A model generated the notes under the pieces. It was given only the letters and a program-made list of their open reading frames with translations, was not told the origin of the DNA and did not search any database. Of a DNA stretch of 49,612 bases, positions 1-49,612 are shown piece by piece (within the stretch, counting starts at the first letter, position 1; each line of letters begins with the position of its first letter). The position numbers and the translations under genes are program-made. This DNA is from Oscillibacter sp. (GTDB lineage Bacteria > Bacillota > Clostridia > Oscillospirales > Oscillospiraceae): contig JAAVHC010000015.1 in NCBI GenBank assembly GCA_014799925.1, positions 1 through 49,612 of the forward strand, read 5' to 3'.

Positions 1-53
1 CCATCTTCACGCTTGCGTACCATGCCGTCCCCAGATGGTCTTCGTTTACTCAT
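1..53 (-). CDS. Integrase (tyrosine recombinase), N-terminal 17 codons only
   Basis: The minus strand opens an ATG at 53 and reads MSKRRPSGDGMVRKRED before leaving the window. A GAGGGAGGC ribosome binding site lies about 10 bases upstream (plus positions 63-71). The pattern of a short basic leader followed by G-M-V-R-K-R-E-D-G is typical of the arm-binding N-terminus of tyrosine recombinases of phages and integrative conjugative elements. Only 17 residues are visible, so the assignment rests on that motif and on the mobile-element debris that follows (IS110, toxin-antitoxin, relaxase remnant). The catalytic domain is outside the window. Confidence 0.5.
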   Translation of the reverse strand, partial: MSKRRPSGDGMVRKRED

Positions 54-249
54 TTTGAATCGCCTCCCTCGTAGCAACACACAATACCTTAACCAACGAA
101 AAATATCCAGTCCCTTTGACCACAGTTATCAGAAACTTATCATTTGAAGCTCACCGCCTTCTCTTTGCTATGAAAAGTCTTCCGGAGAAAGGCGCAACAA
201 AGCATCCCGCCGCGCTTAGGCGCGCCGGGGAAATAGAAAGAGCAGTATG
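54..249. other. Intergenic stretch between integrase start and IS110 transposase end
   Basis: No gene is visible. It holds the upstream region of the integrase and probably the short right end of the IS110 element. A GC-rich hairpin lies at about 206-230 (CCCGCCGCGC, TTAG, GCGCGCCGGGG). AGCTCACC at 148-155 and CTTTGCTATG at 163-172 recur as one block, AGCTCACTTTGCTATG, at 1518-1533 on the other side of the transposase. The exact element boundary could not be fixed. Confidence 0.4.
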
Positions 250-1473
250 TCAGGCAGGAATAGCGGGTGGTTGAGGCTCCCAACCCAGAGCCTGGAGCCG
301 TTTCAAATACGCTTTGATTTTATGCTCACGGTGGAAGCCATCGTAATAGTCGGCGCCCAGGTCATGGTATGGAACATTGTGCTTGAGGATGTGCCAGATT
401 ACCGTGAGGATGGAGTGGGCCACGGCGATGGTAGCGCGGTTTTTGCCCCGCCGGGCAGCGATACGTTGATACTGTGCGTAAAAATAAGAGTTTTTAACCT
501 TTCCGGCGGCTTTCGCGCACTGGGCCAGCATAGACTTGAGGGTTTTATTGCCCTTGTTCGTCCTGCCGTGCTTCCGTTTTCCAGCACTCTGATGATTGCC
601 TGGAGACACGCCTGCCCAGGAACACAGGTGGGCAGCGCTGGGGAACCGGCCCATGTCCAGTCCGATTTCTGCAAGAATCACCTGAGCGCTGCGCCGGGCA
701 ATGCCGGGGATTTCGTCGATGGCGTCCAAAGCCTGGGCATACTCTGCCATATACTGCTCCACCATCTCGTCCAGTACAGCCACACGTTTGTTCAAGTCAT
801 CGATGTGATCCAGGATCTGCCGCAGCAGAGCCCGCTGCAGCGGCGTAGTGATGCTTTCCAGAGACGAGGTGATATCGTCCAGCTTGGGCTGCAGGGTCTT
901 ATAGAGAAGCGGCAGTACTTCCTCCCGGCCGAGAGGCTCCCCTGCCGCCAGCCTGTCCAACAGCCTCCGGGCGCTCTTGCCTTGAATGTCCCCTACCACC
1001 GATGCCAGCTTCACATTCGCTCCCTCCAGTACCTTCTGCAGCCGGCTCAGCTCCCGGCTGCACTCCTCTGTCAGGCTCTTGCGGTACCGCGTCAACTCCC
1101 GCAGTTCCCTCTGTTCCCGGCTGGGGATAAAGCTGGCTTTCAGCAGACCGTGCTGCAGCAGCTCTGCGATCCACTCCGCATCCTTTACATCCGTCTTCCG
1201 CCCAGGCACCGCTTTCATGTGCGCTGCGTTCACCACCATCACCTCCTGCCCCATCAGCTCGAACAGGTTGTACAGCGGCTTCCAGTACACCCCGGTGCTC
1301 TCCATCGCCGCCATCTCACAGCCGGCCTCCTTCAGCCATCCGGTCAGCTCCTTAATCTCGCTTGTCATTGTGCCAAACTCCCGCACTTCCTGCCTGTTGC
1401 CTTTTTTCAGGCAGGCCACGATCAGTTTCTTATGCACATCAATCCCACAACAACACCGATAGACAGCTTTCAT
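250..1473 (-). CDS. IS110-family transposase (DEDD recombinase)
   Basis: A 407-residue protein with the IS110 two-domain plan. The N-terminal RuvC-like DEDD domain contains GIDVHK (Asp12), ME58ST and the D95-V-K-D98 motif. A central helical region follows, then a C-terminal Transposase_20 domain with AGVSPGNHQSAGKRKHG, whose Ser296 fits the conserved catalytic serine. The length is normal for the family, so the gene may be active. IS110 enzymes move a circular intermediate and leave no long inverted repeats or target duplications, which fits the absence of obvious ends. The start ATG is preceded by AAAAAGGAGCTGAAGAAA. It lies alone between the integrase start and the toxin-antitoxin pair. Confidence 0.93.
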   Translation of the reverse strand: MKAVYRCCCGIDVHKKLIVACLKKGNRQEVREFGTMTSEIKELTGWLKEAGCEMAAMESTGVYWKPLYNLFELMGQEVMVVNAAHMKAVPGRKTDVKDAEWIAELLQHGLLKASFIPSREQRELRELTRYRKSLTEECSRELSRLQKVLEGANVKLASVVGDIQGKSARRLLDRLAAGEPLGREEVLPLLYKTLQPKLDDITSSLESITTPLQRALLRQILDHIDDLNKRVAVLDEMVEQYMAEYAQALDAIDEIPGIARRSAQVILAEIGLDMGRFPSAAHLCSWAGVSPGNHQSAGKRKHGRTNKGNKTLKSMLAQCAKAAGKVKNSYFYAQYQRIAARRGKNRATIAVAHSILTVIWHILKHNVPYHDLGADYYDGFHREHKIKAYLKRLQALGWEPQPPAIPA

Positions 1474-1740
1474 TTTCTTCAGCTCCTTTTTCTGTCTTCA
1501 CGGCGTGCCCTCCGAACAGCTCACTTTGCTATGCGTCCTCTGCCCAAAATCAGGCCGGAACAATTTGTGGTTCAACGGGAGGGCATGGTACCAGTTTGTA
1601 GATCGCGCTCTCAGCGGCAAAGAAAATCGGTCTGGTGCCGTGTACCCACATTCTACCATGCCGCCGCCCGCTTTTCATCCTTCGTGGCGCTGAGCGTAGC
1701 TCGTGTGAGGTTTGTAGACACTGGGGCAATTGATACCCTC
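1474..1740 (-). ncRNA. IS110 left-end non-coding region, candidate bridge RNA
   Basis: There is about 235-265 bases of non-coding DNA directly upstream of the transposase start. In the IS110 group this left-end region is known to encode a structured bridge RNA whose loops pair with target and donor DNA. Visible structure includes GGCATGGTA at 1582-1590 paired with TACCATGCC at 1654-1662, plus the palindrome GGTACC at 1587-1592. The sequence shows foldability only. The RNA and its boundaries are inferred from the family. Confidence 0.4.
1711..1730. repeat. Dispersed 20-nt repeat, copy 1
   Basis: Reads TTTGTAGACACTGGGGCAAT. The same block recurs at 27437-27456 with one difference and at 4741-4760 with two. 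It lies between the IS110 left end and the toxin-antitoxin promoter. Its role is unknown; it could be an insertion target or a genome-wide short repeat. Confidence 0.6.
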
Positions 1741-1761
1741 TTTGCACGTACTAACAATGTG

Positions 1762-1789
1762 TTGACATTTTTGCGTTTTCGGTTATACT
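1762..1789 (+). promoter_or_regulatory. Sigma-A promoter of the toxin-antitoxin pair
   Basis: TTGACA at 1762-1767 and TATACT at 1784-1789, spaced by 16 bases, followed by AAGGAG at 1799-1804 and the antitoxin ATG at 1813. Confidence 0.75.
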
Positions 1790-1812
1790 GTTGAGTAGAA
1801 GGAGTTGATAAT

Positions 1813-2130
1813 ATGAATTCAATCAATGTAACCGTAGCCCCCAAAACCACGACCTTTCAAATGCGAATCAATCCAGAGGTCAAACAACATGTCGAGAATA
1901 TCTACGCCCGCCAAGGACTGACGTTCACAGATGCAGTGAACATTTTTATTCAGCAGTCCTTGAATATGGGTGGCCTTCCATTCCTGGTATCGCCCGAAAA
2001 TGAGGCATATATGAAAGCTAAGGCAATGCGCCGGCTGATGGATGAGGTCCAGCAAGGATGGGATTCGGCAGAAAAGGAGGGCTGGGTCTCTGAGGAGGAT
2101 GCCTATCGGCTGCTTGGGGTAGAGGAATGA
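1813..2130 (+). CDS. RelB/DinJ-family antitoxin
   Basis: A 105-residue protein. The N-terminal half (about residues 14-60) has the ribbon-helix-helix pattern of RelB/DinJ antitoxins: a beta strand in TTFQMRINPEVK, then helices in VENIYARQGLTFTDAVNIFI. RelB-type proteins dimerise to bind their own promoter and wrap the toxin with the C-terminal part. The stop codon overlaps the start of the next gene (ATGA at 2127-2130), so the pair is translationally coupled. It is probably autoregulated through the promoter at 1762-1789. Type II pairs like this commonly sit in mobile regions such as this one. Confidence 0.88.
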   Translation: MNSINVTVAPKTTTFQMRINPEVKQHVENIYARQGLTFTDAVNIFIQQSLNMGGLPFLVSPENEAYMKAKAMRRLMDEVQQGWDSAEKEGWVSEEDAYRLLGVEE

Positions 2131-2525
2131 AGCTGAAATATACACCAGAGGCTATTTCGGACATACAGGAGATCCAGCGCTATATCAAGAACACTTTCCA
2201 CAATCCAGCTGCTGCCAAACGCATTTCAAAGATGATTTTGGGCGCTTGTTCATCGTTGAAGGCATTTCCAGAATCTGGTGTCAGTATTGAGAGCAAAACC
2301 GGCTTTAAAACAGACCTACGGATGCTGATTTGTGAAAATTGGATTGCATTTTATCGCATTGAGGGTGGTTCAAATATGGTGTCTGTCTCCCGCGTTATCG
2401 ATGGCAGGCAGGATTATATGCGCATCCTATTTGGTGCAATTGACTTTGCACCAGAGGTGGTAGAGAGCGAGTTAGAGGAGAAAGAAGCCGAGGAACAGCA
2501 AGCAGGTCCTGTGATGACAATATAG
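2127..2525 (+). CDS. RelE/ParE-family toxin
   Basis: A 132-residue protein, somewhat longer than a typical 90-100 residue RelE/ParE. Residues 1-105 fit the family: an N-terminal beta strand (KLKYTPEA), an A-x-x-D-I-x-x-I-x-x-Y-I helix, a conserved strand R-M-L-I-x-x-N-W-I-A-F-Y-R, and a late R-V-I-D-G-R-Q-D-Y motif. RelE proteins cut mRNA on the ribosome and ParE proteins inhibit gyrase; sequence alone does not decide between them. The C-terminal tail (about residues 108-132) is very acidic and is not part of the usual fold. It overlaps the antitoxin gene by four bases. Confidence 0.87.
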   Translation: MKLKYTPEAISDIQEIQRYIKNTFHNPAAAKRISKMILGACSSLKAFPESGVSIESKTGFKTDLRMLICENWIAFYRIEGGSNMVSVSRVIDGRQDYMRILFGAIDFAPEVVESELEEKEAEEQQAGPVMTI

Positions 2526-2550
2526 TACAAAAAAATTCAGCGCATTCTGA

Positions 2551-2585
2551 GGGCCTTCCCTTCTGGTGGAAGGTCCTTTCTTTTT
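2551..2585 (+). terminator. Terminator of the toxin-antitoxin operon
   Basis: GGGCCTTCC and GGAAGGTCC form a stem around an eight-base loop, followed by TTTCTTTTT. Confidence 0.85.
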
Positions 2586-2616
2586 AAACAGACTATCTCA
2601 TTGTGACTTCCCAACT

Positions 2617-3264
2617 TTAATGTTCCTCGTGATCGTCCGGCTTATGACCAGCGGCAATTTTCTTTTCCCTGATTCTTGCCATAAGTTTACGGTCAACCCG
2701 GATGCCGCCGGAAACAGGAGGAGATGGTGTCTGGTCTTGGAATACCCGACTCATGTGGTGGAGGAGCCGAGTAGTAGCCAGTATGACCGAGGGTGGTTGC
2801 AGGCTATCCCAGCGGTCCAGGAAAAATTGAGCGTATCTATTAACCTGGGAGGCTGACTGGGAGAACCAATAGCGGGCCTGCTCTTGGTCGTGTTCTTCCA
2901 GATACAGTTTACCGAGAGCGTATTGAGCGTACTGATTTCCGGCTGCAGCGGACCGGGTGAAGTAGTCTATCGCTTTGGTAGTATCCTTCGGCACAATTTC
3001 ACCCTTGAGATATTCCTTGCCTAGACGGTAGGCGGCGCAGTCGTTTCCGATTTGAGCAGCATACTCCAGCCACTGCATTCCCAATGCTGGGTCATGAACT
3101 TCCGCATCATCGGAGAGCAGAATTTTTCCCACCTCATACGACGCAGCCGCATGGCCCCGCCGGGCAGCTTGCTCGAACCAATAGAGGGCTGCTACGCTGT
3201 CCGGGATCAGCACAGGGCCATCCTGGTAGAGCTTCCTTTCAGTGCATTTTTGTTGGCCACGCAC
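2617..3264 (-). pseudogene. C-terminal remnant of a Sel1-repeat conjugative relaxase
   Basis: The open frame contains at least three Sel1-like (TPR-type) repeats: A-L-Y-W-F-E-Q-A-A-R-R-G-H-A, A-I-D-Y-F-T-R-S-A-A-A-G-N, and A-R-Y-W-F-S-Q-S-A. It ends with the tail GGIRVDRKLMARIREKKIAAGHKPDDHEEH. Sel1 repeats followed by this type of R-x-K-K-x-x-x-G-H-x-x-D-D-H tail are, from memory, the C-terminus of large MobP/MobL-type relaxases of Firmicute conjugative elements. The nicking domain is absent. Similarity seems to begin at about KLYQDG (near 3230), and the nine residues before it look unrelated, so the gene was probably cut there by a deletion. A functional short Sel1 protein cannot be excluded. 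Confidence 0.6.
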
Positions 3265-3423
3265 CGTACACCTTCCTGCCCCAGGATCTCACTGCGGCGT
3301 TTTCACCCTGTTGGCACGCTCACCTCATTTGAGGGTCCTGGCGCTGCTTCACCCAGAGAGTATCAACTCCAATGGTGGGTATTCAATTTTCAAGGTACAG
3401 ACTGTCTCAAATAAATTGTTGGA

Positions 3424-3452
3424 TTGAATACCGGTTTCAAATCTGGTATGAT
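3424..3452 (+). promoter_or_regulatory. Sigma-A promoter of the DUF6076-like gene
   Basis: TTGAAT at 3424-3429 and TATGAT at 3447-3452, separated by 17 bases, on the plus strand upstream of the ATG at 3540. Confidence 0.6.
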
Positions 3453-3539
3453 TGTAGCAGAGGACTTTTCCCGGTTCAATAGGTCTGGAGCATGTCGGGT
3501 ACAGAACTTGATTTCAATCCGATACGGAGGGACGGCACG

Positions 3540-4725
3540 ATGTACGCAATCACTGGCGACTATTTCGATCCCTTCACAGCTGTTTTTGGCCCGAAGGAAT
3601 GTATGCTGAATGGGAAGCGCTATCCGCTTGGGCACTTTGCGGTGGAAGCGCTGGAGATGGATGGGAGCCTTCTGTGGAAGCTGAGAGATGCCATAGCGAA
3701 ATTTAAGCCGGAGCTGGAGGTATTTCTTGCGGCACGTACCGTTTCCAGCGCTGCAGTAGCACAGCAGAAGCTGGATGAGGTTTGGGCAGTGATGGCACAG
3801 CTCCCTGTATACAAACATTTTGCTTTTTTCTGCAACGGATCGCGCGGCTTGTTTCGCTCCATGCGGGAGCACCCGGACCGTACAGATGATGCTGTCACCA
3901 AGGGCACGAATTTTTACAGGGCGTTGACTGATACTTTTTCTTGAAAGAAAAAGTATCAAAAAGAACTTTGCTTTCGCTCTCCAGTGCATTGCAATTCCTG
4001 AATTTCCACACGGTAACGATATTGCGCTTTTAATCGGGGAATAGTATTACTGGCTGGACAGACTGGAGTGTCTGCCGGATTCGGTGAATGACTTTACCCG
4101 CAATACCTTTTTAATGTTGGTGGACTATTTTGAGGAGCTTCCCTCTCGCTCTCCAGCGGCATATGCCGATGCCTACGAAAGATACAGAAGGACAGTGAGC
4201 GAGGCTTTTGATTATGCGGTGGGGGAAGATGTGATCGACAAGGACCTGGACGCTTTTAAGCTGGAATTCCCAGTCCGGCTTGGGTTCAGAGCCATGGAAA
4301 CAAAAGGGAGCGGAGTCGTGCTGGGCGAGGCGTTTACCTTCGAGGAGCTGGCCAGCTTTCTATATACCGATTTGTACAAGGGTATGGCGGTGGGGAATGT
4401 ACCGCGCCGCTGCCACAATTGCAGGCACTTCTTTTTAGCGGTAGGCGGCTACGATACTGTGTACTGCAACCGGATCGCTCCGGGCGAAACGAAACGCACC
4501 TGCCGTAAGGTAGGTGCGCATCGGAAAGAGAAACAGAGAAATGAGGAACCGATCCACAAGGAATACTTCAAAGCCTACAACCGGCTGAAGGCCCGGAAGA
4601 ACCGGGGGAGTCTCCGTACCGATAAGTGGAACCAGCAGGTGGCGATGATTCAGGAGTGGAGAGATGCGGCGGTGCGGGGCGAGATAAGCGACGCTGAACT
4701 GAAACGGAGATTAGATGGAGTGTGA
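3540..4725 (+). pseudogene. DUF6076-like gene, split in two
   Basis: The first half (ATG 3540, with GGAGG nine bases upstream, to a TGA ending at 3944) gives 134 residues beginning MYAITGDYFDPFTAVFGPKE. The second half is open from just after the TAG at about 4048 and runs to 4725. Its sequence YYWLDRLECLPDSVNDFTRN continues upstream of the only available start (GTG 4084), so this piece lacks its own natural beginning. It carries a zinc-finger-like cluster, C-H-N-C-x12-C-N and later R-T-C-R-K-V-G-A-H-R-K-E, typical of a conserved family of mobile-element proteins I recall as DUF6076. A palindrome-bearing stretch of about 120 bases separates the halves. No biochemical function is known. Two independent small genes are a less likely alternative. 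Confidence 0.6.
3929..3958. repeat. Perfect inverted repeat at the break in the DUF6076-like gene
   Basis: TGATACTTTTTCTT (3929-3942) and AAGAAAAAGTATCA (3945-3958) are exact complements with only two bases between them. The palindrome starts just before the premature stop of the first half, suggesting an inserted short element or a terminator-like insertion. Confidence 0.7.
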
Positions 4726-4740
4726 ACTGATGGGCTTTTC

Positions 4741-4760
4741 TTTGCAGACACTGGTGCAAT
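4741..4760. repeat. Dispersed 20-nt repeat, copy 2
   Basis: TTTGCAGACACTGGTGCAAT, matching copy 1 at 18 of 20 positions. It lies between the DUF6076-like gene and the glycosylase gene. Confidence 0.5.
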
Positions 4761-4788
4761 CCACGACAGATAAACGAAAGGGGGGATT

Positions 4789-5393
4789 ATGATGGAGCGC
4801 TGTACATGGTGTTTGGGGAATGAAAAAATGATCCGCTATCACGATGAGGAGTGGGGCGTGCCTGTCCATGATGACCGGAAACAATTTGAGTTTCTGATGA
4901 TGGAAGTCATGCAGTGCGGCCTGAACTGGAATATGATGATTCAGAAGAGAGAGATTTTTCGAGCCTGCTTTGATGACTTTGATTTTGACAAAGTGTTCGT
5001 CTATGGTGAGACAGATATTGAACGCATTCTGGGCACAGATGGAATGATTCGCTCTCGGAGAAAAATCGAGGCAGTGATTCACAATGCGCAATGTTTTCAA
5101 AAGATACGGGCTGAATTTGGTTCATTCAGCGAGTACATCTGGGGATTTACCAGGGGGAAGACTTACCTCTATATGGGCCACCAGAAAGGCAACATTCCAG
5201 CCCGAAATGGGCTGTCTGACCGAATCAGTGCCGACCTGAAAAAGCGGGGCTGAAATATATGGGTTCTGTCACGATTTATTCCCATTTGCAAGCCTGCGGC
5301 ATCATCAATGACCATTGGAAAGGATGTTTTCGATATAAGGACCTGATCTCTTGTACCAACGGTATACGGAAACGGAGGGAGCACGAGGCGTGA
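4789..5393 (+). pseudogene. tag: DNA-3-methyladenine glycosylase I, frameshifted
   Basis: Tag excises 3-methyladenine from alkylated DNA. From the second ATG (4792) the protein begins MERCTWC. Cys4 and the His of YHDEEWGVPVHDDR are two of the four zinc ligands known for this family, and the body (EFLMMEVMQCGLNWNMMIQKR) is typical. The frame stops at TGA 5251-5253 after LKKRG. Shifting frame there continues the family exactly with KYMGSVTIYSHLQACGIINDH to a stop at 5391-5393, and this lost part contains the other zinc ligands (His of YSH and Cys of QAC). A single-base deletion near 5250 therefore truncates the enzyme. As written, it should not fold properly. Confidence 0.85.
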
Positions 5394-5419
5394 TTGAACG
5401 AGCCAGCCCAAAATCCTAC

Positions 5420-5448
5420 TTGACAAATGATTCCCAATGTGGTAGTGT
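5420..5448 (+). promoter_or_regulatory. Promoter of the first cobalamin riboswitch leader
   Basis: TTGACA at 5420-5425 and TAGTGT at 5443-5448 with a 17-base spacer. Transcription would begin near 5455, just before the first aptamer. Confidence 0.65.
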
Positions 5449-5470
5449 CTGACTAAAGTCAATATTGATA

Positions 5471-5640
5471 AGTCCAGCCGCAGTTACATTGATGTAACAG
5501 GTGGAATGGGGTGAGAGGCCCCCGCGAGTCGGTCACTGTGATGCCTCCCTTCGGGAGAGGATAAGTCAGATACACCGCGGCCTGGACAGCACTCTGCCGG
5601 AACCGGACTGCGTTATTTTCCGGCCTCGCTATGTTCTGAT
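5471..5640 (+). promoter_or_regulatory. Cobalamin riboswitch 1
   Basis: The aptamer is closed by a P1 helix, GTCCAGCCGC (5472-5481) with GCGGCCTGGAC (5577-5587). Inside it are the hallmark blocks GGTGGAATGGGGTGAGA (B12-box start), GAGTCGGTCACTGTGATG, a CTCCCTTCGGGAG stem-loop, and AGGATAAGTCAGATACACCG. These match the conserved core of cobalamin riboswitches, which bind adenosyl- or aquocobalamin and reduce expression of B12 genes. The 3' limit is approximate, including a downstream CCGGAACCGG region that may supply the kissing-loop partner. No open reading frame follows before the second copy. Confidence 0.88.
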
Positions 5641-5782
5641 GGTGGGGCCCTCCTTACGTCCTGTGCTTTCGGCCCGGGGCGTTTTTTCGTTCCGATGATT
5701 CCGTGTTTCCTCCGGCGTGGGTGGGGCCGCGCCGGGAAAACAATATCTCCCCCTCCTAATATCGGCTCTATAAACCGAAAGA

Positions 5783-5816
5783 CCGGTCAGGTTTCAAGAC
5801 CGCCTGACCGGCTTTT
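5783..5816 (+). terminator. Terminator-like hairpin after riboswitch 1
   Basis: CCGGTCAGG at 5783-5791 pairs with CCTGACCGG at 5803-5811, followed by CTTTT. It is a plausible expression platform that ends transcription of leader 1 before leader 2. Confidence 0.6.
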
Positions 5817-5886
5817 GGGACAGCTTCTTTGAATTGCTGGGGGACTATTCAGAATCTTGCCCGTATCTTTCCAGGGATGCAGGAGA

Positions 5887-5915
5887 TCGGCAAAACACTT
5901 CTATATTTTTATAAT
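5887..5915 (+). promoter_or_regulatory. Possible second promoter before riboswitch 2
   Basis: A perfect TATAAT at 5910-5915 has a weak TCGGCA at 5887-5892, 17 bases upstream. If used, leader 2 is an independent transcription unit and not merely downstream of leader 1. Confidence 0.45.
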
Positions 5916-5924
5916 CGAATATCG

Positions 5925-6110
5925 ATCCAGCCGCCGCCGCGCTCTCGCGGCAGGTGGAACGGGGTGAGAAGCCCCGCGAGTCGGTCACTGTGATGCCTCC
6001 CTTCGGGAGAGGATAAGTCAGATACACCGCGGCTGGATGCACTCTGCCGGAACCGGACTGCAAAAAATCCTTTTCCGGCCTCGCCATGTCCTGTGGCGGG
6101 GTCGTATACG
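5925..6110 (+). promoter_or_regulatory. Cobalamin riboswitch 2
   Basis: The core is almost identical to riboswitch 1, 453 bases downstream. P1 is ATCCAGCCGC (5925-5934) with GCGGCTGGAT (6029-6038). GGTGGAACGGGGTGAGA and the same CACTGTGATG and AAGTCAGATACACCG blocks follow. The helix ends carry compensating changes relative to copy 1 (for example GTCCAG/CTGGAC against ATCCAG/CTGGAT), which argues that both copies were kept functional. It directly precedes the cobalamin operon. Confidence 0.9.
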
Positions 6111-6222
6111 TCCCGGCTTTGGCGCGGGATGTTTTTTCGTCCCGGTTATCCTGTGTTTTCTCCGGAGCGGATGGGGCCGCGCCGGGAAACAATATCCACT
6201 TTCTCTCATACCGGCCTGTATA

Positions 6223-6266
6223 CCCAAAGGTCCGTCCGGACCCCAGATCCATCCGAACGGACCTTT
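6223..6266 (+). promoter_or_regulatory. Strong hairpin in the operon leader (possible expression platform)
   Basis: CCAAAGGTCCGT near 6224-6235 pairs with ACGGACCTTTGG near 6255-6266. There is no T-run after it, so it is not a standard terminator. It occupies the same relative place as the terminator of leader 1. The ribosome binding site GGGAGGAA lies further down, at about 6305-6312. Confidence 0.5.
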
Positions 6267-6320
6267 GGCCCCGCCGGCAGGGAGGAGAACATCAACACAT
6301 GACTGGGAGGAATTGTACAC

Positions 6321-8204
6321 ATGAAAAAGCGGAAGAAACTGACTGCTCTGCTGCTGGCAATGGTCATGGTCCTCGGCCTGGCAGGGACCGCCTTCGCTGA
6401 GGAAGCAGAGTATACCGACGTGCCTGACTGGGCGAAAGAATATGTGGACGCCGTCACGGAGGCCGGCCTCATCGACGGCAAGACCGCCGCCACCTTCGCC
6501 CCCGGCGAAAACATGACCCGCGCGGACCTGGTGGAAGCTCTCTACCGCCTGGCCGGAAGGCCCGCCGTCAGCGGCGAAAACCCCTTCACCGATGTGGATA
6601 ATAACGCCGCTTATAAAAACGCTGTGATCTGGGCCAATCAGCAGGGCATTGTGGGCGGCAAGGACGCTGCCGGCACCGTATTCGATCCCACCGGCGATGT
6701 CAAGCGCCAGGAGATCGCCAAGATCCTCAACATCTTTGCCGCCAAGCAGATGAAGAAGGATTCCCTGATCAACCGCGTTGACGAGCTGTTCGGCTACCCC
6801 GACGCCGCCGACGTGGCGTCCTGGGCCAGGGAGTACATGAACTGGGCCGTGGCCAGCGAGTTCATCACCGGCACTACCGGAAATAAGCTGGATCCCAAGG
6901 GTACCGCTACCCGCGCCCAGGCTGCCGCCATCATCTGCCGTTACATGGACGATAACGCTACCGGTGACGCATCCAGGGACAACCCCCGCAACCAGGACAA
7001 CATCGGCGAGAACGAGCTGCTGGTCGTCAGCTTCGGCACCAGCTACAATGACAACCGCGTGGCCACCATCGGAGCCATTGAGAACGCGCTGGAGAAGGCG
7101 TTCCCTGACTACTCCGTCCGCCGGGGCTTTACCGCCAACATCATCATTGAGCATGTCAACCGCCGGGACGGCGAGACCATCGATGACGTGAAGGAGGCTC
7201 TGGACCGCGCCATCAAGAACGGCGTGAAGAACCTGCTGGTCCAGCCCACCCATCTAATGAACGGCTATGAGTACGGGGACCTGCGCAACCTGCTGGAGAA
7301 GAAATACGCGGATAAGTTCGAGACCATCACAATCGGTGCGCCCCTGTTGACCAGCGACGAGGATTTCAAAATTGTGGCCGAGGCTATGGTGAATGCCACT
7401 GCCAGCGCCGTCACGGACGATAAGACCGCCGTCTGCTACATGGGCCACGGCACCACCGCTGAGTCCAACAGCATTTACACCAAAATGCAGCAGATTCTGA
7501 AGGATGCCGGACATGACAACTACTTCATCGGCACCGTCGAGGCCGCTCCTACTGCCGAGGACCTGGTGGAGTTGGTCAAGGAGGGCGGCTATGAGAAGGT
7601 CATCCTGCGTCCCATGATGATCGTTGCCGGTGACCACGCCAACAATGACATGGCCGACGCGAACGATGAGGAGTCCTGGTACTCCGTGTTCTCAGCCGCC
7701 GGCCTCAGCGTCGAGTGCCAGATCAATGGCCTGGGTGAGATCGAGGCCGTCCAGCAGCTGCTGGTGGACCACGCCAAGAACGCCGTACTTCTGAGCGAAA
7801 CCGATATCAAGATGCAGTTCAACCCTGAGAATCCTGATAACGAGGAGACCGCGGAGCCCGAAACCAGGACGCTGGCCGACGGCACCTACACCATTGAAGT
7901 GCAGGTGGAGGGGATGTTCCGCGTCACCAAGTGCGTGCTGACCGTCAAGGGCGGCGAGATGACCGCCGTGATGACCCTCAGCGGCACCGGATACGACCAG
8001 ATGTATGTGGGCACCAAGGCCGAGGCCGAGAAGGCTGAGGAGGGGCTGATCGACTACGTGGCGGACGCTGAAGGCGCGTACACCTTTACCGTCTCTGTCG
8101 AAGCCCTGGACACTGAACTGGCCTATGCGGCCCATGCCGTCAAGTCCGGCAGCTGGTTTGACCGTGTGCTGACCTTTGTTTCTGATACAGCCAGGGCTGA
8201 GTAA
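6321..8204 (+). CDS. cbiK: Surface-anchored cobaltochelatase: signal peptide, three SLH domains, CbiK domain
   Basis: A 627-residue secreted protein. Residues 1-26 form a signal peptide ending in TAFA. Three SLH domains follow at about 30-70, 88-135 and 155-208; SLH repeats bind pyruvylated cell-wall polymers. Residues about 230-500 are CbiK: ELLVVSFGTSYNDNR, YMGHGT with His376, and PMMIVAGDHANNDM with His439, the two metal-site histidines of the family. CbiK inserts cobalt into sirohydrochlorin at the start of anaerobic B12 synthesis. Residues about 515-625 (from DGTYTIEV) form an extra beta-rich domain that resembles the end of the next protein. GGGAGGAA precedes the ATG. Secretion of an enzyme whose pathway is cytosolic is odd; the periplasmic CbiK of Desulfovibrio is the known parallel. 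Confidence 0.93.
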   Translation: MKKRKKLTALLLAMVMVLGLAGTAFAEEAEYTDVPDWAKEYVDAVTEAGLIDGKTAATFAPGENMTRADLVEALYRLAGRPAVSGENPFTDVDNNAAYKNAVIWANQQGIVGGKDAAGTVFDPTGDVKRQEIAKILNIFAAKQMKKDSLINRVDELFGYPDAADVASWAREYMNWAVASEFITGTTGNKLDPKGTATRAQAAAIICRYMDDNATGDASRDNPRNQDNIGENELLVVSFGTSYNDNRVATIGAIENALEKAFPDYSVRRGFTANIIIEHVNRRDGETIDDVKEALDRAIKNGVKNLLVQPTHLMNGYEYGDLRNLLEKKYADKFETITIGAPLLTSDEDFKIVAEAMVNATASAVTDDKTAVCYMGHGTTAESNSIYTKMQQILKDAGHDNYFIGTVEAAPTAEDLVELVKEGGYEKVILRPMMIVAGDHANNDMADANDEESWYSVFSAAGLSVECQINGLGEIEAVQQLLVDHAKNAVLLSETDIKMQFNPENPDNEETAEPETRTLADGTYTIEVQVEGMFRVTKCVLTVKGGEMTAVMTLSGTGYDQMYVGTKAEAEKAEEGLIDYVADAEGAYTFTVSVEALDTELAYAAHAVKSGSWFDRVLTFVSDTARAE

Positions 8205-8225
8205 GTCCTTCCCGCACAAAGCTAT

Positions 8226-8252
8226 GCGCCGCAGAGGCTTTCTCTGCGGCGC
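8226..8252 (+). promoter_or_regulatory. Intergenic hairpin after the surface chelatase gene
   Basis: GCGCCGCAGAG (8226-8236) and CTCTGCGGCGC (8242-8252) form a perfect 11-bp stem with a five-base loop and no U-run. It may protect or process the 5' mRNA segment, or weaken read-through into the rest of the operon. Confidence 0.6.
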
Positions 8253-8273
8253 TCCTTTAGGAGGAATCCATCC

Positions 8274-8975
8274 ATGAAATATATGAAAAAACAAATCCTC
8301 ACCCTGCTGGCCGCGCTGGCGATGCTCCTGCTGGCCGGATGCGGCGGCGATCAGGGCGGTGACGTTCAGAAGCCCGACGCGCCCGCCCCAAGCGAGGAGG
8401 TTACTCCTGTCCGGCCCGACGCGGTTGTACCGGAGGCTGAGCCTCCTGCGGAAACCCAGCCAGAGGTCCAGGAGCCGGCAGACAACCAGCAGCCGGACAG
8501 CGAACCGGCAGAAACCCAGGCCGGGGAATCCCCGGAGACAGACCCCGTCTCCGGGCCGGAAGCGGAACCGGTCCCTGATCCGGAACCGGCCCCCGAGCTG
8601 GAGCCTGCCCCCGAACCCGAGCCCGAGTCAGAACCGGAGCCTGCGGAAACCGTCCCGGAGGATGGTACCTACATCGCCTCCGTCACGCTGGAGGGCGGCA
8701 GCGGCCGGGCCACTGTGCAATCCCCCACTGTATTGCGCTGCGAGGACGGAAAGTTCTACGCCACTATCGTCTGGAGCAGCCCCAATTTTGACTACATGAA
8801 GGTAGATGGGGAGAAGTATCTTCCGACCAACACCGAAGGAAACTCCACTTTTGAGCTCCCCGTTGCCGCCTTCGACCAAAAGCTGGACGTCATCGCCGAT
8901 ACCGTGGCCATGAGCGAACCACATGAGGTGGAGTATACCCTGTTCTTCGACTCCGCCACCCTGCAAAAGCAGTAA
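8274..8975 (+). CDS. Lipoprotein with Pro/Glu-rich linker and C-terminal beta domain
   Basis: A 233-residue lipoprotein. The signal peptide ends in the lipobox LLAGC at about residue 22, so the mature protein should be lipid-anchored on the outer membrane face. Residues about 27-125 are a low-complexity linker rich in Pro, Glu and Ala with repeated PEPEPE-like units, suited to spanning the wall. Residues about 127-233 (from EDGTYIASVTLEGG) form a domain with the same layout as the C-terminus of the preceding chelatase: DGTY, a central D-G/G-G turn, then a S-P-N-F-D-Y-M or T-G-Y-D-Q-M strand. I infer a ligand-handling role, possibly tetrapyrrole or corrinoid binding in the manner of NEAT-type domains. 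That is unproven. The ribosome binding site is TAGGAGGAA. Confidence 0.75.
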   Translation: MKYMKKQILTLLAALAMLLLAGCGGDQGGDVQKPDAPAPSEEVTPVRPDAVVPEAEPPAETQPEVQEPADNQQPDSEPAETQAGESPETDPVSGPEAEPVPDPEPAPELEPAPEPEPESEPEPAETVPEDGTYIASVTLEGGSGRATVQSPTVLRCEDGKFYATIVWSSPNFDYMKVDGEKYLPTNTEGNSTFELPVAAFDQKLDVIADTVAMSEPHEVEYTLFFDSATLQKQ

Positions 8976-8985
8976 GGAGGCCCCT

Positions 8986-10152
8986 ATGAAGCGTTGGAAA
9001 ACAGCCGTCCTCCTGCTGGCGCTGCTTCTGTGCGCCTGCGGAGGTCCGCAGACCGCGCCGGACGCACCCGAACCGGCGGAAGTGCCTGCGCAGGCAGAGG
9101 TCCCGGCACTCTCATGGGATGATCTGGCCTGGGACGAACACCTGGAGCTGGCCTATGCCCAGAGCTTCGCCGTGGACTACGCCCAGGACGGCTTTGCCCG
9201 CATTACAATCGACAACATCGTCCATCTGTTGGTCCCGGAGGGAGCCGAGCCCCCGGCGGACACGCCGGAGGACGTGGTAATCCTGCGCCAGCCCCTGCAA
9301 AACATCTACTTACAGGCCACCGCGGCCATGGACTGCTTCCGCCAGCTGGATGCCATTGACGCCGTTACCCTCTCCGGAACCCAGGCGGACGGCTGGTATA
9401 TCCCGGAAGCCCGTCAGGCCATGGAGGATGGGCGGATGATTTACGCCGGAAAGTACAGCGCCCCGGACTATGAATTAATCGTATCCGAGGACTGTGATCT
9501 GGCGCTGGAATCCACCATGATCTATCACAACCCGGAGGTCAAGGAGCAGTTGGAACGGCTGGGCATTCCGGTACTGGTGGAGCGGTCCAGCTATGAAAGC
9601 CACCCGCTGGGCCGCATGGAGTGGATCAAGCTTTATGGCGTCCTTCTGGACAGGGAGGACGAGGCGGAGGCCTATTTTGACCGCCAGATCCAGCAGCTTG
9701 CTCCCGTCCTGGAGCAGGAGAATACCGGCAGGACGGTCGCTTTTTTCTCCGTGACCTCCAACGGGTCCGTCACGGTGCGAAAATCCGGGGACTACATCGC
9801 CAAGGCTATCGATCTGGCGGGCGGGGTGTACGTGTTCCCGGACCTGGCGGCGGATGAGAACGCCCTGTCCACCATGAATATCCAGATGGAGACCTTCTAC
9901 GATACCGCCAAGGATGCGGATGTGCTGATCTACAACAGCACCATTGAGGCCAATCTGGAGACCATCGACCAGCTGATTGCCAAGAGCGCCCCTTTGGCGG
10001 ATTTCAAGGCGGTGCAGAGCGGCGACGTGTGGTGTACCGGCAAGAGCATGTTCCAGGAATCCCAGTCGGTGGGCGAGATGATCCTGGACATCAATATCAT
10101 CCTGACCGGCGGGGAAGAAGGAAATCTGACCTACCTGCGCCGACTGAAATAA
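8986..10152 (+). CDS. ABC transporter substrate-binding lipoprotein (BtuF/FhuD type)
   Basis: A 388-residue lipoprotein. The ATG at 8986 follows AAGGAGG and opens a signal peptide with lipobox LCAC at about residues 14-17, so the longer upstream reading of this frame is not used. The rest fits the two-lobed, helix-bridged class of periplasmic-binding proteins serving FecCD permeases: an early strand I-D-N-I-V-H-L-L-V-P, a second-lobe segment A-E-A-Y-F-D-R-Q-I, and a C-terminal D-V-W-C-T-G-K. Substrates of this class are corrinoids, heme or siderophores. Sitting between a B12-regulated surface chelatase and the matching permease, it most likely captures a corrinoid or tetrapyrrole. Confidence 0.85.
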   Translation: MKRWKTAVLLLALLLCACGGPQTAPDAPEPAEVPAQAEVPALSWDDLAWDEHLELAYAQSFAVDYAQDGFARITIDNIVHLLVPEGAEPPADTPEDVVILRQPLQNIYLQATAAMDCFRQLDAIDAVTLSGTQADGWYIPEARQAMEDGRMIYAGKYSAPDYELIVSEDCDLALESTMIYHNPEVKEQLERLGIPVLVERSSYESHPLGRMEWIKLYGVLLDREDEAEAYFDRQIQQLAPVLEQENTGRTVAFFSVTSNGSVTVRKSGDYIAKAIDLAGGVYVFPDLAADENALSTMNIQMETFYDTAKDADVLIYNSTIEANLETIDQLIAKSAPLADFKAVQSGDVWCTGKSMFQESQSVGEMILDINIILTGGEEGNLTYLRRLK

Positions 10153-10164
10153 CGGGAGGGCGCG

Positions 10165-11184
10165 ATGAAAAACGCCAGGTTCTTTCGATACTGTCTCTGT
10201 TTCGCTTTTCTGACCGCGCTGACAGCGGTACTGCTGGTGTGGAACATCAGCGCCGGGAGCGTGGACTTTACGCCGGGAGAAATTTGGAACGCGCTGTTCT
10301 ATGACCACGCCGGCATCATCTGGGGCATCCGGTTTCCCCGGGTGCTGGCCGCCGCGATCCTGGGCGGAGCATTGGCCGTGTCCGGATTTCTGCTCCAGAC
10401 ATTCTTTGCCAACCCCATTGCGGGTCCCTTTGTGCTGGGGATTTCCTCGGGAGCCAAGCTGACAGTGTCCCTGGTCATGGTGTTCTTCCTCAGCCAGGGC
10501 GTCGTTATCAGCTCCGCGGCCCTGATCGCAGGGGCGTTCATCGGTTCTATAGCGTCCATGGGGTTCATCCTGCTGCTTTCACGCCGGGTGAAGCAGATGA
10601 GTATGCTGGTGGTCAGCGGCGTGATGATCGGCTATATCTGTTCGGCTGTCACCGACTTTGTGGTGACCTTTGCCGACGATTCCAACATCGTCAATCTCCA
10701 TAACTGGTCCCTGGGCAGCTTCTCCGGCACTTCATGGGACAATGTGAGGCTCATGGCCTGGGTTGTGGGCGTGTCCCTGGGGCTCACCTTTCTGCTGTCC
10801 AAGCCCATCGGAGCCTATCAGATGGGGGAAGTCTACGCCCAGAACATGGGGGTAAACATCAAGCGGTTCCGGGTGGAGCTGATTTTGCTCTCCAGTGTGC
10901 TTTCCGCCTGTGTCACCGCCTTCGCGGGGCCGATTTCTTTTGTGGGCATTGCGGCGCCGCATCTGATCAAGGGACTGTTCCGCACAGCCAAACCTATTGT
11001 GATGATCCCCGCCTGCTTTCTGGGCGGCGCGGCTTTCTGCCTGTTCTGTGATCTGATCGCCCGCACGGCTTTCGCGCCCCGGGATATGTCCATCAGTTCC
11101 GTTACCGCCGTGTTTGGCGCGCCTGTCGTGCTGTACCTCATGGCCTCAAGACGGAGCGCGGCGGCGAGAGGGGGGAATATCTGA
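10165..11184 (+). CDS. FecCD/BtuC-family ABC transporter permease
   Basis: A 339-residue integral membrane protein, about 9-10 helices. It carries family signatures: R-F-P-R-V-L-A-A-A-I-L-G-G-A, GFLLQTFFANPIAGPFVLGI, and GPISFVGIAAPHLIK, the cytoplasmic loop that contacts the ATPase. It moves the substrate delivered by the upstream binding lipoprotein through the membrane. Its TGA overlaps the ATG of the ATPase gene (11182-11186). Substrate class (corrinoid, heme or ferric chelate) cannot be told from the permease alone. Confidence 0.93.
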   Translation: MKNARFFRYCLCFAFLTALTAVLLVWNISAGSVDFTPGEIWNALFYDHAGIIWGIRFPRVLAAAILGGALAVSGFLLQTFFANPIAGPFVLGISSGAKLTVSLVMVFFLSQGVVISSAALIAGAFIGSIASMGFILLLSRRVKQMSMLVVSGVMIGYICSAVTDFVVTFADDSNIVNLHNWSLGSFSGTSWDNVRLMAWVVGVSLGLTFLLSKPIGAYQMGEVYAQNMGVNIKRFRVELILLSSVLSACVTAFAGPISFVGIAAPHLIKGLFRTAKPIVMIPACFLGGAAFCLFCDLIARTAFAPRDMSISSVTAVFGAPVVLYLMASRRSAAARGGNI

Positions 11185-12308
11185 TGGAGGGTGTCCGCTT
11201 GCAAACGGAAAATCTCGCCGTTGGCTACAACGGCAAGGCGCTGATCCGGGATATCTGCCTGTCCCTGCGGCCCGGAGAGATCATGACCCTTATTGGCCCC
11301 AACGGCGCGGGAAAGTCCACTATTTTGAAAACCATCATCCAGCAGCTGGCTCTGGTCCAGGGTACGGTATACCTGAATGGCCGGGACATGGCGCGGCTCA
11401 CGGAGCGGGATATCTCCCAGCAAATGAGCGTCCTGATGACCAGTCATATCCACCCGGAACTGATGACCTGCGAGGACGTGGTGGCTACAGGCCGCTACCC
11501 TTACACCGGGCGGCTGGGCATTCTGACGAAAGAAGACAGGGAGAAGGTTGCCCAGTGCCTGGAGCTGGTCCACGCGTCTGCCCTGGCGGATCAGGATTTT
11601 TCCCGGATCAGCGATGGGCAGCGGCAGCGGGTGCTGCTGGCCCGGGCGCTGTGCCAGGAACCGGAGGTGCTGGTGCTGGACGAGCCAACGTCCTTTCTGG
11701 ACATCCGCCACAAGCTGGAGCTGCTGGCCATTCTGAAGGACATGGTCCGCTCCCGGCATCTGGCGGTGCTCATGAGCCTCCACGAGCTGGATCTGGCCCA
11801 GAAGGTCAGCGACTGGGTGGTCTGCGTCCACGGAGATGTGATCGAGCGTCAGGGACCGCCGGAAGAAATTTTTACCGCGGATTATATCATGCGGCTTTAT
11901 GGCGCGGCGCGGGGCAGCTATAACGCCTTGTTCGGGTCGTTGGAATTGGAACCCGTCCGGGGTGAGCCGGAGGTATTTGTCATCGGCGGCGGCGGAGCGG
12001 GGATCCCGGTCTACCGGCAGCTTCAGCGGCAGGGGATTCCCTTTGCCGCCGGAGTCCTGGCGGAAAACGATCTGGATTTTCCCGTGGCCCAGGCGCTGGC
12101 GGTGGAAGTCGTTTCGGAAAAAGCCTTTTGCCCGGTTGGAGAAGCTGCCTTTCAGCAGGCGGCGGCGGTCATGGAGCGGTGCGCAAGGGTGTTGTGCCCG
12201 CTGACAGTTTTCGGGCCGGTGAATGAAAAAAACCGCCGGCTCCGCGAACTTGCCTGGGAGGCCGGGAAGCTGGCGGAGGCGCAGCGGCAAGAAAGGCAGG
12301 TGCAGTAA
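11184..12308 (+). CDS. ABC transporter ATPase (BtuD/FecE type) with C-terminal extension
   Basis: A 374-residue protein. Residues 1-250 are a standard FecE/BtuD ATPase: Walker A GPNGAGKST (38-46), signature ISDGQRQRV (about 142-150), Walker B VLVLDEPTSFLD (about 163-174) and a switch His in SLHELD. Residues about 260-374 form an added domain starting EVFVIGGGGAGIPVYRQLQ, with a glycine-rich Rossmann-like opening. Comparable extensions are known on some archaeal and anaerobe corrinoid or heme ATPases. Their role is unclear; ligand sensing is a possibility. The end overlaps the beginning of the cbiD region. Confidence 0.93.
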   Translation: MEGVRLQTENLAVGYNGKALIRDICLSLRPGEIMTLIGPNGAGKSTILKTIIQQLALVQGTVYLNGRDMARLTERDISQQMSVLMTSHIHPELMTCEDVVATGRYPYTGRLGILTKEDREKVAQCLELVHASALADQDFSRISDGQRQRVLLARALCQEPEVLVLDEPTSFLDIRHKLELLAILKDMVRSRHLAVLMSLHELDLAQKVSDWVVCVHGDVIERQGPPEEIFTADYIMRLYGAARGSYNALFGSLELEPVRGEPEVFVIGGGGAGIPVYRQLQRQGIPFAAGVLAENDLDFPVAQALAVEVVSEKAFCPVGEAAFQQAAAVMERCARVLCPLTVFGPVNEKNRRLRELAWEAGKLAEAQRQERQVQ

Positions 12309-12312
12309 ATCT

Positions 12313-13461
12313 GTGGAAAAAGAGAACTTTTCACATTATATTCGCTGTGGACAAACCATGCTGCGCTGCGGGTACACCACCGGAACCTGCGCGGCGTTGG
12401 CGGCGGCCGGGGCCGCAAGGCTCCTGTTGAGCGGGGAGATTCCATCGGTAGTTTCCCTCGTGACGCCAAAGGGGCTGGAGGTCACGGCGCCGCTTGCGGA
12501 AGCCGTCCTTCTGAACGGAGGTACCGCCGCCCGCTGCGCCGTCCGGAAGGACGGCGGAGACGACCACGATATCACCAGCGGGATGCTGGTCTGTGCCACG
12601 GTAGAAAAAAGCACGCTCCCCGGCGTTCGGATCGACGGCGGCGAGGGAGTAGGCCGGGTGACCAGGCCTGGACTTGACCAGCCCGTAGGCGCGGCGGCAA
12701 TCAACCATGTTCCGCGGCGGATGATCGAGGAGCAGGTCCGGTCGGTCTGTGACGAGCTTTGCTGCGACGGCGGCATGGAGGTCACCATATCCATCCCCGG
12801 CGGAGCCGAGGCGGCGGCAAAGACCTTCAATCCCATGCTGGGCATCACCGGCGGGTTGTCAATTCTCGGCACCTCCGGCATTGTGGAGCCTATGAGCGAA
12901 CAGGCTATCGTGGACACCATCGCGGTGCAGCAGCGGCAGGCCGCCGCAAGCGGCGCAAAGGAACTGATCTTAACGCCGGGAAATTACGGCGGGGACTTTT
13001 TGCGGGATACGGGGCTTGACCGGGCCGGGGTCCCGGTGGTCAAGTGCTCCAATTTTATTGGGGACGCGCTGGACATTGCCGTCAGCCTGGGATTTGCCCG
13101 GGTGCTCTTTGTGGGGCATATCGGGAAGCTGGTCAAGCTGGCCGGGGGCGTTATGAACACCCACTCCCGCTATGCGGACTGCCGCACGGAGCTGATCTGC
13201 GCCCATGCGGCCATCTGCGGGGCGGATGCCGCCCTCTGCCGCAGTCTGATGGCGTGCGCCACCACGGATGCGTGCATTGCGCTTCTGGATGCCGCCGGAC
13301 TGCGGGAGATGGTAATGGCAAGCCTGCTGGAGGCCGTCCAGCGGCATTTGGAGCATCGGACGGCGGGCAGCTGTGAGATAGGCGCGGTGATGTTCTCCAA
13401 CGTATATGGCCTTTTGGGCGTGACAGAGAAAGCAAAGGAGATTTTGGAGCAATGGAAATGA
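12313..13461 (+). CDS. cbiD: Cobalt-precorrin-5B C1-methyltransferase CbiD
   Basis: CbiD adds the C1 methyl group during ring contraction in anaerobic cobalamin synthesis, in the cytosol. LRCGYTTGTCAALAAAGAA is the characteristic CbiD opening, and the later blocks (VRIDGGEGVGRVTRPGLDQPVG broken by small insertions, LTPGNYGGDF, FVGHIGKLVKLAGGVMNTH) match throughout. I chose GTG 12313 (382 residues, AGGCAGG about 11 bases upstream). The frame is open further up inside the ATPase gene, and ATG 12358 is the alternative. It overlaps the next gene by ten bases. Confidence 0.95.
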   Translation: MEKENFSHYIRCGQTMLRCGYTTGTCAALAAAGAARLLLSGEIPSVVSLVTPKGLEVTAPLAEAVLLNGGTAARCAVRKDGGDDHDITSGMLVCATVEKSTLPGVRIDGGEGVGRVTRPGLDQPVGAAAINHVPRRMIEEQVRSVCDELCCDGGMEVTISIPGGAEAAAKTFNPMLGITGGLSILGTSGIVEPMSEQAIVDTIAVQQRQAAASGAKELILTPGNYGGDFLRDTGLDRAGVPVVKCSNFIGDALDIAVSLGFARVLFVGHIGKLVKLAGGVMNTHSRYADCRTELICAHAAICGADAALCRSLMACATTDACIALLDAAGLREMVMASLLEAVQRHLEHRTAGSCEIGAVMFSNVYGLLGVTEKAKEILEQWK

Positions 13462-14150
13462 GAAAGGGCGTTCTCTACGGGGTCAGCGTTGGTCCCGGCG
13501 ACCCGGAGCTGCTGACTTTGAAAGCGCTCCGCGTCCTGCAAGAATGTTCCGTTATCGCCGCGCCGCAGACCAGAAGCGGCGAGACATTGGCGCTGGACAT
13601 TGTCCGGCAGGCGGTCAGCTTAGAGGGGAAAACGGTCCTGCCGCTGTACTTTCCTATGGGACAGGACAGATCCCGCTGGTCTGCCGCTCACGAACAGGCG
13701 GCGGAGGAAATCTGCGCCCACCTGGACGCCGGACGGGACGTGGCCATGCCCAATCTGGGCGACGTGTCCATTTACTCTACCTTCGGCTACCTGATGGAGC
13801 TCCTGCATCAACGGGGATATGAGGCCGTTATGATCCCGGGGGTGCCCAGCTTCTGCGCTGCGGCGGCGCGGCTGGGGAGCGTCCTCGTCAGCGGCGATGC
13901 CCCGCTGCATATCATCCCCGCCAACAGTGAACCGCTGCCGTCACTGCTGGAGCTGCCGGGGGCCAAGGTTCTGATGAAGGCCGGACGGGACCTTCCGCAG
14001 ACCGTCCAGGCCCTGCGGGAAGCCGGGCAGCTGGAACGGGCCGCGATGGTGGAGAATTGCGGCCTGCCAAACGAAAAGATCTATCCAAAGCTGGAACCGA
14101 CAGCGGAGAAAGCCGGATATTTTACAACCATACTTATAAAGGAGCGGTAA
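13452..14150 (+). CDS. cbiL: Precorrin-2 / cobalt-precorrin-2 C20-methyltransferase
   Basis: A 232-residue SAM-dependent methyltransferase of the tetrapyrrole methylase fold. GVSVGPGDPELLTLKALRVL is the N-terminal SAM-binding loop, NLGDVSIYSTFGYL the second motif and PGVPSFCAAAARLG the third. The D-V-S-I-Y-S-T pattern and position after cbiD identify CbiL, which methylates C20 of cobalt-factor II. It starts inside the end of cbiD (ATG 13452), so the two are probably translationally coupled. Confidence 0.93.
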   Translation: MEMRKGVLYGVSVGPGDPELLTLKALRVLQECSVIAAPQTRSGETLALDIVRQAVSLEGKTVLPLYFPMGQDRSRWSAAHEQAAEEICAHLDAGRDVAMPNLGDVSIYSTFGYLMELLHQRGYEAVMIPGVPSFCAAAARLGSVLVSGDAPLHIIPANSEPLPSLLELPGAKVLMKAGRDLPQTVQALREAGQLERAAMVENCGLPNEKIYPKLEPTAEKAGYFTTILIKER

Positions 14151-14151
14151 C

Positions 14152-14910
14152 ATGGTGCATTTTGTGGGAGCAGGGCCGGGCGCGCCCGACCTGATCACCC
14201 TGCGGGGCGCGGAGCTTCTGCGGCAGGCGGACGTTGTCATTTATGCGGGCAGTTTGGTCAATCCGGCGCTTCTGGAGACAGCGCGGGAGGACTGCCGTGT
14301 TTACAACAGCGCGGAAATGACGCTGGAGCAGGTGATTGCCGTCATGGACGAAAATCGGAGCAGGGACGTGGTGCGTTTACATACGGGGGACCCCTGCCTG
14401 TACGGAGCCATCCGGGAGCAGATGGAGGAACTGGACCGTCTGGGCATCCCCTGGGACGATACGCCCGGGGTATCCAGCTTCTGCGGCGCGGCGGCGGCGC
14501 TGGGTGCGGAGTACACCCTGCCCGGCGTCAGCCAGACGGTGATCATCACCCGCATGGCCGGGCGCACGAGCGTACCCGAATCGGAGAGTCTGGAGCTCCT
14601 GGCGCGGCACGGCGCATCTATGGCGGTGTTCCTGTCGGCGGGAATGCTGGACCAGATTCAGGAATCCCTCCTGCAGGGCGGCTATGGGTCGGATACCCCG
14701 GCAGCCATCGTATACAAAGCCACCTGGCCGGATGAACGGATCGTACGCTGCACAGTGGGGACGCTGGCCCAATCGGGTCAGGAGGCGGGCATCCGGAAAA
14801 CCGCCATGATCCTGATTGGCGGCTTCCTCTCCGGCGGCTGCGAGCGGAGCAAGCTGTATGACCCCGCCTTCACCACGGAATTCCGGGAAGGGGCCGGGTC
14901 ATGCATCTGA
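14152..14910 (+). CDS. cbiF: Cobalt-precorrin-4 C11-methyltransferase
   Basis: 252 residues with the tetrapyrrole methylase plan: VHFVGAGPGAPDLITLRGAE at the start, V-I-Y-A-G-S-L-V, RLHTGDPCLYGAIREQM, and DTPGVSSFCGAAAALG. The G-A-G-P-G-A-P-D-L-I-T-L-R-G opening together with H-T-G-D-P identifies CbiF/CobM. It transfers a methyl group to C11. RBS AAAGGAGCGG lies just upstream, and the gene begins one base after the cbiL stop. Confidence 0.94.
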   Translation: MVHFVGAGPGAPDLITLRGAELLRQADVVIYAGSLVNPALLETAREDCRVYNSAEMTLEQVIAVMDENRSRDVVRLHTGDPCLYGAIREQMEELDRLGIPWDDTPGVSSFCGAAAALGAEYTLPGVSQTVIITRMAGRTSVPESESLELLARHGASMAVFLSAGMLDQIQESLLQGGYGSDTPAAIVYKATWPDERIVRCTVGTLAQSGQEAGIRKTAMILIGGFLSGGCERSKLYDPAFTTEFREGAGSCI

Positions 14911-15905
14911 CGTACCTGTCCTTTTCCGATAAGGGCGAAGCGCTGGCAGCCCGGCTGGCGGCTGCGCTGGGCGGGGAAACGGCCCGGTGCGGCCGGGATG
15001 TTTCGCTGGACGAGTGGACGCGCATTTCCTTCGGACAAGCCCAGGGGCTGGTGTTCGCAGGGGCCGCGGGGATTGCCGTACGAGCCGTTGCCCCCTATGT
15101 CAAGAGCAAAACCTCCGATCCGGCGGTGGTCGTGGTGGACGAGTGCGGGCATTTCGCGGTGCCCATCCTCTCCGGCCACCTGGGCGGGGCTAACGACCTG
15201 GCCCGTCGGATTGCCCGCGTCTGCGGCGCAATTCCCGTGCTGACCACCGCCACGGATGCCAACGGCGTGTTTGCCGTGGACGAGTGGGCCAGACGGCAGA
15301 ACTGCCGGGTAATCCATCCAGAGAAAATCAAGGAGGTTTCCTCCTCCCTTTTGGCTGGCGGAACAGTGCGGATATACAGCCCCTGGCCCGTCACGGGGGA
15401 CCGTCCAGCAAATGTAGTCCTGACAGAGGACGAAGCCAACTGCATGGTGTGCCTGGATGTCCGCGCAGGAGACATCGAAAGGCTCTGTCTTGTTCCCCGG
15501 ATTCTGGTACTGGGCGTGGGGTGCCGGAGGGGCACGACCCAAGAGGCGTTGGAGGAGGCCTTCCAGGCACTGCTGGAAAAGAGCGGCGTTTTCGCGGAGG
15601 CCGTTTGCGCGGCGGCCAGCATCGACCTGAAACGGGAGGAAGCGGGACTGCTGGCCTTCTGCGAGACCCACGGCTGGCCCTGTTGGTTCTTTTCCGCTGA
15701 GGAGCTGAAGGCCGTTTCGGGGGATTTTACGGCTTCGGGTTTTGTGAAAGGCGTTACCGGCGTGGACAATGTCTGCGAGCGGGGCGCGGTGCTTGCCAGC
15801 GGCGGCAGGCTTTATTGGAAAAAGAGCGCGGGGAACGGCGTTACCATGGCGCTGGCGCAGATGCCCTACGCGCCAACCTGGAGGTGGCTTGAAGATGGCG
15901 AATAA
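14901..15905 (+). CDS. cbiG: Cobalt-precorrin-5A hydrolase CbiG
   Basis: 334 residues. CbiG opens the delta-lactone of cobalt-precorrin-5A and releases acetaldehyde. Visible family features are FAGAAGIAVRAVAPYVKSKTSDPAV broken across residues about 53-77, HLGGANDLARRIA, and the C-terminal block I-L-V-L-G-V-G-C-R-R-G-T-T with S-I-D-L-K-R-E-E-A-G-L. It overlaps cbiF by ten bases and cbiH by eleven. Confidence 0.93.
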   Translation: MHLTYLSFSDKGEALAARLAAALGGETARCGRDVSLDEWTRISFGQAQGLVFAGAAGIAVRAVAPYVKSKTSDPAVVVVDECGHFAVPILSGHLGGANDLARRIARVCGAIPVLTTATDANGVFAVDEWARRQNCRVIHPEKIKEVSSSLLAGGTVRIYSPWPVTGDRPANVVLTEDEANCMVCLDVRAGDIERLCLVPRILVLGVGCRRGTTQEALEEAFQALLEKSGVFAEAVCAAASIDLKREEAGLLAFCETHGWPCWFFSAEELKAVSGDFTASGFVKGVTGVDNVCERGAVLASGGRLYWKKSAGNGVTMALAQMPYAPTWRWLEDGE

Positions 15906-16650
15906 ATTATACGTTGTGGGCATTGGCCCGGGGGATCAGGCGTATCTGACCGCCCAGGCCCGCCGTGCGCTGGAGGATGCCCAGGTGCTGGTGGGGTATA
16001 CGGTCTATGTGGGGCTGGTGTCCGGCATGTTCCCGGAAAAAGAAACCTATACCACCCCCATGCGGCGGGAGATCGACCGCTGCCGCTGGGCGCTGGAAGC
16101 GGCCGCCGGCGGGAAAACGGCGGCTCTGGTCTGCAGCGGGGACGCGGGGGTATACGGTATGGCGGGGCCGGTTTTGCAGCTGGCTCCGGAGTGGCCGGAG
16201 GTGGAGATCGAGGTGGTTCCCGGCGTAACGGCGGCGCTGTCCGGCGCGGCAGTACTGGGCGCGCCTATCGGGCATGACTTCTGCGTAATCTCCCTGTCCG
16301 ATCTGCTCACGCCCTGGGAGGTCATCGAAAATCGCCTGCGCTGTGCCGCGCAGGGAGATTTTTCCATCTGTCTGTATAATCCAGCATCCCACAAGCGCTC
16401 TAACTATCTGCAAAAAGCCTGCGACATCCTTCTGGCAGCGGGAGCGGACCCGGAGACCGTATGCGGGTACGTGCGCAGCATCGGCAGGGAGGGCGAAGAG
16501 GCCGCCATCCTGCCCCTGAAGGAGCTGCGGGACGCGAAGCTGGACATGTTCACCACTGTGTTCGTTGGTTCCTCCACCACCCTGGCGGAGCATGGGCGGA
16601 TGATTACGCCCAGGGGCTACGAAAGGAAGCAGGACCTATGCGGATCGTGA
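15895..16650 (+). CDS. cbiH: Cobalt-factor III (precorrin-3B) C17-methyltransferase
   Basis: A 251-residue tetrapyrrole methylase from ATG 15895, opening MANKLYVVGIGPGDQAYLT. V-L-V-G-Y-T-V-Y, CSGDAGVYGMAGPVLQL and V-P-G-V-T-A-A-L-S-G-A-A follow. A-G-V-Y-G-M and the late Y-N-P-x-S-H-K-R segment are typical of CbiH/CobJ, which methylates C17 and drives ring contraction. The longer upstream reading lies within cbiG and is not used. Confidence 0.95.
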   Translation: MANKLYVVGIGPGDQAYLTAQARRALEDAQVLVGYTVYVGLVSGMFPEKETYTTPMRREIDRCRWALEAAAGGKTAALVCSGDAGVYGMAGPVLQLAPEWPEVEIEVVPGVTAALSGAAVLGAPIGHDFCVISLSDLLTPWEVIENRLRCAAQGDFSICLYNPASHKRSNYLQKACDILLAAGADPETVCGYVRSIGREGEEAAILPLKELRDAKLDMFTTVFVGSSTTLAEHGRMITPRGYERKQDLCGS

Positions 16651-17381
16651 TTTTCGGCGGCACCACCGAGGGGCGGACGCTGTCCCACACGCTGGCGCGG
16701 ATGGGCGCAGCTGTCACGGTCTGCGTCGCCACCGCCTACGGCAGGGAGGAACAGGGAGAAGCGGCGGGGATGGAAGTACTCTGCGGGCGGTTGGACGCGG
16801 AGGGCATGGGACGGGTTCTGTCCGGCGCGGCCCTATGCGTGGACGCCACCCACCCCTACGCCGTCCAGGCCAGCGAAAACATCCGGCAGGCCTGCGTCCG
16901 GGAGCAAGTCCGATATATCCGTCTCCTGCGCGACAGGAGCGGACTGCCGGAGGGGGCGCGGGTATTTCCCGCTGCCCGAGACGCGGCCCAATGGCTGGAA
17001 ACCAACAGCGGCAATATCCTGCTTGCCACCGGCGCGAAGGAATTGGGCGTTTTCGCGCCCTTGGGCGGGACGCGGCTGTATCCGCGCGTGTTGCCCTCCC
17101 ACGAAAGCCTTGCCGCCTGTGAGGCGGCGGGGGTGCCGAGGAGCAATATCCTGGCCCTCCAGGGGCCGTTTACCCAGGAGCTGAACGAGGCGCTGATCCG
17201 GCAGTTCCGGATTCGCTTTCTCGTCACCAAGGATGGCGGCCGCGCGGGCGGATTTGAGGAAAAAGCCCTTGCCGCCGCCGCGACGGGGGCGCAGCTCGTT
17301 CTGCTCCGCCGTCCGGATGAGGACGGGCTGCCCTATGACGCCGTTCTGGCGCAGTGCAGGGAGGTGATGGGATGCAGGTGA
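16638..17381 (+). CDS. cbiJ: Cobalt-precorrin-6A reductase CbiJ
   Basis: 247 residues from ATG 16638, which follows GAAAGGAAGCAGG. The opening MRIVIFGGTTEGRTLSHTL is the dinucleotide-binding loop of CbiJ/CobK. D-A-T-H-P-Y-A and the late L-V-T-K-D-G-G-R-A-G-G-F-E-E-K block are the family's other signatures. It uses a reduced nicotinamide cofactor to reduce the macrocycle. It overlaps cbiH by 13 bases and the next gene by ten. Confidence 0.95.
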   Translation: MRIVIFGGTTEGRTLSHTLARMGAAVTVCVATAYGREEQGEAAGMEVLCGRLDAEGMGRVLSGAALCVDATHPYAVQASENIRQACVREQVRYIRLLRDRSGLPEGARVFPAARDAAQWLETNSGNILLATGAKELGVFAPLGGTRLYPRVLPSHESLAACEAAGVPRSNILALQGPFTQELNEALIRQFRIRFLVTKDGGRAGGFEEKALAAAATGAQLVLLRRPDEDGLPYDAVLAQCREVMGCR

Positions 17382-18571
17382 TTCTGGCCTCTCTCGGCGG
17401 CGGACTGCCGGAGAGCCTGACGGAGGAGTGCGCCGCCGCGCTGCGGCAGGCCGGGTGTATCCTTGGCGCGAAGCGGCTGCTGGAGCATCTGCCCCAGGGG
17501 TGTACGGAAAATCGGATCGCCGCGATCCGTCCGGAGGAGCTGCTGGAAGCGATCATGGGGCAGCAAACGGATTGTGCCGTCGTCTACAGTGGGGATACGG
17601 GTTTTTATTCCGGAGCAAAGGGGCTGCTGCCGCTGCTGCGGGAGCGGGGAATCCCGGCCAGGGTGTTGCCCGGGATTTCCAGCGTGCAGCTGCTGTCCGC
17701 CCGGCTGGGGCGGCCCTGGCAGGATTGGATCCTGACGTCCGCACACGGGACGGACTGCGACGCGGTCCGGGCCGTCATGCGGGGAAAGCCAGCCTTTTTT
17801 CTGACCGGCGGACTGCTCGGCCCTGCGGAAATCTGCGGCAGACTGGCGGAGGCCGGTCTGGGCGCATTGCCTGTCACGGTGGGTGAGAACCTGTCCTATC
17901 CGGACGAATCCATTACCTCCGGTACGGCGGAGCAGCTGGCCGGGCGGTCTTTTTCTTCTCTGTCCGTTCTTCTTGCCGAAGCTGCTCCGCAGATGGAACG
18001 CCGCAGCCCGGGTTTCCCGGACAGCGCGTTTCTGCGGGGGGATGTTCCCATGACCAAGCAGGAGGTCCGCGCCGCCGCGCTGGCAAAGCTGGCCGTCCGG
18101 CCCGGAGACATTTTCTGGGACGTGGGCGCGGGAACGGGCAGCGTGAGCGTGGAATTGGCCCTGGCATCGGAGGGCGGCGCGGTGTTCGCGGTGGAGTGCA
18201 GCGACGCGGCCTGCGGCCTTATCCGCGCCAACCGGGAGAAATTCTGCGCCTGGAATCTGCATGTGATCGAAGGCCGCGCTCCCCGGACGCTGGAGACGCT
18301 TCTGCCGCCGGACGGCGTGTTCATCGGCGGGACCAAGGGAGGCATGGCGGAAATCGTAGACCTGGCGCTCCGCAGGAACGAAAACGCCCGCATCTGCATC
18401 TCCGCCATTGCGGTGGAGACCCTGTCCGCCGCCGTCGCCGCGCTGAAATCCCACGGTATCCAGCCGCAGGTCACGCAGATTTCCGTCAGCCGCGGCAAAC
18501 CGGCAGGCGGGCTGCACCTGTTGATGGCGAACAACCCGGTTTTTCTGATTACGGGGAACTGCGATGGTTGA
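17372..18571 (+). CDS. cbiET: Fused CbiE-CbiT: precorrin-6Y/7 C5,15-methyltransferase and C12 decarboxylase
   Basis: A 399-residue fusion, equivalent to CobL. Residues about 1-195 form the CbiE methylase domain (SGDTGFYSGAKGLLPLL, VLPGISSVQLLSARLG). Residues about 215-399 form the CbiT Rossmann methyltransferase/decarboxylase (FWDVGAGTGSVSVELAL, G-G-T-K-G-G-M). The two activities methylate C5 and C15 and remove the C12 acetate carboxyl. ATG 17372 follows GGGAGGTGATGGG. The stop overlaps the start of cbiA. Confidence 0.94.
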   Translation: MQVILASLGGGLPESLTEECAAALRQAGCILGAKRLLEHLPQGCTENRIAAIRPEELLEAIMGQQTDCAVVYSGDTGFYSGAKGLLPLLRERGIPARVLPGISSVQLLSARLGRPWQDWILTSAHGTDCDAVRAVMRGKPAFFLTGGLLGPAEICGRLAEAGLGALPVTVGENLSYPDESITSGTAEQLAGRSFSSLSVLLAEAAPQMERRSPGFPDSAFLRGDVPMTKQEVRAAALAKLAVRPGDIFWDVGAGTGSVSVELALASEGGAVFAVECSDAACGLIRANREKFCAWNLHVIEGRAPRTLETLLPPDGVFIGGTKGGMAEIVDLALRRNENARICISAIAVETLSAAVAALKSHGIQPQVTQISVSRGKPAGGLHLLMANNPVFLITGNCDG

Positions 18572-19931
18572 GGTAATGATCGCGGCGCCCGCCTCCGGCA
18601 GCGGGAAGACCGTGCTGACATGCGCGCTGCTGGCGGCGCTGGAAAAGCAAGGATATACTCCCTGCGCCTTCAAATGCGGGCCGGATTACATTGATCCCAT
18701 GTTCCATCGCTCCGTACTGGGTGTGGAAAGCCACAACCTCGACCTGTTCCTGTCGGACGAGACCGTGGTGCGAAAACTCTACGCCCGCTATTGCGGAGGG
18801 CACCATGCTACGGTGCTGGAGGCCGCGATGGGATTTTACGACGGCCTGGGCGGCTCCACGGACCGGGCCAGCGGGTGGCATGTGGCGGAAACTCTGGAAA
18901 TCCCGGTGCTGCTGGCCCTGCGTCCAAAGGGGGCCAGCCTGACCCTGGCGGCGCAGGTGAACGGGCTGACGGCCTTCCGACACCCCAGCCGGATCGCGGG
19001 ACTGTTCCTGTGCGACTGCTCTCCCATGCTGGCCAAAAGCCTGACGCCGATGCTGGAGCGGGAAACCGGGCTTCCTGTGCTGGGACATCTGCCTCATATG
19101 GGGGAAGCCGCGCTGGAAAGCCGCCATCTGGGGCTGTGTACCGCCGGAGAGATTGCCGGTCTGGCGGACCGGATCAAAACGGTTGCCCAGACATTGGAGC
19201 AAACGATGGATTGGGAGCAGTTTTTCTCTCTGTACGGCGGGCGGGCTTTTCGGCAGCCGGTGAAAAGCCGGACGGCCGTCCCCTCCGTCCCCATTGCGGT
19301 CGCCCGTGACGAAGCGTTTAGTTTCACTTACGCGGAAACGCTGGACGCGCTGGAATGCGCGGGGGCCGAACTGCTGTTTTTCAGTCCCCTGTGGGACAGC
19401 AGACTGCCGGAAGGAGCCTGCGGACTGTATCTGCCGGGCGGATATCCGGAATTATTCGCCGAACGGTTAGCTGAAAATGAGGGTATGAAAAACGCGGTCC
19501 GATATGCGGTAACCCGTGGAATGCCGACGGTGGCGGAGTGCGGCGGATTTTTGTACCTGGGCAAGTCGCTCCAGGATGGAGATGACCAGATATATCCTAT
19601 GGCTGGGGTCCTCCCCGGAAACGGCGTACGGAAGGAGCGGCTGGTGCGCTTCGGCTACGCGGAGCTGCTTGCGGAAGATGACAGTCTCCTTTTCCGCAGG
19701 GGGGAGTCGGTGCCTGTCCACGAATTTCACTACTGGGATTCCAGCGAAAACGGCGGCGATCTGATTGCCAGAAAACCACTGACAGGCCGCAGTTGGCGGT
19801 GCGGCTTCGTATCAGAGCGGCTCTATGCGGCATTCCCGCATATTTATTTCGCGGGCCATCCTGAATTGGCGGAGCGGTTCGTACAGGCGGCAAAATTCTA
19901 TGGAGAGGAGCAGCGTCATGTCGCAATTTAG
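18564..19931 (+). CDS. cbiA: Cobyrinic acid a,c-diamide synthase CbiA
   Basis: 455 residues. The N-terminal P-loop domain (IAAPASGSGKTVLTCALLAA, then KCGPDYIDPMFH) binds ATP and activates the side-chain carboxyls. The C-terminal class I glutamine amidotransferase domain (about 245-455) carries AECGGFLYLGKSL with nucleophile Cys326. It makes the a,c-diamide of cobyrinic acid. Length and domain order are normal. Confidence 0.95.
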   Translation: MVEVMIAAPASGSGKTVLTCALLAALEKQGYTPCAFKCGPDYIDPMFHRSVLGVESHNLDLFLSDETVVRKLYARYCGGHHATVLEAAMGFYDGLGGSTDRASGWHVAETLEIPVLLALRPKGASLTLAAQVNGLTAFRHPSRIAGLFLCDCSPMLAKSLTPMLERETGLPVLGHLPHMGEAALESRHLGLCTAGEIAGLADRIKTVAQTLEQTMDWEQFFSLYGGRAFRQPVKSRTAVPSVPIAVARDEAFSFTYAETLDALECAGAELLFFSPLWDSRLPEGACGLYLPGGYPELFAERLAENEGMKNAVRYAVTRGMPTVAECGGFLYLGKSLQDGDDQIYPMAGVLPGNGVRKERLVRFGYAELLAEDDSLLFRRGESVPVHEFHYWDSSENGGDLIARKPLTGRSWRCGFVSERLYAAFPHIYFAGHPELAERFVQAAKFYGEEQRHVAI

Positions 19932-20997
19932 CTCAGTCAAAGAAGTCATCGCGGCCATACGGCCTGACCCCGGCGAGGATGCCTGCCGTCAGGCTGCCCA
20001 CCGGAAATGGGCAAGCATCGCCAAACCCCTGGGGAGTCTGGGACTGCTGGAAACAGCGGTGGAGGACATCGCCGCGCTGACAGGCGGCGCCGATGTGAAT
20101 ATATCCAGACGTTCCCTGCTATTGCTGTGCGCGGACAACGGCGTGGTGCGGCAGGGCGTGGCCCAGTCCGATCACACCGTTACGGCCATCGTGACCCGCA
20201 ACGCGGCGGCGGGGCGGTCCTCGGTGTGCAAAATGGCGGCGGTGGCCGGATGCCGGGTGGTCCCGGTGGACATGGGGGTGATCGATCTGGAACCGGTCCC
20301 CGGCCTGCTCAGCCGCCGGGTTGCCAACGGCACTGCCGACATCACCCAAGGCCCCGCCATGACCCGCCAGCAGGCCGAACAGGCCGTCCTCACCGGCGTG
20401 GAGCTGGTCCGGGAACAGAAGGAGCAGGGTATCAACCTCTTGGCGGCGGGCGAGATGGGCATCGGCAACACCACCACCAGCGCCGCCATAGCCAGCGTCC
20501 TGCTGGGACGGTCCCCGCAGGAAATGACCGGCAGGGGCGCGGGGCTTTCGGACGAGGGGCTTCGCCGGAAGGTGTGGGCCGTGGAGACGGCGCTGGCGGT
20601 CAACCGCCCCGACCCGGACGATCCCCTGGACATTCTGGCGAAGGTGGGCGGCTTTGACCTGGCGGGGATGTGCGGAATATTCCTGGGAGGGGCGCTGTAC
20701 CGGGTCCCGGTGGTCATGGACGGACTGATCAGCACGGTCTCGGCGTTGTGCGCCGCGCGGCTGTGCCCAGAGGTACGCAAGGCGCTGATCGCCAGCCACG
20801 CTTCCGCCGAGCCGGCGGGGCGGCTGGTGCTGGACGCGCTGGGGAAAACGCCGTTTATAACAGTGGGGATGCGGCTGGGCGAGGGTACCGGAGCCGTAGC
20901 GGCCATCCCGCTGCTGGACATGGCCCTGTCGCTGTACCGGGACGGCACCACCTTTGACGGCTGCGGTATCCCCACATACACGCCTAAAGGAGGCTGA
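19918..20997 (+). CDS. cobT: Nicotinate-nucleotide-dimethylbenzimidazole phosphoribosyltransferase
   Basis: 359 residues from ATG 19918, after GGAGAGGAG; the upstream extension lies inside cbiA. CobT makes alpha-ribazole phosphate, the lower-ligand nucleotide. L-L-L-C-A-D-N-G-V-V, AGEMGIGNTTTSAAIASVLL and RLGEGTGAVAAIPLLDMAL are the family blocks, and Glu322 in G-E-G-T-G-A matches the catalytic glutamate. Genes for making dimethylbenzimidazole itself are not in the window, so the lower base may come from elsewhere. Confidence 0.96.
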   Translation: MSQFSSVKEVIAAIRPDPGEDACRQAAHRKWASIAKPLGSLGLLETAVEDIAALTGGADVNISRRSLLLLCADNGVVRQGVAQSDHTVTAIVTRNAAAGRSSVCKMAAVAGCRVVPVDMGVIDLEPVPGLLSRRVANGTADITQGPAMTRQQAEQAVLTGVELVREQKEQGINLLAAGEMGIGNTTTSAAIASVLLGRSPQEMTGRGAGLSDEGLRRKVWAVETALAVNRPDPDDPLDILAKVGGFDLAGMCGIFLGGALYRVPVVMDGLISTVSALCAARLCPEVRKALIASHASAEPAGRLVLDALGKTPFITVGMRLGEGTGAVAAIPLLDMALSLYRDGTTFDGCGIPTYTPKGG

Positions 20998-21001
20998 GGC
21001 C

Positions 21002-21532
21002 GTGTTTACTCTTATCATCGGTGGCTCGGCCAGCGGGAAAAGCGAGTTTGCCGAGAGCCTGATCCTGGCTTCTCCCCATATGCCCCGCCTTTACATCGCT
21101 ACCATGGAACCTTTTGATGAAGAATGCCGCGCCCGGATCGCCAGACACCGGCGGATGCGGGCGGAAAAACAGTTTGAGACGGTAGAATGCTATACGTCCC
21201 TGTCCGGCCTGCGTCTGGCGGGCGGGGGATGCGTGCTGCTGGAGTGCCTGGGCAATCTGGCCGCCAACGAGTTATACAGCCCTGCCGGAGCCGGGACGGC
21301 GGAGAGCGCGCTCCACGCCATCCTGTCCGGCGTAGACGCGCTTCTGAAGCAGTGTGACGATCTGGTAGTCGTCAGCAACGAGACCTTCACCGGCGGGAAC
21401 CGCTACGCCGGTGAAACGGACGATTACCTGCATCTTCTGGCAGACGCGAACCGGGCCTTAGCACGGCGGGCGGACCGGGTGTGCGAGGTGGTCTGCGGCC
21501 TGCCGCAATTTTATAAAGGAGCACCGGTATGA
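21002..21532 (+). CDS. cobU: Adenosylcobinamide kinase/guanylyltransferase (CobU/CobP), divergent
   Basis: 176 residues from GTG 21002, eight bases after AAAGGAGG. The P-loop GGSASGKSEFAESL and YIATMEPFDEECRARIARHR place it in CobU, where the His of that helix accepts GMP. Against the usual plan, the N-E-V-G block is replaced by SNETFTGGNRY. The end, C-G-L-P-Q-F-Y-K-G, is typical. A second, smaller CobU-like protein is encoded after cobS. This one probably performs the kinase/guanylyltransferase reactions that activate adenosylcobinamide. Confidence 0.88.
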   Translation: MFTLIIGGSASGKSEFAESLILASPHMPRLYIATMEPFDEECRARIARHRRMRAEKQFETVECYTSLSGLRLAGGGCVLLECLGNLAANELYSPAGAGTAESALHAILSGVDALLKQCDDLVVVSNETFTGGNRYAGETDDYLHLLADANRALARRADRVCEVVCGLPQFYKGAPV

Positions 21533-22308
21533 TTGCTGTCGAGACGATTCTGGTGGCCTTCGCCATGTTCTCCGCGCTGCCGGTCCCCCAGCCGGTCTGG
21601 AACGAACGGAACATGCGGTACTCCCTGTGTGCGTTCCCGCTGATCGGCGCGGTCTGCGGAGGGGCGTGGTGGGCCTGGAGCGCGGTCTGCGCCTGGCTTC
21701 CGGTCCCGGATTTGCTGCGGGGCGCGGGGCTGTGTCTGATCCCTGTGCTCCTGACCGGCAGCATCCACCTGGACGGCTTTGCCGACACCTGCGACGCCCT
21801 GGCAAGCTGCGCTTCTCCGGAGAAGAAGCAGGAGATCCTGAAGGACCCCCGCTGCGGCGCCTTTGCGGCGATCCGGCTGTGCGGCTATTTTACGGCATAT
21901 TTCGCCTTTTGCGCGGCTGTGAGGCCAGACTGTCAGGCGGTATGGTGTATGGGACTGGCATTTGTCCTGGAGCGGGCCCTGTCCGGATTGGCGGTCAGCC
22001 GGTTCCCGCTGGCCAAAAATACCGGTTTGGCCCACACCTTCGCCACCGCCGCCGACCGGAAAACTGTGGGGCGCATCCTGCTGGTACTGTGCTTTCTGAC
22101 AGGAGGCGGCATGGTCGCCGTGGGGGGCTGGATCGGCGCGGCAATGCTGGCCGCGGGACTGTTCGTATTCTGGCGCTACCGGGTGACGGCGGACCGGCAG
22201 TTCGGCGGGATCTCCGGAGATCTGGCCGGGTGGTTCTTACAGAGAGCGGAGCTTTGGATGCTGGCGGCGCTGGTTGCCTGTCAGCTTGTCGGGGAGGTCT
22301 TACCATGA
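21529..22308 (+). CDS. cobS: Adenosylcobinamide-GDP ribazoletransferase CobS
   Basis: A 259-residue membrane protein with several hydrophobic segments. Family signatures are P-L-I-G-A-V-C-G-G, SIHLDGFADTCDALASC and KDPRCGAFAAIRLCGYF, where the acidic D-G-F-A-D-T-C-D motif binds metal. It joins GDP-cobinamide to alpha-ribazole (phosphate), the last assembly step, at the inner membrane face. The ATG overlaps the cobU stop. Confidence 0.95.
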   Translation: MIAVETILVAFAMFSALPVPQPVWNERNMRYSLCAFPLIGAVCGGAWWAWSAVCAWLPVPDLLRGAGLCLIPVLLTGSIHLDGFADTCDALASCASPEKKQEILKDPRCGAFAAIRLCGYFTAYFAFCAAVRPDCQAVWCMGLAFVLERALSGLAVSRFPLAKNTGLAHTFATAADRKTVGRILLVLCFLTGGGMVAVGGWIGAAMLAAGLFVFWRYRVTADRQFGGISGDLAGWFLQRAELWMLAALVACQLVGEVLP

Positions 22309-22631
22309 TTTTCATTACCGGGCCGCTGTACAGCGGTAAGCGGGAATACGCGTGCAAAATTCTCGGGTGTCAGGAGGCGGAATTAAAAAGCCGCGCCATA
22401 TGGGATGTGCAGGACCTGGCTGCCTGTCACGGCGACTTGAAAGCTCTGGCGGACGAGCTGAGTCAATATGAGGTGGTCATTGCCACGGAGATTGGCGGCG
22501 GCGTGGTTCCGGTGGACGCTGGGGAACGTGCCGGACGGGAGGCCGCGGGGCGGCTCAGCTGCCTGCTGGCCCGGCGGGCGGAGTATGTGGTGCGGGTGTT
22601 CTGCGGACTGCCCGTGGTATTGAAGGGGTGA
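22305..22631 (+). CDS. Miniature CobU-like protein
   Basis: 108 residues from ATG 22305, overlapping the cobS stop by four bases. It opens MIFITGPLYSGKREYACKIL, a P-loop-like motif, and ends in TEIGGGVVPVDAGERAGREAAGRLS and F-C-G-L-P-V-V-L-K-G, the canonical C-terminal half of CobU. The central segment with the guanylylated histidine (the A-R-H-R region of the full protein) is absent. The full-length paralogue upstream has that His but lacks the canonical E-I-G-G-G-V-V-P block, so the two may complement each other. Function is inferred. Confidence 0.75.
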   Translation: MIFITGPLYSGKREYACKILGCQEAELKSRAIWDVQDLAACHGDLKALADELSQYEVVIATEIGGGVVPVDAGERAGREAAGRLSCLLARRAEYVVRVFCGLPVVLKG

Positions 22632-22635
22632 AGAT

Positions 22636-23241
22636 ATGGACATTTATCTTCTGCGCCACGGAGAGACGGCGCACAATGCGGAAAAGCGCTATTTGAGCCG
22701 CAGCGATGTCTCCCTGTCCGCCAAAGGGCTTGCGGAATTGATCCCTGCGGGGGTTTCGCCGGAAACGGTCTATGTATCCTCCCTGCGCCGGACATGGGAG
22801 ACCGCCGGGGCGCTCTTCCCGACGGCACGGCTGACGGTGATTGATGATTTCCGAGAAATGGATTTTGGCATCTTTGAAGGCAAAAATTATCAGGAAATGG
22901 CCGGTCTTCCGGAATATCAGGCATGGATCGATAGCAATTGTCTCGGTAAAATTCCCGGCGGGGAGCAGAAATCGGACTTCTGCCGCCGGACCTGCGAAGC
23001 CTTTGCCCGGCTGGTGAATCAGGCGCTGGACGCGGGTGAGGACCGTCTGGTGATCGTTGCCCACGGTGGTACGCAGATGGCCGTCATGGAGCGGTTTGCG
23101 CTGCCTGTCAGGGACTATTTTTCCTGGAACGGGCCGAACGGAGGAGGATTTGTTCTGGATACCTCCCCCTGGGCGTGGGAGCGGAAGCTTATACTGCGGG
23201 AAACCGTCCGCTATACGAGGGAGGGACCGGAATGCTGCTGA
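22636..23241 (+). CDS. cobC: Alpha-ribazole phosphatase (histidine phosphatase)
   Basis: 201 residues of the histidine phosphatase superfamily. L-L-R-H-G-E-T carries the phospho-acceptor His8, SSLRRTWETA the second arginine, R-E-M-D-F-G-I-F-E-G the proton-donor region, and V-A-H-G-G the second His143. The superfamily is broad, and the CobC assignment rests on the position between cobS/CobU and cbiB. It would remove the phosphate from alpha-ribazole phosphate or cobalamin phosphate. RBS AAGGGGTGAAG. Confidence 0.88.
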   Translation: MDIYLLRHGETAHNAEKRYLSRSDVSLSAKGLAELIPAGVSPETVYVSSLRRTWETAGALFPTARLTVIDDFREMDFGIFEGKNYQEMAGLPEYQAWIDSNCLGKIPGGEQKSDFCRRTCEAFARLVNQALDAGEDRLVIVAHGGTQMAVMERFALPVRDYFSWNGPNGGGFVLDTSPWAWERKLILRETVRYTREGPECC

Positions 23242-24209
23242 CAGGCGCGATCCTATGCGGCTTTGCGCTGGACCTGCTTCTGGCCGACCCGGCGTGGATG
23301 CCCCACCCGGTGGTCTATATGGGCAAGGCCATTTCCGTTCTGGAACGTTGGCTGCGCGCCCGGCTTCCGGCTACGCCTTGGGGCGAACAACTGGGCGGAA
23401 TCCTGCTGGCGATCGCGCTGCCGACGGGAACGCTGGCGGTTTCGGGGGTCGTGTGCCATCTGGCGGCGCGGCTGCATCCAGCGGTTGGGTTCGTGGTGCA
23501 GACAGTCTGGTGCTGGCAGGCGCTGGCTCTGAGAGGGCTGGCCTCGGAGAGCCGGAAGGTTTACGATGAATTGGCGAAAAACGACCTCCCCGCCGCGCGG
23601 CAAGCCGTCAGCCGCATCGTAGGCCGGGATACACAAAATCTGACGGCGGAGGGCGTTACGAAAGCAGCGGTGGAAACGGTGGCGGAGAATTTCTCCGACG
23701 GCACGGCTGCTCCGCTCTTTTACATGCTGCTGGGCGGCGCGCCATTGGCCCTGGTTTACAAATCCATTAATACCATGGACAGCATGGTGGGCTATAAAAA
23801 CGAACGCTTCCTCCACTTTGGCCGCGCGGCGGCGAAGCTGGATGACGCGGTTAATTTCCTGCCCTCCCGGCTGGCGGCGCTGCTCTGGATCGGGGCGGCA
23901 TTTCTGACGGGAAACAGCGGCATAAACGCCTGGCGCATCTGGCGGCGCGACCGCCGGAACCATCCCAGCCCCAATTCCGCCCAGACGGAATCCGCCTGCG
24001 CCGGAGCGCTGGGGGTGCAGCTGGCGGGACCGATGTCTTACTTCGGGACGGTCCATCAGAAGCCCGCCATCGGCGACCCCCTGCGTCCGGCGGAGCCGGA
24101 GGACATCCTGCGGGCAAACCGGATGCTGTATGTTTCCGGCGTGCTGGCGCTGGTATTGGGGATAAGTCTGCGTGTAGCAATATGCTTTTGGCTGAAGCAA
24201 GGAGGGTGA
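23232..24209 (+). CDS. cbiB: Adenosylcobinamide-phosphate synthase CbiB
   Basis: A 325-residue membrane protein from ATG 23232. D-L-L-L-A-D-P-A-W-M-P-H-P-V, IVGRDTQNLTAEGVTKAAVE, ENFSDGTAAPLFYMLLGG and NTMDSMVGYKNERF are the family blocks. It joins aminopropanol phosphate, or its threonine-derived precursor, to adenosylcobyric acid. The next gene supplies the aminopropanol phosphate. It overlaps cobC by ten bases. Confidence 0.95.
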   Translation: MLLTGAILCGFALDLLLADPAWMPHPVVYMGKAISVLERWLRARLPATPWGEQLGGILLAIALPTGTLAVSGVVCHLAARLHPAVGFVVQTVWCWQALALRGLASESRKVYDELAKNDLPAARQAVSRIVGRDTQNLTAEGVTKAAVETVAENFSDGTAAPLFYMLLGGAPLALVYKSINTMDSMVGYKNERFLHFGRAAAKLDDAVNFLPSRLAALLWIGAAFLTGNSGINAWRIWRRDRRNHPSPNSAQTESACAGALGVQLAGPMSYFGTVHQKPAIGDPLRPAEPEDILRANRMLYVSGVLALVLGISLRVAICFWLKQGG

Positions 24210-24210
24210 C

Positions 24211-25278
24211 ATGGAAAACCTGACCCACGGCGGCAACTGGGCCGGATATGAAGAGCAATATGGTAAAGCACCCTTGGATTTTTCCTCCAACGTCAGCCCT
24301 CTGGGGCTTCCGGCGGGCGTGCGGCAGGCCGTTATACACTCTTTGCAGGATGCGGAACGATATCCTGATCCCCTGTGCCGCCGGCTGCGCCGCGCCATCG
24401 CTGGCGCGGAAGGGACCGACCCTCTCTGGTGCCTGTGCGGCTGCGGTTCCGCAGATCTCATTTACCGCGCGGTCCTGGCCAAACGGCCCCGGAGGGCGCT
24501 GGTAACTGCGCCGGCCTTTGCCGAATATGAAGCGGCGCTGGCGCTGGTTTCCTGCCGGACAGAGCGGTATATCCTGCGGAAGGAGGAGGGCTTCCTGCTC
24601 CGGGAGGATTTTCTGGAGGCAATCGCGCCGGGGGTGGACTTGGTGTTCCTCTGCGAGCCCAACAACCCCACAGGCCGGACGACCTCCCGCGAGCTTTTAC
24701 TGGAGATATTGACGCGATGCCGGGAAACCGGTACACTGCTGGTGGTGGACGAATGCTTCGGCAGCTTTCTGGATGACCCTGGCCAGCATACGCTGCGAGG
24801 ACAGTTGGAAGAATTCCCCAATCTGCTGATTTTGAGGGCGTTTACCAAGTTATACGCTATGGCAGGGCTGCGTCTGGGCTATTGCCTGTGCAGCGACACC
24901 GCCCTTCTGGACGCCATGGGCGCTGCCGGACAGCCCTGGGCGGTATCCGGCCCCGCGCAGGCGGCGGGGGTCGCGGCCCTTGCGGAGACAGAATACGCGC
25001 AGGCTGTCCGGACGCTTACGGCGCGGGAACGGCCCTGGCTGGCGGGAGAGTTGGCACGTCTGGGCTGCGAGGTCATTCCGGGCGAGGCCAATTATCTGCT
25101 GTTCGCTCAGGAAAAGCCGCTTCTGGAGCCGCTGCGGCGCAGGGGAATCCTCCTGCGGGGCTGCGGGAACTACCATGGCCTGGGCGATACGTGGTACCGT
25201 GCGGCGGTGCGAGATCGGGAGGACAACCGCCGCTTTATCACTGCTCTGGAAGCTATTTTAAAGGAGGAAACCCCATGA
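24211..25278 (+). CDS. cobD: L-threonine-O-3-phosphate decarboxylase CobD
   Basis: A 355-residue PLP enzyme of the histidinol-phosphate aminotransferase class. The opening H-G-G-N-W ... L-D-F-S-S-N-V-S-P-L-G-L-P, CEPNNPTGRTT, and F-T-K-L-Y-A-M-A-G-L-R-L-G-Y with PLP lysine 213 match. It makes (R)-1-amino-2-propanol phosphate for CbiB. Distinguishing it from HisC relies on the position between cbiB and cbiP. It begins directly after the cbiB stop and its TGA overlaps the cbiP ATG. Confidence 0.93.
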   Translation: MENLTHGGNWAGYEEQYGKAPLDFSSNVSPLGLPAGVRQAVIHSLQDAERYPDPLCRRLRRAIAGAEGTDPLWCLCGCGSADLIYRAVLAKRPRRALVTAPAFAEYEAALALVSCRTERYILRKEEGFLLREDFLEAIAPGVDLVFLCEPNNPTGRTTSRELLLEILTRCRETGTLLVVDECFGSFLDDPGQHTLRGQLEEFPNLLILRAFTKLYAMAGLRLGYCLCSDTALLDAMGAAGQPWAVSGPAQAAGVAALAETEYAQAVRTLTARERPWLAGELARLGCEVIPGEANYLLFAQEKPLLEPLRRRGILLRGCGNYHGLGDTWYRAAVRDREDNRRFITALEAILKEETP

Positions 25279-26756
25279 GCCGCGCAAAATCCATCATGAT
25301 CCAGGGCACCATGTCCGGAGCGGGAAAGAGCCTGCTGTGTGCGGCACTGTGCCGTATTTTTGCTCAGGACGGCTGGCGGACCGCTCCGTTCAAAAGTCAG
25401 AACATGGCGCTCAACAGCTTTGTCACGTTGGACGGCCTGGAAATTGGCCGTGCCCAGGCCGTCCAGGCCCAGGCGGCGGGGGTGGAGCCGGACGTGCGCA
25501 TGAATCCTGTTCTGCTCAAGCCATGCAGCGACATAGGCAGTCAGGTAATTGTCCTCGGCGAAGTGCGGGGCCAGATGCCGGCGAAGGAGTATTTTCGCTA
25601 CAAGCGGCAGCTTTTCCCGGAAATTCTCGCTGCCTACGACAGTCTGGCCGAAGAAAATGACGTGATCGTCATCGAAGGCGCGGGCAGCCCTGCGGAGATC
25701 AACCTCCGGGCGGACGACATTGTGAACATGGGACTGGCCCAGCGGGTGGACGCGCCGGTGCTGCTGGCGGGAGACATCGACCGGGGCGGCGTATTTGCCC
25801 AGCTGTACGGCACCGCAGCCCTGCTCCAGCCAGAGGAGCAGGATCGAATCGCGGGCCTTATTATCAACAAATTCCGGGGGGACATCGAAATCTTGCGTCC
25901 GGGGCTTGCCATGCTGGAGGAGAAAACCGGGAAGCCGGTGCTGGGTGTGGTGCCCTATCTCCATGTGGACGTGGACGACGAAGACTCGCTGGCCCCGCGT
26001 CTGGAGCAGCAGGAGGCGCATAAGCCGTTGGACGCGGTGGTGGTACGCTTACCGCGCATATCCAATTTTACCGATTTCGCGCCCCTGGAGACGCATCCGC
26101 AGATCGGGGTGCGGTATGTGGACGAGGTGCGCCGTCTGGCAAGTCCGGACCTGGTGATCCTGCCAGGGACAAAAAGTACCATAGACGACTTGCTCTGGCT
26201 GCGGCAGAGCGGTCTGGAAGCGGCCATCCGGAAGCTGGCCAGCCAGGGTACGCCTATCCTGGGAGTTTGCGGCGGATATCAGATGCTGGGCGGGATGCTC
26301 CATGATCCCGATGGGGTGGAGCGGAGCGAACCGGGGAGCGTCCGGGGCATGGGCCTGCTGCCGGTGGAAACCACCTTTATTGGGCAGAAGCACCGCAGCC
26401 AGGTAAAAGCCGTGGTTTCAGCGGAAGCCCTGGCGGGCGCGGAATTGGTAGGCTACGAGATCCACATGGGGCGGACTGAGGTCACAGGCGTGCCCTTCTG
26501 CGTCCTGGATGACGGGCGGCCGGACGGCTGCGCGCAGGGCAATGTATGGGGGACATACCTTCATGGCCTGTTTGACAGCGGAGCGCTGACGGAAAAACTA
26601 ACGGAGATGCTCTGCCGGCGGAAGGGGCTGCAGCTTGAACTGGCCCGGCCGCTCTCCCATGCCGCCTATCAGCGGCAGCAATTTGACTTGTTGGCGGAGG
26701 GGGTCCGCCAAGCGCTGGATATGGAAAAAATTTACCGGATCATGGAGATGGTTTGA
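25275..26756 (+). CDS. cbiP: Cobyric acid synthase CbiP
   Basis: 493 residues from ATG 25275 after AAGGAGGAAA. Residues 1-235 are the P-loop amide synthase domain (MIQGTMSGAGKSLLCAAL, KSQNMALNSFVT, NPVLLKPCSDIGSQVI). Residues about 250-493 are a glutamine amidotransferase domain with L-G-V-C-G-G-Y-Q-M-L-G and nucleophile Cys332. It amidates side chains b, d, e and g of adenosylcobyrinic diamide. Normal length and domain order. Confidence 0.96.
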   Translation: MSRAKSIMIQGTMSGAGKSLLCAALCRIFAQDGWRTAPFKSQNMALNSFVTLDGLEIGRAQAVQAQAAGVEPDVRMNPVLLKPCSDIGSQVIVLGEVRGQMPAKEYFRYKRQLFPEILAAYDSLAEENDVIVIEGAGSPAEINLRADDIVNMGLAQRVDAPVLLAGDIDRGGVFAQLYGTAALLQPEEQDRIAGLIINKFRGDIEILRPGLAMLEEKTGKPVLGVVPYLHVDVDDEDSLAPRLEQQEAHKPLDAVVVRLPRISNFTDFAPLETHPQIGVRYVDEVRRLASPDLVILPGTKSTIDDLLWLRQSGLEAAIRKLASQGTPILGVCGGYQMLGGMLHDPDGVERSEPGSVRGMGLLPVETTFIGQKHRSQVKAVVSAEALAGAELVGYEIHMGRTEVTGVPFCVLDDGRPDGCAQGNVWGTYLHGLFDSGALTEKLTEMLCRRKGLQLELARPLSHAAYQRQQFDLLAEGVRQALDMEKIYRIMEMV

Positions 26757-27425
26757 ATGGAACAGGAGATTAAATACGTTCTTCCGGCAGAAATTGAACA
26801 GGAAAGTATGCGCATAATTGGCCAGGAGCTGGCTCAACGAGGGATAACTCTGCCGCAGGAGACAGAAGCGGTGGTCAAACGGGTCATCCATACCACGGCG
26901 GATTTCGACTATGTGGAAAACCTGCATTTTACCCCGGACGCCGTACCGAAGGCCCTGGAAGCGCTCCGGTCCGGGAGGGCAGTGATCACGGACACCAACA
27001 TGGCGAAGGCCGGGATCAGTAAGTCCGCTTTGACACAGCTATTGTGTGAAGTTTACTGCTTTATGGCGGACCGCGATGTCGCGGAAGCCGCGAAACTGCA
27101 TGGTACGACCCGCGCCGCAGCCGCCATGGAAAAAGCGGCCAGGGAATATCCAGAGGCGGTTTTTGCCGTTGGGAACGCGCCGACGGCGCTGCTGGCACTC
27201 TGCGAACTGATACGAAACGGGCTGCGGCCTGCGCTGGTGATAGCCGTGCCGGTAGGGTTTGTCAACGTAGTGGAAAGCAAACAGCGGATATTTCAGCTTT
27301 GCCTGGACAGCGGCATCCCGTGTATTGCGGCCATGGGCCGAAAGGGCGGCAGCAATGTGGCGGCTTCCATCTGCAACGCGCTTATGTATACGGCATTGGG
27401 AACGCTTGATCCTGCGCGGCGCTGA
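26757..27425 (+). CDS. cbiC: Cobalt-precorrin-8 methylmutase CbiC
   Basis: 222 residues. CbiC moves the methyl group from C11 to C12, producing cobyrinic acid. R-V-I-H-T-T-A-D-F-D-Y contains the conserved catalytic His, I-T-D-T-N-M-A and VGNAPTALLALCELI follow, with the P-V-G-F-V-N-V-V-E-S-K block near the end. It is the last gene of the operon; a bidirectional terminator follows about 120 bases later. The start is one base after the cbiP stop. Confidence 0.95.
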   Translation: MEQEIKYVLPAEIEQESMRIIGQELAQRGITLPQETEAVVKRVIHTTADFDYVENLHFTPDAVPKALEALRSGRAVITDTNMAKAGISKSALTQLLCEVYCFMADRDVAEAAKLHGTTRAAAAMEKAAREYPEAVFAVGNAPTALLALCELIRNGLRPALVIAVPVGFVNVVESKQRIFQLCLDSGIPCIAAMGRKGGSNVAASICNALMYTALGTLDPARR

Positions 27426-27436
27426 GGCATTTGTTC

Positions 27437-27456
27437 TTTGTAGATACTGGGGCAAT
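27437..27456. repeat. Dispersed 20-nt repeat, copy 3
   Basis: TTTGTAGATACTGGGGCAAT, one base different from copy 1 at 1711-1730. It lies between cbiC and the long inverted repeat. Confidence 0.6.
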
Positions 27457-27470
27457 TCATCACCATAAAA

Positions 27471-27534
27471 GTCTGTGGCTGGTTATGTGGTCAACATGTT
27501 AACATTGGTTTTGACCACATAACCAGCCACAGAC
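27471..27534. repeat. Perfect 24-bp inverted repeat with palindromic loop
   Basis: The arm at 27471-27494 (starts GTCTGTGGCTGG) is the exact reverse complement of the arm at 27511-27534. The 16-base loop holds the palindrome ATGTTAACAT. It has no T-run, so it is not a normal terminator. Confidence 0.85.
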
Positions 27535-27545
27535 AGAGAAAAACC

Positions 27546-27586
27546 GTCCGCCGGAGGGATTTCTCCTCCGGTGGACAGCGTTTTTT
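27546..27586. terminator. Bidirectional terminator between the cob operon and the convergent small gene
   Basis: GTCCGCCGGAGG pairs with CCTCCGGTGGAC around a short loop. A plus-strand T-run (TTTTTT at 27581-27586) follows on one side and an A-run (27540-27543) on the other, so it can end both cbiC and the minus-strand gene that stops at 27585. Confidence 0.85.
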
Positions 27587-27908
27587 ATCGGCGCAGGTGG
27601 TATTCTGTTCTCAGGAATTTGCCGTCTTTGAACACATCCCAGACCTCCAGGCAGTAGTCACCGCCTGGGCAGGAGTGCAGCATGTTGGGAACCGCTTCCT
27701 CCCGCCAGGGCCAGAAGGGGGCGGAGATCATATCGTCCGGCAGGGCCAGGTGGATGTGGACCCACGGCGTTCCATCTCCCCGCATTCTCGGACTGCCGCT
27801 CTGCATAATCCAGTCATCCTCGCCCATGGCGTTGTAGAGGCTGTAGAGCAGCCGGCGCATCTCATACAGGGCAAATAATCCCTGCACCGCCGGAAGCTGC
27901 GCACACAC
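27585..27908 (-). CDS. Hypothetical protein, 107 residues
   Basis: Not recognised. I chose GTG 27908, preceded by AGAGGGGA; ATG 27860 is the alternative. The sequence is coherent and rich in Trp, Pro and Asp: G-S-P-R-M-R-G-D-G-T-P-W-V-H-I-H, S-A-P-F-W-P-W-R-E-E-A-V-P-N-M and C-P-G-G-D-Y-C-L-E-V-W-D-V. No signal peptide or membrane segment is seen. It points toward the cob operon terminator and is not part of that operon. Confidence 0.55.
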   Translation of the reverse strand: MCAQLPAVQGLFALYEMRRLLYSLYNAMGEDDWIMQSGSPRMRGDGTPWVHIHLALPDDMISAPFWPWREEAVPNMLHSCPGGDYCLEVWDVFKDGKFLRTEYHLRR

Positions 27909-27924
27909 CGATCCGATTCCCCTC

Positions 27925-27953
27925 TTGTAAATTGCGAGGAAAACTGCTAGAAT
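27925..27953 (+). promoter_or_regulatory. Sigma-A promoter upstream of the structured leader
   Basis: TTGTAA at 27925-27930 and TAGAAT at 27948-27953 with a 17-base spacer, on the plus strand. It partly overlaps the far end of the convergent hypothetical gene's upstream region. Confidence 0.55.
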
Positions 27954-27958
27954 AGTTT

Positions 27959-28072
27959 TGGCGCAGTAATCTGCTGTGTGGGAGGGTTGGCTCCTGCATA
28001 GGGGCGTGGAGAGATGCTGCTCTCCGCGCCCTGCCTTTTGGGCTTCTGTGTCCCGTAGGGTCATTGTGCCGC
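27959..28072 (+). ncRNA. Candidate structured RNA or leader before the LysR gene
   Basis: The predicted start of transcription coincides with GGCGCAGT, which can pair with ATTGTGCC near 28063-28070 to close about 110 bases. Inside, GGCGTGGAGAG and CTCTCCGCGCC form a strong hairpin with an ATGCTG loop at about 28002-28029. It does not match a riboswitch class I can recognise, and no terminator follows, so it may be the leader of the LysR mRNA. Confidence 0.3.
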
Positions 28073-28178
28073 ATATTCTGGAAAATCGCAAGAGAGGGTT
28101 TCAATCACGGAAATCAATCTTTGCTTCAGGTAATCCTATGGTACAATAGATGTAATCTGAATATGGGAGCAAAGCATC

Positions 28179-29051
28179 ATGACGCTAAAGCAAATCGAAT
28201 ATTTCCAGAAGGTATGCCAAACAGGGAATATTTCCACTGCCGCCGATGCCCTGTTCGTCTCCCGTTCCGTCGTATCGCGCACGATTGTTGAACTGGAAGA
28301 AGAATTTGAGGCGGTCCTTTTCACACGCTCCCGCAGTGGCGTAACATTGACGGAGAGCGGGCGCATTCTGGCCCGGCTGTTTGAAACCTTCCTGGCGAGC
28401 TGCTCCACCGCCAAGGAGCGCATCCGCTGTCTCTCCGCGCAGGAGCAGGCCCACCCCCTGCGCATAGGGGTGACGCCCACCAACGCCTACTGCGTCTATA
28501 AAAGCTATCTGGAAAAATTCCAGGAGCTGTACCCGGACATCCGCCTCTATGTCACTGAGCACAACGCCTTTGACTCATGGAAGCTGCTGCTGGACGGGGT
28601 GCTGGATGCCTCCTTCACCCCCGCGTTCCCGGACCGGGCGGCGTTCGAGTATTTTGATCTCTATCAAAACCCGATCATGCTGGGCGCGGCTGAAGACGAC
28701 GCCCGGATCGGAAGCAAGGCGGGCATCGGCGACATCATCGACCTGCCCCTCGGCTTTTTCAGCACGCCTATGCCGATGGAACGCATCCTCAACGCCAGCT
28801 TTGAGGCCGTGGGGCGGCGGCCCAACGTGGTGCTGCGCACATCTGACCAGATGCTTCTGCGGGAGCTGACGATGCAGGGGAAGCTCTATCCCATCCTGCC
28901 GCTGGACATGATGGCCACCTGGGAAGGGGTGCGGCAGGTGCCCATCGATTTTTTCCAGTCCAGCACCAACCGCGTGGTGTGGTGCCGGGCGCTGGAGCCC
29001 GGCCCGGCCCTGGCGTTCTTTCTGGATTTCATGCGGGAACAGCTGGTCTGA
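28179..29051 (+). CDS. LysR-family transcriptional regulator
   Basis: 290 residues. The N-terminal winged helix-turn-helix (about 1-60) is typical: MTLKQIEYFQKVCQTGNIST, then A-A-D-A-L-F-V-S-R-S-V-V-S-R-T-I-V-E-L-E-E-E-F. Residues about 90-290 form the co-inducer-binding domain. A TTGCTT/TACAAT pair at 28121-28147 may be its own promoter. It is convergent with the oxidoreductase-transporter pair on the other strand and is their most likely regulator, though LysR regulators more often sit divergently from their targets. Confidence 0.92.
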   Translation: MTLKQIEYFQKVCQTGNISTAADALFVSRSVVSRTIVELEEEFEAVLFTRSRSGVTLTESGRILARLFETFLASCSTAKERIRCLSAQEQAHPLRIGVTPTNAYCVYKSYLEKFQELYPDIRLYVTEHNAFDSWKLLLDGVLDASFTPAFPDRAAFEYFDLYQNPIMLGAAEDDARIGSKAGIGDIIDLPLGFFSTPMPMERILNASFEAVGRRPNVVLRTSDQMLLRELTMQGKLYPILPLDMMATWEGVRQVPIDFFQSSTNRVVWCRALEPGPALAFFLDFMREQLV

Positions 29052-29073
29052 TCCGTTTTCTTGAAAATATGAC

Positions 29074-29116
29074 GGAACAACCGGCCCGGGACCAGTGGTC
29101 CCGGGCCGGTTGTTCC
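29074..29116. terminator. 20-bp perfect hairpin between convergent genes
   Basis: GGAACAACCGGCCCGGGACC (29074-29093) and its exact complement (29097-29116) flank a three-base loop. It lies between the LysR stop and the minus-strand oxidoreductase. No good T-run is present, so it may act as a roadblock or processing hairpin for both transcripts. Confidence 0.65.
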
Positions 29117-29128
29117 TGAACTGACGTT

Positions 29129-29275
29129 TCAGTGTTCGCACAGGCCGCACTCATTGCACACGCCGTCCCGCTCACACCCCGGCTGGGGCCGCAGGGACAG
29201 GAGAAATTCCAGGGAGGTGTCCTCCTCCGGCGGTTTTGAGGCGGGCTGGGGTTCAGTGGAGCTTCCGTTCCACAT
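29129..29275 (-). CDS. Small Cys-rich ORF, 48 residues
   Basis: From ATG 29275 this frame overlaps the last codons of the oxidoreductase gene and continues to TGA 29129. It ends R-P-Q-P-G-C-E-R-D-G-V-C-N-E-C-G-L-C-E-H, with cysteines spaced C-x5-C-x2-C-x2-C, a metal or Fe-S binding arrangement. There is no strong ribosome binding site, so translation would depend on coupling. It may be a real small protein or chance coding. Confidence 0.35.
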   Translation of the reverse strand: MWNGSSTEPQPASKPPEEDTSLEFLLSLRPQPGCERDGVCNECGLCEH

Positions 29276-30797
29276 TGGGCTTGTTGATGTCTTCCTGGAA
29301 CTCCAGGTTCAGGGGCTGGCCCTTTTCCCTCTGTTCCCTGGCCAGCTTTGCCTTGTCGGTGTAAAGGCCATACTCATGAGCCTCCACACACTCCTGGTAG
29401 GAGGGGTCCTTGGCGGCGAATCTGGCATTCCGGGGCAGGGGCACGTCCTGATCCACCAGAATGTCCTGCACCTTCCTGATATCCACGCCGTGGGCGGTGG
29501 AGCCGTCGGCCACAGCGACCGCGGCGGCAACACCGGCGGCCTGGCCGGTGCCCACGCACTGGGGGATCAGATCCAGCCAGTCGATGGCGATACCGTCGGC
29601 GGACAGGTGACGGCCCGGGCACAGCAGGTTCTCCACGCCCTGGGGCAGAATGGCCCGGTAGGGAATCTCCACGGGGCCGCAGTCATTGACCTGGCAGATG
29701 GTGGAGTGCCACGCGATCACGTCGTCATGCTGGATGGCATAGGCGAAATCAGCGGTGGTCATCACGTACTCGCCCCTGAGGCGGCGGCTGATGCGGGTGC
29801 CCAGCTGGGGTGCGATGTCGTAGAGGTAGGCGTTGCGGAAAGCCACGGGGACGGCCTCTTTCAGATAGGCCAGCGTCTCCCGCATAGTGGCCCGGGTGTT
29901 CATCTCGGTCTCGGTCTGGTCCCTGACCCTGGAGCAGTCCCGGTTCATATGCCAGTTGTTCATCCAGAAGATATCGCTCTGGTTGGAGGGCATGGGTACG
30001 CAGCGGAAGCCCGCGGTCTTCTGCAGCCCCGCCCGCAGGGCGTTCATCTCGGCGGGATGGGCCTGTTTCCACTCATAGTAGGCGTCCCCGTCCACGCCGC
30101 CGATGCGCCACACCAGCGCGGTGGTATTGGCGCGGGTCACACCGTCGGACATGCTGGAATAGGGCGCGCCCGCCCGGGAGTAGAGGTCGCCGTCGCCGGT
30201 GGCGTCGATGACCTGCCTGGCAAGGATGGCCTTTCGGCCCTCCTTGCTCTCGTAGACCACGCCCTTGACCACGCCGTCCTCCACGATGGGGCCGCTGACC
30301 CAGCTGTGGCACATGACGGTGATGGCGTCCTTGTGCTCCAGCAGCATCTTATCCATCTCGACCTTCAGCTGGTTGGGCTCGAAGTACACCGAGCGCACCA
30401 GGCAGTTGGGCTTGGCGCCGCCGAAACCGCCGCGGCTCACACAGTCATGGACGGCCATCCAGGGGTGGAGCAGGGCCGGGTCGGTGGAACCGATCCTGTC
30501 CAGAGACGGGCCGCGCACCGCGTTGGGGATGGGGCCCAGGCGGGTAAACCATTCCTCCTGGAGCCCGCGGACAAAGGACTTGTCATACCAGGACAGGTTG
30601 GGCACCATGATGACATAACCGCCGGTAACGTCGCCGCCCATGTAGCCGTAGCGCTCCAGCAGGATGATGTTTTTCGCCCCGGCACGGGCCGCCGCGATGG
30701 CGGCGGAGTGGCCGGCCGCGCCGCCGCCAACCACCAGAATATCACATTCGGCTTCGATGGGCAGGGGCCGGGACGGCTCCAGGTAGGTCTTACTCAT
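29253..30797 (-). CDS. FAD-dependent oxidoreductase (FAD_oxidored family)
   Basis: 514 residues. The N-terminal dinucleotide-binding loop is DILVVGGGAAGHSAAIAAARAG (glycines at 24-29), followed by LLERYGYMGGDVTGG. A-T-G-D-G-D-L is the second FAD contact, and a late G-I-A-I-D-W-L-D-L-I-P-Q-C-V-G-T-G-Q-A-A-G segment closes the FAD site. No signal peptide, heme or flavin-attachment motif is visible, so it is a soluble cytosolic enzyme. The substrate is not evident, but the partner upstream transports anions, so a small organic acid is a reasonable guess. Confidence 0.88.
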   Translation of the reverse strand: MSKTYLEPSRPLPIEAECDILVVGGGAAGHSAAIAAARAGAKNIILLERYGYMGGDVTGGYVIMVPNLSWYDKSFVRGLQEEWFTRLGPIPNAVRGPSLDRIGSTDPALLHPWMAVHDCVSRGGFGGAKPNCLVRSVYFEPNQLKVEMDKMLLEHKDAITVMCHSWVSGPIVEDGVVKGVVYESKEGRKAILARQVIDATGDGDLYSRAGAPYSSMSDGVTRANTTALVWRIGGVDGDAYYEWKQAHPAEMNALRAGLQKTAGFRCVPMPSNQSDIFWMNNWHMNRDCSRVRDQTETEMNTRATMRETLAYLKEAVPVAFRNAYLYDIAPQLGTRISRRLRGEYVMTTADFAYAIQHDDVIAWHSTICQVNDCGPVEIPYRAILPQGVENLLCPGRHLSADGIAIDWLDLIPQCVGTGQAAGVAAAVAVADGSTAHGVDIRKVQDILVDQDVPLPRNARFAAKDPSYQECVEAHEYGLYTDKAKLAREQREKGQPLNLEFQEDINKPNVERKLH

Positions 30798-30828
30798 GAC
30801 GCATTACTCCTTAATCGCAAGAATTTAG

Positions 30829-32310
30829 TTAAAAGATATAGCCGAATACGATGCAGATCACACTTGCGACCACGATGTATATGGCATTGGTGACCAAACC
30901 CTTGGTGAAAATGAACTTGTTGGTCATTTCCTCACGACCCAGCAGCAGGGTGGCATAGGCGATGGCGCCGTTGGTCATGAACGCGCACATAGCGGACAGA
31001 ATGGTGGCCACGCCCAGGACGGTCGCGTTGCCGCCGCCGTTTATCTGCATGGTGCAGGCCAGGGGGATGCACACGGCGTTGATGGTGAAGCTCACCGGCA
31101 TACCGTTGGTGATGTTGGTGAACACAGTGGAGATGACCACGCACAGGATGACCATGATGGGCCAGCTGGCGCTGCCCAGAATGGGGGAGAGGAAGTCCGC
31201 GATGGCGGCCTTGATGCCCAGATCGTCGGAGGCGATGGCGTTGCCGCAGATGGTGAAGCACCCGGCCACGGCCACGATGCCCCACATGGTCTTGGTCTGG
31301 AGCAGCTTGACGCCGTTGATGAAGGGCTTGCCTTCTCCGTCCCGCATGATGCACAGGATGGCAAACAGGAGGATCCATATCCAGGTAGAGCCAATCTTAT
31401 TGTAGAGGGCCGTGATCGCGGAGCCCTTGGGCAGCACCATGCTGAGCAGCAGGAACACAATACCGAATACCATGAAGCCCAGGAGGATCTTCTGGCGGCC
31501 GTTCATTTTCAGGTCGGCCTCGGTGAGACCCATCTTGTCCACATTGAAGTCCCTCAGCGGCGTGAGGTCAAGCTTCCACACGAAGCACATGAACGCGATG
31601 TAGGCCAGAACGAAGGCCAGAACAACCAGAGTGGAAACCAGGAGATAGGCGGTGTTGTCAAAGGCCAGGCCGCTGGCCTCCATGATACCGCTGATGATGG
31701 CGATGGATGACAGGTGGACGCCCTTGAAGGGGAGCACATAGGCGCCCATGGCGGAGATGTAAATGCCAAGCAGCAGGCTGCGCTTCAGGTCGCTGTCCTT
31801 TTCCACTCCGCACATATCGCAGATGGTGTCCAGAATGGGATACCACAGCAGGAGCATGGTGGTGGGGCTGCTCACCAGTGCGGAGCAGACCAGCACAGCG
31901 AGGAACAGCGCGGTGACAAGCCGCACAGGATGACCCTGAAGAGCCTTGATTTTCAGCACCTTCCGGGCCAGCACGTTGACGGCTCCGGATTCGGTGACCG
32001 CGCCGGTAAGGGCCATGACCCAGATGATCTGCTGGATGGTGACGTTGCCGAACCAGGTGGCCAGCAGACCGCCGGCGGTGGTGTAGTCACAGATGATCAT
32101 GGCGAACAGACCCAGCAGAGCGGGCCAGAAGGTTTCGCCGGTGGCGATGGTGACGATGAGCACGCCGAAGAAAATGCCCAGCATACTTATGCCTACGGGA
32201 GTGATCCCTGCAAAGGCAGGAACAATGCGGCCAAAAATGAACATGAAGAATACGGCAACCGCGACGCAAACGTAATAGGACGCGTTGCTCTTTCTTGCGG
32301 AGGCGGACAT
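30829..32310 (-). CDS. SLC13/DASS-type anion transporter
   Basis: A 493-residue membrane protein with about 11-12 hydrophobic helices. G-L-F-A-M-I-I-C-D and A-L-V-S-S-P-T-T-M-L lie in the first half and F-T-N-I-T-N-G-M-P-V in the second, resembling the S-N-T/S-P-T helical hairpins that bind carboxylate and sodium in DASS-type carriers. It likely imports a di- or tricarboxylate or another organic anion for the co-transcribed FAD enzyme, which starts 31 bases downstream. AGAGAGGG precedes the ATG. Confidence 0.83.
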   Translation of the reverse strand: MSASARKSNASYYVCVAVAVFFMFIFGRIVPAFAGITPVGISMLGIFFGVLIVTIATGETFWPALLGLFAMIICDYTTAGGLLATWFGNVTIQQIIWVMALTGAVTESGAVNVLARKVLKIKALQGHPVRLVTALFLAVLVCSALVSSPTTMLLLWYPILDTICDMCGVEKDSDLKRSLLLGIYISAMGAYVLPFKGVHLSSIAIISGIMEASGLAFDNTAYLLVSTLVVLAFVLAYIAFMCFVWKLDLTPLRDFNVDKMGLTEADLKMNGRQKILLGFMVFGIVFLLLSMVLPKGSAITALYNKIGSTWIWILLFAILCIMRDGEGKPFINGVKLLQTKTMWGIVAVAGCFTICGNAIASDDLGIKAAIADFLSPILGSASWPIMVILCVVISTVFTNITNGMPVSFTINAVCIPLACTMQINGGGNATVLGVATILSAMCAFMTNGAIAYATLLLGREEMTNKFIFTKGLVTNAIYIVVASVICIVFGYIF

Positions 32311-32395
32311 GGCTTTCCCTCTCTTTCTTTTAGATCGGTAACATAATAATGTCGAACCAGGACCTCCATCGATGGATCACGTTGCAACTAAGTCT

Positions 32396-32423
32396 AGTAT
32401 ATATACTTTTTGCGATATGTAAA
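32396..32423 (-). promoter_or_regulatory. Promoter of the transporter-oxidoreductase operon
   Basis: On the minus strand TTTACA (32423-32418) and TATACT (32401-32396) are spaced by 16 bases. The palindrome TCCATCGATGGA at 32365-32376 lies just inside the predicted transcript and may be an operator or a leader hairpin. Confidence 0.65.
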
Positions 32424-33031
32424 GTGTAATATTCGGCCATACCGTGCTGTTTTTGCTTCGGATTTTCAAGACGCGCCGCAGTTTAAGGCAATGACCGTGG
32501 GTCGGAAGCCCTTGGGCAGATGGAAAAAATATTCAGCGGCATACGGCAGAAGTGATTGGGCCCAGAAAGCCGCCCGTGCTTCCGGTCATCCTGCTGAAGA
32601 CGGAACCGTCCGGCGGCGGCATTCCAGCCTTTGACCGGGATATGGACCGGGGAGGTCCTGGCAAAAGTTGAATACATATCGGATTTTAAGTTCGCACAAT
32701 TCCCCTGTTTAATGCCGTTTTGCTCGCCCCTTGCGGAGCAGCCGCAAAACATGGCAATGATTCCTTCGGCAATCTATAGACACAGCAAGCTTTTGGATTA
32801 TTTATTTGCCGAAGGAATATAAAGGCTCTTACCCGTACTGCTCGCATAAGCCCACTTCCGTGTATTTGGCAGGGTAATTATACCGCTGTAAAAATATTTG
32901 TCAATAAACGGAAAGAAAAGCGGGACCATCACGCGCCGAAGCTGACGGCGGCGGGCAAAACGGCTTAAATGAAATAATATGATTCCCGCGTTCAGGCGCA
33001 GGAATCATACTCCGGCATCATGTCTCTTTAT
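32424..33031. other. Gene-free stretch with several hairpins
   Basis: No convincing gene is seen; short open frames here lack ribosome binding sites. Visible structures are TTGCGG/CCGCAA near 32731-32747, a 13-bp perfect inverted repeat (ATTCCTTCGGCAA at 32760-32772 with its complement at 32806-32818), and a TATGATTCC/GGAATCATA hairpin at 32978-33009. The DNA may be remnant mobile sequence. Confidence 0.5.
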
Positions 33032-33059
33032 TTGACTTATGGAATATATCTGTTATTAT
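33032..33059 (+). promoter_or_regulatory. Promoter of glmS
   Basis: TTGACT at 33032-33037 and TATTAT at 33054-33059, spacer 16. The predicted leader is about 110 bases and has an ATGCAG/CTGCAT hairpin at 33140-33161. The conserved glmS ribozyme core is not visible. Confidence 0.6.
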
Positions 33060-33175
33060 TAGAGAAACCCATGCGATTTGAGCCAGCCATATGTTTGATT
33101 GATATGCGGTAACGGCGCGACAGTAAGGTAAGAAAGGATATGCAGGCATAACCGGCTGCATCAGGGAAATTGTTT

Positions 33176-35044
33176 ATGTGTGGAATCGTTGGATTCACCG
33201 GCCACAGACAGGCCGCACCTATCTTGCTTTCCGGCTTGTCCAGGCTGGAATACAGAGGCTATGATTCCGCCGGACTGGCTGTCCGGAACGGGAGCGGTTT
33301 GGCAGAGGTTGCGAAATCAATCGGAAAACTGAAAAATTTAGCGGAAAAAACGGATGACGGCCGTTCTCTGGTCGGGACATGCGGGATCGGGCATACCCGC
33401 TGGGCTACCCACGGCGCACCCAGTCAGATCAACGCGCATCCGCATGTATCCGGCAATTGCACTGGTTCAGGATCAGGTCCGGTAGAATCCGATGTAGTCG
33501 GAGTACACAATGGGATCATTGAAAACTTTCAGGAACTGAAGGGGAAGCTTCAGAAACACGGGTACTCTTTTTACAGCCAGACGGATACCGAGGTTTTGAT
33601 TAAACTGGTTGATTACTATTACAAAAAGTATCATATGGGGCCAATTGACGCGATTGCCAAGACGATGGTCCGCGTTCGCGGTTCGTATGCTTTGGAAGTG
33701 ATGTTCAAGGATCATCCGGGAGAGATTTACGCGGCCCGGAAGGACTCGCCGATGATCATCGGGATCGCTGACGGCGAAAGCTATCTGGCTTCCGACGTGC
33801 CGGCTATTCTGGAGCATACGAGGGAAGTTTACTATATCGGCAATCATGAAATGGCAAAGATCACAGCTGGTGCGGCGGAATTTTATGACCTCAATGGCGA
33901 CGCAATCCAAAAAGAAAGCACCATGATCACTTTTTCCGCAGAGGCGGCGGAAAAGGGCGGCTTCGAGCATTTCATGATGAAAGAGATTCATGAGCAGCCC
34001 AAAGCGGTGCGGGATACGGCGGCTTCTGTGGTGAGGGATGGCCGGATTGACCTTTCCGCGATTGGACTGGATGAGGAAGCAATGAGGAGTATTTCCCAGA
34101 TTTATATCGCGGCCTGCGGCTCGGCGTGGCATGCGGGGATGGCGGCGCAGTATGTATTTGAGGATCTTGTCAAAATACCCGTCCGAGTGGAACTGGCGTC
34201 TGAGTTCAGATACAGAAACCCTCTGCTGGATCAAAACGGGTTGGTGATTATCATTTCTCAGTCCGGAGAAACGGCGGACAGCCTGGCGGCGCTCAGGGAA
34301 GCCAAAAACCGAGGAATCCGTACCCTTGCAATCGTAAATGTGGTGGGCAGTTCTATTGCGAGAGAGGCGGACAACGTGTTCTATACGCTGGCTGGTCCTG
34401 AGATCGCGGTAGCCACGACCAAGGGATACAGCGCCCAGCTGATCGCCTGCTACGCATTGGCCATGCAGTTTGCGAAGGCGCGGGGAACTTTGGATGAAGC
34501 TTCCTACCTGGAAATGGTGGCGGAATTGGAGAAACTGCCGGAGAAAATTGCAAAGATTCTGGAAGATAAAGAGAGAATCCAATGGTTTGCGGCAAAATAT
34601 GCAAATGCCCGCGATGTGTTTTTTATTGGACGCGGCATAGATTACGCGGTCAGTCTGGAGGGAAGCCTGAAGATGAAGGAGGTCTCCTATATTCATTCTG
34701 AGGCACACGCGGCAGGTGAGCTGAAACACGGTACGATCAGCCTGATTGAGGATGGCACCTTTGTGATCGGACTGCTGACGCAAAGCGCGTTGTTTGAGAA
34801 GACCACCAGTAACATGGCCGAATGCAAGGCCAGAGGCGCTTACCTGATGGGATTGACTACATGCGGGAACTACAGTATAGAGGACACTGCGAATTTTACC
34901 GTATATGTACCAAAGACAGACGAGCATTTTGCCGCGTCTCTGGCAATCATTCCATTGCAGCTGCTTGGATATTACCTGAGTGTGGCAAGAGGTCTGGATG
35001 TGGATAAGCCCAGAAATTTAGCAAAAAGCGTGACAGTAGAATAG
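33176..35044 (+). CDS. glmS: Glutamine-fructose-6-phosphate aminotransferase (isomerizing)
   Basis: 622 residues. I chose ATG 33176 because the family needs Cys directly after Met (MCGIVGFTG) as the N-terminal nucleophile of the glutaminase domain. Residues about 1-240 form the Ntn glutaminase (GYDSAGLAV, TRWATHGAP). Two SIS sugar-isomerase domains follow: SQSGETADSLAALREAK, then GSLKMKEVSYIHSEAH. The end, KPRNLAKSVTVE, is the conserved C-terminal tail. It makes glucosamine-6-phosphate for cell-wall synthesis. Confidence 0.97.
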   Translation: MCGIVGFTGHRQAAPILLSGLSRLEYRGYDSAGLAVRNGSGLAEVAKSIGKLKNLAEKTDDGRSLVGTCGIGHTRWATHGAPSQINAHPHVSGNCTGSGSGPVESDVVGVHNGIIENFQELKGKLQKHGYSFYSQTDTEVLIKLVDYYYKKYHMGPIDAIAKTMVRVRGSYALEVMFKDHPGEIYAARKDSPMIIGIADGESYLASDVPAILEHTREVYYIGNHEMAKITAGAAEFYDLNGDAIQKESTMITFSAEAAEKGGFEHFMMKEIHEQPKAVRDTAASVVRDGRIDLSAIGLDEEAMRSISQIYIAACGSAWHAGMAAQYVFEDLVKIPVRVELASEFRYRNPLLDQNGLVIIISQSGETADSLAALREAKNRGIRTLAIVNVVGSSIAREADNVFYTLAGPEIAVATTKGYSAQLIACYALAMQFAKARGTLDEASYLEMVAELEKLPEKIAKILEDKERIQWFAAKYANARDVFFIGRGIDYAVSLEGSLKMKEVSYIHSEAHAAGELKHGTISLIEDGTFVIGLLTQSALFEKTTSNMAECKARGAYLMGLTTCGNYSIEDTANFTVYVPKTDEHFAASLAIIPLQLLGYYLSVARGLDVDKPRNLAKSVTVE

Positions 35045-35061
35045 TGCGGCAGGCAAAATGG

Positions 35062-35240
35062 ATGCCGAGCAAGGTAGTTTTGTGCCTTTTTCTCAACGCG
35101 AACGAGCAGCTTGCGGAAACGGTTGAAAAAAGAGTACGTGACTTCAACCGCCCGGCGTCTGGCCCTGAAGTCAGGGCTTATGCGGAACGAGCGTCGAATT
35201 GTCCGCCGCGGGCAGACAACCGAGGCGCAGCGTGAAACGA
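35062..35240 (-). pseudogene. IS5-family transposase C-terminal remnant
   Basis: An open minus frame contains R-R-R-A-V-E-V-T-Y-S-F-F-N-R-F-R-K-L-L-V-R-V-E-K-K, which resembles the R-W-x-V-E-R-T-x-S-W-L-N-R-F-R region near the end of IS5-group DDE transposases and includes the catalytic Glu. The rest of the transposase is missing, and the frame runs into glmS. The terminator of glmS follows. Confidence 0.45.
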
Positions 35241-35252
35241 TATCCTCCTCAA

Positions 35253-35275
35253 AAAGTGGCGCAGCCGCTTTTTTG
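35253..35275 (+). terminator. Probable terminator of glmS
   Basis: AAAAAGTGGC, loop GCA, GCCGCTTTTTT at 35253-35275: a ten-bp A/U-flanked stem running into a T-run. Confidence 0.65.
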
Positions 35276-35284
35276 ATCCACAGA

Positions 35285-35317
35285 GTCAAAACCACCGGCT
35301 AAGCCGGTGGTTTTGAC
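35285..35317. terminator. Second hairpin at the glmS/minus-operon convergence
   Basis: GTCAAAACCACCGGC (35285-35299) is exactly complementary to GCCGGTGGTTTTGAC (35303-35317) around a three-base loop. A- and T-rich arms allow it to work in both directions between glmS and the LXXG-repeat gene. Confidence 0.65.
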
Positions 35318-35323
35318 TTCTGC

Positions 35324-37030
35324 TTATTCCTTGATCTCTACAGGCGCGGTCCGATAGATAAACTTTACCTGTCCTTCCGTCTCTGAATCAATACCGGAGA
35401 AGGACCGGTAGCCTCTGGATGCATCCGCCGTGGCTTTCAGGCGCTCTACGAAACCTTCCAGATTGCCATCCACAGCATCCACCAGTTTCTGGACACCGTC
35501 CCGGTTAAACTCATCCAGACCGTCGGCCAGCTCCCTGGAGCCGTCCCGCAGCTGCTTCACTCCGTCCACCAGAGCGGGGGTGCTGTTCTTCAACGTCATG
35601 ACGCCGCCGTACAGCTCCGCCGCACCGCCGCTGACCTGGGATGCGCCGCCGGTCAATTGGGATGCGCCGGTCATTAGACTTCCGGCCCCGGCAGCCGCCT
35701 GGGCTACGCCCGCCGTATAATTCTGCAAGCCCTGGTAGAACTGGTTATAGCTGTCCAGGGAGGCTTTCAGCTGGACCACAGATCCCGATGCCGCCTCAGG
35801 CAGGGCGGCAATCACGCCGTCCAGAATCGTGCCATAGTTTTCCGCTGTCAGTTCTGCGGGCAGCGTCACTCCGGCGCCAGTCAACTGCTGGCTGGCGGAG
35901 GCCAGCAGAGTATTGAAAACCTGTTTCGCTCCCGCATTCAGAGTCTCGCTGTTTCCGTTCAGGGTCTCCAGGCCAATGCTGAGGGCCTCTGTCCCTTCCT
36001 GAAGCCGGACCGCACCGGTTTCCAAAGAGTCCACACCGGCTTTCAGCGCCTCGGCTCCCGCCGCCAGCTTGTCAACGCCGTCCGCCAGCTCAGCGGATTT
36101 GTCCAGCAGCGTACACAGACCGTCATACAGCTTATTCGAGCCGTCCGTCAGCTGGTCCATCGCGTCGGTGAGCTTATCAAGGGATTTGTTCAAATCATCG
36201 GTACTGTCCAGCTGATCCGTATCCAGCTGCCCAAACAGGTCGCTGACCGCCACAGTGAGAGTGATCCCCAGTTCAAAGCCGGTCACGTCTGCAGTAATCT
36301 CCACATAATCAGGGATTTCCAGCTTTTCGGGGTCCACGTCCAGGTTTTCCTGCAAACCGGGAAAAGCCATACCGATTACCGCCGTACGGTCACCATCATT
36401 ATAGATTTTTCCGGTGGAAACCGCCACATTGTGGAAAATCTCATTGTCCAGAGCCATGCCGGTGAGCATGGCGAAGGGAACGTAAATCTTTTCCTGCTTA
36501 CCGCCCACGTCCATCATCTGATACTCGCGGTTGGCGTAGTCAAAGCGGATGGTGACCCTGCCGCTCTTCCCGGCCAGCTCCTCTGGTGAAATAGTCTTGC
36601 CGTCCAGGGTATAACTGACGGTCATATCCACTGGGAGAGCCTGATCTGTGGTGCCCTGCGTGTAAATGTCGTTCCCCTGGGCATCCCAAACGCGGGTACC
36701 GCCGCTGAGGGTGAAGGACTCACTGCCTTTCACGTTCTCCACACCGTCCAGATTGGCGGAGTCCGCCAGAGACGCGCTGCCATCGGCGTTTTTGAGCCAG
36801 TCGCTGACGATGATCTTTTCCACCGAGCCGTCGGCTTTTGTCAGCACATAGACGGTTTCGTCCTTGCCGGTGGGGCATGGCGCCTGGACAGGCGCGGCAG
36901 CGCCGAGCTGAACCGGTTTGACAGGTTCGGCCATCTCACTGCCGGAAGCCAGAGCGCGGACGCCTGCGCATCCGGCGGCTAATGTGCCGCACAGGCACAG
37001 GGCGATAGCTTTTATCGTGGATCTTTTCAT
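35324..37030 (-). CDS. LXXG-heptad-repeat lipoprotein, partner of the MMPL exporter
   Basis: 568 residues. A signal peptide with lipobox LAAGC (about 17-21) suggests an extracytoplasmic lipoprotein. Residues about 270-500 consist of recurring L-x-x-G heptads (L-Y-D-G-L, L-A-D-G-V-D-K-L-A-A-G, L-E-T-G, L-R-D-G), as in the YhgE/Pip-associated X-X-X-L-X-X-G repeat family; they are expected to form long helical or coiled structures. The start overlaps the end of the MMPL gene by four bases. Such proteins commonly accompany MMPL or YhgE proteins, and the pair probably works on envelope lipids or peptides. Confidence 0.8.
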   Translation of the reverse strand: MKRSTIKAIALCLCGTLAAGCAGVRALASGSEMAEPVKPVQLGAAAPVQAPCPTGKDETVYVLTKADGSVEKIIVSDWLKNADGSASLADSANLDGVENVKGSESFTLSGGTRVWDAQGNDIYTQGTTDQALPVDMTVSYTLDGKTISPEELAGKSGRVTIRFDYANREYQMMDVGGKQEKIYVPFAMLTGMALDNEIFHNVAVSTGKIYNDGDRTAVIGMAFPGLQENLDVDPEKLEIPDYVEITADVTGFELGITLTVAVSDLFGQLDTDQLDSTDDLNKSLDKLTDAMDQLTDGSNKLYDGLCTLLDKSAELADGVDKLAAGAEALKAGVDSLETGAVRLQEGTEALSIGLETLNGNSETLNAGAKQVFNTLLASASQQLTGAGVTLPAELTAENYGTILDGVIAALPEAASGSVVQLKASLDSYNQFYQGLQNYTAGVAQAAAGAGSLMTGASQLTGGASQVSGGAAELYGGVMTLKNSTPALVDGVKQLRDGSRELADGLDEFNRDGVQKLVDAVDGNLEGFVERLKATADASRGYRSFSGIDSETEGQVKFIYRTAPVEIKE

Positions 37031-39132
37031 TTTACATAGACCTCCTGATTAGAGTGAGCGCGCTTTGTTACGCTGCGCATATCAAAAGTAGTCGCACGGA
37101 TGAGTCCGTCGCACAGAAGCAGCAGGGCGGGCAGGATGAAGATAACAGATACCATGCTGACCACGGCCCCGCGTGCCATCAGCATACACATGGAACTGAT
37201 AATGTCGATCTCGGAGTACAGGGCCACACCGAAGGTGGCGGCGAACAGGCCCATGCCGGAAACAATAATAGAGGGGATCGAAGTAGTCAGCGCCGTATGG
37301 ACGGCGGACTTTTTATCCGCTCCGTTGATACGCTCCATTTTATAACGGGTCGTCATCAAAATAGCGTAGTCAACGGTTGCGCCCAGCTGGATCGTGCTGA
37401 TACAGATAGGAGCGATGAAGGGCAGACTCTGGCCCAGGTAGTGGGGCAGGCCCAGGTTGACGAAGATAGCCGCCTCGATGACCGCGATGAGGATAAAGGG
37501 CAGGCTCAGGCTTTTTTCCACCAGGGCAATGATGAGAAAGATAGCAATGATGGATACCGCATTAACCACCTTGAAGTCCTGATCCGTTGTCTCGATCATA
37601 TCTTTCATGCAGGGAGCCTCGCCAATCAGCATTCCGGCGGGATCGTAGCGTTTCAGGATGGAACCCAGCCGGTCGATCTGTGCGTTGACCTCCTCACCGG
37701 CCACCTTATACGCGGAGTTGACCAGCATCAGCTCCCACTTATCACTGCGAAGGATGGAAGTAACGGACTCCGGCAGGACCTCCAGAGGCACCCGGGAACC
37801 CAGCACGGACTCCAGCCCCAGAACATACTTCACACCGTCTACGTCCTCCATTTCATTTATCATGGAGCGTATATCCCTGGAGGGCACATCCGCGCTGACC
37901 AGCAGCATATGGGTGGAAGCAATGTCAAAGTCCTCGGAGAGCTTGCTGTTGGCGATGACATACTCCATATCCTCCGGCAGGCACTGACCCATGTCGTAGT
38001 AGACCTCCTGGTTGGTCCTGGTGTAGCCGGCCAGCGCCGGAGGGACTGCCAGAGCGAAAATCACCAGGAATACAGGAAACACCTTCACGACACCCCCGGC
38101 CATCCCGGTCATGTCCGGGATCAGGGATCTGTGTCTGGTCTTTTGCAGGGGCTTGTCGAACACCAGAATCAGGGCGGGCAGTACGGTCACGCAGCCCAGC
38201 ACACCCAGCAGCACACCCTTGGCCATCACGATACCCAGGTCGCGTCCCATGGTGAAGGACATGAAGCACAGGGCGATGAAACCCGCGACAGTAGTAATGG
38301 AGGAACCGACCACGCTGGCCAGGGTAGCCTGAACGGCGGAGGCCATGGCCTCATCCTTATCCCCGTGGAGATGCCGCTGCTCGTTGTAGCTGTTCCACAG
38401 GAAAATGGAGTAGTCCATCGTAACAGCCAGCTGCAGCACGGCGGACAGGGCTTTTGTGATGTAGGAGATCTCTCCCATGAAATAGTTGCTGCCCAGATTC
38501 ATGAGGATCATCATCCCAATACTGGCCAGGAATACGAAGGGCACCAGCCAGCTGTCCAACAGGAGCAGCATGGCCCCGCAGGCCAGGGCTACGGCGATGC
38601 CCACGTAGATGGGTTCCTCCTTCTCGCACAGATCCTTCAGATCCGTTACCAAAGCGGACATGCCGGAGACGAAGCACTGCTTTCCGGCAATGCTCCGGAT
38701 CTCCCGGATGGCGTCCATGGTCAGATCGGAGGAAGTAGAGGTGTCGAAGAACACTGCCATCATGGTGGCTTTCTCTGTGTTGAACGCGTCGTACAGCTCC
38801 CGGGGCAGCAGCTCCATGGGCACCGACAGGTCCAGCAGGGAATCGTACCACAGCACGGTCTCCACATGATCCACCTGCTCAACCCGGGCCTTGAGAGCGG
38901 CAGCGTCCTTATTGGGCATATCCTCCAGGATGATGAAAGAAAACGCCCCCTTGTCAAATTCATTCAGCAGTTCGTTCTGCCCCACCACGGTGTCCATATC
39001 CGCCGGGAGGTAGTCCAGCATATCGTAGTTGATGCGGGTCCCCGCCATCCCCAGTACGGAAGGGATCAGCAGGAGCAGGGACACAATGAGGATGGGGATG
39101 CGGTACTTGACCACCGCTTTGGAAAAACGCAT
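37027..39132 (-). CDS. MMPL/RND-family exporter
   Basis: 701 residues. Two similar halves, each with a single N-terminal helix, an extracytoplasmic loop, then five helices: the first half starts MRFSKAVVKYRIPILIVSLLL, the second near F-P-V-F-L-V-I-F-A-L-A-V-P-P-A. T-M-D-Y-S-I-F-L-W and V-D-Y-A-I-L-M-T-T-R-Y are the D-Y transmembrane motifs that relay protons in RND/MMPL carriers. MMPL proteins move lipids, lipopeptides or drugs outward. It lies between a DUF308 gene and the LXXG-repeat lipoprotein, in one minus-strand unit. Confidence 0.9.
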   Translation of the reverse strand: MRFSKAVVKYRIPILIVSLLLLIPSVLGMAGTRINYDMLDYLPADMDTVVGQNELLNEFDKGAFSFIILEDMPNKDAAALKARVEQVDHVETVLWYDSLLDLSVPMELLPRELYDAFNTEKATMMAVFFDTSTSSDLTMDAIREIRSIAGKQCFVSGMSALVTDLKDLCEKEEPIYVGIAVALACGAMLLLLDSWLVPFVFLASIGMMILMNLGSNYFMGEISYITKALSAVLQLAVTMDYSIFLWNSYNEQRHLHGDKDEAMASAVQATLASVVGSSITTVAGFIALCFMSFTMGRDLGIVMAKGVLLGVLGCVTVLPALILVFDKPLQKTRHRSLIPDMTGMAGGVVKVFPVFLVIFALAVPPALAGYTRTNQEVYYDMGQCLPEDMEYVIANSKLSEDFDIASTHMLLVSADVPSRDIRSMINEMEDVDGVKYVLGLESVLGSRVPLEVLPESVTSILRSDKWELMLVNSAYKVAGEEVNAQIDRLGSILKRYDPAGMLIGEAPCMKDMIETTDQDFKVVNAVSIIAIFLIIALVEKSLSLPFILIAVIEAAIFVNLGLPHYLGQSLPFIAPICISTIQLGATVDYAILMTTRYKMERINGADKKSAVHTALTTSIPSIIVSGMGLFAATFGVALYSEIDIISSMCMLMARGAVVSMVSVIFILPALLLLCDGLIRATTFDMRSVTKRAHSNQEVYVK

Positions 39133-39160
39133 GAGTGCTCAGTCTTCCTTTCAAGAAAAT

Positions 39161-39766
39161 TTATTGGTACTCTTTGATCTCGGTGTACTCGGCCTCGATC
39201 ACGTCCGGATGCTGATGATCAATGATCTTCACCGTACTGACCGCCACGCAGAGGTTCAGTCCTCCTTCACACAGAAGGGCCGCGCCCAGCAGCCGCGCCA
39301 GCAGCCGCGCACCCTGCCAGGGCCGCAGTACCAGCAGTCCGCCCGCGCCGCAGGTGATGATTGCCAGGACCAGAATCATCCACCAGTCGCGGATGCCGAA
39401 GACCCGCGAGTCCATGGCAATGCGGACCTTGAACAGTCCGTCCGCCAGGATGGCGATCCCCAGCGCCGCCGCCAGTACACCGACCACGTCCGACCACCGG
39501 GGCAATACAATGATGCCCAGCACAATCAGCAGGATCCCGAACTCCAGGTCATACTGGAAGGCCAGCCGGAACAGATCGCGGGAGAAGTATCCCACCAGTT
39601 TGAATGCGCCAAAGGCGATCATGGCGGCTCCCAGCACCTGACCCATCACGGCGAGCGACTGGTCCGGCCGGAGAATAAACAGCAGGCCCAGCACACAGAA
39701 GACTGCGGACATCAGGATATACCCGGTCTTGGCTATCCGCATAGGGGTCATGGAACGCATTTTCAT
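39161..39766 (-). CDS. HdeD/DUF308-family membrane protein
   Basis: 201 residues from ATG 39766, which follows GGAGGTGAGCG; the frame is open further up but without a better site. About six hydrophobic segments with repeated G-x-x-x-L-V-L-R-P/L-F-I-L-R-P-D-Q-S turns match HdeD-like DUF308 proteins, which are linked to acid or envelope stress. It heads the unit with the MMPL exporter. A hydrophilic tail rich in Glu ends the protein. Confidence 0.78.
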   Translation of the reverse strand: MKMRSMTPMRIAKTGYILMSAVFCVLGLLFILRPDQSLAVMGQVLGAAMIAFGAFKLVGYFSRDLFRLAFQYDLEFGILLIVLGIIVLPRWSDVVGVLAAALGIAILADGLFKVRIAMDSRVFGIRDWWMILVLAIITCGAGGLLVLRPWQGARLLARLLGAALLCEGGLNLCVAVSTVKIIDHQHPDVIEAEYTEIKEYQ

Positions 39767-39791
39767 ACGCTCACCTCCTTGGTATGGCCAC

Positions 39792-39820
39792 AGTATAACA
39801 GGGCGGGCCGCTTCTGAAAA
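39792..39820 (-). promoter_or_regulatory. Promoter of the HdeD-MMPL-LXXG unit
   Basis: Minus strand TTTTCA (39820-39815) and TATACT (39797-39792), spacer 17. It lies at the edge of a 49-base module repeated at 44339-44387. Confidence 0.65.
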
Positions 39821-39827
39821 TGGACGG

Positions 39828-39862
39828 AAAAATCCCCGTGCCCAAAAATCAGGCACGGGGAT
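39828..39862 (-). terminator. Terminator of the TetR gene
   Basis: Minus-strand reading GATCCCCGTGCC, loop, GGCACGGGGATTTTT. It lies directly against the -35 region of the next unit, so one short module ends one gene and starts another. Confidence 0.8.
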
Positions 39863-39913
39863 CAAATCGACTAAAAACCAGACACGGGGGCGCTTCTGCC
39901 CAAAGATGGAAGG

Positions 39914-40474
39914 TCATGGTTCCACCGGCACATAGATGCCGTCCTCCCAGCCCCGGACGATCTTCAGCTGGAAGATCCGGCGGAAATAGGCGGAGAGGTC
40001 GTCTCTCATGCCGCCGTTGAGCCAGTCGATGATGTTGCCGAAACAGGCGCAGGTGTGGTAGCGGATAAGAATCGATTTGTCCGCTTCGTTGATGGTCCGC
40101 CCGGCCAGGGCGGTGTCCACGTAGGTCGCCACCACATAACGGCATGTCTCCATAAGATACCGCTCAAAAACATCCCGGCTCATGGAATTATAGATATGGA
40201 GAACGGCCCGCTTGTTGGCGCGGATGAACTCTACGGCGGCGTCTACCCCCTGTTCCATGGAATCAATGTTGGGATAGGCTTTCGTCAGGCGCTCCAGCTC
40301 TCCGGCGATGATCTCCTCCAGCAGAGCGGGGATGCCCTCATAGTGGTAGTAGAAGGAATTGCGGTTGATGCCGCACTCCTCCACAATGTCCTTGACGGTG
40401 ATCTGACTCAAGGGACGCTCTGTGAGCTGCCGCAGGAAAGCGTCCCTGATGGCGCGCTTGGTAAAGTTTGGCAT
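39914..40474 (-). CDS. TetR/AcrR-family transcriptional regulator
   Basis: 186 residues. The N-terminal helix-turn-helix is clear: TKRAIRDAFLRQLTERPLSQ, then I-T-V-K-D-I-V-E-E-C-G-I-N-R-N-S-F-Y-Y-H-Y. Residues about 55-186 form the ligand-binding and dimerisation part. A TATACT -10 at 40524-40519 with a weak TTCTAA -35 serves it. It is placed between two DUF308 genes and is the obvious candidate regulator for the MMPL unit. Confidence 0.9.
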   Translation of the reverse strand: MPNFTKRAIRDAFLRQLTERPLSQITVKDIVEECGINRNSFYYHYEGIPALLEEIIAGELERLTKAYPNIDSMEQGVDAAVEFIRANKRAVLHIYNSMSRDVFERYLMETCRYVVATYVDTALAGRTINEADKSILIRYHTCACFGNIIDWLNGGMRDDLSAYFRRIFQLKIVRGWEDGIYVPVEP

Positions 40475-40601
40475 AGTCTGTTATCCCCCATTTATTCCGA
40501 AAAAGCTGCGTTTATGACAGTATAGCATATTCTTGAGGGGATTAGAACTGTTCAAAACCTATAAATCCGGGATAACGTGAATCCGCCTCTTTGGGCAGAA
40601 T

Positions 40602-40636
40602 AAAAACTGCGGCCGTCCAAAAAGACAACCGCAGTC
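40602..40636 (-). terminator. Terminator of the patatin/DUF308 operon
   Basis: On the minus strand ACTGCGG and CCGCAGT enclose a short loop and are followed by TTTTTATT. Confidence 0.75.
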
Positions 40637-40706
40637 CGTTAAGAAATCAAAATGTTTCCACTCCTGGAATATGTATCCTCCAAACACTTCATAGCAATAC
40701 TTCCGC

Positions 40707-41213
40707 CTACTCGTCAGTGTCAAGGGCAGGGGATATGCGCTTGGTGAGACGGATGCTGACGGCAACCATTTCCAGCCCAAGAAGGATCACATGCGTCTTA
40801 AATTTCTCTATGGGATAAAACAGAAGCATGGCAGAAAATGTCAGCCGGACAAGGAATTCCGCAAGAGAGGTATAAAACTCGATCCCTTTCCCGTAGTTCT
40901 GGATCATCCGCGACAGTGATTTAGATGCCTTGTGCAGTCCGATAATAGCCCAGGTGGTTCCCAGCGGGACGATAGAATCCTCTCCATGAAAGATGCAGAG
41001 AATTCCCACCACAAGCAGAATCAGCCCATTCGCTAATTCCGAGGAACGATTCGCCCACGCATCCCGGTCGCGGAAATAGGCGGCACCATATACCGCTCCG
41101 GCCGCTACCATGGCCCCGCCCAGGACATAGGGCAGTCCTGCGGTGATCAGTCCCGGAAATACGACGCACAGCAGCCCAATGATGGCAAAAAGACCGCATA
41201 CCAGCCGCTTCAT
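40707..41213 (-). CDS. DUF308/HdeD-like membrane protein
   Basis: 168 residues, four to five hydrophobic helices (MKRLVCGLFAIIGLLCVVFP and G-L-I-L-L-V-V-G-I-L-C-I-F in the first half). The G-L-x-x-V-V-F-P-G-L and G-I-L-C-I-F turns recall HdeD-type proteins, weaker than in the gene at 39161. GGGGGAAAAGTT precedes the ATG. It is last in the minus-strand run starting with the radical SAM gene. Function unknown; envelope stress is a guess. Confidence 0.65.
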   Translation of the reverse strand: MKRLVCGLFAIIGLLCVVFPGLITAGLPYVLGGAMVAAGAVYGAAYFRDRDAWANRSSELANGLILLVVGILCIFHGEDSIVPLGTTWAIIGLHKASKSLSRMIQNYGKGIEFYTSLAEFLVRLTFSAMLLFYPIEKFKTHVILLGLEMVAVSIRLTKRISPALDTDE

Positions 41214-41258
41214 AACTTTTCCCCCGTTCTCTTCTCTGTGATGATGCCCGATGCCGCC

Positions 41259-42107
41259 TCAGCCGGTGAGAAACGGCAGAATTTTCCTTCCGTCGAGGTA
41301 TCCCTTCTCGTAGAGGCGCGCCATACAGTTTGGTTCCCGCCTCAATGTAGTAACGCCGCAGGTGTCATCCGGGGCAATCAGCAGAAGCTTCCCCTGCCGC
41401 GCATACTTTTTCGCCTGGATCACACATTCGTTGTAGCGGTCAGCCCGGCGCCTCAGACAAGCTGCGGCCAACGGGTATGATTTTTCGATGCCCGAAGCCA
41501 GGAGTTTGTCCTTTTTCGCGGTGCGCACCGTGTCGGCGGGGAGGGTCAGGATAAGGACCACCCTGTCGCAGCCCAGTTCAAATGCCTTTTCAATGGGGAT
41601 GACATCCCCCAGAGCGCCATCAAAATATGGGGCCCCATTGACAAATTGGGGCCTACATACGAAAGGAATGGCACAGGATGCTTTCAGCACGCCGTAGTCA
41701 TCCTGCCGAATATCCCCTTTGTCAAAATACCTGGGATTTCCGCTCCTGGCCTCGGCAGCCACCATCAGAAGCCGCATCGTACTTTTCATCAGGGCGGGGT
41801 AATCCAGCGGATCCTCACCGCTGGATATACTGAGCGTACCATAGATATAATCCAGATCCAGAAAAGAGCCTTTGCGGATAAAATTCCCCCAGCCCATATA
41901 CTGTTTGCGTTGAGAATACTCCTCAAAGAAGCGGCGGTTGCGCCTGGGCTGTCCGGCGGCAAAGGAAACAAGATTTGCGCTTCCCGCTGACACGCCGATT
42001 CCCAGGTCAAAGTGAATCCCGGCATCCGCGCAGAAATCGAGCACCCCGGCAGCATAAATTCCCCGCATACCTCCGCCAACATCAACAACGCCTGTTTTCT
42101 GTCCCAT
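41259..42107 (-). CDS. Patatin-like phospholipase
   Basis: 282 residues from ATG 42107, 11 bases after GGAGG. The Ser-Asp dyad and oxyanion site are complete: V-D-V-G-G-G-M-R-G (11-16), G-V-S-A-G-S with nucleophile Ser40, and Y-F-D-G-A-L-G-D with Asp163. It should hydrolyse acyl esters of membrane lipids. No signal peptide, so it acts from the cytosol. Together with the VTT-domain protein and MMPL unit it suggests a lipid-handling neighbourhood. Confidence 0.92.
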   Translation of the reverse strand: MGQKTGVVDVGGGMRGIYAAGVLDFCADAGIHFDLGIGVSAGSANLVSFAAGQPRRNRRFFEEYSQRKQYMGWGNFIRKGSFLDLDYIYGTLSISSGEDPLDYPALMKSTMRLLMVAAEARSGNPRYFDKGDIRQDDYGVLKASCAIPFVCRPQFVNGAPYFDGALGDVIPIEKAFELGCDRVVLILTLPADTVRTAKKDKLLASGIEKSYPLAAACLRRRADRYNECVIQAKKYARQGKLLLIAPDDTCGVTTLRREPNCMARLYEKGYLDGRKILPFLTG

Positions 42108-42129
42108 AACGCGCAGTTCCTCCGCAAAG

Positions 42130-42810
42130 TCACACCCTGTTTTTCTTATAGTAAATCCAGAAGCCGCCAATGGAAATGGCGCTGATTACCATCTGGACAC
42201 AGACCGATACAATAAACGCCGGCGAACCGGGGTTCATTATGTTCATCCCCATAATCGGAAACGTGATGATGGACAGAAGCATTCCAAGGATGCTCCCCGC
42301 CAGATACTTTGCGTATCCGATTCCAACGGCCCCCATATAAAGGCTTAATATATCGCTGGGTAAAACATTGACAACGCGGGTGACAAATGAAAGAAGGAAT
42401 TCGTGGTCCGTCTGAATATTCCGCAGGACTTCCACCTTAGGATACCTGCATACAATTCTGTCGATCATATCTTTTCCTACCTTTTTCCCAATCCAATATG
42501 GCAGTGAAACCATAATCCCCGCACCTAGGACATTCAATCCAATCGCCGCAGGCAGCGGGAAAAGGATTCCGTTGGCGGCAAAGAGGATTCCGCTGAAAAT
42601 AAAAATGCTCATGCTTTTCAGCGCAAAGAGGAGCATCATAAAAAGGGCGGCAAAGAATGTGTTTTGAGGGCTGTATGCCAGAACGCCGTCAACGGTGAAG
42701 CTATCCCTGTTCAGAAAGCAAAAAATCAGGATCGCAGCCCATACGCAAATAAGGATGACCCTATATTTCCGTATTTGCGGTCCATTTGCATTCCAAGACT
42801 GGTTTGACAT
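42130..42810 (-). CDS. TVP38/TMEM64 (VTT-domain) membrane protein
   Basis: 226 residues; about five to six helices. The signature region is F-A-A-N-G-I-L-F-P-L-P-A-A, then the loop I-V-C-R-Y-P-K-V-E-V-L and F-V-T-R-V-V-N-V-L-P-S-D-I-L-S-L-Y-M-G-A, resembling the conserved re-entrant VTT region. These proteins are linked to lipid scrambling and envelope homeostasis. GTG 42819 (nearer to AAAGGA) is an alternative start. Confidence 0.82.
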   Translation of the reverse strand: MSNQSWNANGPQIRKYRVILICVWAAILIFCFLNRDSFTVDGVLAYSPQNTFFAALFMMLLFALKSMSIFIFSGILFAANGILFPLPAAIGLNVLGAGIMVSLPYWIGKKVGKDMIDRIVCRYPKVEVLRNIQTDHEFLLSFVTRVVNVLPSDILSLYMGAVGIGYAKYLAGSILGMLLSIITFPIMGMNIMNPGSPAFIVSVCVQMVISAISIGGFWIYYKKNRV

Positions 42811-42890
42811 AAATTCCACTGATTCCTTTCTGGGGAGCGGTCATTGGCGGCTCAGCCGCCAATGACCGCTCCGATGATTCGTCGGACCGT

Positions 42891-44258
42891 CTACGCACGC
42901 TGCTTCTCCCGCTTCTTTGCTTCACTGGCAGCCCACAGGCGGTCAGCCTCCGGTTTCCAGCACTGGGCGTAGGATGTACATTTGTCGCACAGGTGGTCCA
43001 CAGTCTCCGGGGATTGCAGATCAGTAGAGTGGGCGCCGGTGCGGTGGACCATCTCCCGCAGCAGCTCCGGGTTCTCCAGCATGGGGCAGGGGCGCAGATG
43101 GTTCTCGTTGAAAGGCTGTCCGTCGTGGTAGGCCATGAACATAGGCCCTTGCAGGCACTCCAGCAGCGTTTTCTCCCGGATGTTGGAGTCGGAGTAGTGG
43201 ATAAAAACGCAGGGATCCACATCGCCGTTGGCATTGATGTGGAGATACCGCCGTCCGCCGGCGATGCATCCGCCCACATACTCGCCGTCGTTCTGGAAGT
43301 CCATGGCAAAGATCGGCTTAGTTGCGCGGATCTCCCGGATGCGGTGATACATCTGCTCCCGCTGCTGTGGATCGGGCAGCAGCATGGGAGCCGCGTCGTT
43401 TCCCACGGGCATGTAGTGGAAGTACCAGATAAACCGCGCGCCCCACTCCACCAGCTGATCGAGAAAAGCGTCAGAGCTGATGGAATCCAGGTTCTGGCTG
43501 GTGTAACAGGCGGAGATGCCGAAAGGCAGTTTCTTTTCTTTCAGAATGTTCATCGCTCCGACCACCTTCTGATATACGCCATTCCCCCGGCGTCCGTCAG
43601 TGGCCGTCTCGAATCCCTCCAGGCTGATGGCGGGGATAAAGTTCTTCACTCTCAGCATATCGTCCGCAAAAGATTCATCAATAAGAGTGGCATTTGTAAA
43701 AGCAAGGAACTGGCAGTCAGAGTGTTTCCCGCACAGGCGGATCAGATCATTTTTGCGCACCAGCGGCTCACCGCCGGTGTAGATATACATATAGATGCCC
43801 AGCTCCTTACCCTGCTGGATGATGGAGTCAATTTCCTCAAAGCTCAGATTCAACTTGTTGCCGTACTCGGCAGCCCAGCAGCCGGTGCAATGCAGGTTGC
43901 AGGCGCTGGTGGGGTCCAGCAGGATCGCCCAGGGGATGTTGCAGTTGTACTTCTCGCGGAATTTCTCCTGAATGGGCCAGCCAATGATATTGGCGTTGAG
44001 AAAGAAGTTTTCAAACGTGGTCTTCAGCACGTCGTTATCCACATCCTGGAAGGTGTTCATGATAAGTTGATACATATTGTTGCCGGGGTCGTTGATGACA
44101 GCGCGGAAAGCGTCCCGCTGCTCCTGGAAACTGTCAGGACCAGAGCCGGCCAATCTGTCCACCCAGGCCATCAACTTGGGAAGGTTCTTCTCGGGGTCCT
44201 TCTCAATGTAACTGTAAGCGGTCTTCATGCCTAATTTGCTCAGGTTCTTGGGTATCAT
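42891..44258 (-). CDS. Radical SAM/SPASM protein
   Basis: 455 residues. The 4Fe-4S motif C-N-L-H-C-T-G-C (Cys120, 124, 127) is followed by Y-T-G-G-E-P-L, the SAM contact. After the TIM-barrel part (about 110-330) come cysteines at V-G-G-C-I-A-G-G, D-P-C-V-F, R-P-C-P-M and C-D-K-C-T-S-Y-A-Q-C, fitting an auxiliary SPASM-type cluster. Residues 1-105 are a helical N-terminal extension. SPASM enzymes modify peptides or proteins, but no precursor peptide gene is seen next door, so the target is open. RBS AAGGAGGGC. Confidence 0.92.
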   Translation of the reverse strand: MIPKNLSKLGMKTAYSYIEKDPEKNLPKLMAWVDRLAGSGPDSFQEQRDAFRAVINDPGNNMYQLIMNTFQDVDNDVLKTTFENFFLNANIIGWPIQEKFREKYNCNIPWAILLDPTSACNLHCTGCWAAEYGNKLNLSFEEIDSIIQQGKELGIYMYIYTGGEPLVRKNDLIRLCGKHSDCQFLAFTNATLIDESFADDMLRVKNFIPAISLEGFETATDGRRGNGVYQKVVGAMNILKEKKLPFGISACYTSQNLDSISSDAFLDQLVEWGARFIWYFHYMPVGNDAAPMLLPDPQQREQMYHRIREIRATKPIFAMDFQNDGEYVGGCIAGGRRYLHINANGDVDPCVFIHYSDSNIREKTLLECLQGPMFMAYHDGQPFNENHLRPCPMLENPELLREMVHRTGAHSTDLQSPETVDHLCDKCTSYAQCWKPEADRLWAASEAKKREKQRA

Positions 44259-44318
44259 GGTGTGCCCTCCTTAAATATATCTTGTCTTTTTGGGAGATTT
44301 CCTGTCCTCTATGGCCGC

Positions 44319-44347
44319 AGGATACCACACCATGATTTTTCTGAAAA
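44319..44347 (-). promoter_or_regulatory. Promoter of the radical SAM-VTT-patatin unit
   Basis: Minus strand TTTTCA (44347-44342) and TATCCT (44324-44319), spacer 17, the same layout as at 39792-39820. Confidence 0.55.
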
Positions 44348-44354
44348 CGGACAA

Positions 44355-44387
44355 AGAAAGCCCCGTGCCCAAAATTTGAACACGGGG
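44355..44387 (-). terminator. Terminator beside the radical SAM promoter
   Basis: Minus-strand CCCCGTG and CACGGGG around an AT-rich loop, followed by CTTTCTTT. It matches 39834-39860 almost exactly and would end transcripts of the pgm/GH1 region. Confidence 0.75.
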
Positions 44388-44406
44388 TAATATTTGTCTG
44401 ATATTT

Positions 44407-44600
44407 TCATGTGACTGCTTCAAAAAACAGTTTGTTCAGTCCGTGCTCCTCCAGCAAATGGAGGAATTTGCACAGTGCCGCCTCATCTGGCACACTTTCT
44501 GTCAGGAAGTCGATACCGGTGAATTTCCGCATGGCACAGCTGTCATAAATTGCATCTTCTGCTGCCGGGTCCGACAGATGGAACCATATCGGGAGCAGAA
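44407..44600 (-). pseudogene. IS5-family transposase N-terminal remnant
   Basis: The frame reads W-F-H-L-S-D-P-A-A-E-D-A-I-Y-D-S-C-A-M-R-K-F-T-G-I-D, then D-E-A-A-L-C-K-F-L-H-L-L-E-E-H-G-L-N. This is the conserved N-terminal part of IS5-group transposases. The sequence stops at 44407, and nothing of the catalytic core is present. It interrupts the GH1 gene. Confidence 0.7.
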
Positions 44601-44780
44601 GGAAAGAAATCGCCCTGGTAACGGCAGGCATCCTGACGGGGATCGCCGTCAGCGGTCCCGCGGCACAGGCCGCGGCGGGCCTCATACTCGTACCGCGGCC
44701 GCCTTCGTTTACGCCGCCCTCGATCTGGTAGGAGGCGGACGCCGCGTCCCAGAGAAATCCTTTCGGAAAATCAGCCATCA
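44601..44780 (-). pseudogene. 6-phospho-beta-glucosidase/beta-glucosidase (GH1), N-terminal fragment
   Basis: From ATG 44780 the start MADFPKGFLWDAASASYQIE followed by G-G-V-N-E-G-G-R-G-T-S is the GH1 N-terminus. After about 30 codons similarity changes frame (D-G-D-P-R-Q-D-A-C-R-Y-Q in another frame), then IS5 sequence takes over. The catalytic glutamates are lost. The start overlaps the pgm stop, so the enzyme was once co-transcribed with the mutase. Confidence 0.75.
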
Positions 44781-46466
44781 ATTTCCGCTCCTTTCATTTA
44801 CCAGCGCGTTTGCCCCGGCTGTCAGGGCACCCAGGATGCGGACCGCTTCTTCCTCACTGCCGCCCCTTACTGACAGATACAGTTTGAGCTTCGGCTCTGT
44901 GCCGGAGGGGCGAACAATCAGCTTTGCACCGCCTGCGAGACGCAGCTCCAGCACATCGGAGGGAATCAGTCCGGTATCGCCGCACAGATAATCCGTCCGT
45001 CCCGTGACGGCCAGCCCCGCAACCGCTGTGGGGGAATCGGCGCGCAGCGAGGCCATAAGCTCTTCCATTGCCTTCATACCGTTCTGCCCTTCAAAGGCAA
45101 TGCTGATCAGTCCGTTGCGGTAGAAGCCGAATTTTTCATACAACGCGTTCATGGCGTCCAGCAGGGTCATGCCCTGCCCAGCGTACCAGGCGGCGCACTC
45201 GCAGGCCAGCATGACCGCATTCACCGCGTCCTTGTCCCGGACATGTGCGCCGGACAGGTAGCCATAGCTCTCCTCAAAACCGAAAATATACCGCTCTTTA
45301 TGGCCCTCCGCCTCCAGAAGTCCGATCTGTTCGCCAATGTACTTAAATCCAGTAAGCGTACGGCGCAGTTCCACACCGTATGCCGCCGCCACGGGCGCGG
45401 CCATATCGGTGGACACAATGGTGGTGACCGCCACAGGATTTTCCGGCATTGTCCCCCGGGCAATCCGGGTGCGGCACAGGTAGTCCAGCAGCAGTATACC
45501 CATCTCATTTCCCGTAATGAGCCGGTAACCGCCTTTGCCATCCGGCACCGCCGCGCCCATGCGGTCGCAGTCGGGGTCCGTACCAAGGAGCAGGTCAGGA
45601 TGGACCTCGCCGCACAGCCGCAGCCCCTCCTCCATGGCCTCTCGGATCTCGGGATTGGGATAAGGGCAGGTTGGGAAATGCCCGTCTGGCTTTTCCTGAG
45701 AAGGGACCACTGTCAGCTCTGTAACGCCCATCTTTGTGAGCAGTTTCTTCACGCACTCCAGACCAGAGCCATTGAGCGGCGTATACACCAGCTTCAGTTT
45801 GCTCACGTCGTTGCCGGGACGCAGAGCCAGCACCTCGCCAACAAAATCGTCCAGGCACTTATCCTCTATCCTGCGGATCATTCCCGACGCCAACGCAGCG
45901 TTAAAATCAATGAGCTTTACGCCATCAAAACAATCTGTCTTTTCAATGGCGGCCAACACCTTGTCCGCAGCTTCCGGCGTGATCTGGCATCCATCCGCGC
46001 CGTAGACCTTGTACCCGTTGTACTTGGCCGGGTTGTGGCTGGCCGTAACGCACACGCCTGCGCCGCAGCCGTGGTAATGCACCGCCCAGCTCAAGGCCGG
46101 AGTAGGTTCCAACCGGGGATAAAGATAAGCAGTGATGCCGTTAGCCGCCAGAACACGGGCAGTTTCCCGAGCAAACAGTTCTCCTTTGATGCGGCTGTCG
46201 TAGGCAATGGCGGTGGATTTTGGCAGGCCGGACGCGTTGAGATAATCCGCCAGCCCCTGCGTCGCCCGGCGGACTGTGTAGATGTTCATGCGGTTGGTCC
46301 CCGCGCCGATCACGCCGCGCAGGCCGCCGGTACCGAAAGCCAGGTCCCGGTAAAAGCGGTCGGAAACAGCCTCCGGATTGTCTTTTACCTCATTCAGTTC
46401 CGCAGTCAGGTCGGGATCATCCGCCGCCCTTTCCAGCCAGCGGGTCAATAACGCTTGATAGTCCAT
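44778..46466 (-). CDS. Phosphoglucomutase/phosphomannomutase (alpha-D-phosphohexomutase)
   Basis: 562 residues from ATG 46466 (GGGGAG upstream; ATG 46481 also possible). TASHNPAKYNGYKVYG carries the phospho-Ser143. D-P-D-C-D-R-M is the metal loop, GFEESYGYLSG binds sugar, and R-P-S-G-T-E-P-K-L-K near the end is the phosphate-binding loop. It interconverts glucose- or mannose-1- and 6-phosphates. It is apparently intact within an otherwise damaged sugar locus. Confidence 0.95.
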   Translation of the reverse strand: MDYQALLTRWLERAADDPDLTAELNEVKDNPEAVSDRFYRDLAFGTGGLRGVIGAGTNRMNIYTVRRATQGLADYLNASGLPKSTAIAYDSRIKGELFARETARVLAANGITAYLYPRLEPTPALSWAVHYHGCGAGVCVTASHNPAKYNGYKVYGADGCQITPEAADKVLAAIEKTDCFDGVKLIDFNAALASGMIRRIEDKCLDDFVGEVLALRPGNDVSKLKLVYTPLNGSGLECVKKLLTKMGVTELTVVPSQEKPDGHFPTCPYPNPEIREAMEEGLRLCGEVHPDLLLGTDPDCDRMGAAVPDGKGGYRLITGNEMGILLLDYLCRTRIARGTMPENPVAVTTIVSTDMAAPVAAAYGVELRRTLTGFKYIGEQIGLLEAEGHKERYIFGFEESYGYLSGAHVRDKDAVNAVMLACECAAWYAGQGMTLLDAMNALYEKFGFYRNGLISIAFEGQNGMKAMEELMASLRADSPTAVAGLAVTGRTDYLCGDTGLIPSDVLELRLAGGAKLIVRPSGTEPKLKLYLSVRGGSEEEAVRILGALTAGANALVNERSGN

Positions 46467-46506
46467 ATCGTTTCTCCCCATATTCTTTCTTTTATCGTGT
46501 GTTTTC

Positions 46507-46882
46507 TTACAGGACGGACCTGAGAAATTCCGCCGTGACTTCCGCCGCTGCCTGATGGCACAACGGACCCGGATGCTGCCGGGAACCCATTGTCTCATCT
46601 GTGACGGCGGGGAGCTGCAAATAGTATGTATCCCTGTCTCCGGTTTCCCTGCGGAACCGTGCAGCCGCTTCCGCCAGCACAGGCCCCAGATACGGCCCCG
46701 AAGAACCTTAAACCATACCATATGCCCATACCAGTTTAGCGGCAGGGTTATGGCGGCGCAGCGTTTTCAGGAAATCAACCACCGCGGCTGTGAAAAGCTC
46801 CAGACCGGTGGCATCTCCCGCCTGCTGGAAGACCCGTCCATCCGCTCCCAGGGCAGCTTAAAAGCAGACGCAGTTTCCATGG
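46507..46882 (-). pseudogene. SGNH/GDSL esterase, truncated remnant
   Basis: A minus frame contains G-L-E-L-F-T-A-A-V-V-D-F-L-K-T-L-R-R-H-N-P-A-A-K-L-V-W-A-Y-G-M, an in-frame TAA at about 46708, and then L-Q-L-P-A-V-T-D-E-T-M-G-S-R-Q-H-P-G-P-L-C-H-Q-A-A-A to TAA 46507. This is the C-terminal half of an SGNH carbohydrate esterase, including the catalytic-His segment. The nucleophile half is gone. A short ATG stub at about 46882 (METASAFKLPWERMDG) may be a fused start. Confidence 0.6.
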
Positions 46883-46999
46883 CCGTTCCCCCTCGTATAG
46901 CTTCTGACAGGGCAAGCATAACACAGCCGGATAGAAAGTGCAAGTGGTTTTTTAGCTTAATTTAATCTCTTTAGCCTCCGATGTGTCTGATAAATATTG

Positions 47000-47028
47000 T
47001 TGACGAACAAAGTAAACTGACTTATAAT
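47000..47028 (+). promoter_or_regulatory. Promoter of the LacI-family regulator
   Basis: TTGACG at 47000-47005 and TATAAT at 47023-47028, spacer 17. Confidence 0.8.
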
Positions 47029-47081
47029 CAGATAACAGCATGTGAAAAATAAAGAACGCGCTAATGGGGGAGGGCTTTCTG

Positions 47082-48080
47082 ATGGGAAAACCTGTACGGA
47101 TGGCGGACATTGCGGAAAAGCTGGGGATCAGTGTGGTGTCCGTATCCAAAGCCCTGGCAGGCAAGCCGGGCGTCAGCGATGAAATGCGAGCCAAAGTGGT
47201 GGCCCTGGCAAAGCAATTGGGCTATGAGGGGACCAGAGTCCACAGTGAGCTGGCGGGTACCGGCAATATCGGCGTATTGGTCTCGGACCGCTTTTTTGCC
47301 GAAAATGCTTTTTATACCAACCTTTACCGTTCCCTGGTACTCAAGAGCGGAAACGAGGGGTTTACCTGCATGTCGGAGATCGTGACGCCGGAGGCCGAGC
47401 AGGGCGGCATCCTCCCGGCTCTGGTGGCCGGGAGGAAGGTGGACGGTATTATCTTTATGGGCAATCTGGCTCCCGCCTATCTCAGCAAGGTGGAGGCGTC
47501 CGGGCTGCCCTACCTGATGCTGGATTTTCAGCTTCCCGGACATGCCTGCGACTGCGTGATCAGCGACAATACGGATGGCGGCTTTGTGCTGACGGAGCAC
47601 CTGTTGCAGCTGGGGCGGCGGCAGATCGGCTTTGTGGGCAGCATCCGCACCACCTCCAGCATCATGGACCGCTACCTGGGCTATCAGAAGGCCCTGCGTC
47701 TGTCAGGCATCGCGCCCCGGGAGGACTGGCTGCTGGAGGACCGGGACGAGAACGGGCAGTTTATCCCTCTGGCGCTTCCGGAGACGCTGCCGGAAGCCTT
47801 TTTGTGCAGCTGTGACGAGGTGGCCTACAATCTGGTGACCGCTCTGCGGCAAATCGGGAAGCGGGTGCCGGAGGATGTGGCGGTATGCGGCTATGACGAC
47901 TTCCGCTTCGCCACCCTGTGCCAGCCGCCGCTGACCACCTACCGGGTCAATGTGGAGCAGATGGCTGCTGCGGTGGTGTCCTGGCTGGCTCGGAAGATCC
48001 GGCAGGATGATCCCGTTGAACCGATGATGTGGACCGTGCCCGGGCGCCTGGTGGTGCGGGAGAGCACGGCGGCAGAGTAA
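47082..48080 (+). CDS. LacI-family transcriptional regulator
   Basis: 332 residues from ATG 47082 (GGGAGG seven bases upstream). The N-terminal HTH reads V-R-M-A-D-I-A-E-K-L-G-I-S-V-V-S-V-S-K-A-L, with the hinge G-Y-E. Residues about 60-330 form the sugar-sensing periplasmic-binding-like domain with G-N-I-G-V-L-V-S-D and V-C-G-Y-D-D-F-R-F-A. It likely represses the sugar transport locus, since palindromes fitting a LacI operator lie before the binding-protein remnant at 48316. Confidence 0.92.
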   Translation: MGKPVRMADIAEKLGISVVSVSKALAGKPGVSDEMRAKVVALAKQLGYEGTRVHSELAGTGNIGVLVSDRFFAENAFYTNLYRSLVLKSGNEGFTCMSEIVTPEAEQGGILPALVAGRKVDGIIFMGNLAPAYLSKVEASGLPYLMLDFQLPGHACDCVISDNTDGGFVLTEHLLQLGRRQIGFVGSIRTTSSIMDRYLGYQKALRLSGIAPREDWLLEDRDENGQFIPLALPETLPEAFLCSCDEVAYNLVTALRQIGKRVPEDVAVCGYDDFRFATLCQPPLTTYRVNVEQMAAAVVSWLARKIRQDDPVEPMMWTVPGRLVVRESTAAE

Positions 48081-48100
48081 GCAGAGTAAAAAAGGATAAC

Positions 48101-48129
48101 GGGGCTGTATTTTTAAGTTCAGCCCCCGT
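48101..48129 (+). terminator. Terminator of the LacI-family gene
   Basis: ACGGGGCTG and CAGCCCCCGT enclose an AT-rich loop, followed by TTTCTC. Confidence 0.65.
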
Positions 48130-48176
48130 TTCTCTGTTTGTCCGCCCGGCTCCTCCGGCGGAATTTGCAAAAGATT

Positions 48177-48290
48177 GGCTAACAGTTTAGCTAGAATGCA
48201 TAAATTTACTTTGCAGTATTGACAAAGAATCATATTTGTGTACGCTAACATCAAAGTTAAATATTAGACCAAGTTAGCTAACAACTTAAC
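48177..48290 (+). promoter_or_regulatory. Promoter and candidate LacI operators before the sugar-binding remnant
   Basis: TTGACA at 48219-48224 with TACGCT at 48241-48246 (spacer 16). The perfect palindrome GTTAGCTAAC lies at 48273-48282, with a related GGCTAACAGTTTAGCTAG at 48177-48194. Flanking a promoter, these fit LacI-family operators. Confidence 0.6.
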
Positions 48291-48315
48291 TCAAAAGAAA
48301 CGAGGAGGAATTACC

Positions 48316-48555
48316 ATGAAAAAAGCAGTATCCCCTTTCCTTGCGCTTGTCATGACCCTGACTCTGCTCACCGCCTGCGGCGGCGGCAGCAATTCCGATC
48401 CCAGCGGCGGCACGGACTCCAGTGTGCCCAGCTACGACAGTCTGAAGGTCGGCGAGGACTACACCGACATCACCGCCGAGCTGCGCGTCATCTCCCACCG
48501 CACGGACCTCATTGATATGACCTTCACCAGGTATGTAGAGGAGGTCAACAAGTGA
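48316..48555 (+). pseudogene. Sugar ABC transporter substrate-binding lipoprotein, N-terminal fragment
   Basis: 79 residues. The signal peptide with lipobox LLTAC, a Gly/Ser linker, then D-I-T-A-E-L-R-V-I-S-H-R-T-D-L-I-D and Y-V-E-E-V-N-K match the start of family 1 extracellular solute-binding proteins, which are normally over 400 residues. The frame stops right after this. It keeps a complete promoter, operators and ribosome binding site (CGAGGAGGAA), so a useless stub may still be made. Confidence 0.82.
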
Positions 48556-48563
48556 AGGGTTGA

Positions 48564-48860
48564 CCACACTGGAAAGCATGGAAAAATACCTTCGAGTCCG
48601 CTACCCCGGAAACCCGTGACCGCATATGGGGCATGATAGACCTTGACGGCAATTTTGTAGACGATTGTTGGGACCGCTGGCAGGATTTGGATTTGGACGG
48701 CCGCCGCTGTGTGGCGTTAGCTGCAAATCTGGCTTGTAACGGTGGCAGCTATCCAGAACTTTCTCCGGCCTATCTGTATAGTAGTCCATTTGCCTCGGTG
48801 TTCCGGTGCGCTGTTGATTATTGGTATAGTAACCGGGAATTACGAAGAATGTATGAGTAG
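48564..48860 (+). pseudogene. Unrecognised protein, probable C-terminal fragment
   Basis: An open frame from about 48564 to 48860 reads W-K-N-T-F-E-S-A-T-P-E-T-R-D-R-I-W-G-M-I-D-L-D-G-N-F-V-D-D-C-W-D-R-W and continues coherently. The only ATG (48633) is well inside this coherent part and lacks a strong ribosome binding site. It probably is the tail of a gene joined at a deletion to the solute-binding stub. I do not recognise the family. Confidence 0.4.
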
Positions 48861-49179
48861 TATGCCGTACTTCAAACCAAATATGAGTGTCTCCGATTAT
48901 AATGGAATGTTTGCTTTTTATAACTGATCTTAGCAGGATGCTCAGTATCCCAACCTACCAACGATTCCTCAACTTTTTAATTTTTCTCTCCTATGAGATA
49001 AAGAGGGTTCAAAATCCCTAATTCATCCAGACGCTGTTCCGACATTAAAAAACGAAAAAAGCGGGATGCCGGGGGCCACTTGCACCCCCAGCATCCCGCT
49101 ATTCCCTTGATTTCAAGGCTTTTTCATAAGCAAAATTAAAAAGTCCGCAGTCGATTGTATCATCGGCTGCGGACTTTCG
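48861..49179. other. Gene-free stretch with two terminator-like hairpins
   Basis: No gene is seen. A strong hairpin GCGGGATGC/GCATCCCGC with GGGGG/CCCCC at about 49062-49100 and a second, AAGTCCGCAG/CTGCGGACTT at 49141-49176, precede the tRNA fragment. They are consistent with terminators at an element boundary. Confidence 0.55.
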
Positions 49180-49207
49180 TGGTGCGCGAGGCGGGACTTG
49201 AACCCGC
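49180..49207 (-). other. 3' end of a tRNA gene (likely attachment site)
   Basis: On the minus strand it reads GCGGGTTCAAGTCCCGC (T arm and loop), CTCGCGC, A, CCA. This is the 3' third of a tRNA, including the encoded CCA. The anticodon arm is missing upstream, so it is not a working tRNA but the kind of 3'-tRNA duplication left where phages and integrative elements insert. Confidence 0.75.
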
Positions 49208-49321
49208 TTTTTGAATTGAAAAGGCGTTGAGGTGCAACGCCTTTTAAGGATTTCTTTATAATTGTGTTATATCTTGCGTGATAAAAAAGCCCGCCCCAGC
49301 CGATACGGCTGGGGCGAAGCC

Positions 49322-49612
49322 TTATTTCTCCGCGATATAGTGATAATACCGCTCCAGCTTGTGCGGCATGGCGTCCTTGTCGTCCAGGAACGCTTTTGCC
49401 ATACACGCGTAGAGCTCCACGCTGCCGGCGTTGGCCTTCTCAACCGCCTTGCAGTAGTCCGAATACATCATGTTCATCGCGGCATAGAACATCACCGGAT
49501 CACAGTCAATACTGTGCTTCTCCCGGACCTGCTCGGTCTGCTCCATCTTCCAGTGGCCGCCGTGCGTACCGTCGGCGTTTTCCATATCGGCAACCCAACG
49601 CATAACCTGATC
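49322..49612 (-). CDS. Phage-type conserved protein, probably partial
   Basis: The visible part (93 residues from ATG 49603, or open to the edge with D-Q-V before it) contains M-E-N-A-D-G-T-H-G-G-H-W-K-M-E-Q-T-E-Q-V, D-C-D-P-V-M-F-Y-A-A-M-N-M-M-Y-S-D-Y-C-K-A and A-K-A-F-L-D-D-K-D-A. That pattern recurs in small conserved proteins of Firmicute prophages, in my recollection of unknown function. Its frame continues past the window edge. Adjacent to the tRNA fragment, it marks the end of a prophage or related element. Confidence 0.65.
   Translation of the reverse strand, partial: DQVMRWVADMENADGTHGGHWKMEQTEQVREKHSIDCDPVMFYAAMNMMYSDYCKAVEKANAGSVELYACMAKAFLDDKDAMPHKLERYYHYIAEK

Follow-up and report, generated by a model that had tools for sequence, protein, structure and literature searches.

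A CbiK-family chelatase predicted to be exported and anchored to the cell wall (SLH-CbiK) is encoded in the 49,612-nucleotide stretch of Oscillibacter sp. DNA analysed here (the window, taken at its full length). We consider the chances about even that this member of the exported CbiK proteins acts as a port through which tetrapyrroles are salvaged for making cobamides. The novelty is the exported CbiK system together with its tie to the loss of ring synthesis, rather than the SLH anchor.

The SLH-CbiK protein and its genomic context

The gene and its downstream neighbours are arranged as follows.

6321..8204, + strand: SLH-CbiK-NEAT-like surface protein, 627 aa (ORF translation and Pfam)
6321..6401, + strand: signal peptide, residues 1-27 (Sec-like by eye, ending AFA-EE)
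6414..6965, + strand: three SLH repeats, approximately residues 32-215 (Pfam SLH, E 2.2e-25, three stretches; outer limits approximate)
7017..7787, + strand: CbiK chelatase domain, residues 233-489 (Pfam CbiK, E 1.6e-72)
7269-7271, 7446-7448, 7539-7541 and 7635-7637, + strand: predicted metal-site residues Glu317, His376, Glu407 and His439, respectively (1qgo alignment)
7842..8201, + strand: NEAT-like C-terminal domain (hhalign to the domain of the adjoining lipoprotein, probability 98.6)
8274..8975, + strand: lipoprotein with a NEAT-like domain at 8640-8972 (lipobox LLAGC by eye; Pfam NEAT E 0.002, 19 bits, below cut-off)
8923..10152, + strand: BtuF-like substrate-binding lipoprotein (Pfam Peripla_BP_2, E 4.3e-30)
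10165..11184, + strand: BtuC/FecCD-type permease (Pfam FecCD, E 9.6e-77; best NCBIfam match BtuC, below its cut-off)
11184..12308, + strand: BtuD-type ATPase (Pfam ABC_tran, E 2.4e-30; best NCBIfam match corrinoid ABC ATPase, below its cut-off)
12223..27425, + strand: corrin and nucleotide-loop genes cbiD, L, F, G, H, J, ET, A, cobT, cobU, cobS, cobC, cbiB, cobD, cbiP and cbiC (Pfam and NCBIfam)

The CbiK domain is matched by Pfam PF06180 across profile positions 3-261 of 262 (Bitscore: 244.4; curated cut-off: 26.2), while the protein scores 205.9 bits against the NF047852 SiroCoChCbiK equivalog, under the cut-off of 400. In an alignment with Salmonella CbiK (PDB 1qgo), His376 falls on residue 145 and His439 on residue 207, which are named as the active-site histidines of that enzyme in the available part of PMC7689651. 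Furthermore, Glu317, His376, Glu407 and His439 are invariant in 40/40 aligned exported relatives. The three SLH repeats are located behind the signal peptide recognised by eye, as is typical of an SLH-anchored surface protein, and these sequence features support a predicted exported, wall-anchored protein with an intact predicted metal site.

The C-terminal domain shares homology with the one carried by the lipoprotein of the next gene (hhalign probability: 98.6; E-value: 5.8e-16). Pfam NEAT (PF05031) matches this tail of the CbiK protein with an E-value of 0.0042 and 17.9 bits, short of the cut-off of 32.8, and as the Pfam NEAT scores remain below the gathering cut-off, these domains are labelled NEAT-like only. 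Among relatives, NEAT matches at E<=1 are observed in 28/40 and 14/23 (best E-values: 1.9e-5 and 2.3e-5, respectively), while a PDB profile search with the NEAT-like domain produced nothing significant (best E-value: 0.12).

The gene order in the window is thus CbiK, NEAT-like lipoprotein, BtuF, BtuC and BtuD, followed by the corrin operon, and no second chelatase gene was found by Pfam and NCBIfam in the corrin and nucleotide-loop operon up to position 27425. An earlier note, made from the letters alone, had recognised the signal peptide and the SLH triplet, a seemingly complete CbiK domain holding the two metal-site histidines (376 and 439), and an additional C-terminal domain. All of this is confirmed, the signal peptide by eye and the rest by Pfam, the 1qgo alignment and hhalign. 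It had also placed the gene at the head of a B12 operon, which is borne out by the run of corrin genes to 27425. Upstream, at 1813-2525, are two small genes which by eye resemble a RelB/DinJ-type antitoxin and a RelE/ParE-type toxin.

The same note observed that no cytosolic CbiX or CbiK is encoded in the window. This is correct for the window but does not extend to the genome, where the search it had proposed for cbiX or a second cbiK located two more CbiK genes, one on contig C9 and one on C44, neither encoding a signal peptide; matches to the CbiX family in this genome fall on CbiK genes only. The C9 product retains both histidines and both glutamates, so that the implied absence of a cytosolic chelatase does not hold, and it scores 181.5 bits against NF047852, likewise below 400. 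In the C44 product the Glu407 position is occupied by Lys and the N-lobe is partly missing; judging by these residues, the C44 copy looks impaired and the C9 copy does not. Contig C1 carries hemB, hemC, cobA-hemD and a SirC-like gene, while CbiM was not found in this genome. By the ring-making genes tested (hemB, hemC and HEM4/cobA, all present), the genome does not have the gene content of a tetrapyrrole precursor salvager. Given the two signal-less CbiK genes and hemB, hemC and cobA-hemD, SLH-CbiK is therefore not the only chelatase of the genome, and sirohydrochlorin could apparently be both made and metallated inside the cell, with the wall protein as an extra. The note would have abandoned its reading had a functional cytosolic chelatase been accompanied by loss of metal-site geometry in SLH-CbiK: a second chelatase gene of putative activity does exist, but the metal site of SLH-CbiK is not degraded.

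The signal-less cbiK of contig C9 is located in a second cluster (L006, 8297-15273), together with a cbiC-like gene and a second BtuFCD-like transporter. This cluster also contains two RF00174 riboswitches, a variant leader of the type found in the window and, by eye, a Rex-like gene.

Exported CbiK proteins and ring synthesis in related genomes

A scan for relatives returned at least 587 related stretches, the best 80 of which were analysed as named loci. Within these best 80, a signal-like N-terminus is present in 79 (77 called by a simple hydrophobicity rule and two more by eye), the remaining one being truncated by a contig end, and a loose pattern search gives a lipobox-like motif in 65/80. 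SLH repeats occur in 5/80, a fused NEAT-like domain in 23/80 and two CbiK domains in 3/80 of the same best 80, where further display modules are also present. Their neighbours include BtuF in 73, BtuC in 71, BtuD in 67 and the NEAT-like lipoprotein in 65 loci, counted on contigs of which many end early. In a FastTree phylogeny of 159 CbiK rows, with the named exported loci reduced by roughly two thirds, all eight SLH forms group in a single clade (support 99) inside a larger clade of 67 exported rows (support 96). A further five exported rows are placed outside the latter, suggesting that export arose more than once or that the tree is imperfect. By sequence, SLH is one of several predicted anchors on the exported CbiK clade. 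SLH anchoring itself was considered as the novelty and rejected, the SLH forms being one clade nested in a wider exported one, and the weight that the earlier note gave to the anchor is not sustained by its occurrence in just 5 of the best 80 of at least 587 relatives. What matters is export combined with the loss of hemC in other species.

Several variations on the exported architecture can be observed. Two CbiK domains are found in the exported CbiK proteins of L139, L143, L150, L021, L023 and L037, and L139 and L143 have an N-terminal module which by eye resembles a copper-amine-oxidase-like stalk domain. A common unnamed, helical-looking N-terminal module (AKAAWDAL-type) takes the place of SLH in L141, L146, L147, L150, L152, L222, L226, L228, L231 and L232. 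In L129, L130 and L132, a single frame has a signal-less CbiK domain and CbiL as its best match, suggesting a CbiK-CbiL fusion.

CbiK is present in 42/120 genomes drawn from the family and in 71/293 drawn from the class, with two genomes in both draws. When exported and cytosolic forms are assigned by eye from the N-termini, with hydrophobicity as an aid, 25 genomes are exported-only, nine have both forms (including the genome of the window) and 77 are cytosolic-only, the last including G062, with fragments at contig ends, and G076, with a CbiK match below cut-off. The hemC gene is absent from 21/25 exported-only genomes versus 2/18 cytosolic-only genomes, the latter hand-chosen rather than random from the 77, and 0/9 genomes with both forms; these are draft genomes, in which absence is weaker evidence than presence. 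The difference between exported-only and cytosolic-only genomes has a Fisher p of 2.1e-6, uncorrected for kinship.

The same pattern can be followed within single families of the GTDB type. In f1, hemC is present in 2/12 exported-only, 9/9 cytosolic-only and 4/4 genomes with both forms. The corresponding counts are 1/2, 2/2 and 1/1 in f13 and 1/3, 1/1 and 2/2 in f27, while f6, from which no cytosolic-only genome is in the test, has hemC in 0/1 exported-only genome and in 1/1 with both forms. In f24, hemC is missing from both members of the pair G138 and G232, and this family therefore provides no contrast. The exported-only genomes that keep hemC are G024, G094, G333 and G381, while the cytosolic-only genomes without it are G232 and G257. 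The exported CbiKs of G138 and G200 fall outside the main exported clade, and these genomes also lack hemC.

The later part of the pathway is retained. Among the 12 exported-only family members tested, 11 keep cbiD, the exception being G064, and no CbiX outside the CbiK genes was found in the 17 genomes of the family set searched, which include these 12. The exported-only relatives thus have the gene content of tetrapyrrole precursor salvagers, with hemC, the sole hem gene searched, missing from 21/25 and cbiD present in 11/12.

Cobalt transport follows a similar division. A short strong CbiM, defined as a match above 70 bits in a reading frame no longer than 320 aa and excluding weak matches of 20-31 bits, is present in 0/25 exported-only genomes, 1/9 genomes with both forms and 53/77 cytosolic-only genomes (p 1.5e-10); it is also missing from 24/77 of the cytosolic-only genomes. 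Weak matches in exported-only genomes are those of G022 (29.5 bits, over the cut-off) and G099 (20.6 bits). All four short CbiM proteins scanned pass TIGR00123. A long CbiM is found in 7/25 exported-only genomes, and of six long forms scanned, five are below the NCBI cobalt CbiM cut-offs, while that of G200 passes, so that cobalt import may persist.

Of the best 80 of at least 587 loci, 23 show five or more of the seven core cbi genes, and cbiL is out of view in 17 of these 23, compared to its presence in 5/5 cytosolic-CbiK operons of equal completeness. Among L273-L292, cbiL is missing from 13/17 regions of exported-only genomes that again hold five or more of these core genes, although it may lie elsewhere in those genomes. 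If these genomes indeed had no cbiL, their pathway would begin with CbiH, the substrate of which is cobalt-factor III according to the part of PMC7242693 available.

Proposed tetrapyrrole salvage and alternative explanations

The exported-only genomes generally lack hemC; a cytosolic CbiK or CbiX was not recognised in them, and a short CbiM is as a rule missing. They nevertheless encode the corrin pathway together with an exported chelatase and an importer for chelates, and uptake of an external ring is the simplest account of this combination. We infer salvage itself from gene content; given the intact metal site of the exported chelatase, the next step to propose is that cobalt may be inserted outside the cell. 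In such a route, the surface CbiK and NEAT-like domains would bind an exogenous ring precursor, for example sirohydrochlorin (factor II) or factor III, into which CbiK would insert cobalt at the surface. The cobalt-tetrapyrrole would then be handed to the BtuF-like protein, imported via BtuCD and joined to the pathway at CbiL or CbiH. In exported-only species the port would stand in for de novo ring synthesis and possibly for cobalt import and the cytosolic chelatase as well. The organism of the window keeps hemB, hemC, cobA-hemD and a cytosolic CbiK, and there the port would represent a supplementary route beside de novo synthesis. More tentatively, and with somewhat less than an even chance, cobalt may be put extracellularly into scavenged sirohydrochlorin or, if the operon has no cbiL, into C20-methylated factor III released by neighbours, with import by the BtuFCD-like system. 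Ring and cobalt would then enter together, replacing de novo ring synthesis, the cytosolic CbiK and, in the majority of these species, the short cobalt-type CbiM importer. Counting against the salvage port are the four exported-only genomes with hemC, the de novo genes and cytosolic CbiK of the window's own genome, the long CbiM of seven exported-only genomes, the cytosolic-only genomes without hemC or a short CbiM, and the lack of cbiD in G064. Of the earlier proposal that cobalt insertion, or the capture of tetrapyrrole or cobalt, takes place outside the cell, export and an intact metal site are upheld and capture fits the comparative data, and the earlier interpretation is as such partly supported.

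The BtuFCD-like importer that adjoins SLH-CbiK, and the cobalamin-type riboswitches at related loci (a variant in the window), would also fit a system that takes up corrinoids such as cobalamin or cobinamide, with the CbiK domain now serving as a corrin-ring binder, like Bacteroides surface lipoproteins. We consider this unlikely: the hemC-less exported-only genomes retain the early corrin pathway (CbiD in 11/12; CbiH, F, G and others in operons), for which corrinoid uptake alone provides no explanation, and the chelatase metal site is conserved throughout. A device that acquires heme or porphyrin and removes or exchanges its metal, as has been proposed for FetB of Porphyromonas gingivalis (which we take to be IhtB), is improbable. 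FetB is the second-best structural relative of SLH-CbiK (PDB 9b86, titled heme-binding protein; E-value: 3.8e-37) and the NEAT-like domains are similar to heme-binding domains, but the NEAT matches are below the Pfam cut-off and the genes sit within cobamide operons, with no heme-oxygenase or iron gene noted among the Pfam and NCBIfam matches of the cluster in a general annotation rather than a dedicated search.

The lack of a short strong CbiM in 25/25 exported-only genomes could also point to a cobalt scavenger, in which Co2+ bound by surface CbiK would be taken in as a complex through the ABC transporter in place of CbiMNQO, with no exogenous ring. This is similarly improbable, since it leaves the loss of hemC in 21/25 genomes unexplained and since BtuFCD-type importers are known to carry chelates rather than free metal. 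Least probable is the strong form of the earlier note, in which the cell would export its own sirohydrochlorin, insert cobalt outside and re-import the product in normal de novo synthesis. A signal-less CbiK was indeed not found in the hemC-bearing exported-only genomes G024, G094, G333 and G381, but the window's genome has a cytosolic CbiK with all four residues, and this scheme needs a sirohydrochlorin exporter, of which we know none.

Related systems and leader RNAs

Isd-type surface relays run from NEAT wall proteins to a lipoprotein and an ABC importer. The window similarly encodes a wall protein, a NEAT-like lipoprotein, a binding protein, a permease and an ATPase in a row, but differs in that its NEAT-like domains are below the Pfam cut-off, a chelatase forms part of the chain and the context is a cobamide operon. 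Salmonella CbiK (PDB 1qgo) matches over the length of the fold (E-value: 2.7e-39) and shares both active-site histidines, whereas only the protein of the window is exported and wall-anchored, with SLH repeats and a NEAT-like domain. The periplasmic CbiK of PDB 2xvx, presumably that of Desulfovibrio vulgaris, is an exported relative (E-value: 6.3e-27), but it is free in a Gram-negative periplasm and lacks SLH and NEAT-like domains; the periplasmic assignment in D. vulgaris was reportedly made by Lobo in 2008. FetB, with the E-value given above, is likewise a surface CbiK-family protein, although its setting is the outer membrane of the Bacteroidota and it has been studied for heme and Mn-porphyrin rather than cobamide salvage.

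FetB is described as a chelatase producing Mn-protoporphyrin in the part of a review that is available (PMC13402209). The accessible text of PMC6461909 lists P. gingivalis as being without the steps to precorrin-2, such that a surface CbiK coincides with missing early ring steps as in the exported-only genomes here, and by analogy this parallel supports a link between surface CbiK and salvage. The same portion of that source (Shelton et al.) defines tetrapyrrole precursor salvagers as a class, mostly Firmicutes and host-associated, which resembles the exported-only relatives in having the corrin pathway without early ring-making genes. It predicts that 180 species need a tetrapyrrole precursor, with validation solely of ALA use in three species, and reports little further work on such salvagers (PMC6461909). 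Its evidence is gene loss and ALA feeding, and an uptake or surface chelation system is not named in that portion; the window's own genome, by the genes tested, is no such salvager. Within the available text of the open-licence PMC literature, no exported or S-layer CbiK and no link between CbiK and salvage was found for Clostridia, while the part seen of a Tannerella forsythia vesicle paper lists a CbiK, with the SLH link absent.

Precursor sharing for B12 in the gut is a live question, and a surface chelatase, NEAT-like lipoprotein and importer that track hemC loss represent a testable candidate route for larger precursors. If the proposed route is true, a biosynthetic metal insertion, as an extracellular step of vitamin B12 synthesis, would take place at the cell surface, cobalt and ring would enter as a single nutrient, and the route would supply the uptake step so far missing for late tetrapyrrole precursor salvagers. 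An annotated CbiK gene would then be no evidence for de novo cobamide synthesis.

Two tandem leader copies are located upstream of SLH-CbiK, both of which are training sequences of the covariance model R1 that scores them.

5471..5592, + strand: core of the first cobalamin-riboswitch-like leader (aligned leader 5470-5684; R1, 102.5 bits)
5924..6044, + strand: core of the second copy (aligned leader 5922-6136; R1, 126.3 bits)

Neither is matched by Rfam RF00174 or another cobalamin family at the gathering cut-off or at E<=1. The consensus fold of eight leader copies from related loci contains 58 pairs, 17 with changes on both sides, and R1, derived from these eight, located seven further copies among 83 sources. 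Related loci bear RF00174 in place of, or alongside, the variant leader, and R1 weakly matches two RF00174 sites (L079, E-value: 0.00043; L036, E-value: 0.066), which suggests homology to the cobalamin riboswitch. From its sequence and predicted fold, the tandem leader looks like a divergent cobalamin riboswitch. Beyond the window, variant leader sites occur in L006 (9413-9627), L008, L009, L010, L011, L020, L021, L024, L026, L032, L067 and L142. In L145 (6257-6462, - strand) and L079 (4775-4916, + strand), a canonical RF00174 is located between the SLH-CbiK and NEAT-like lipoprotein genes, suggesting that the two genes may be regulated apart.
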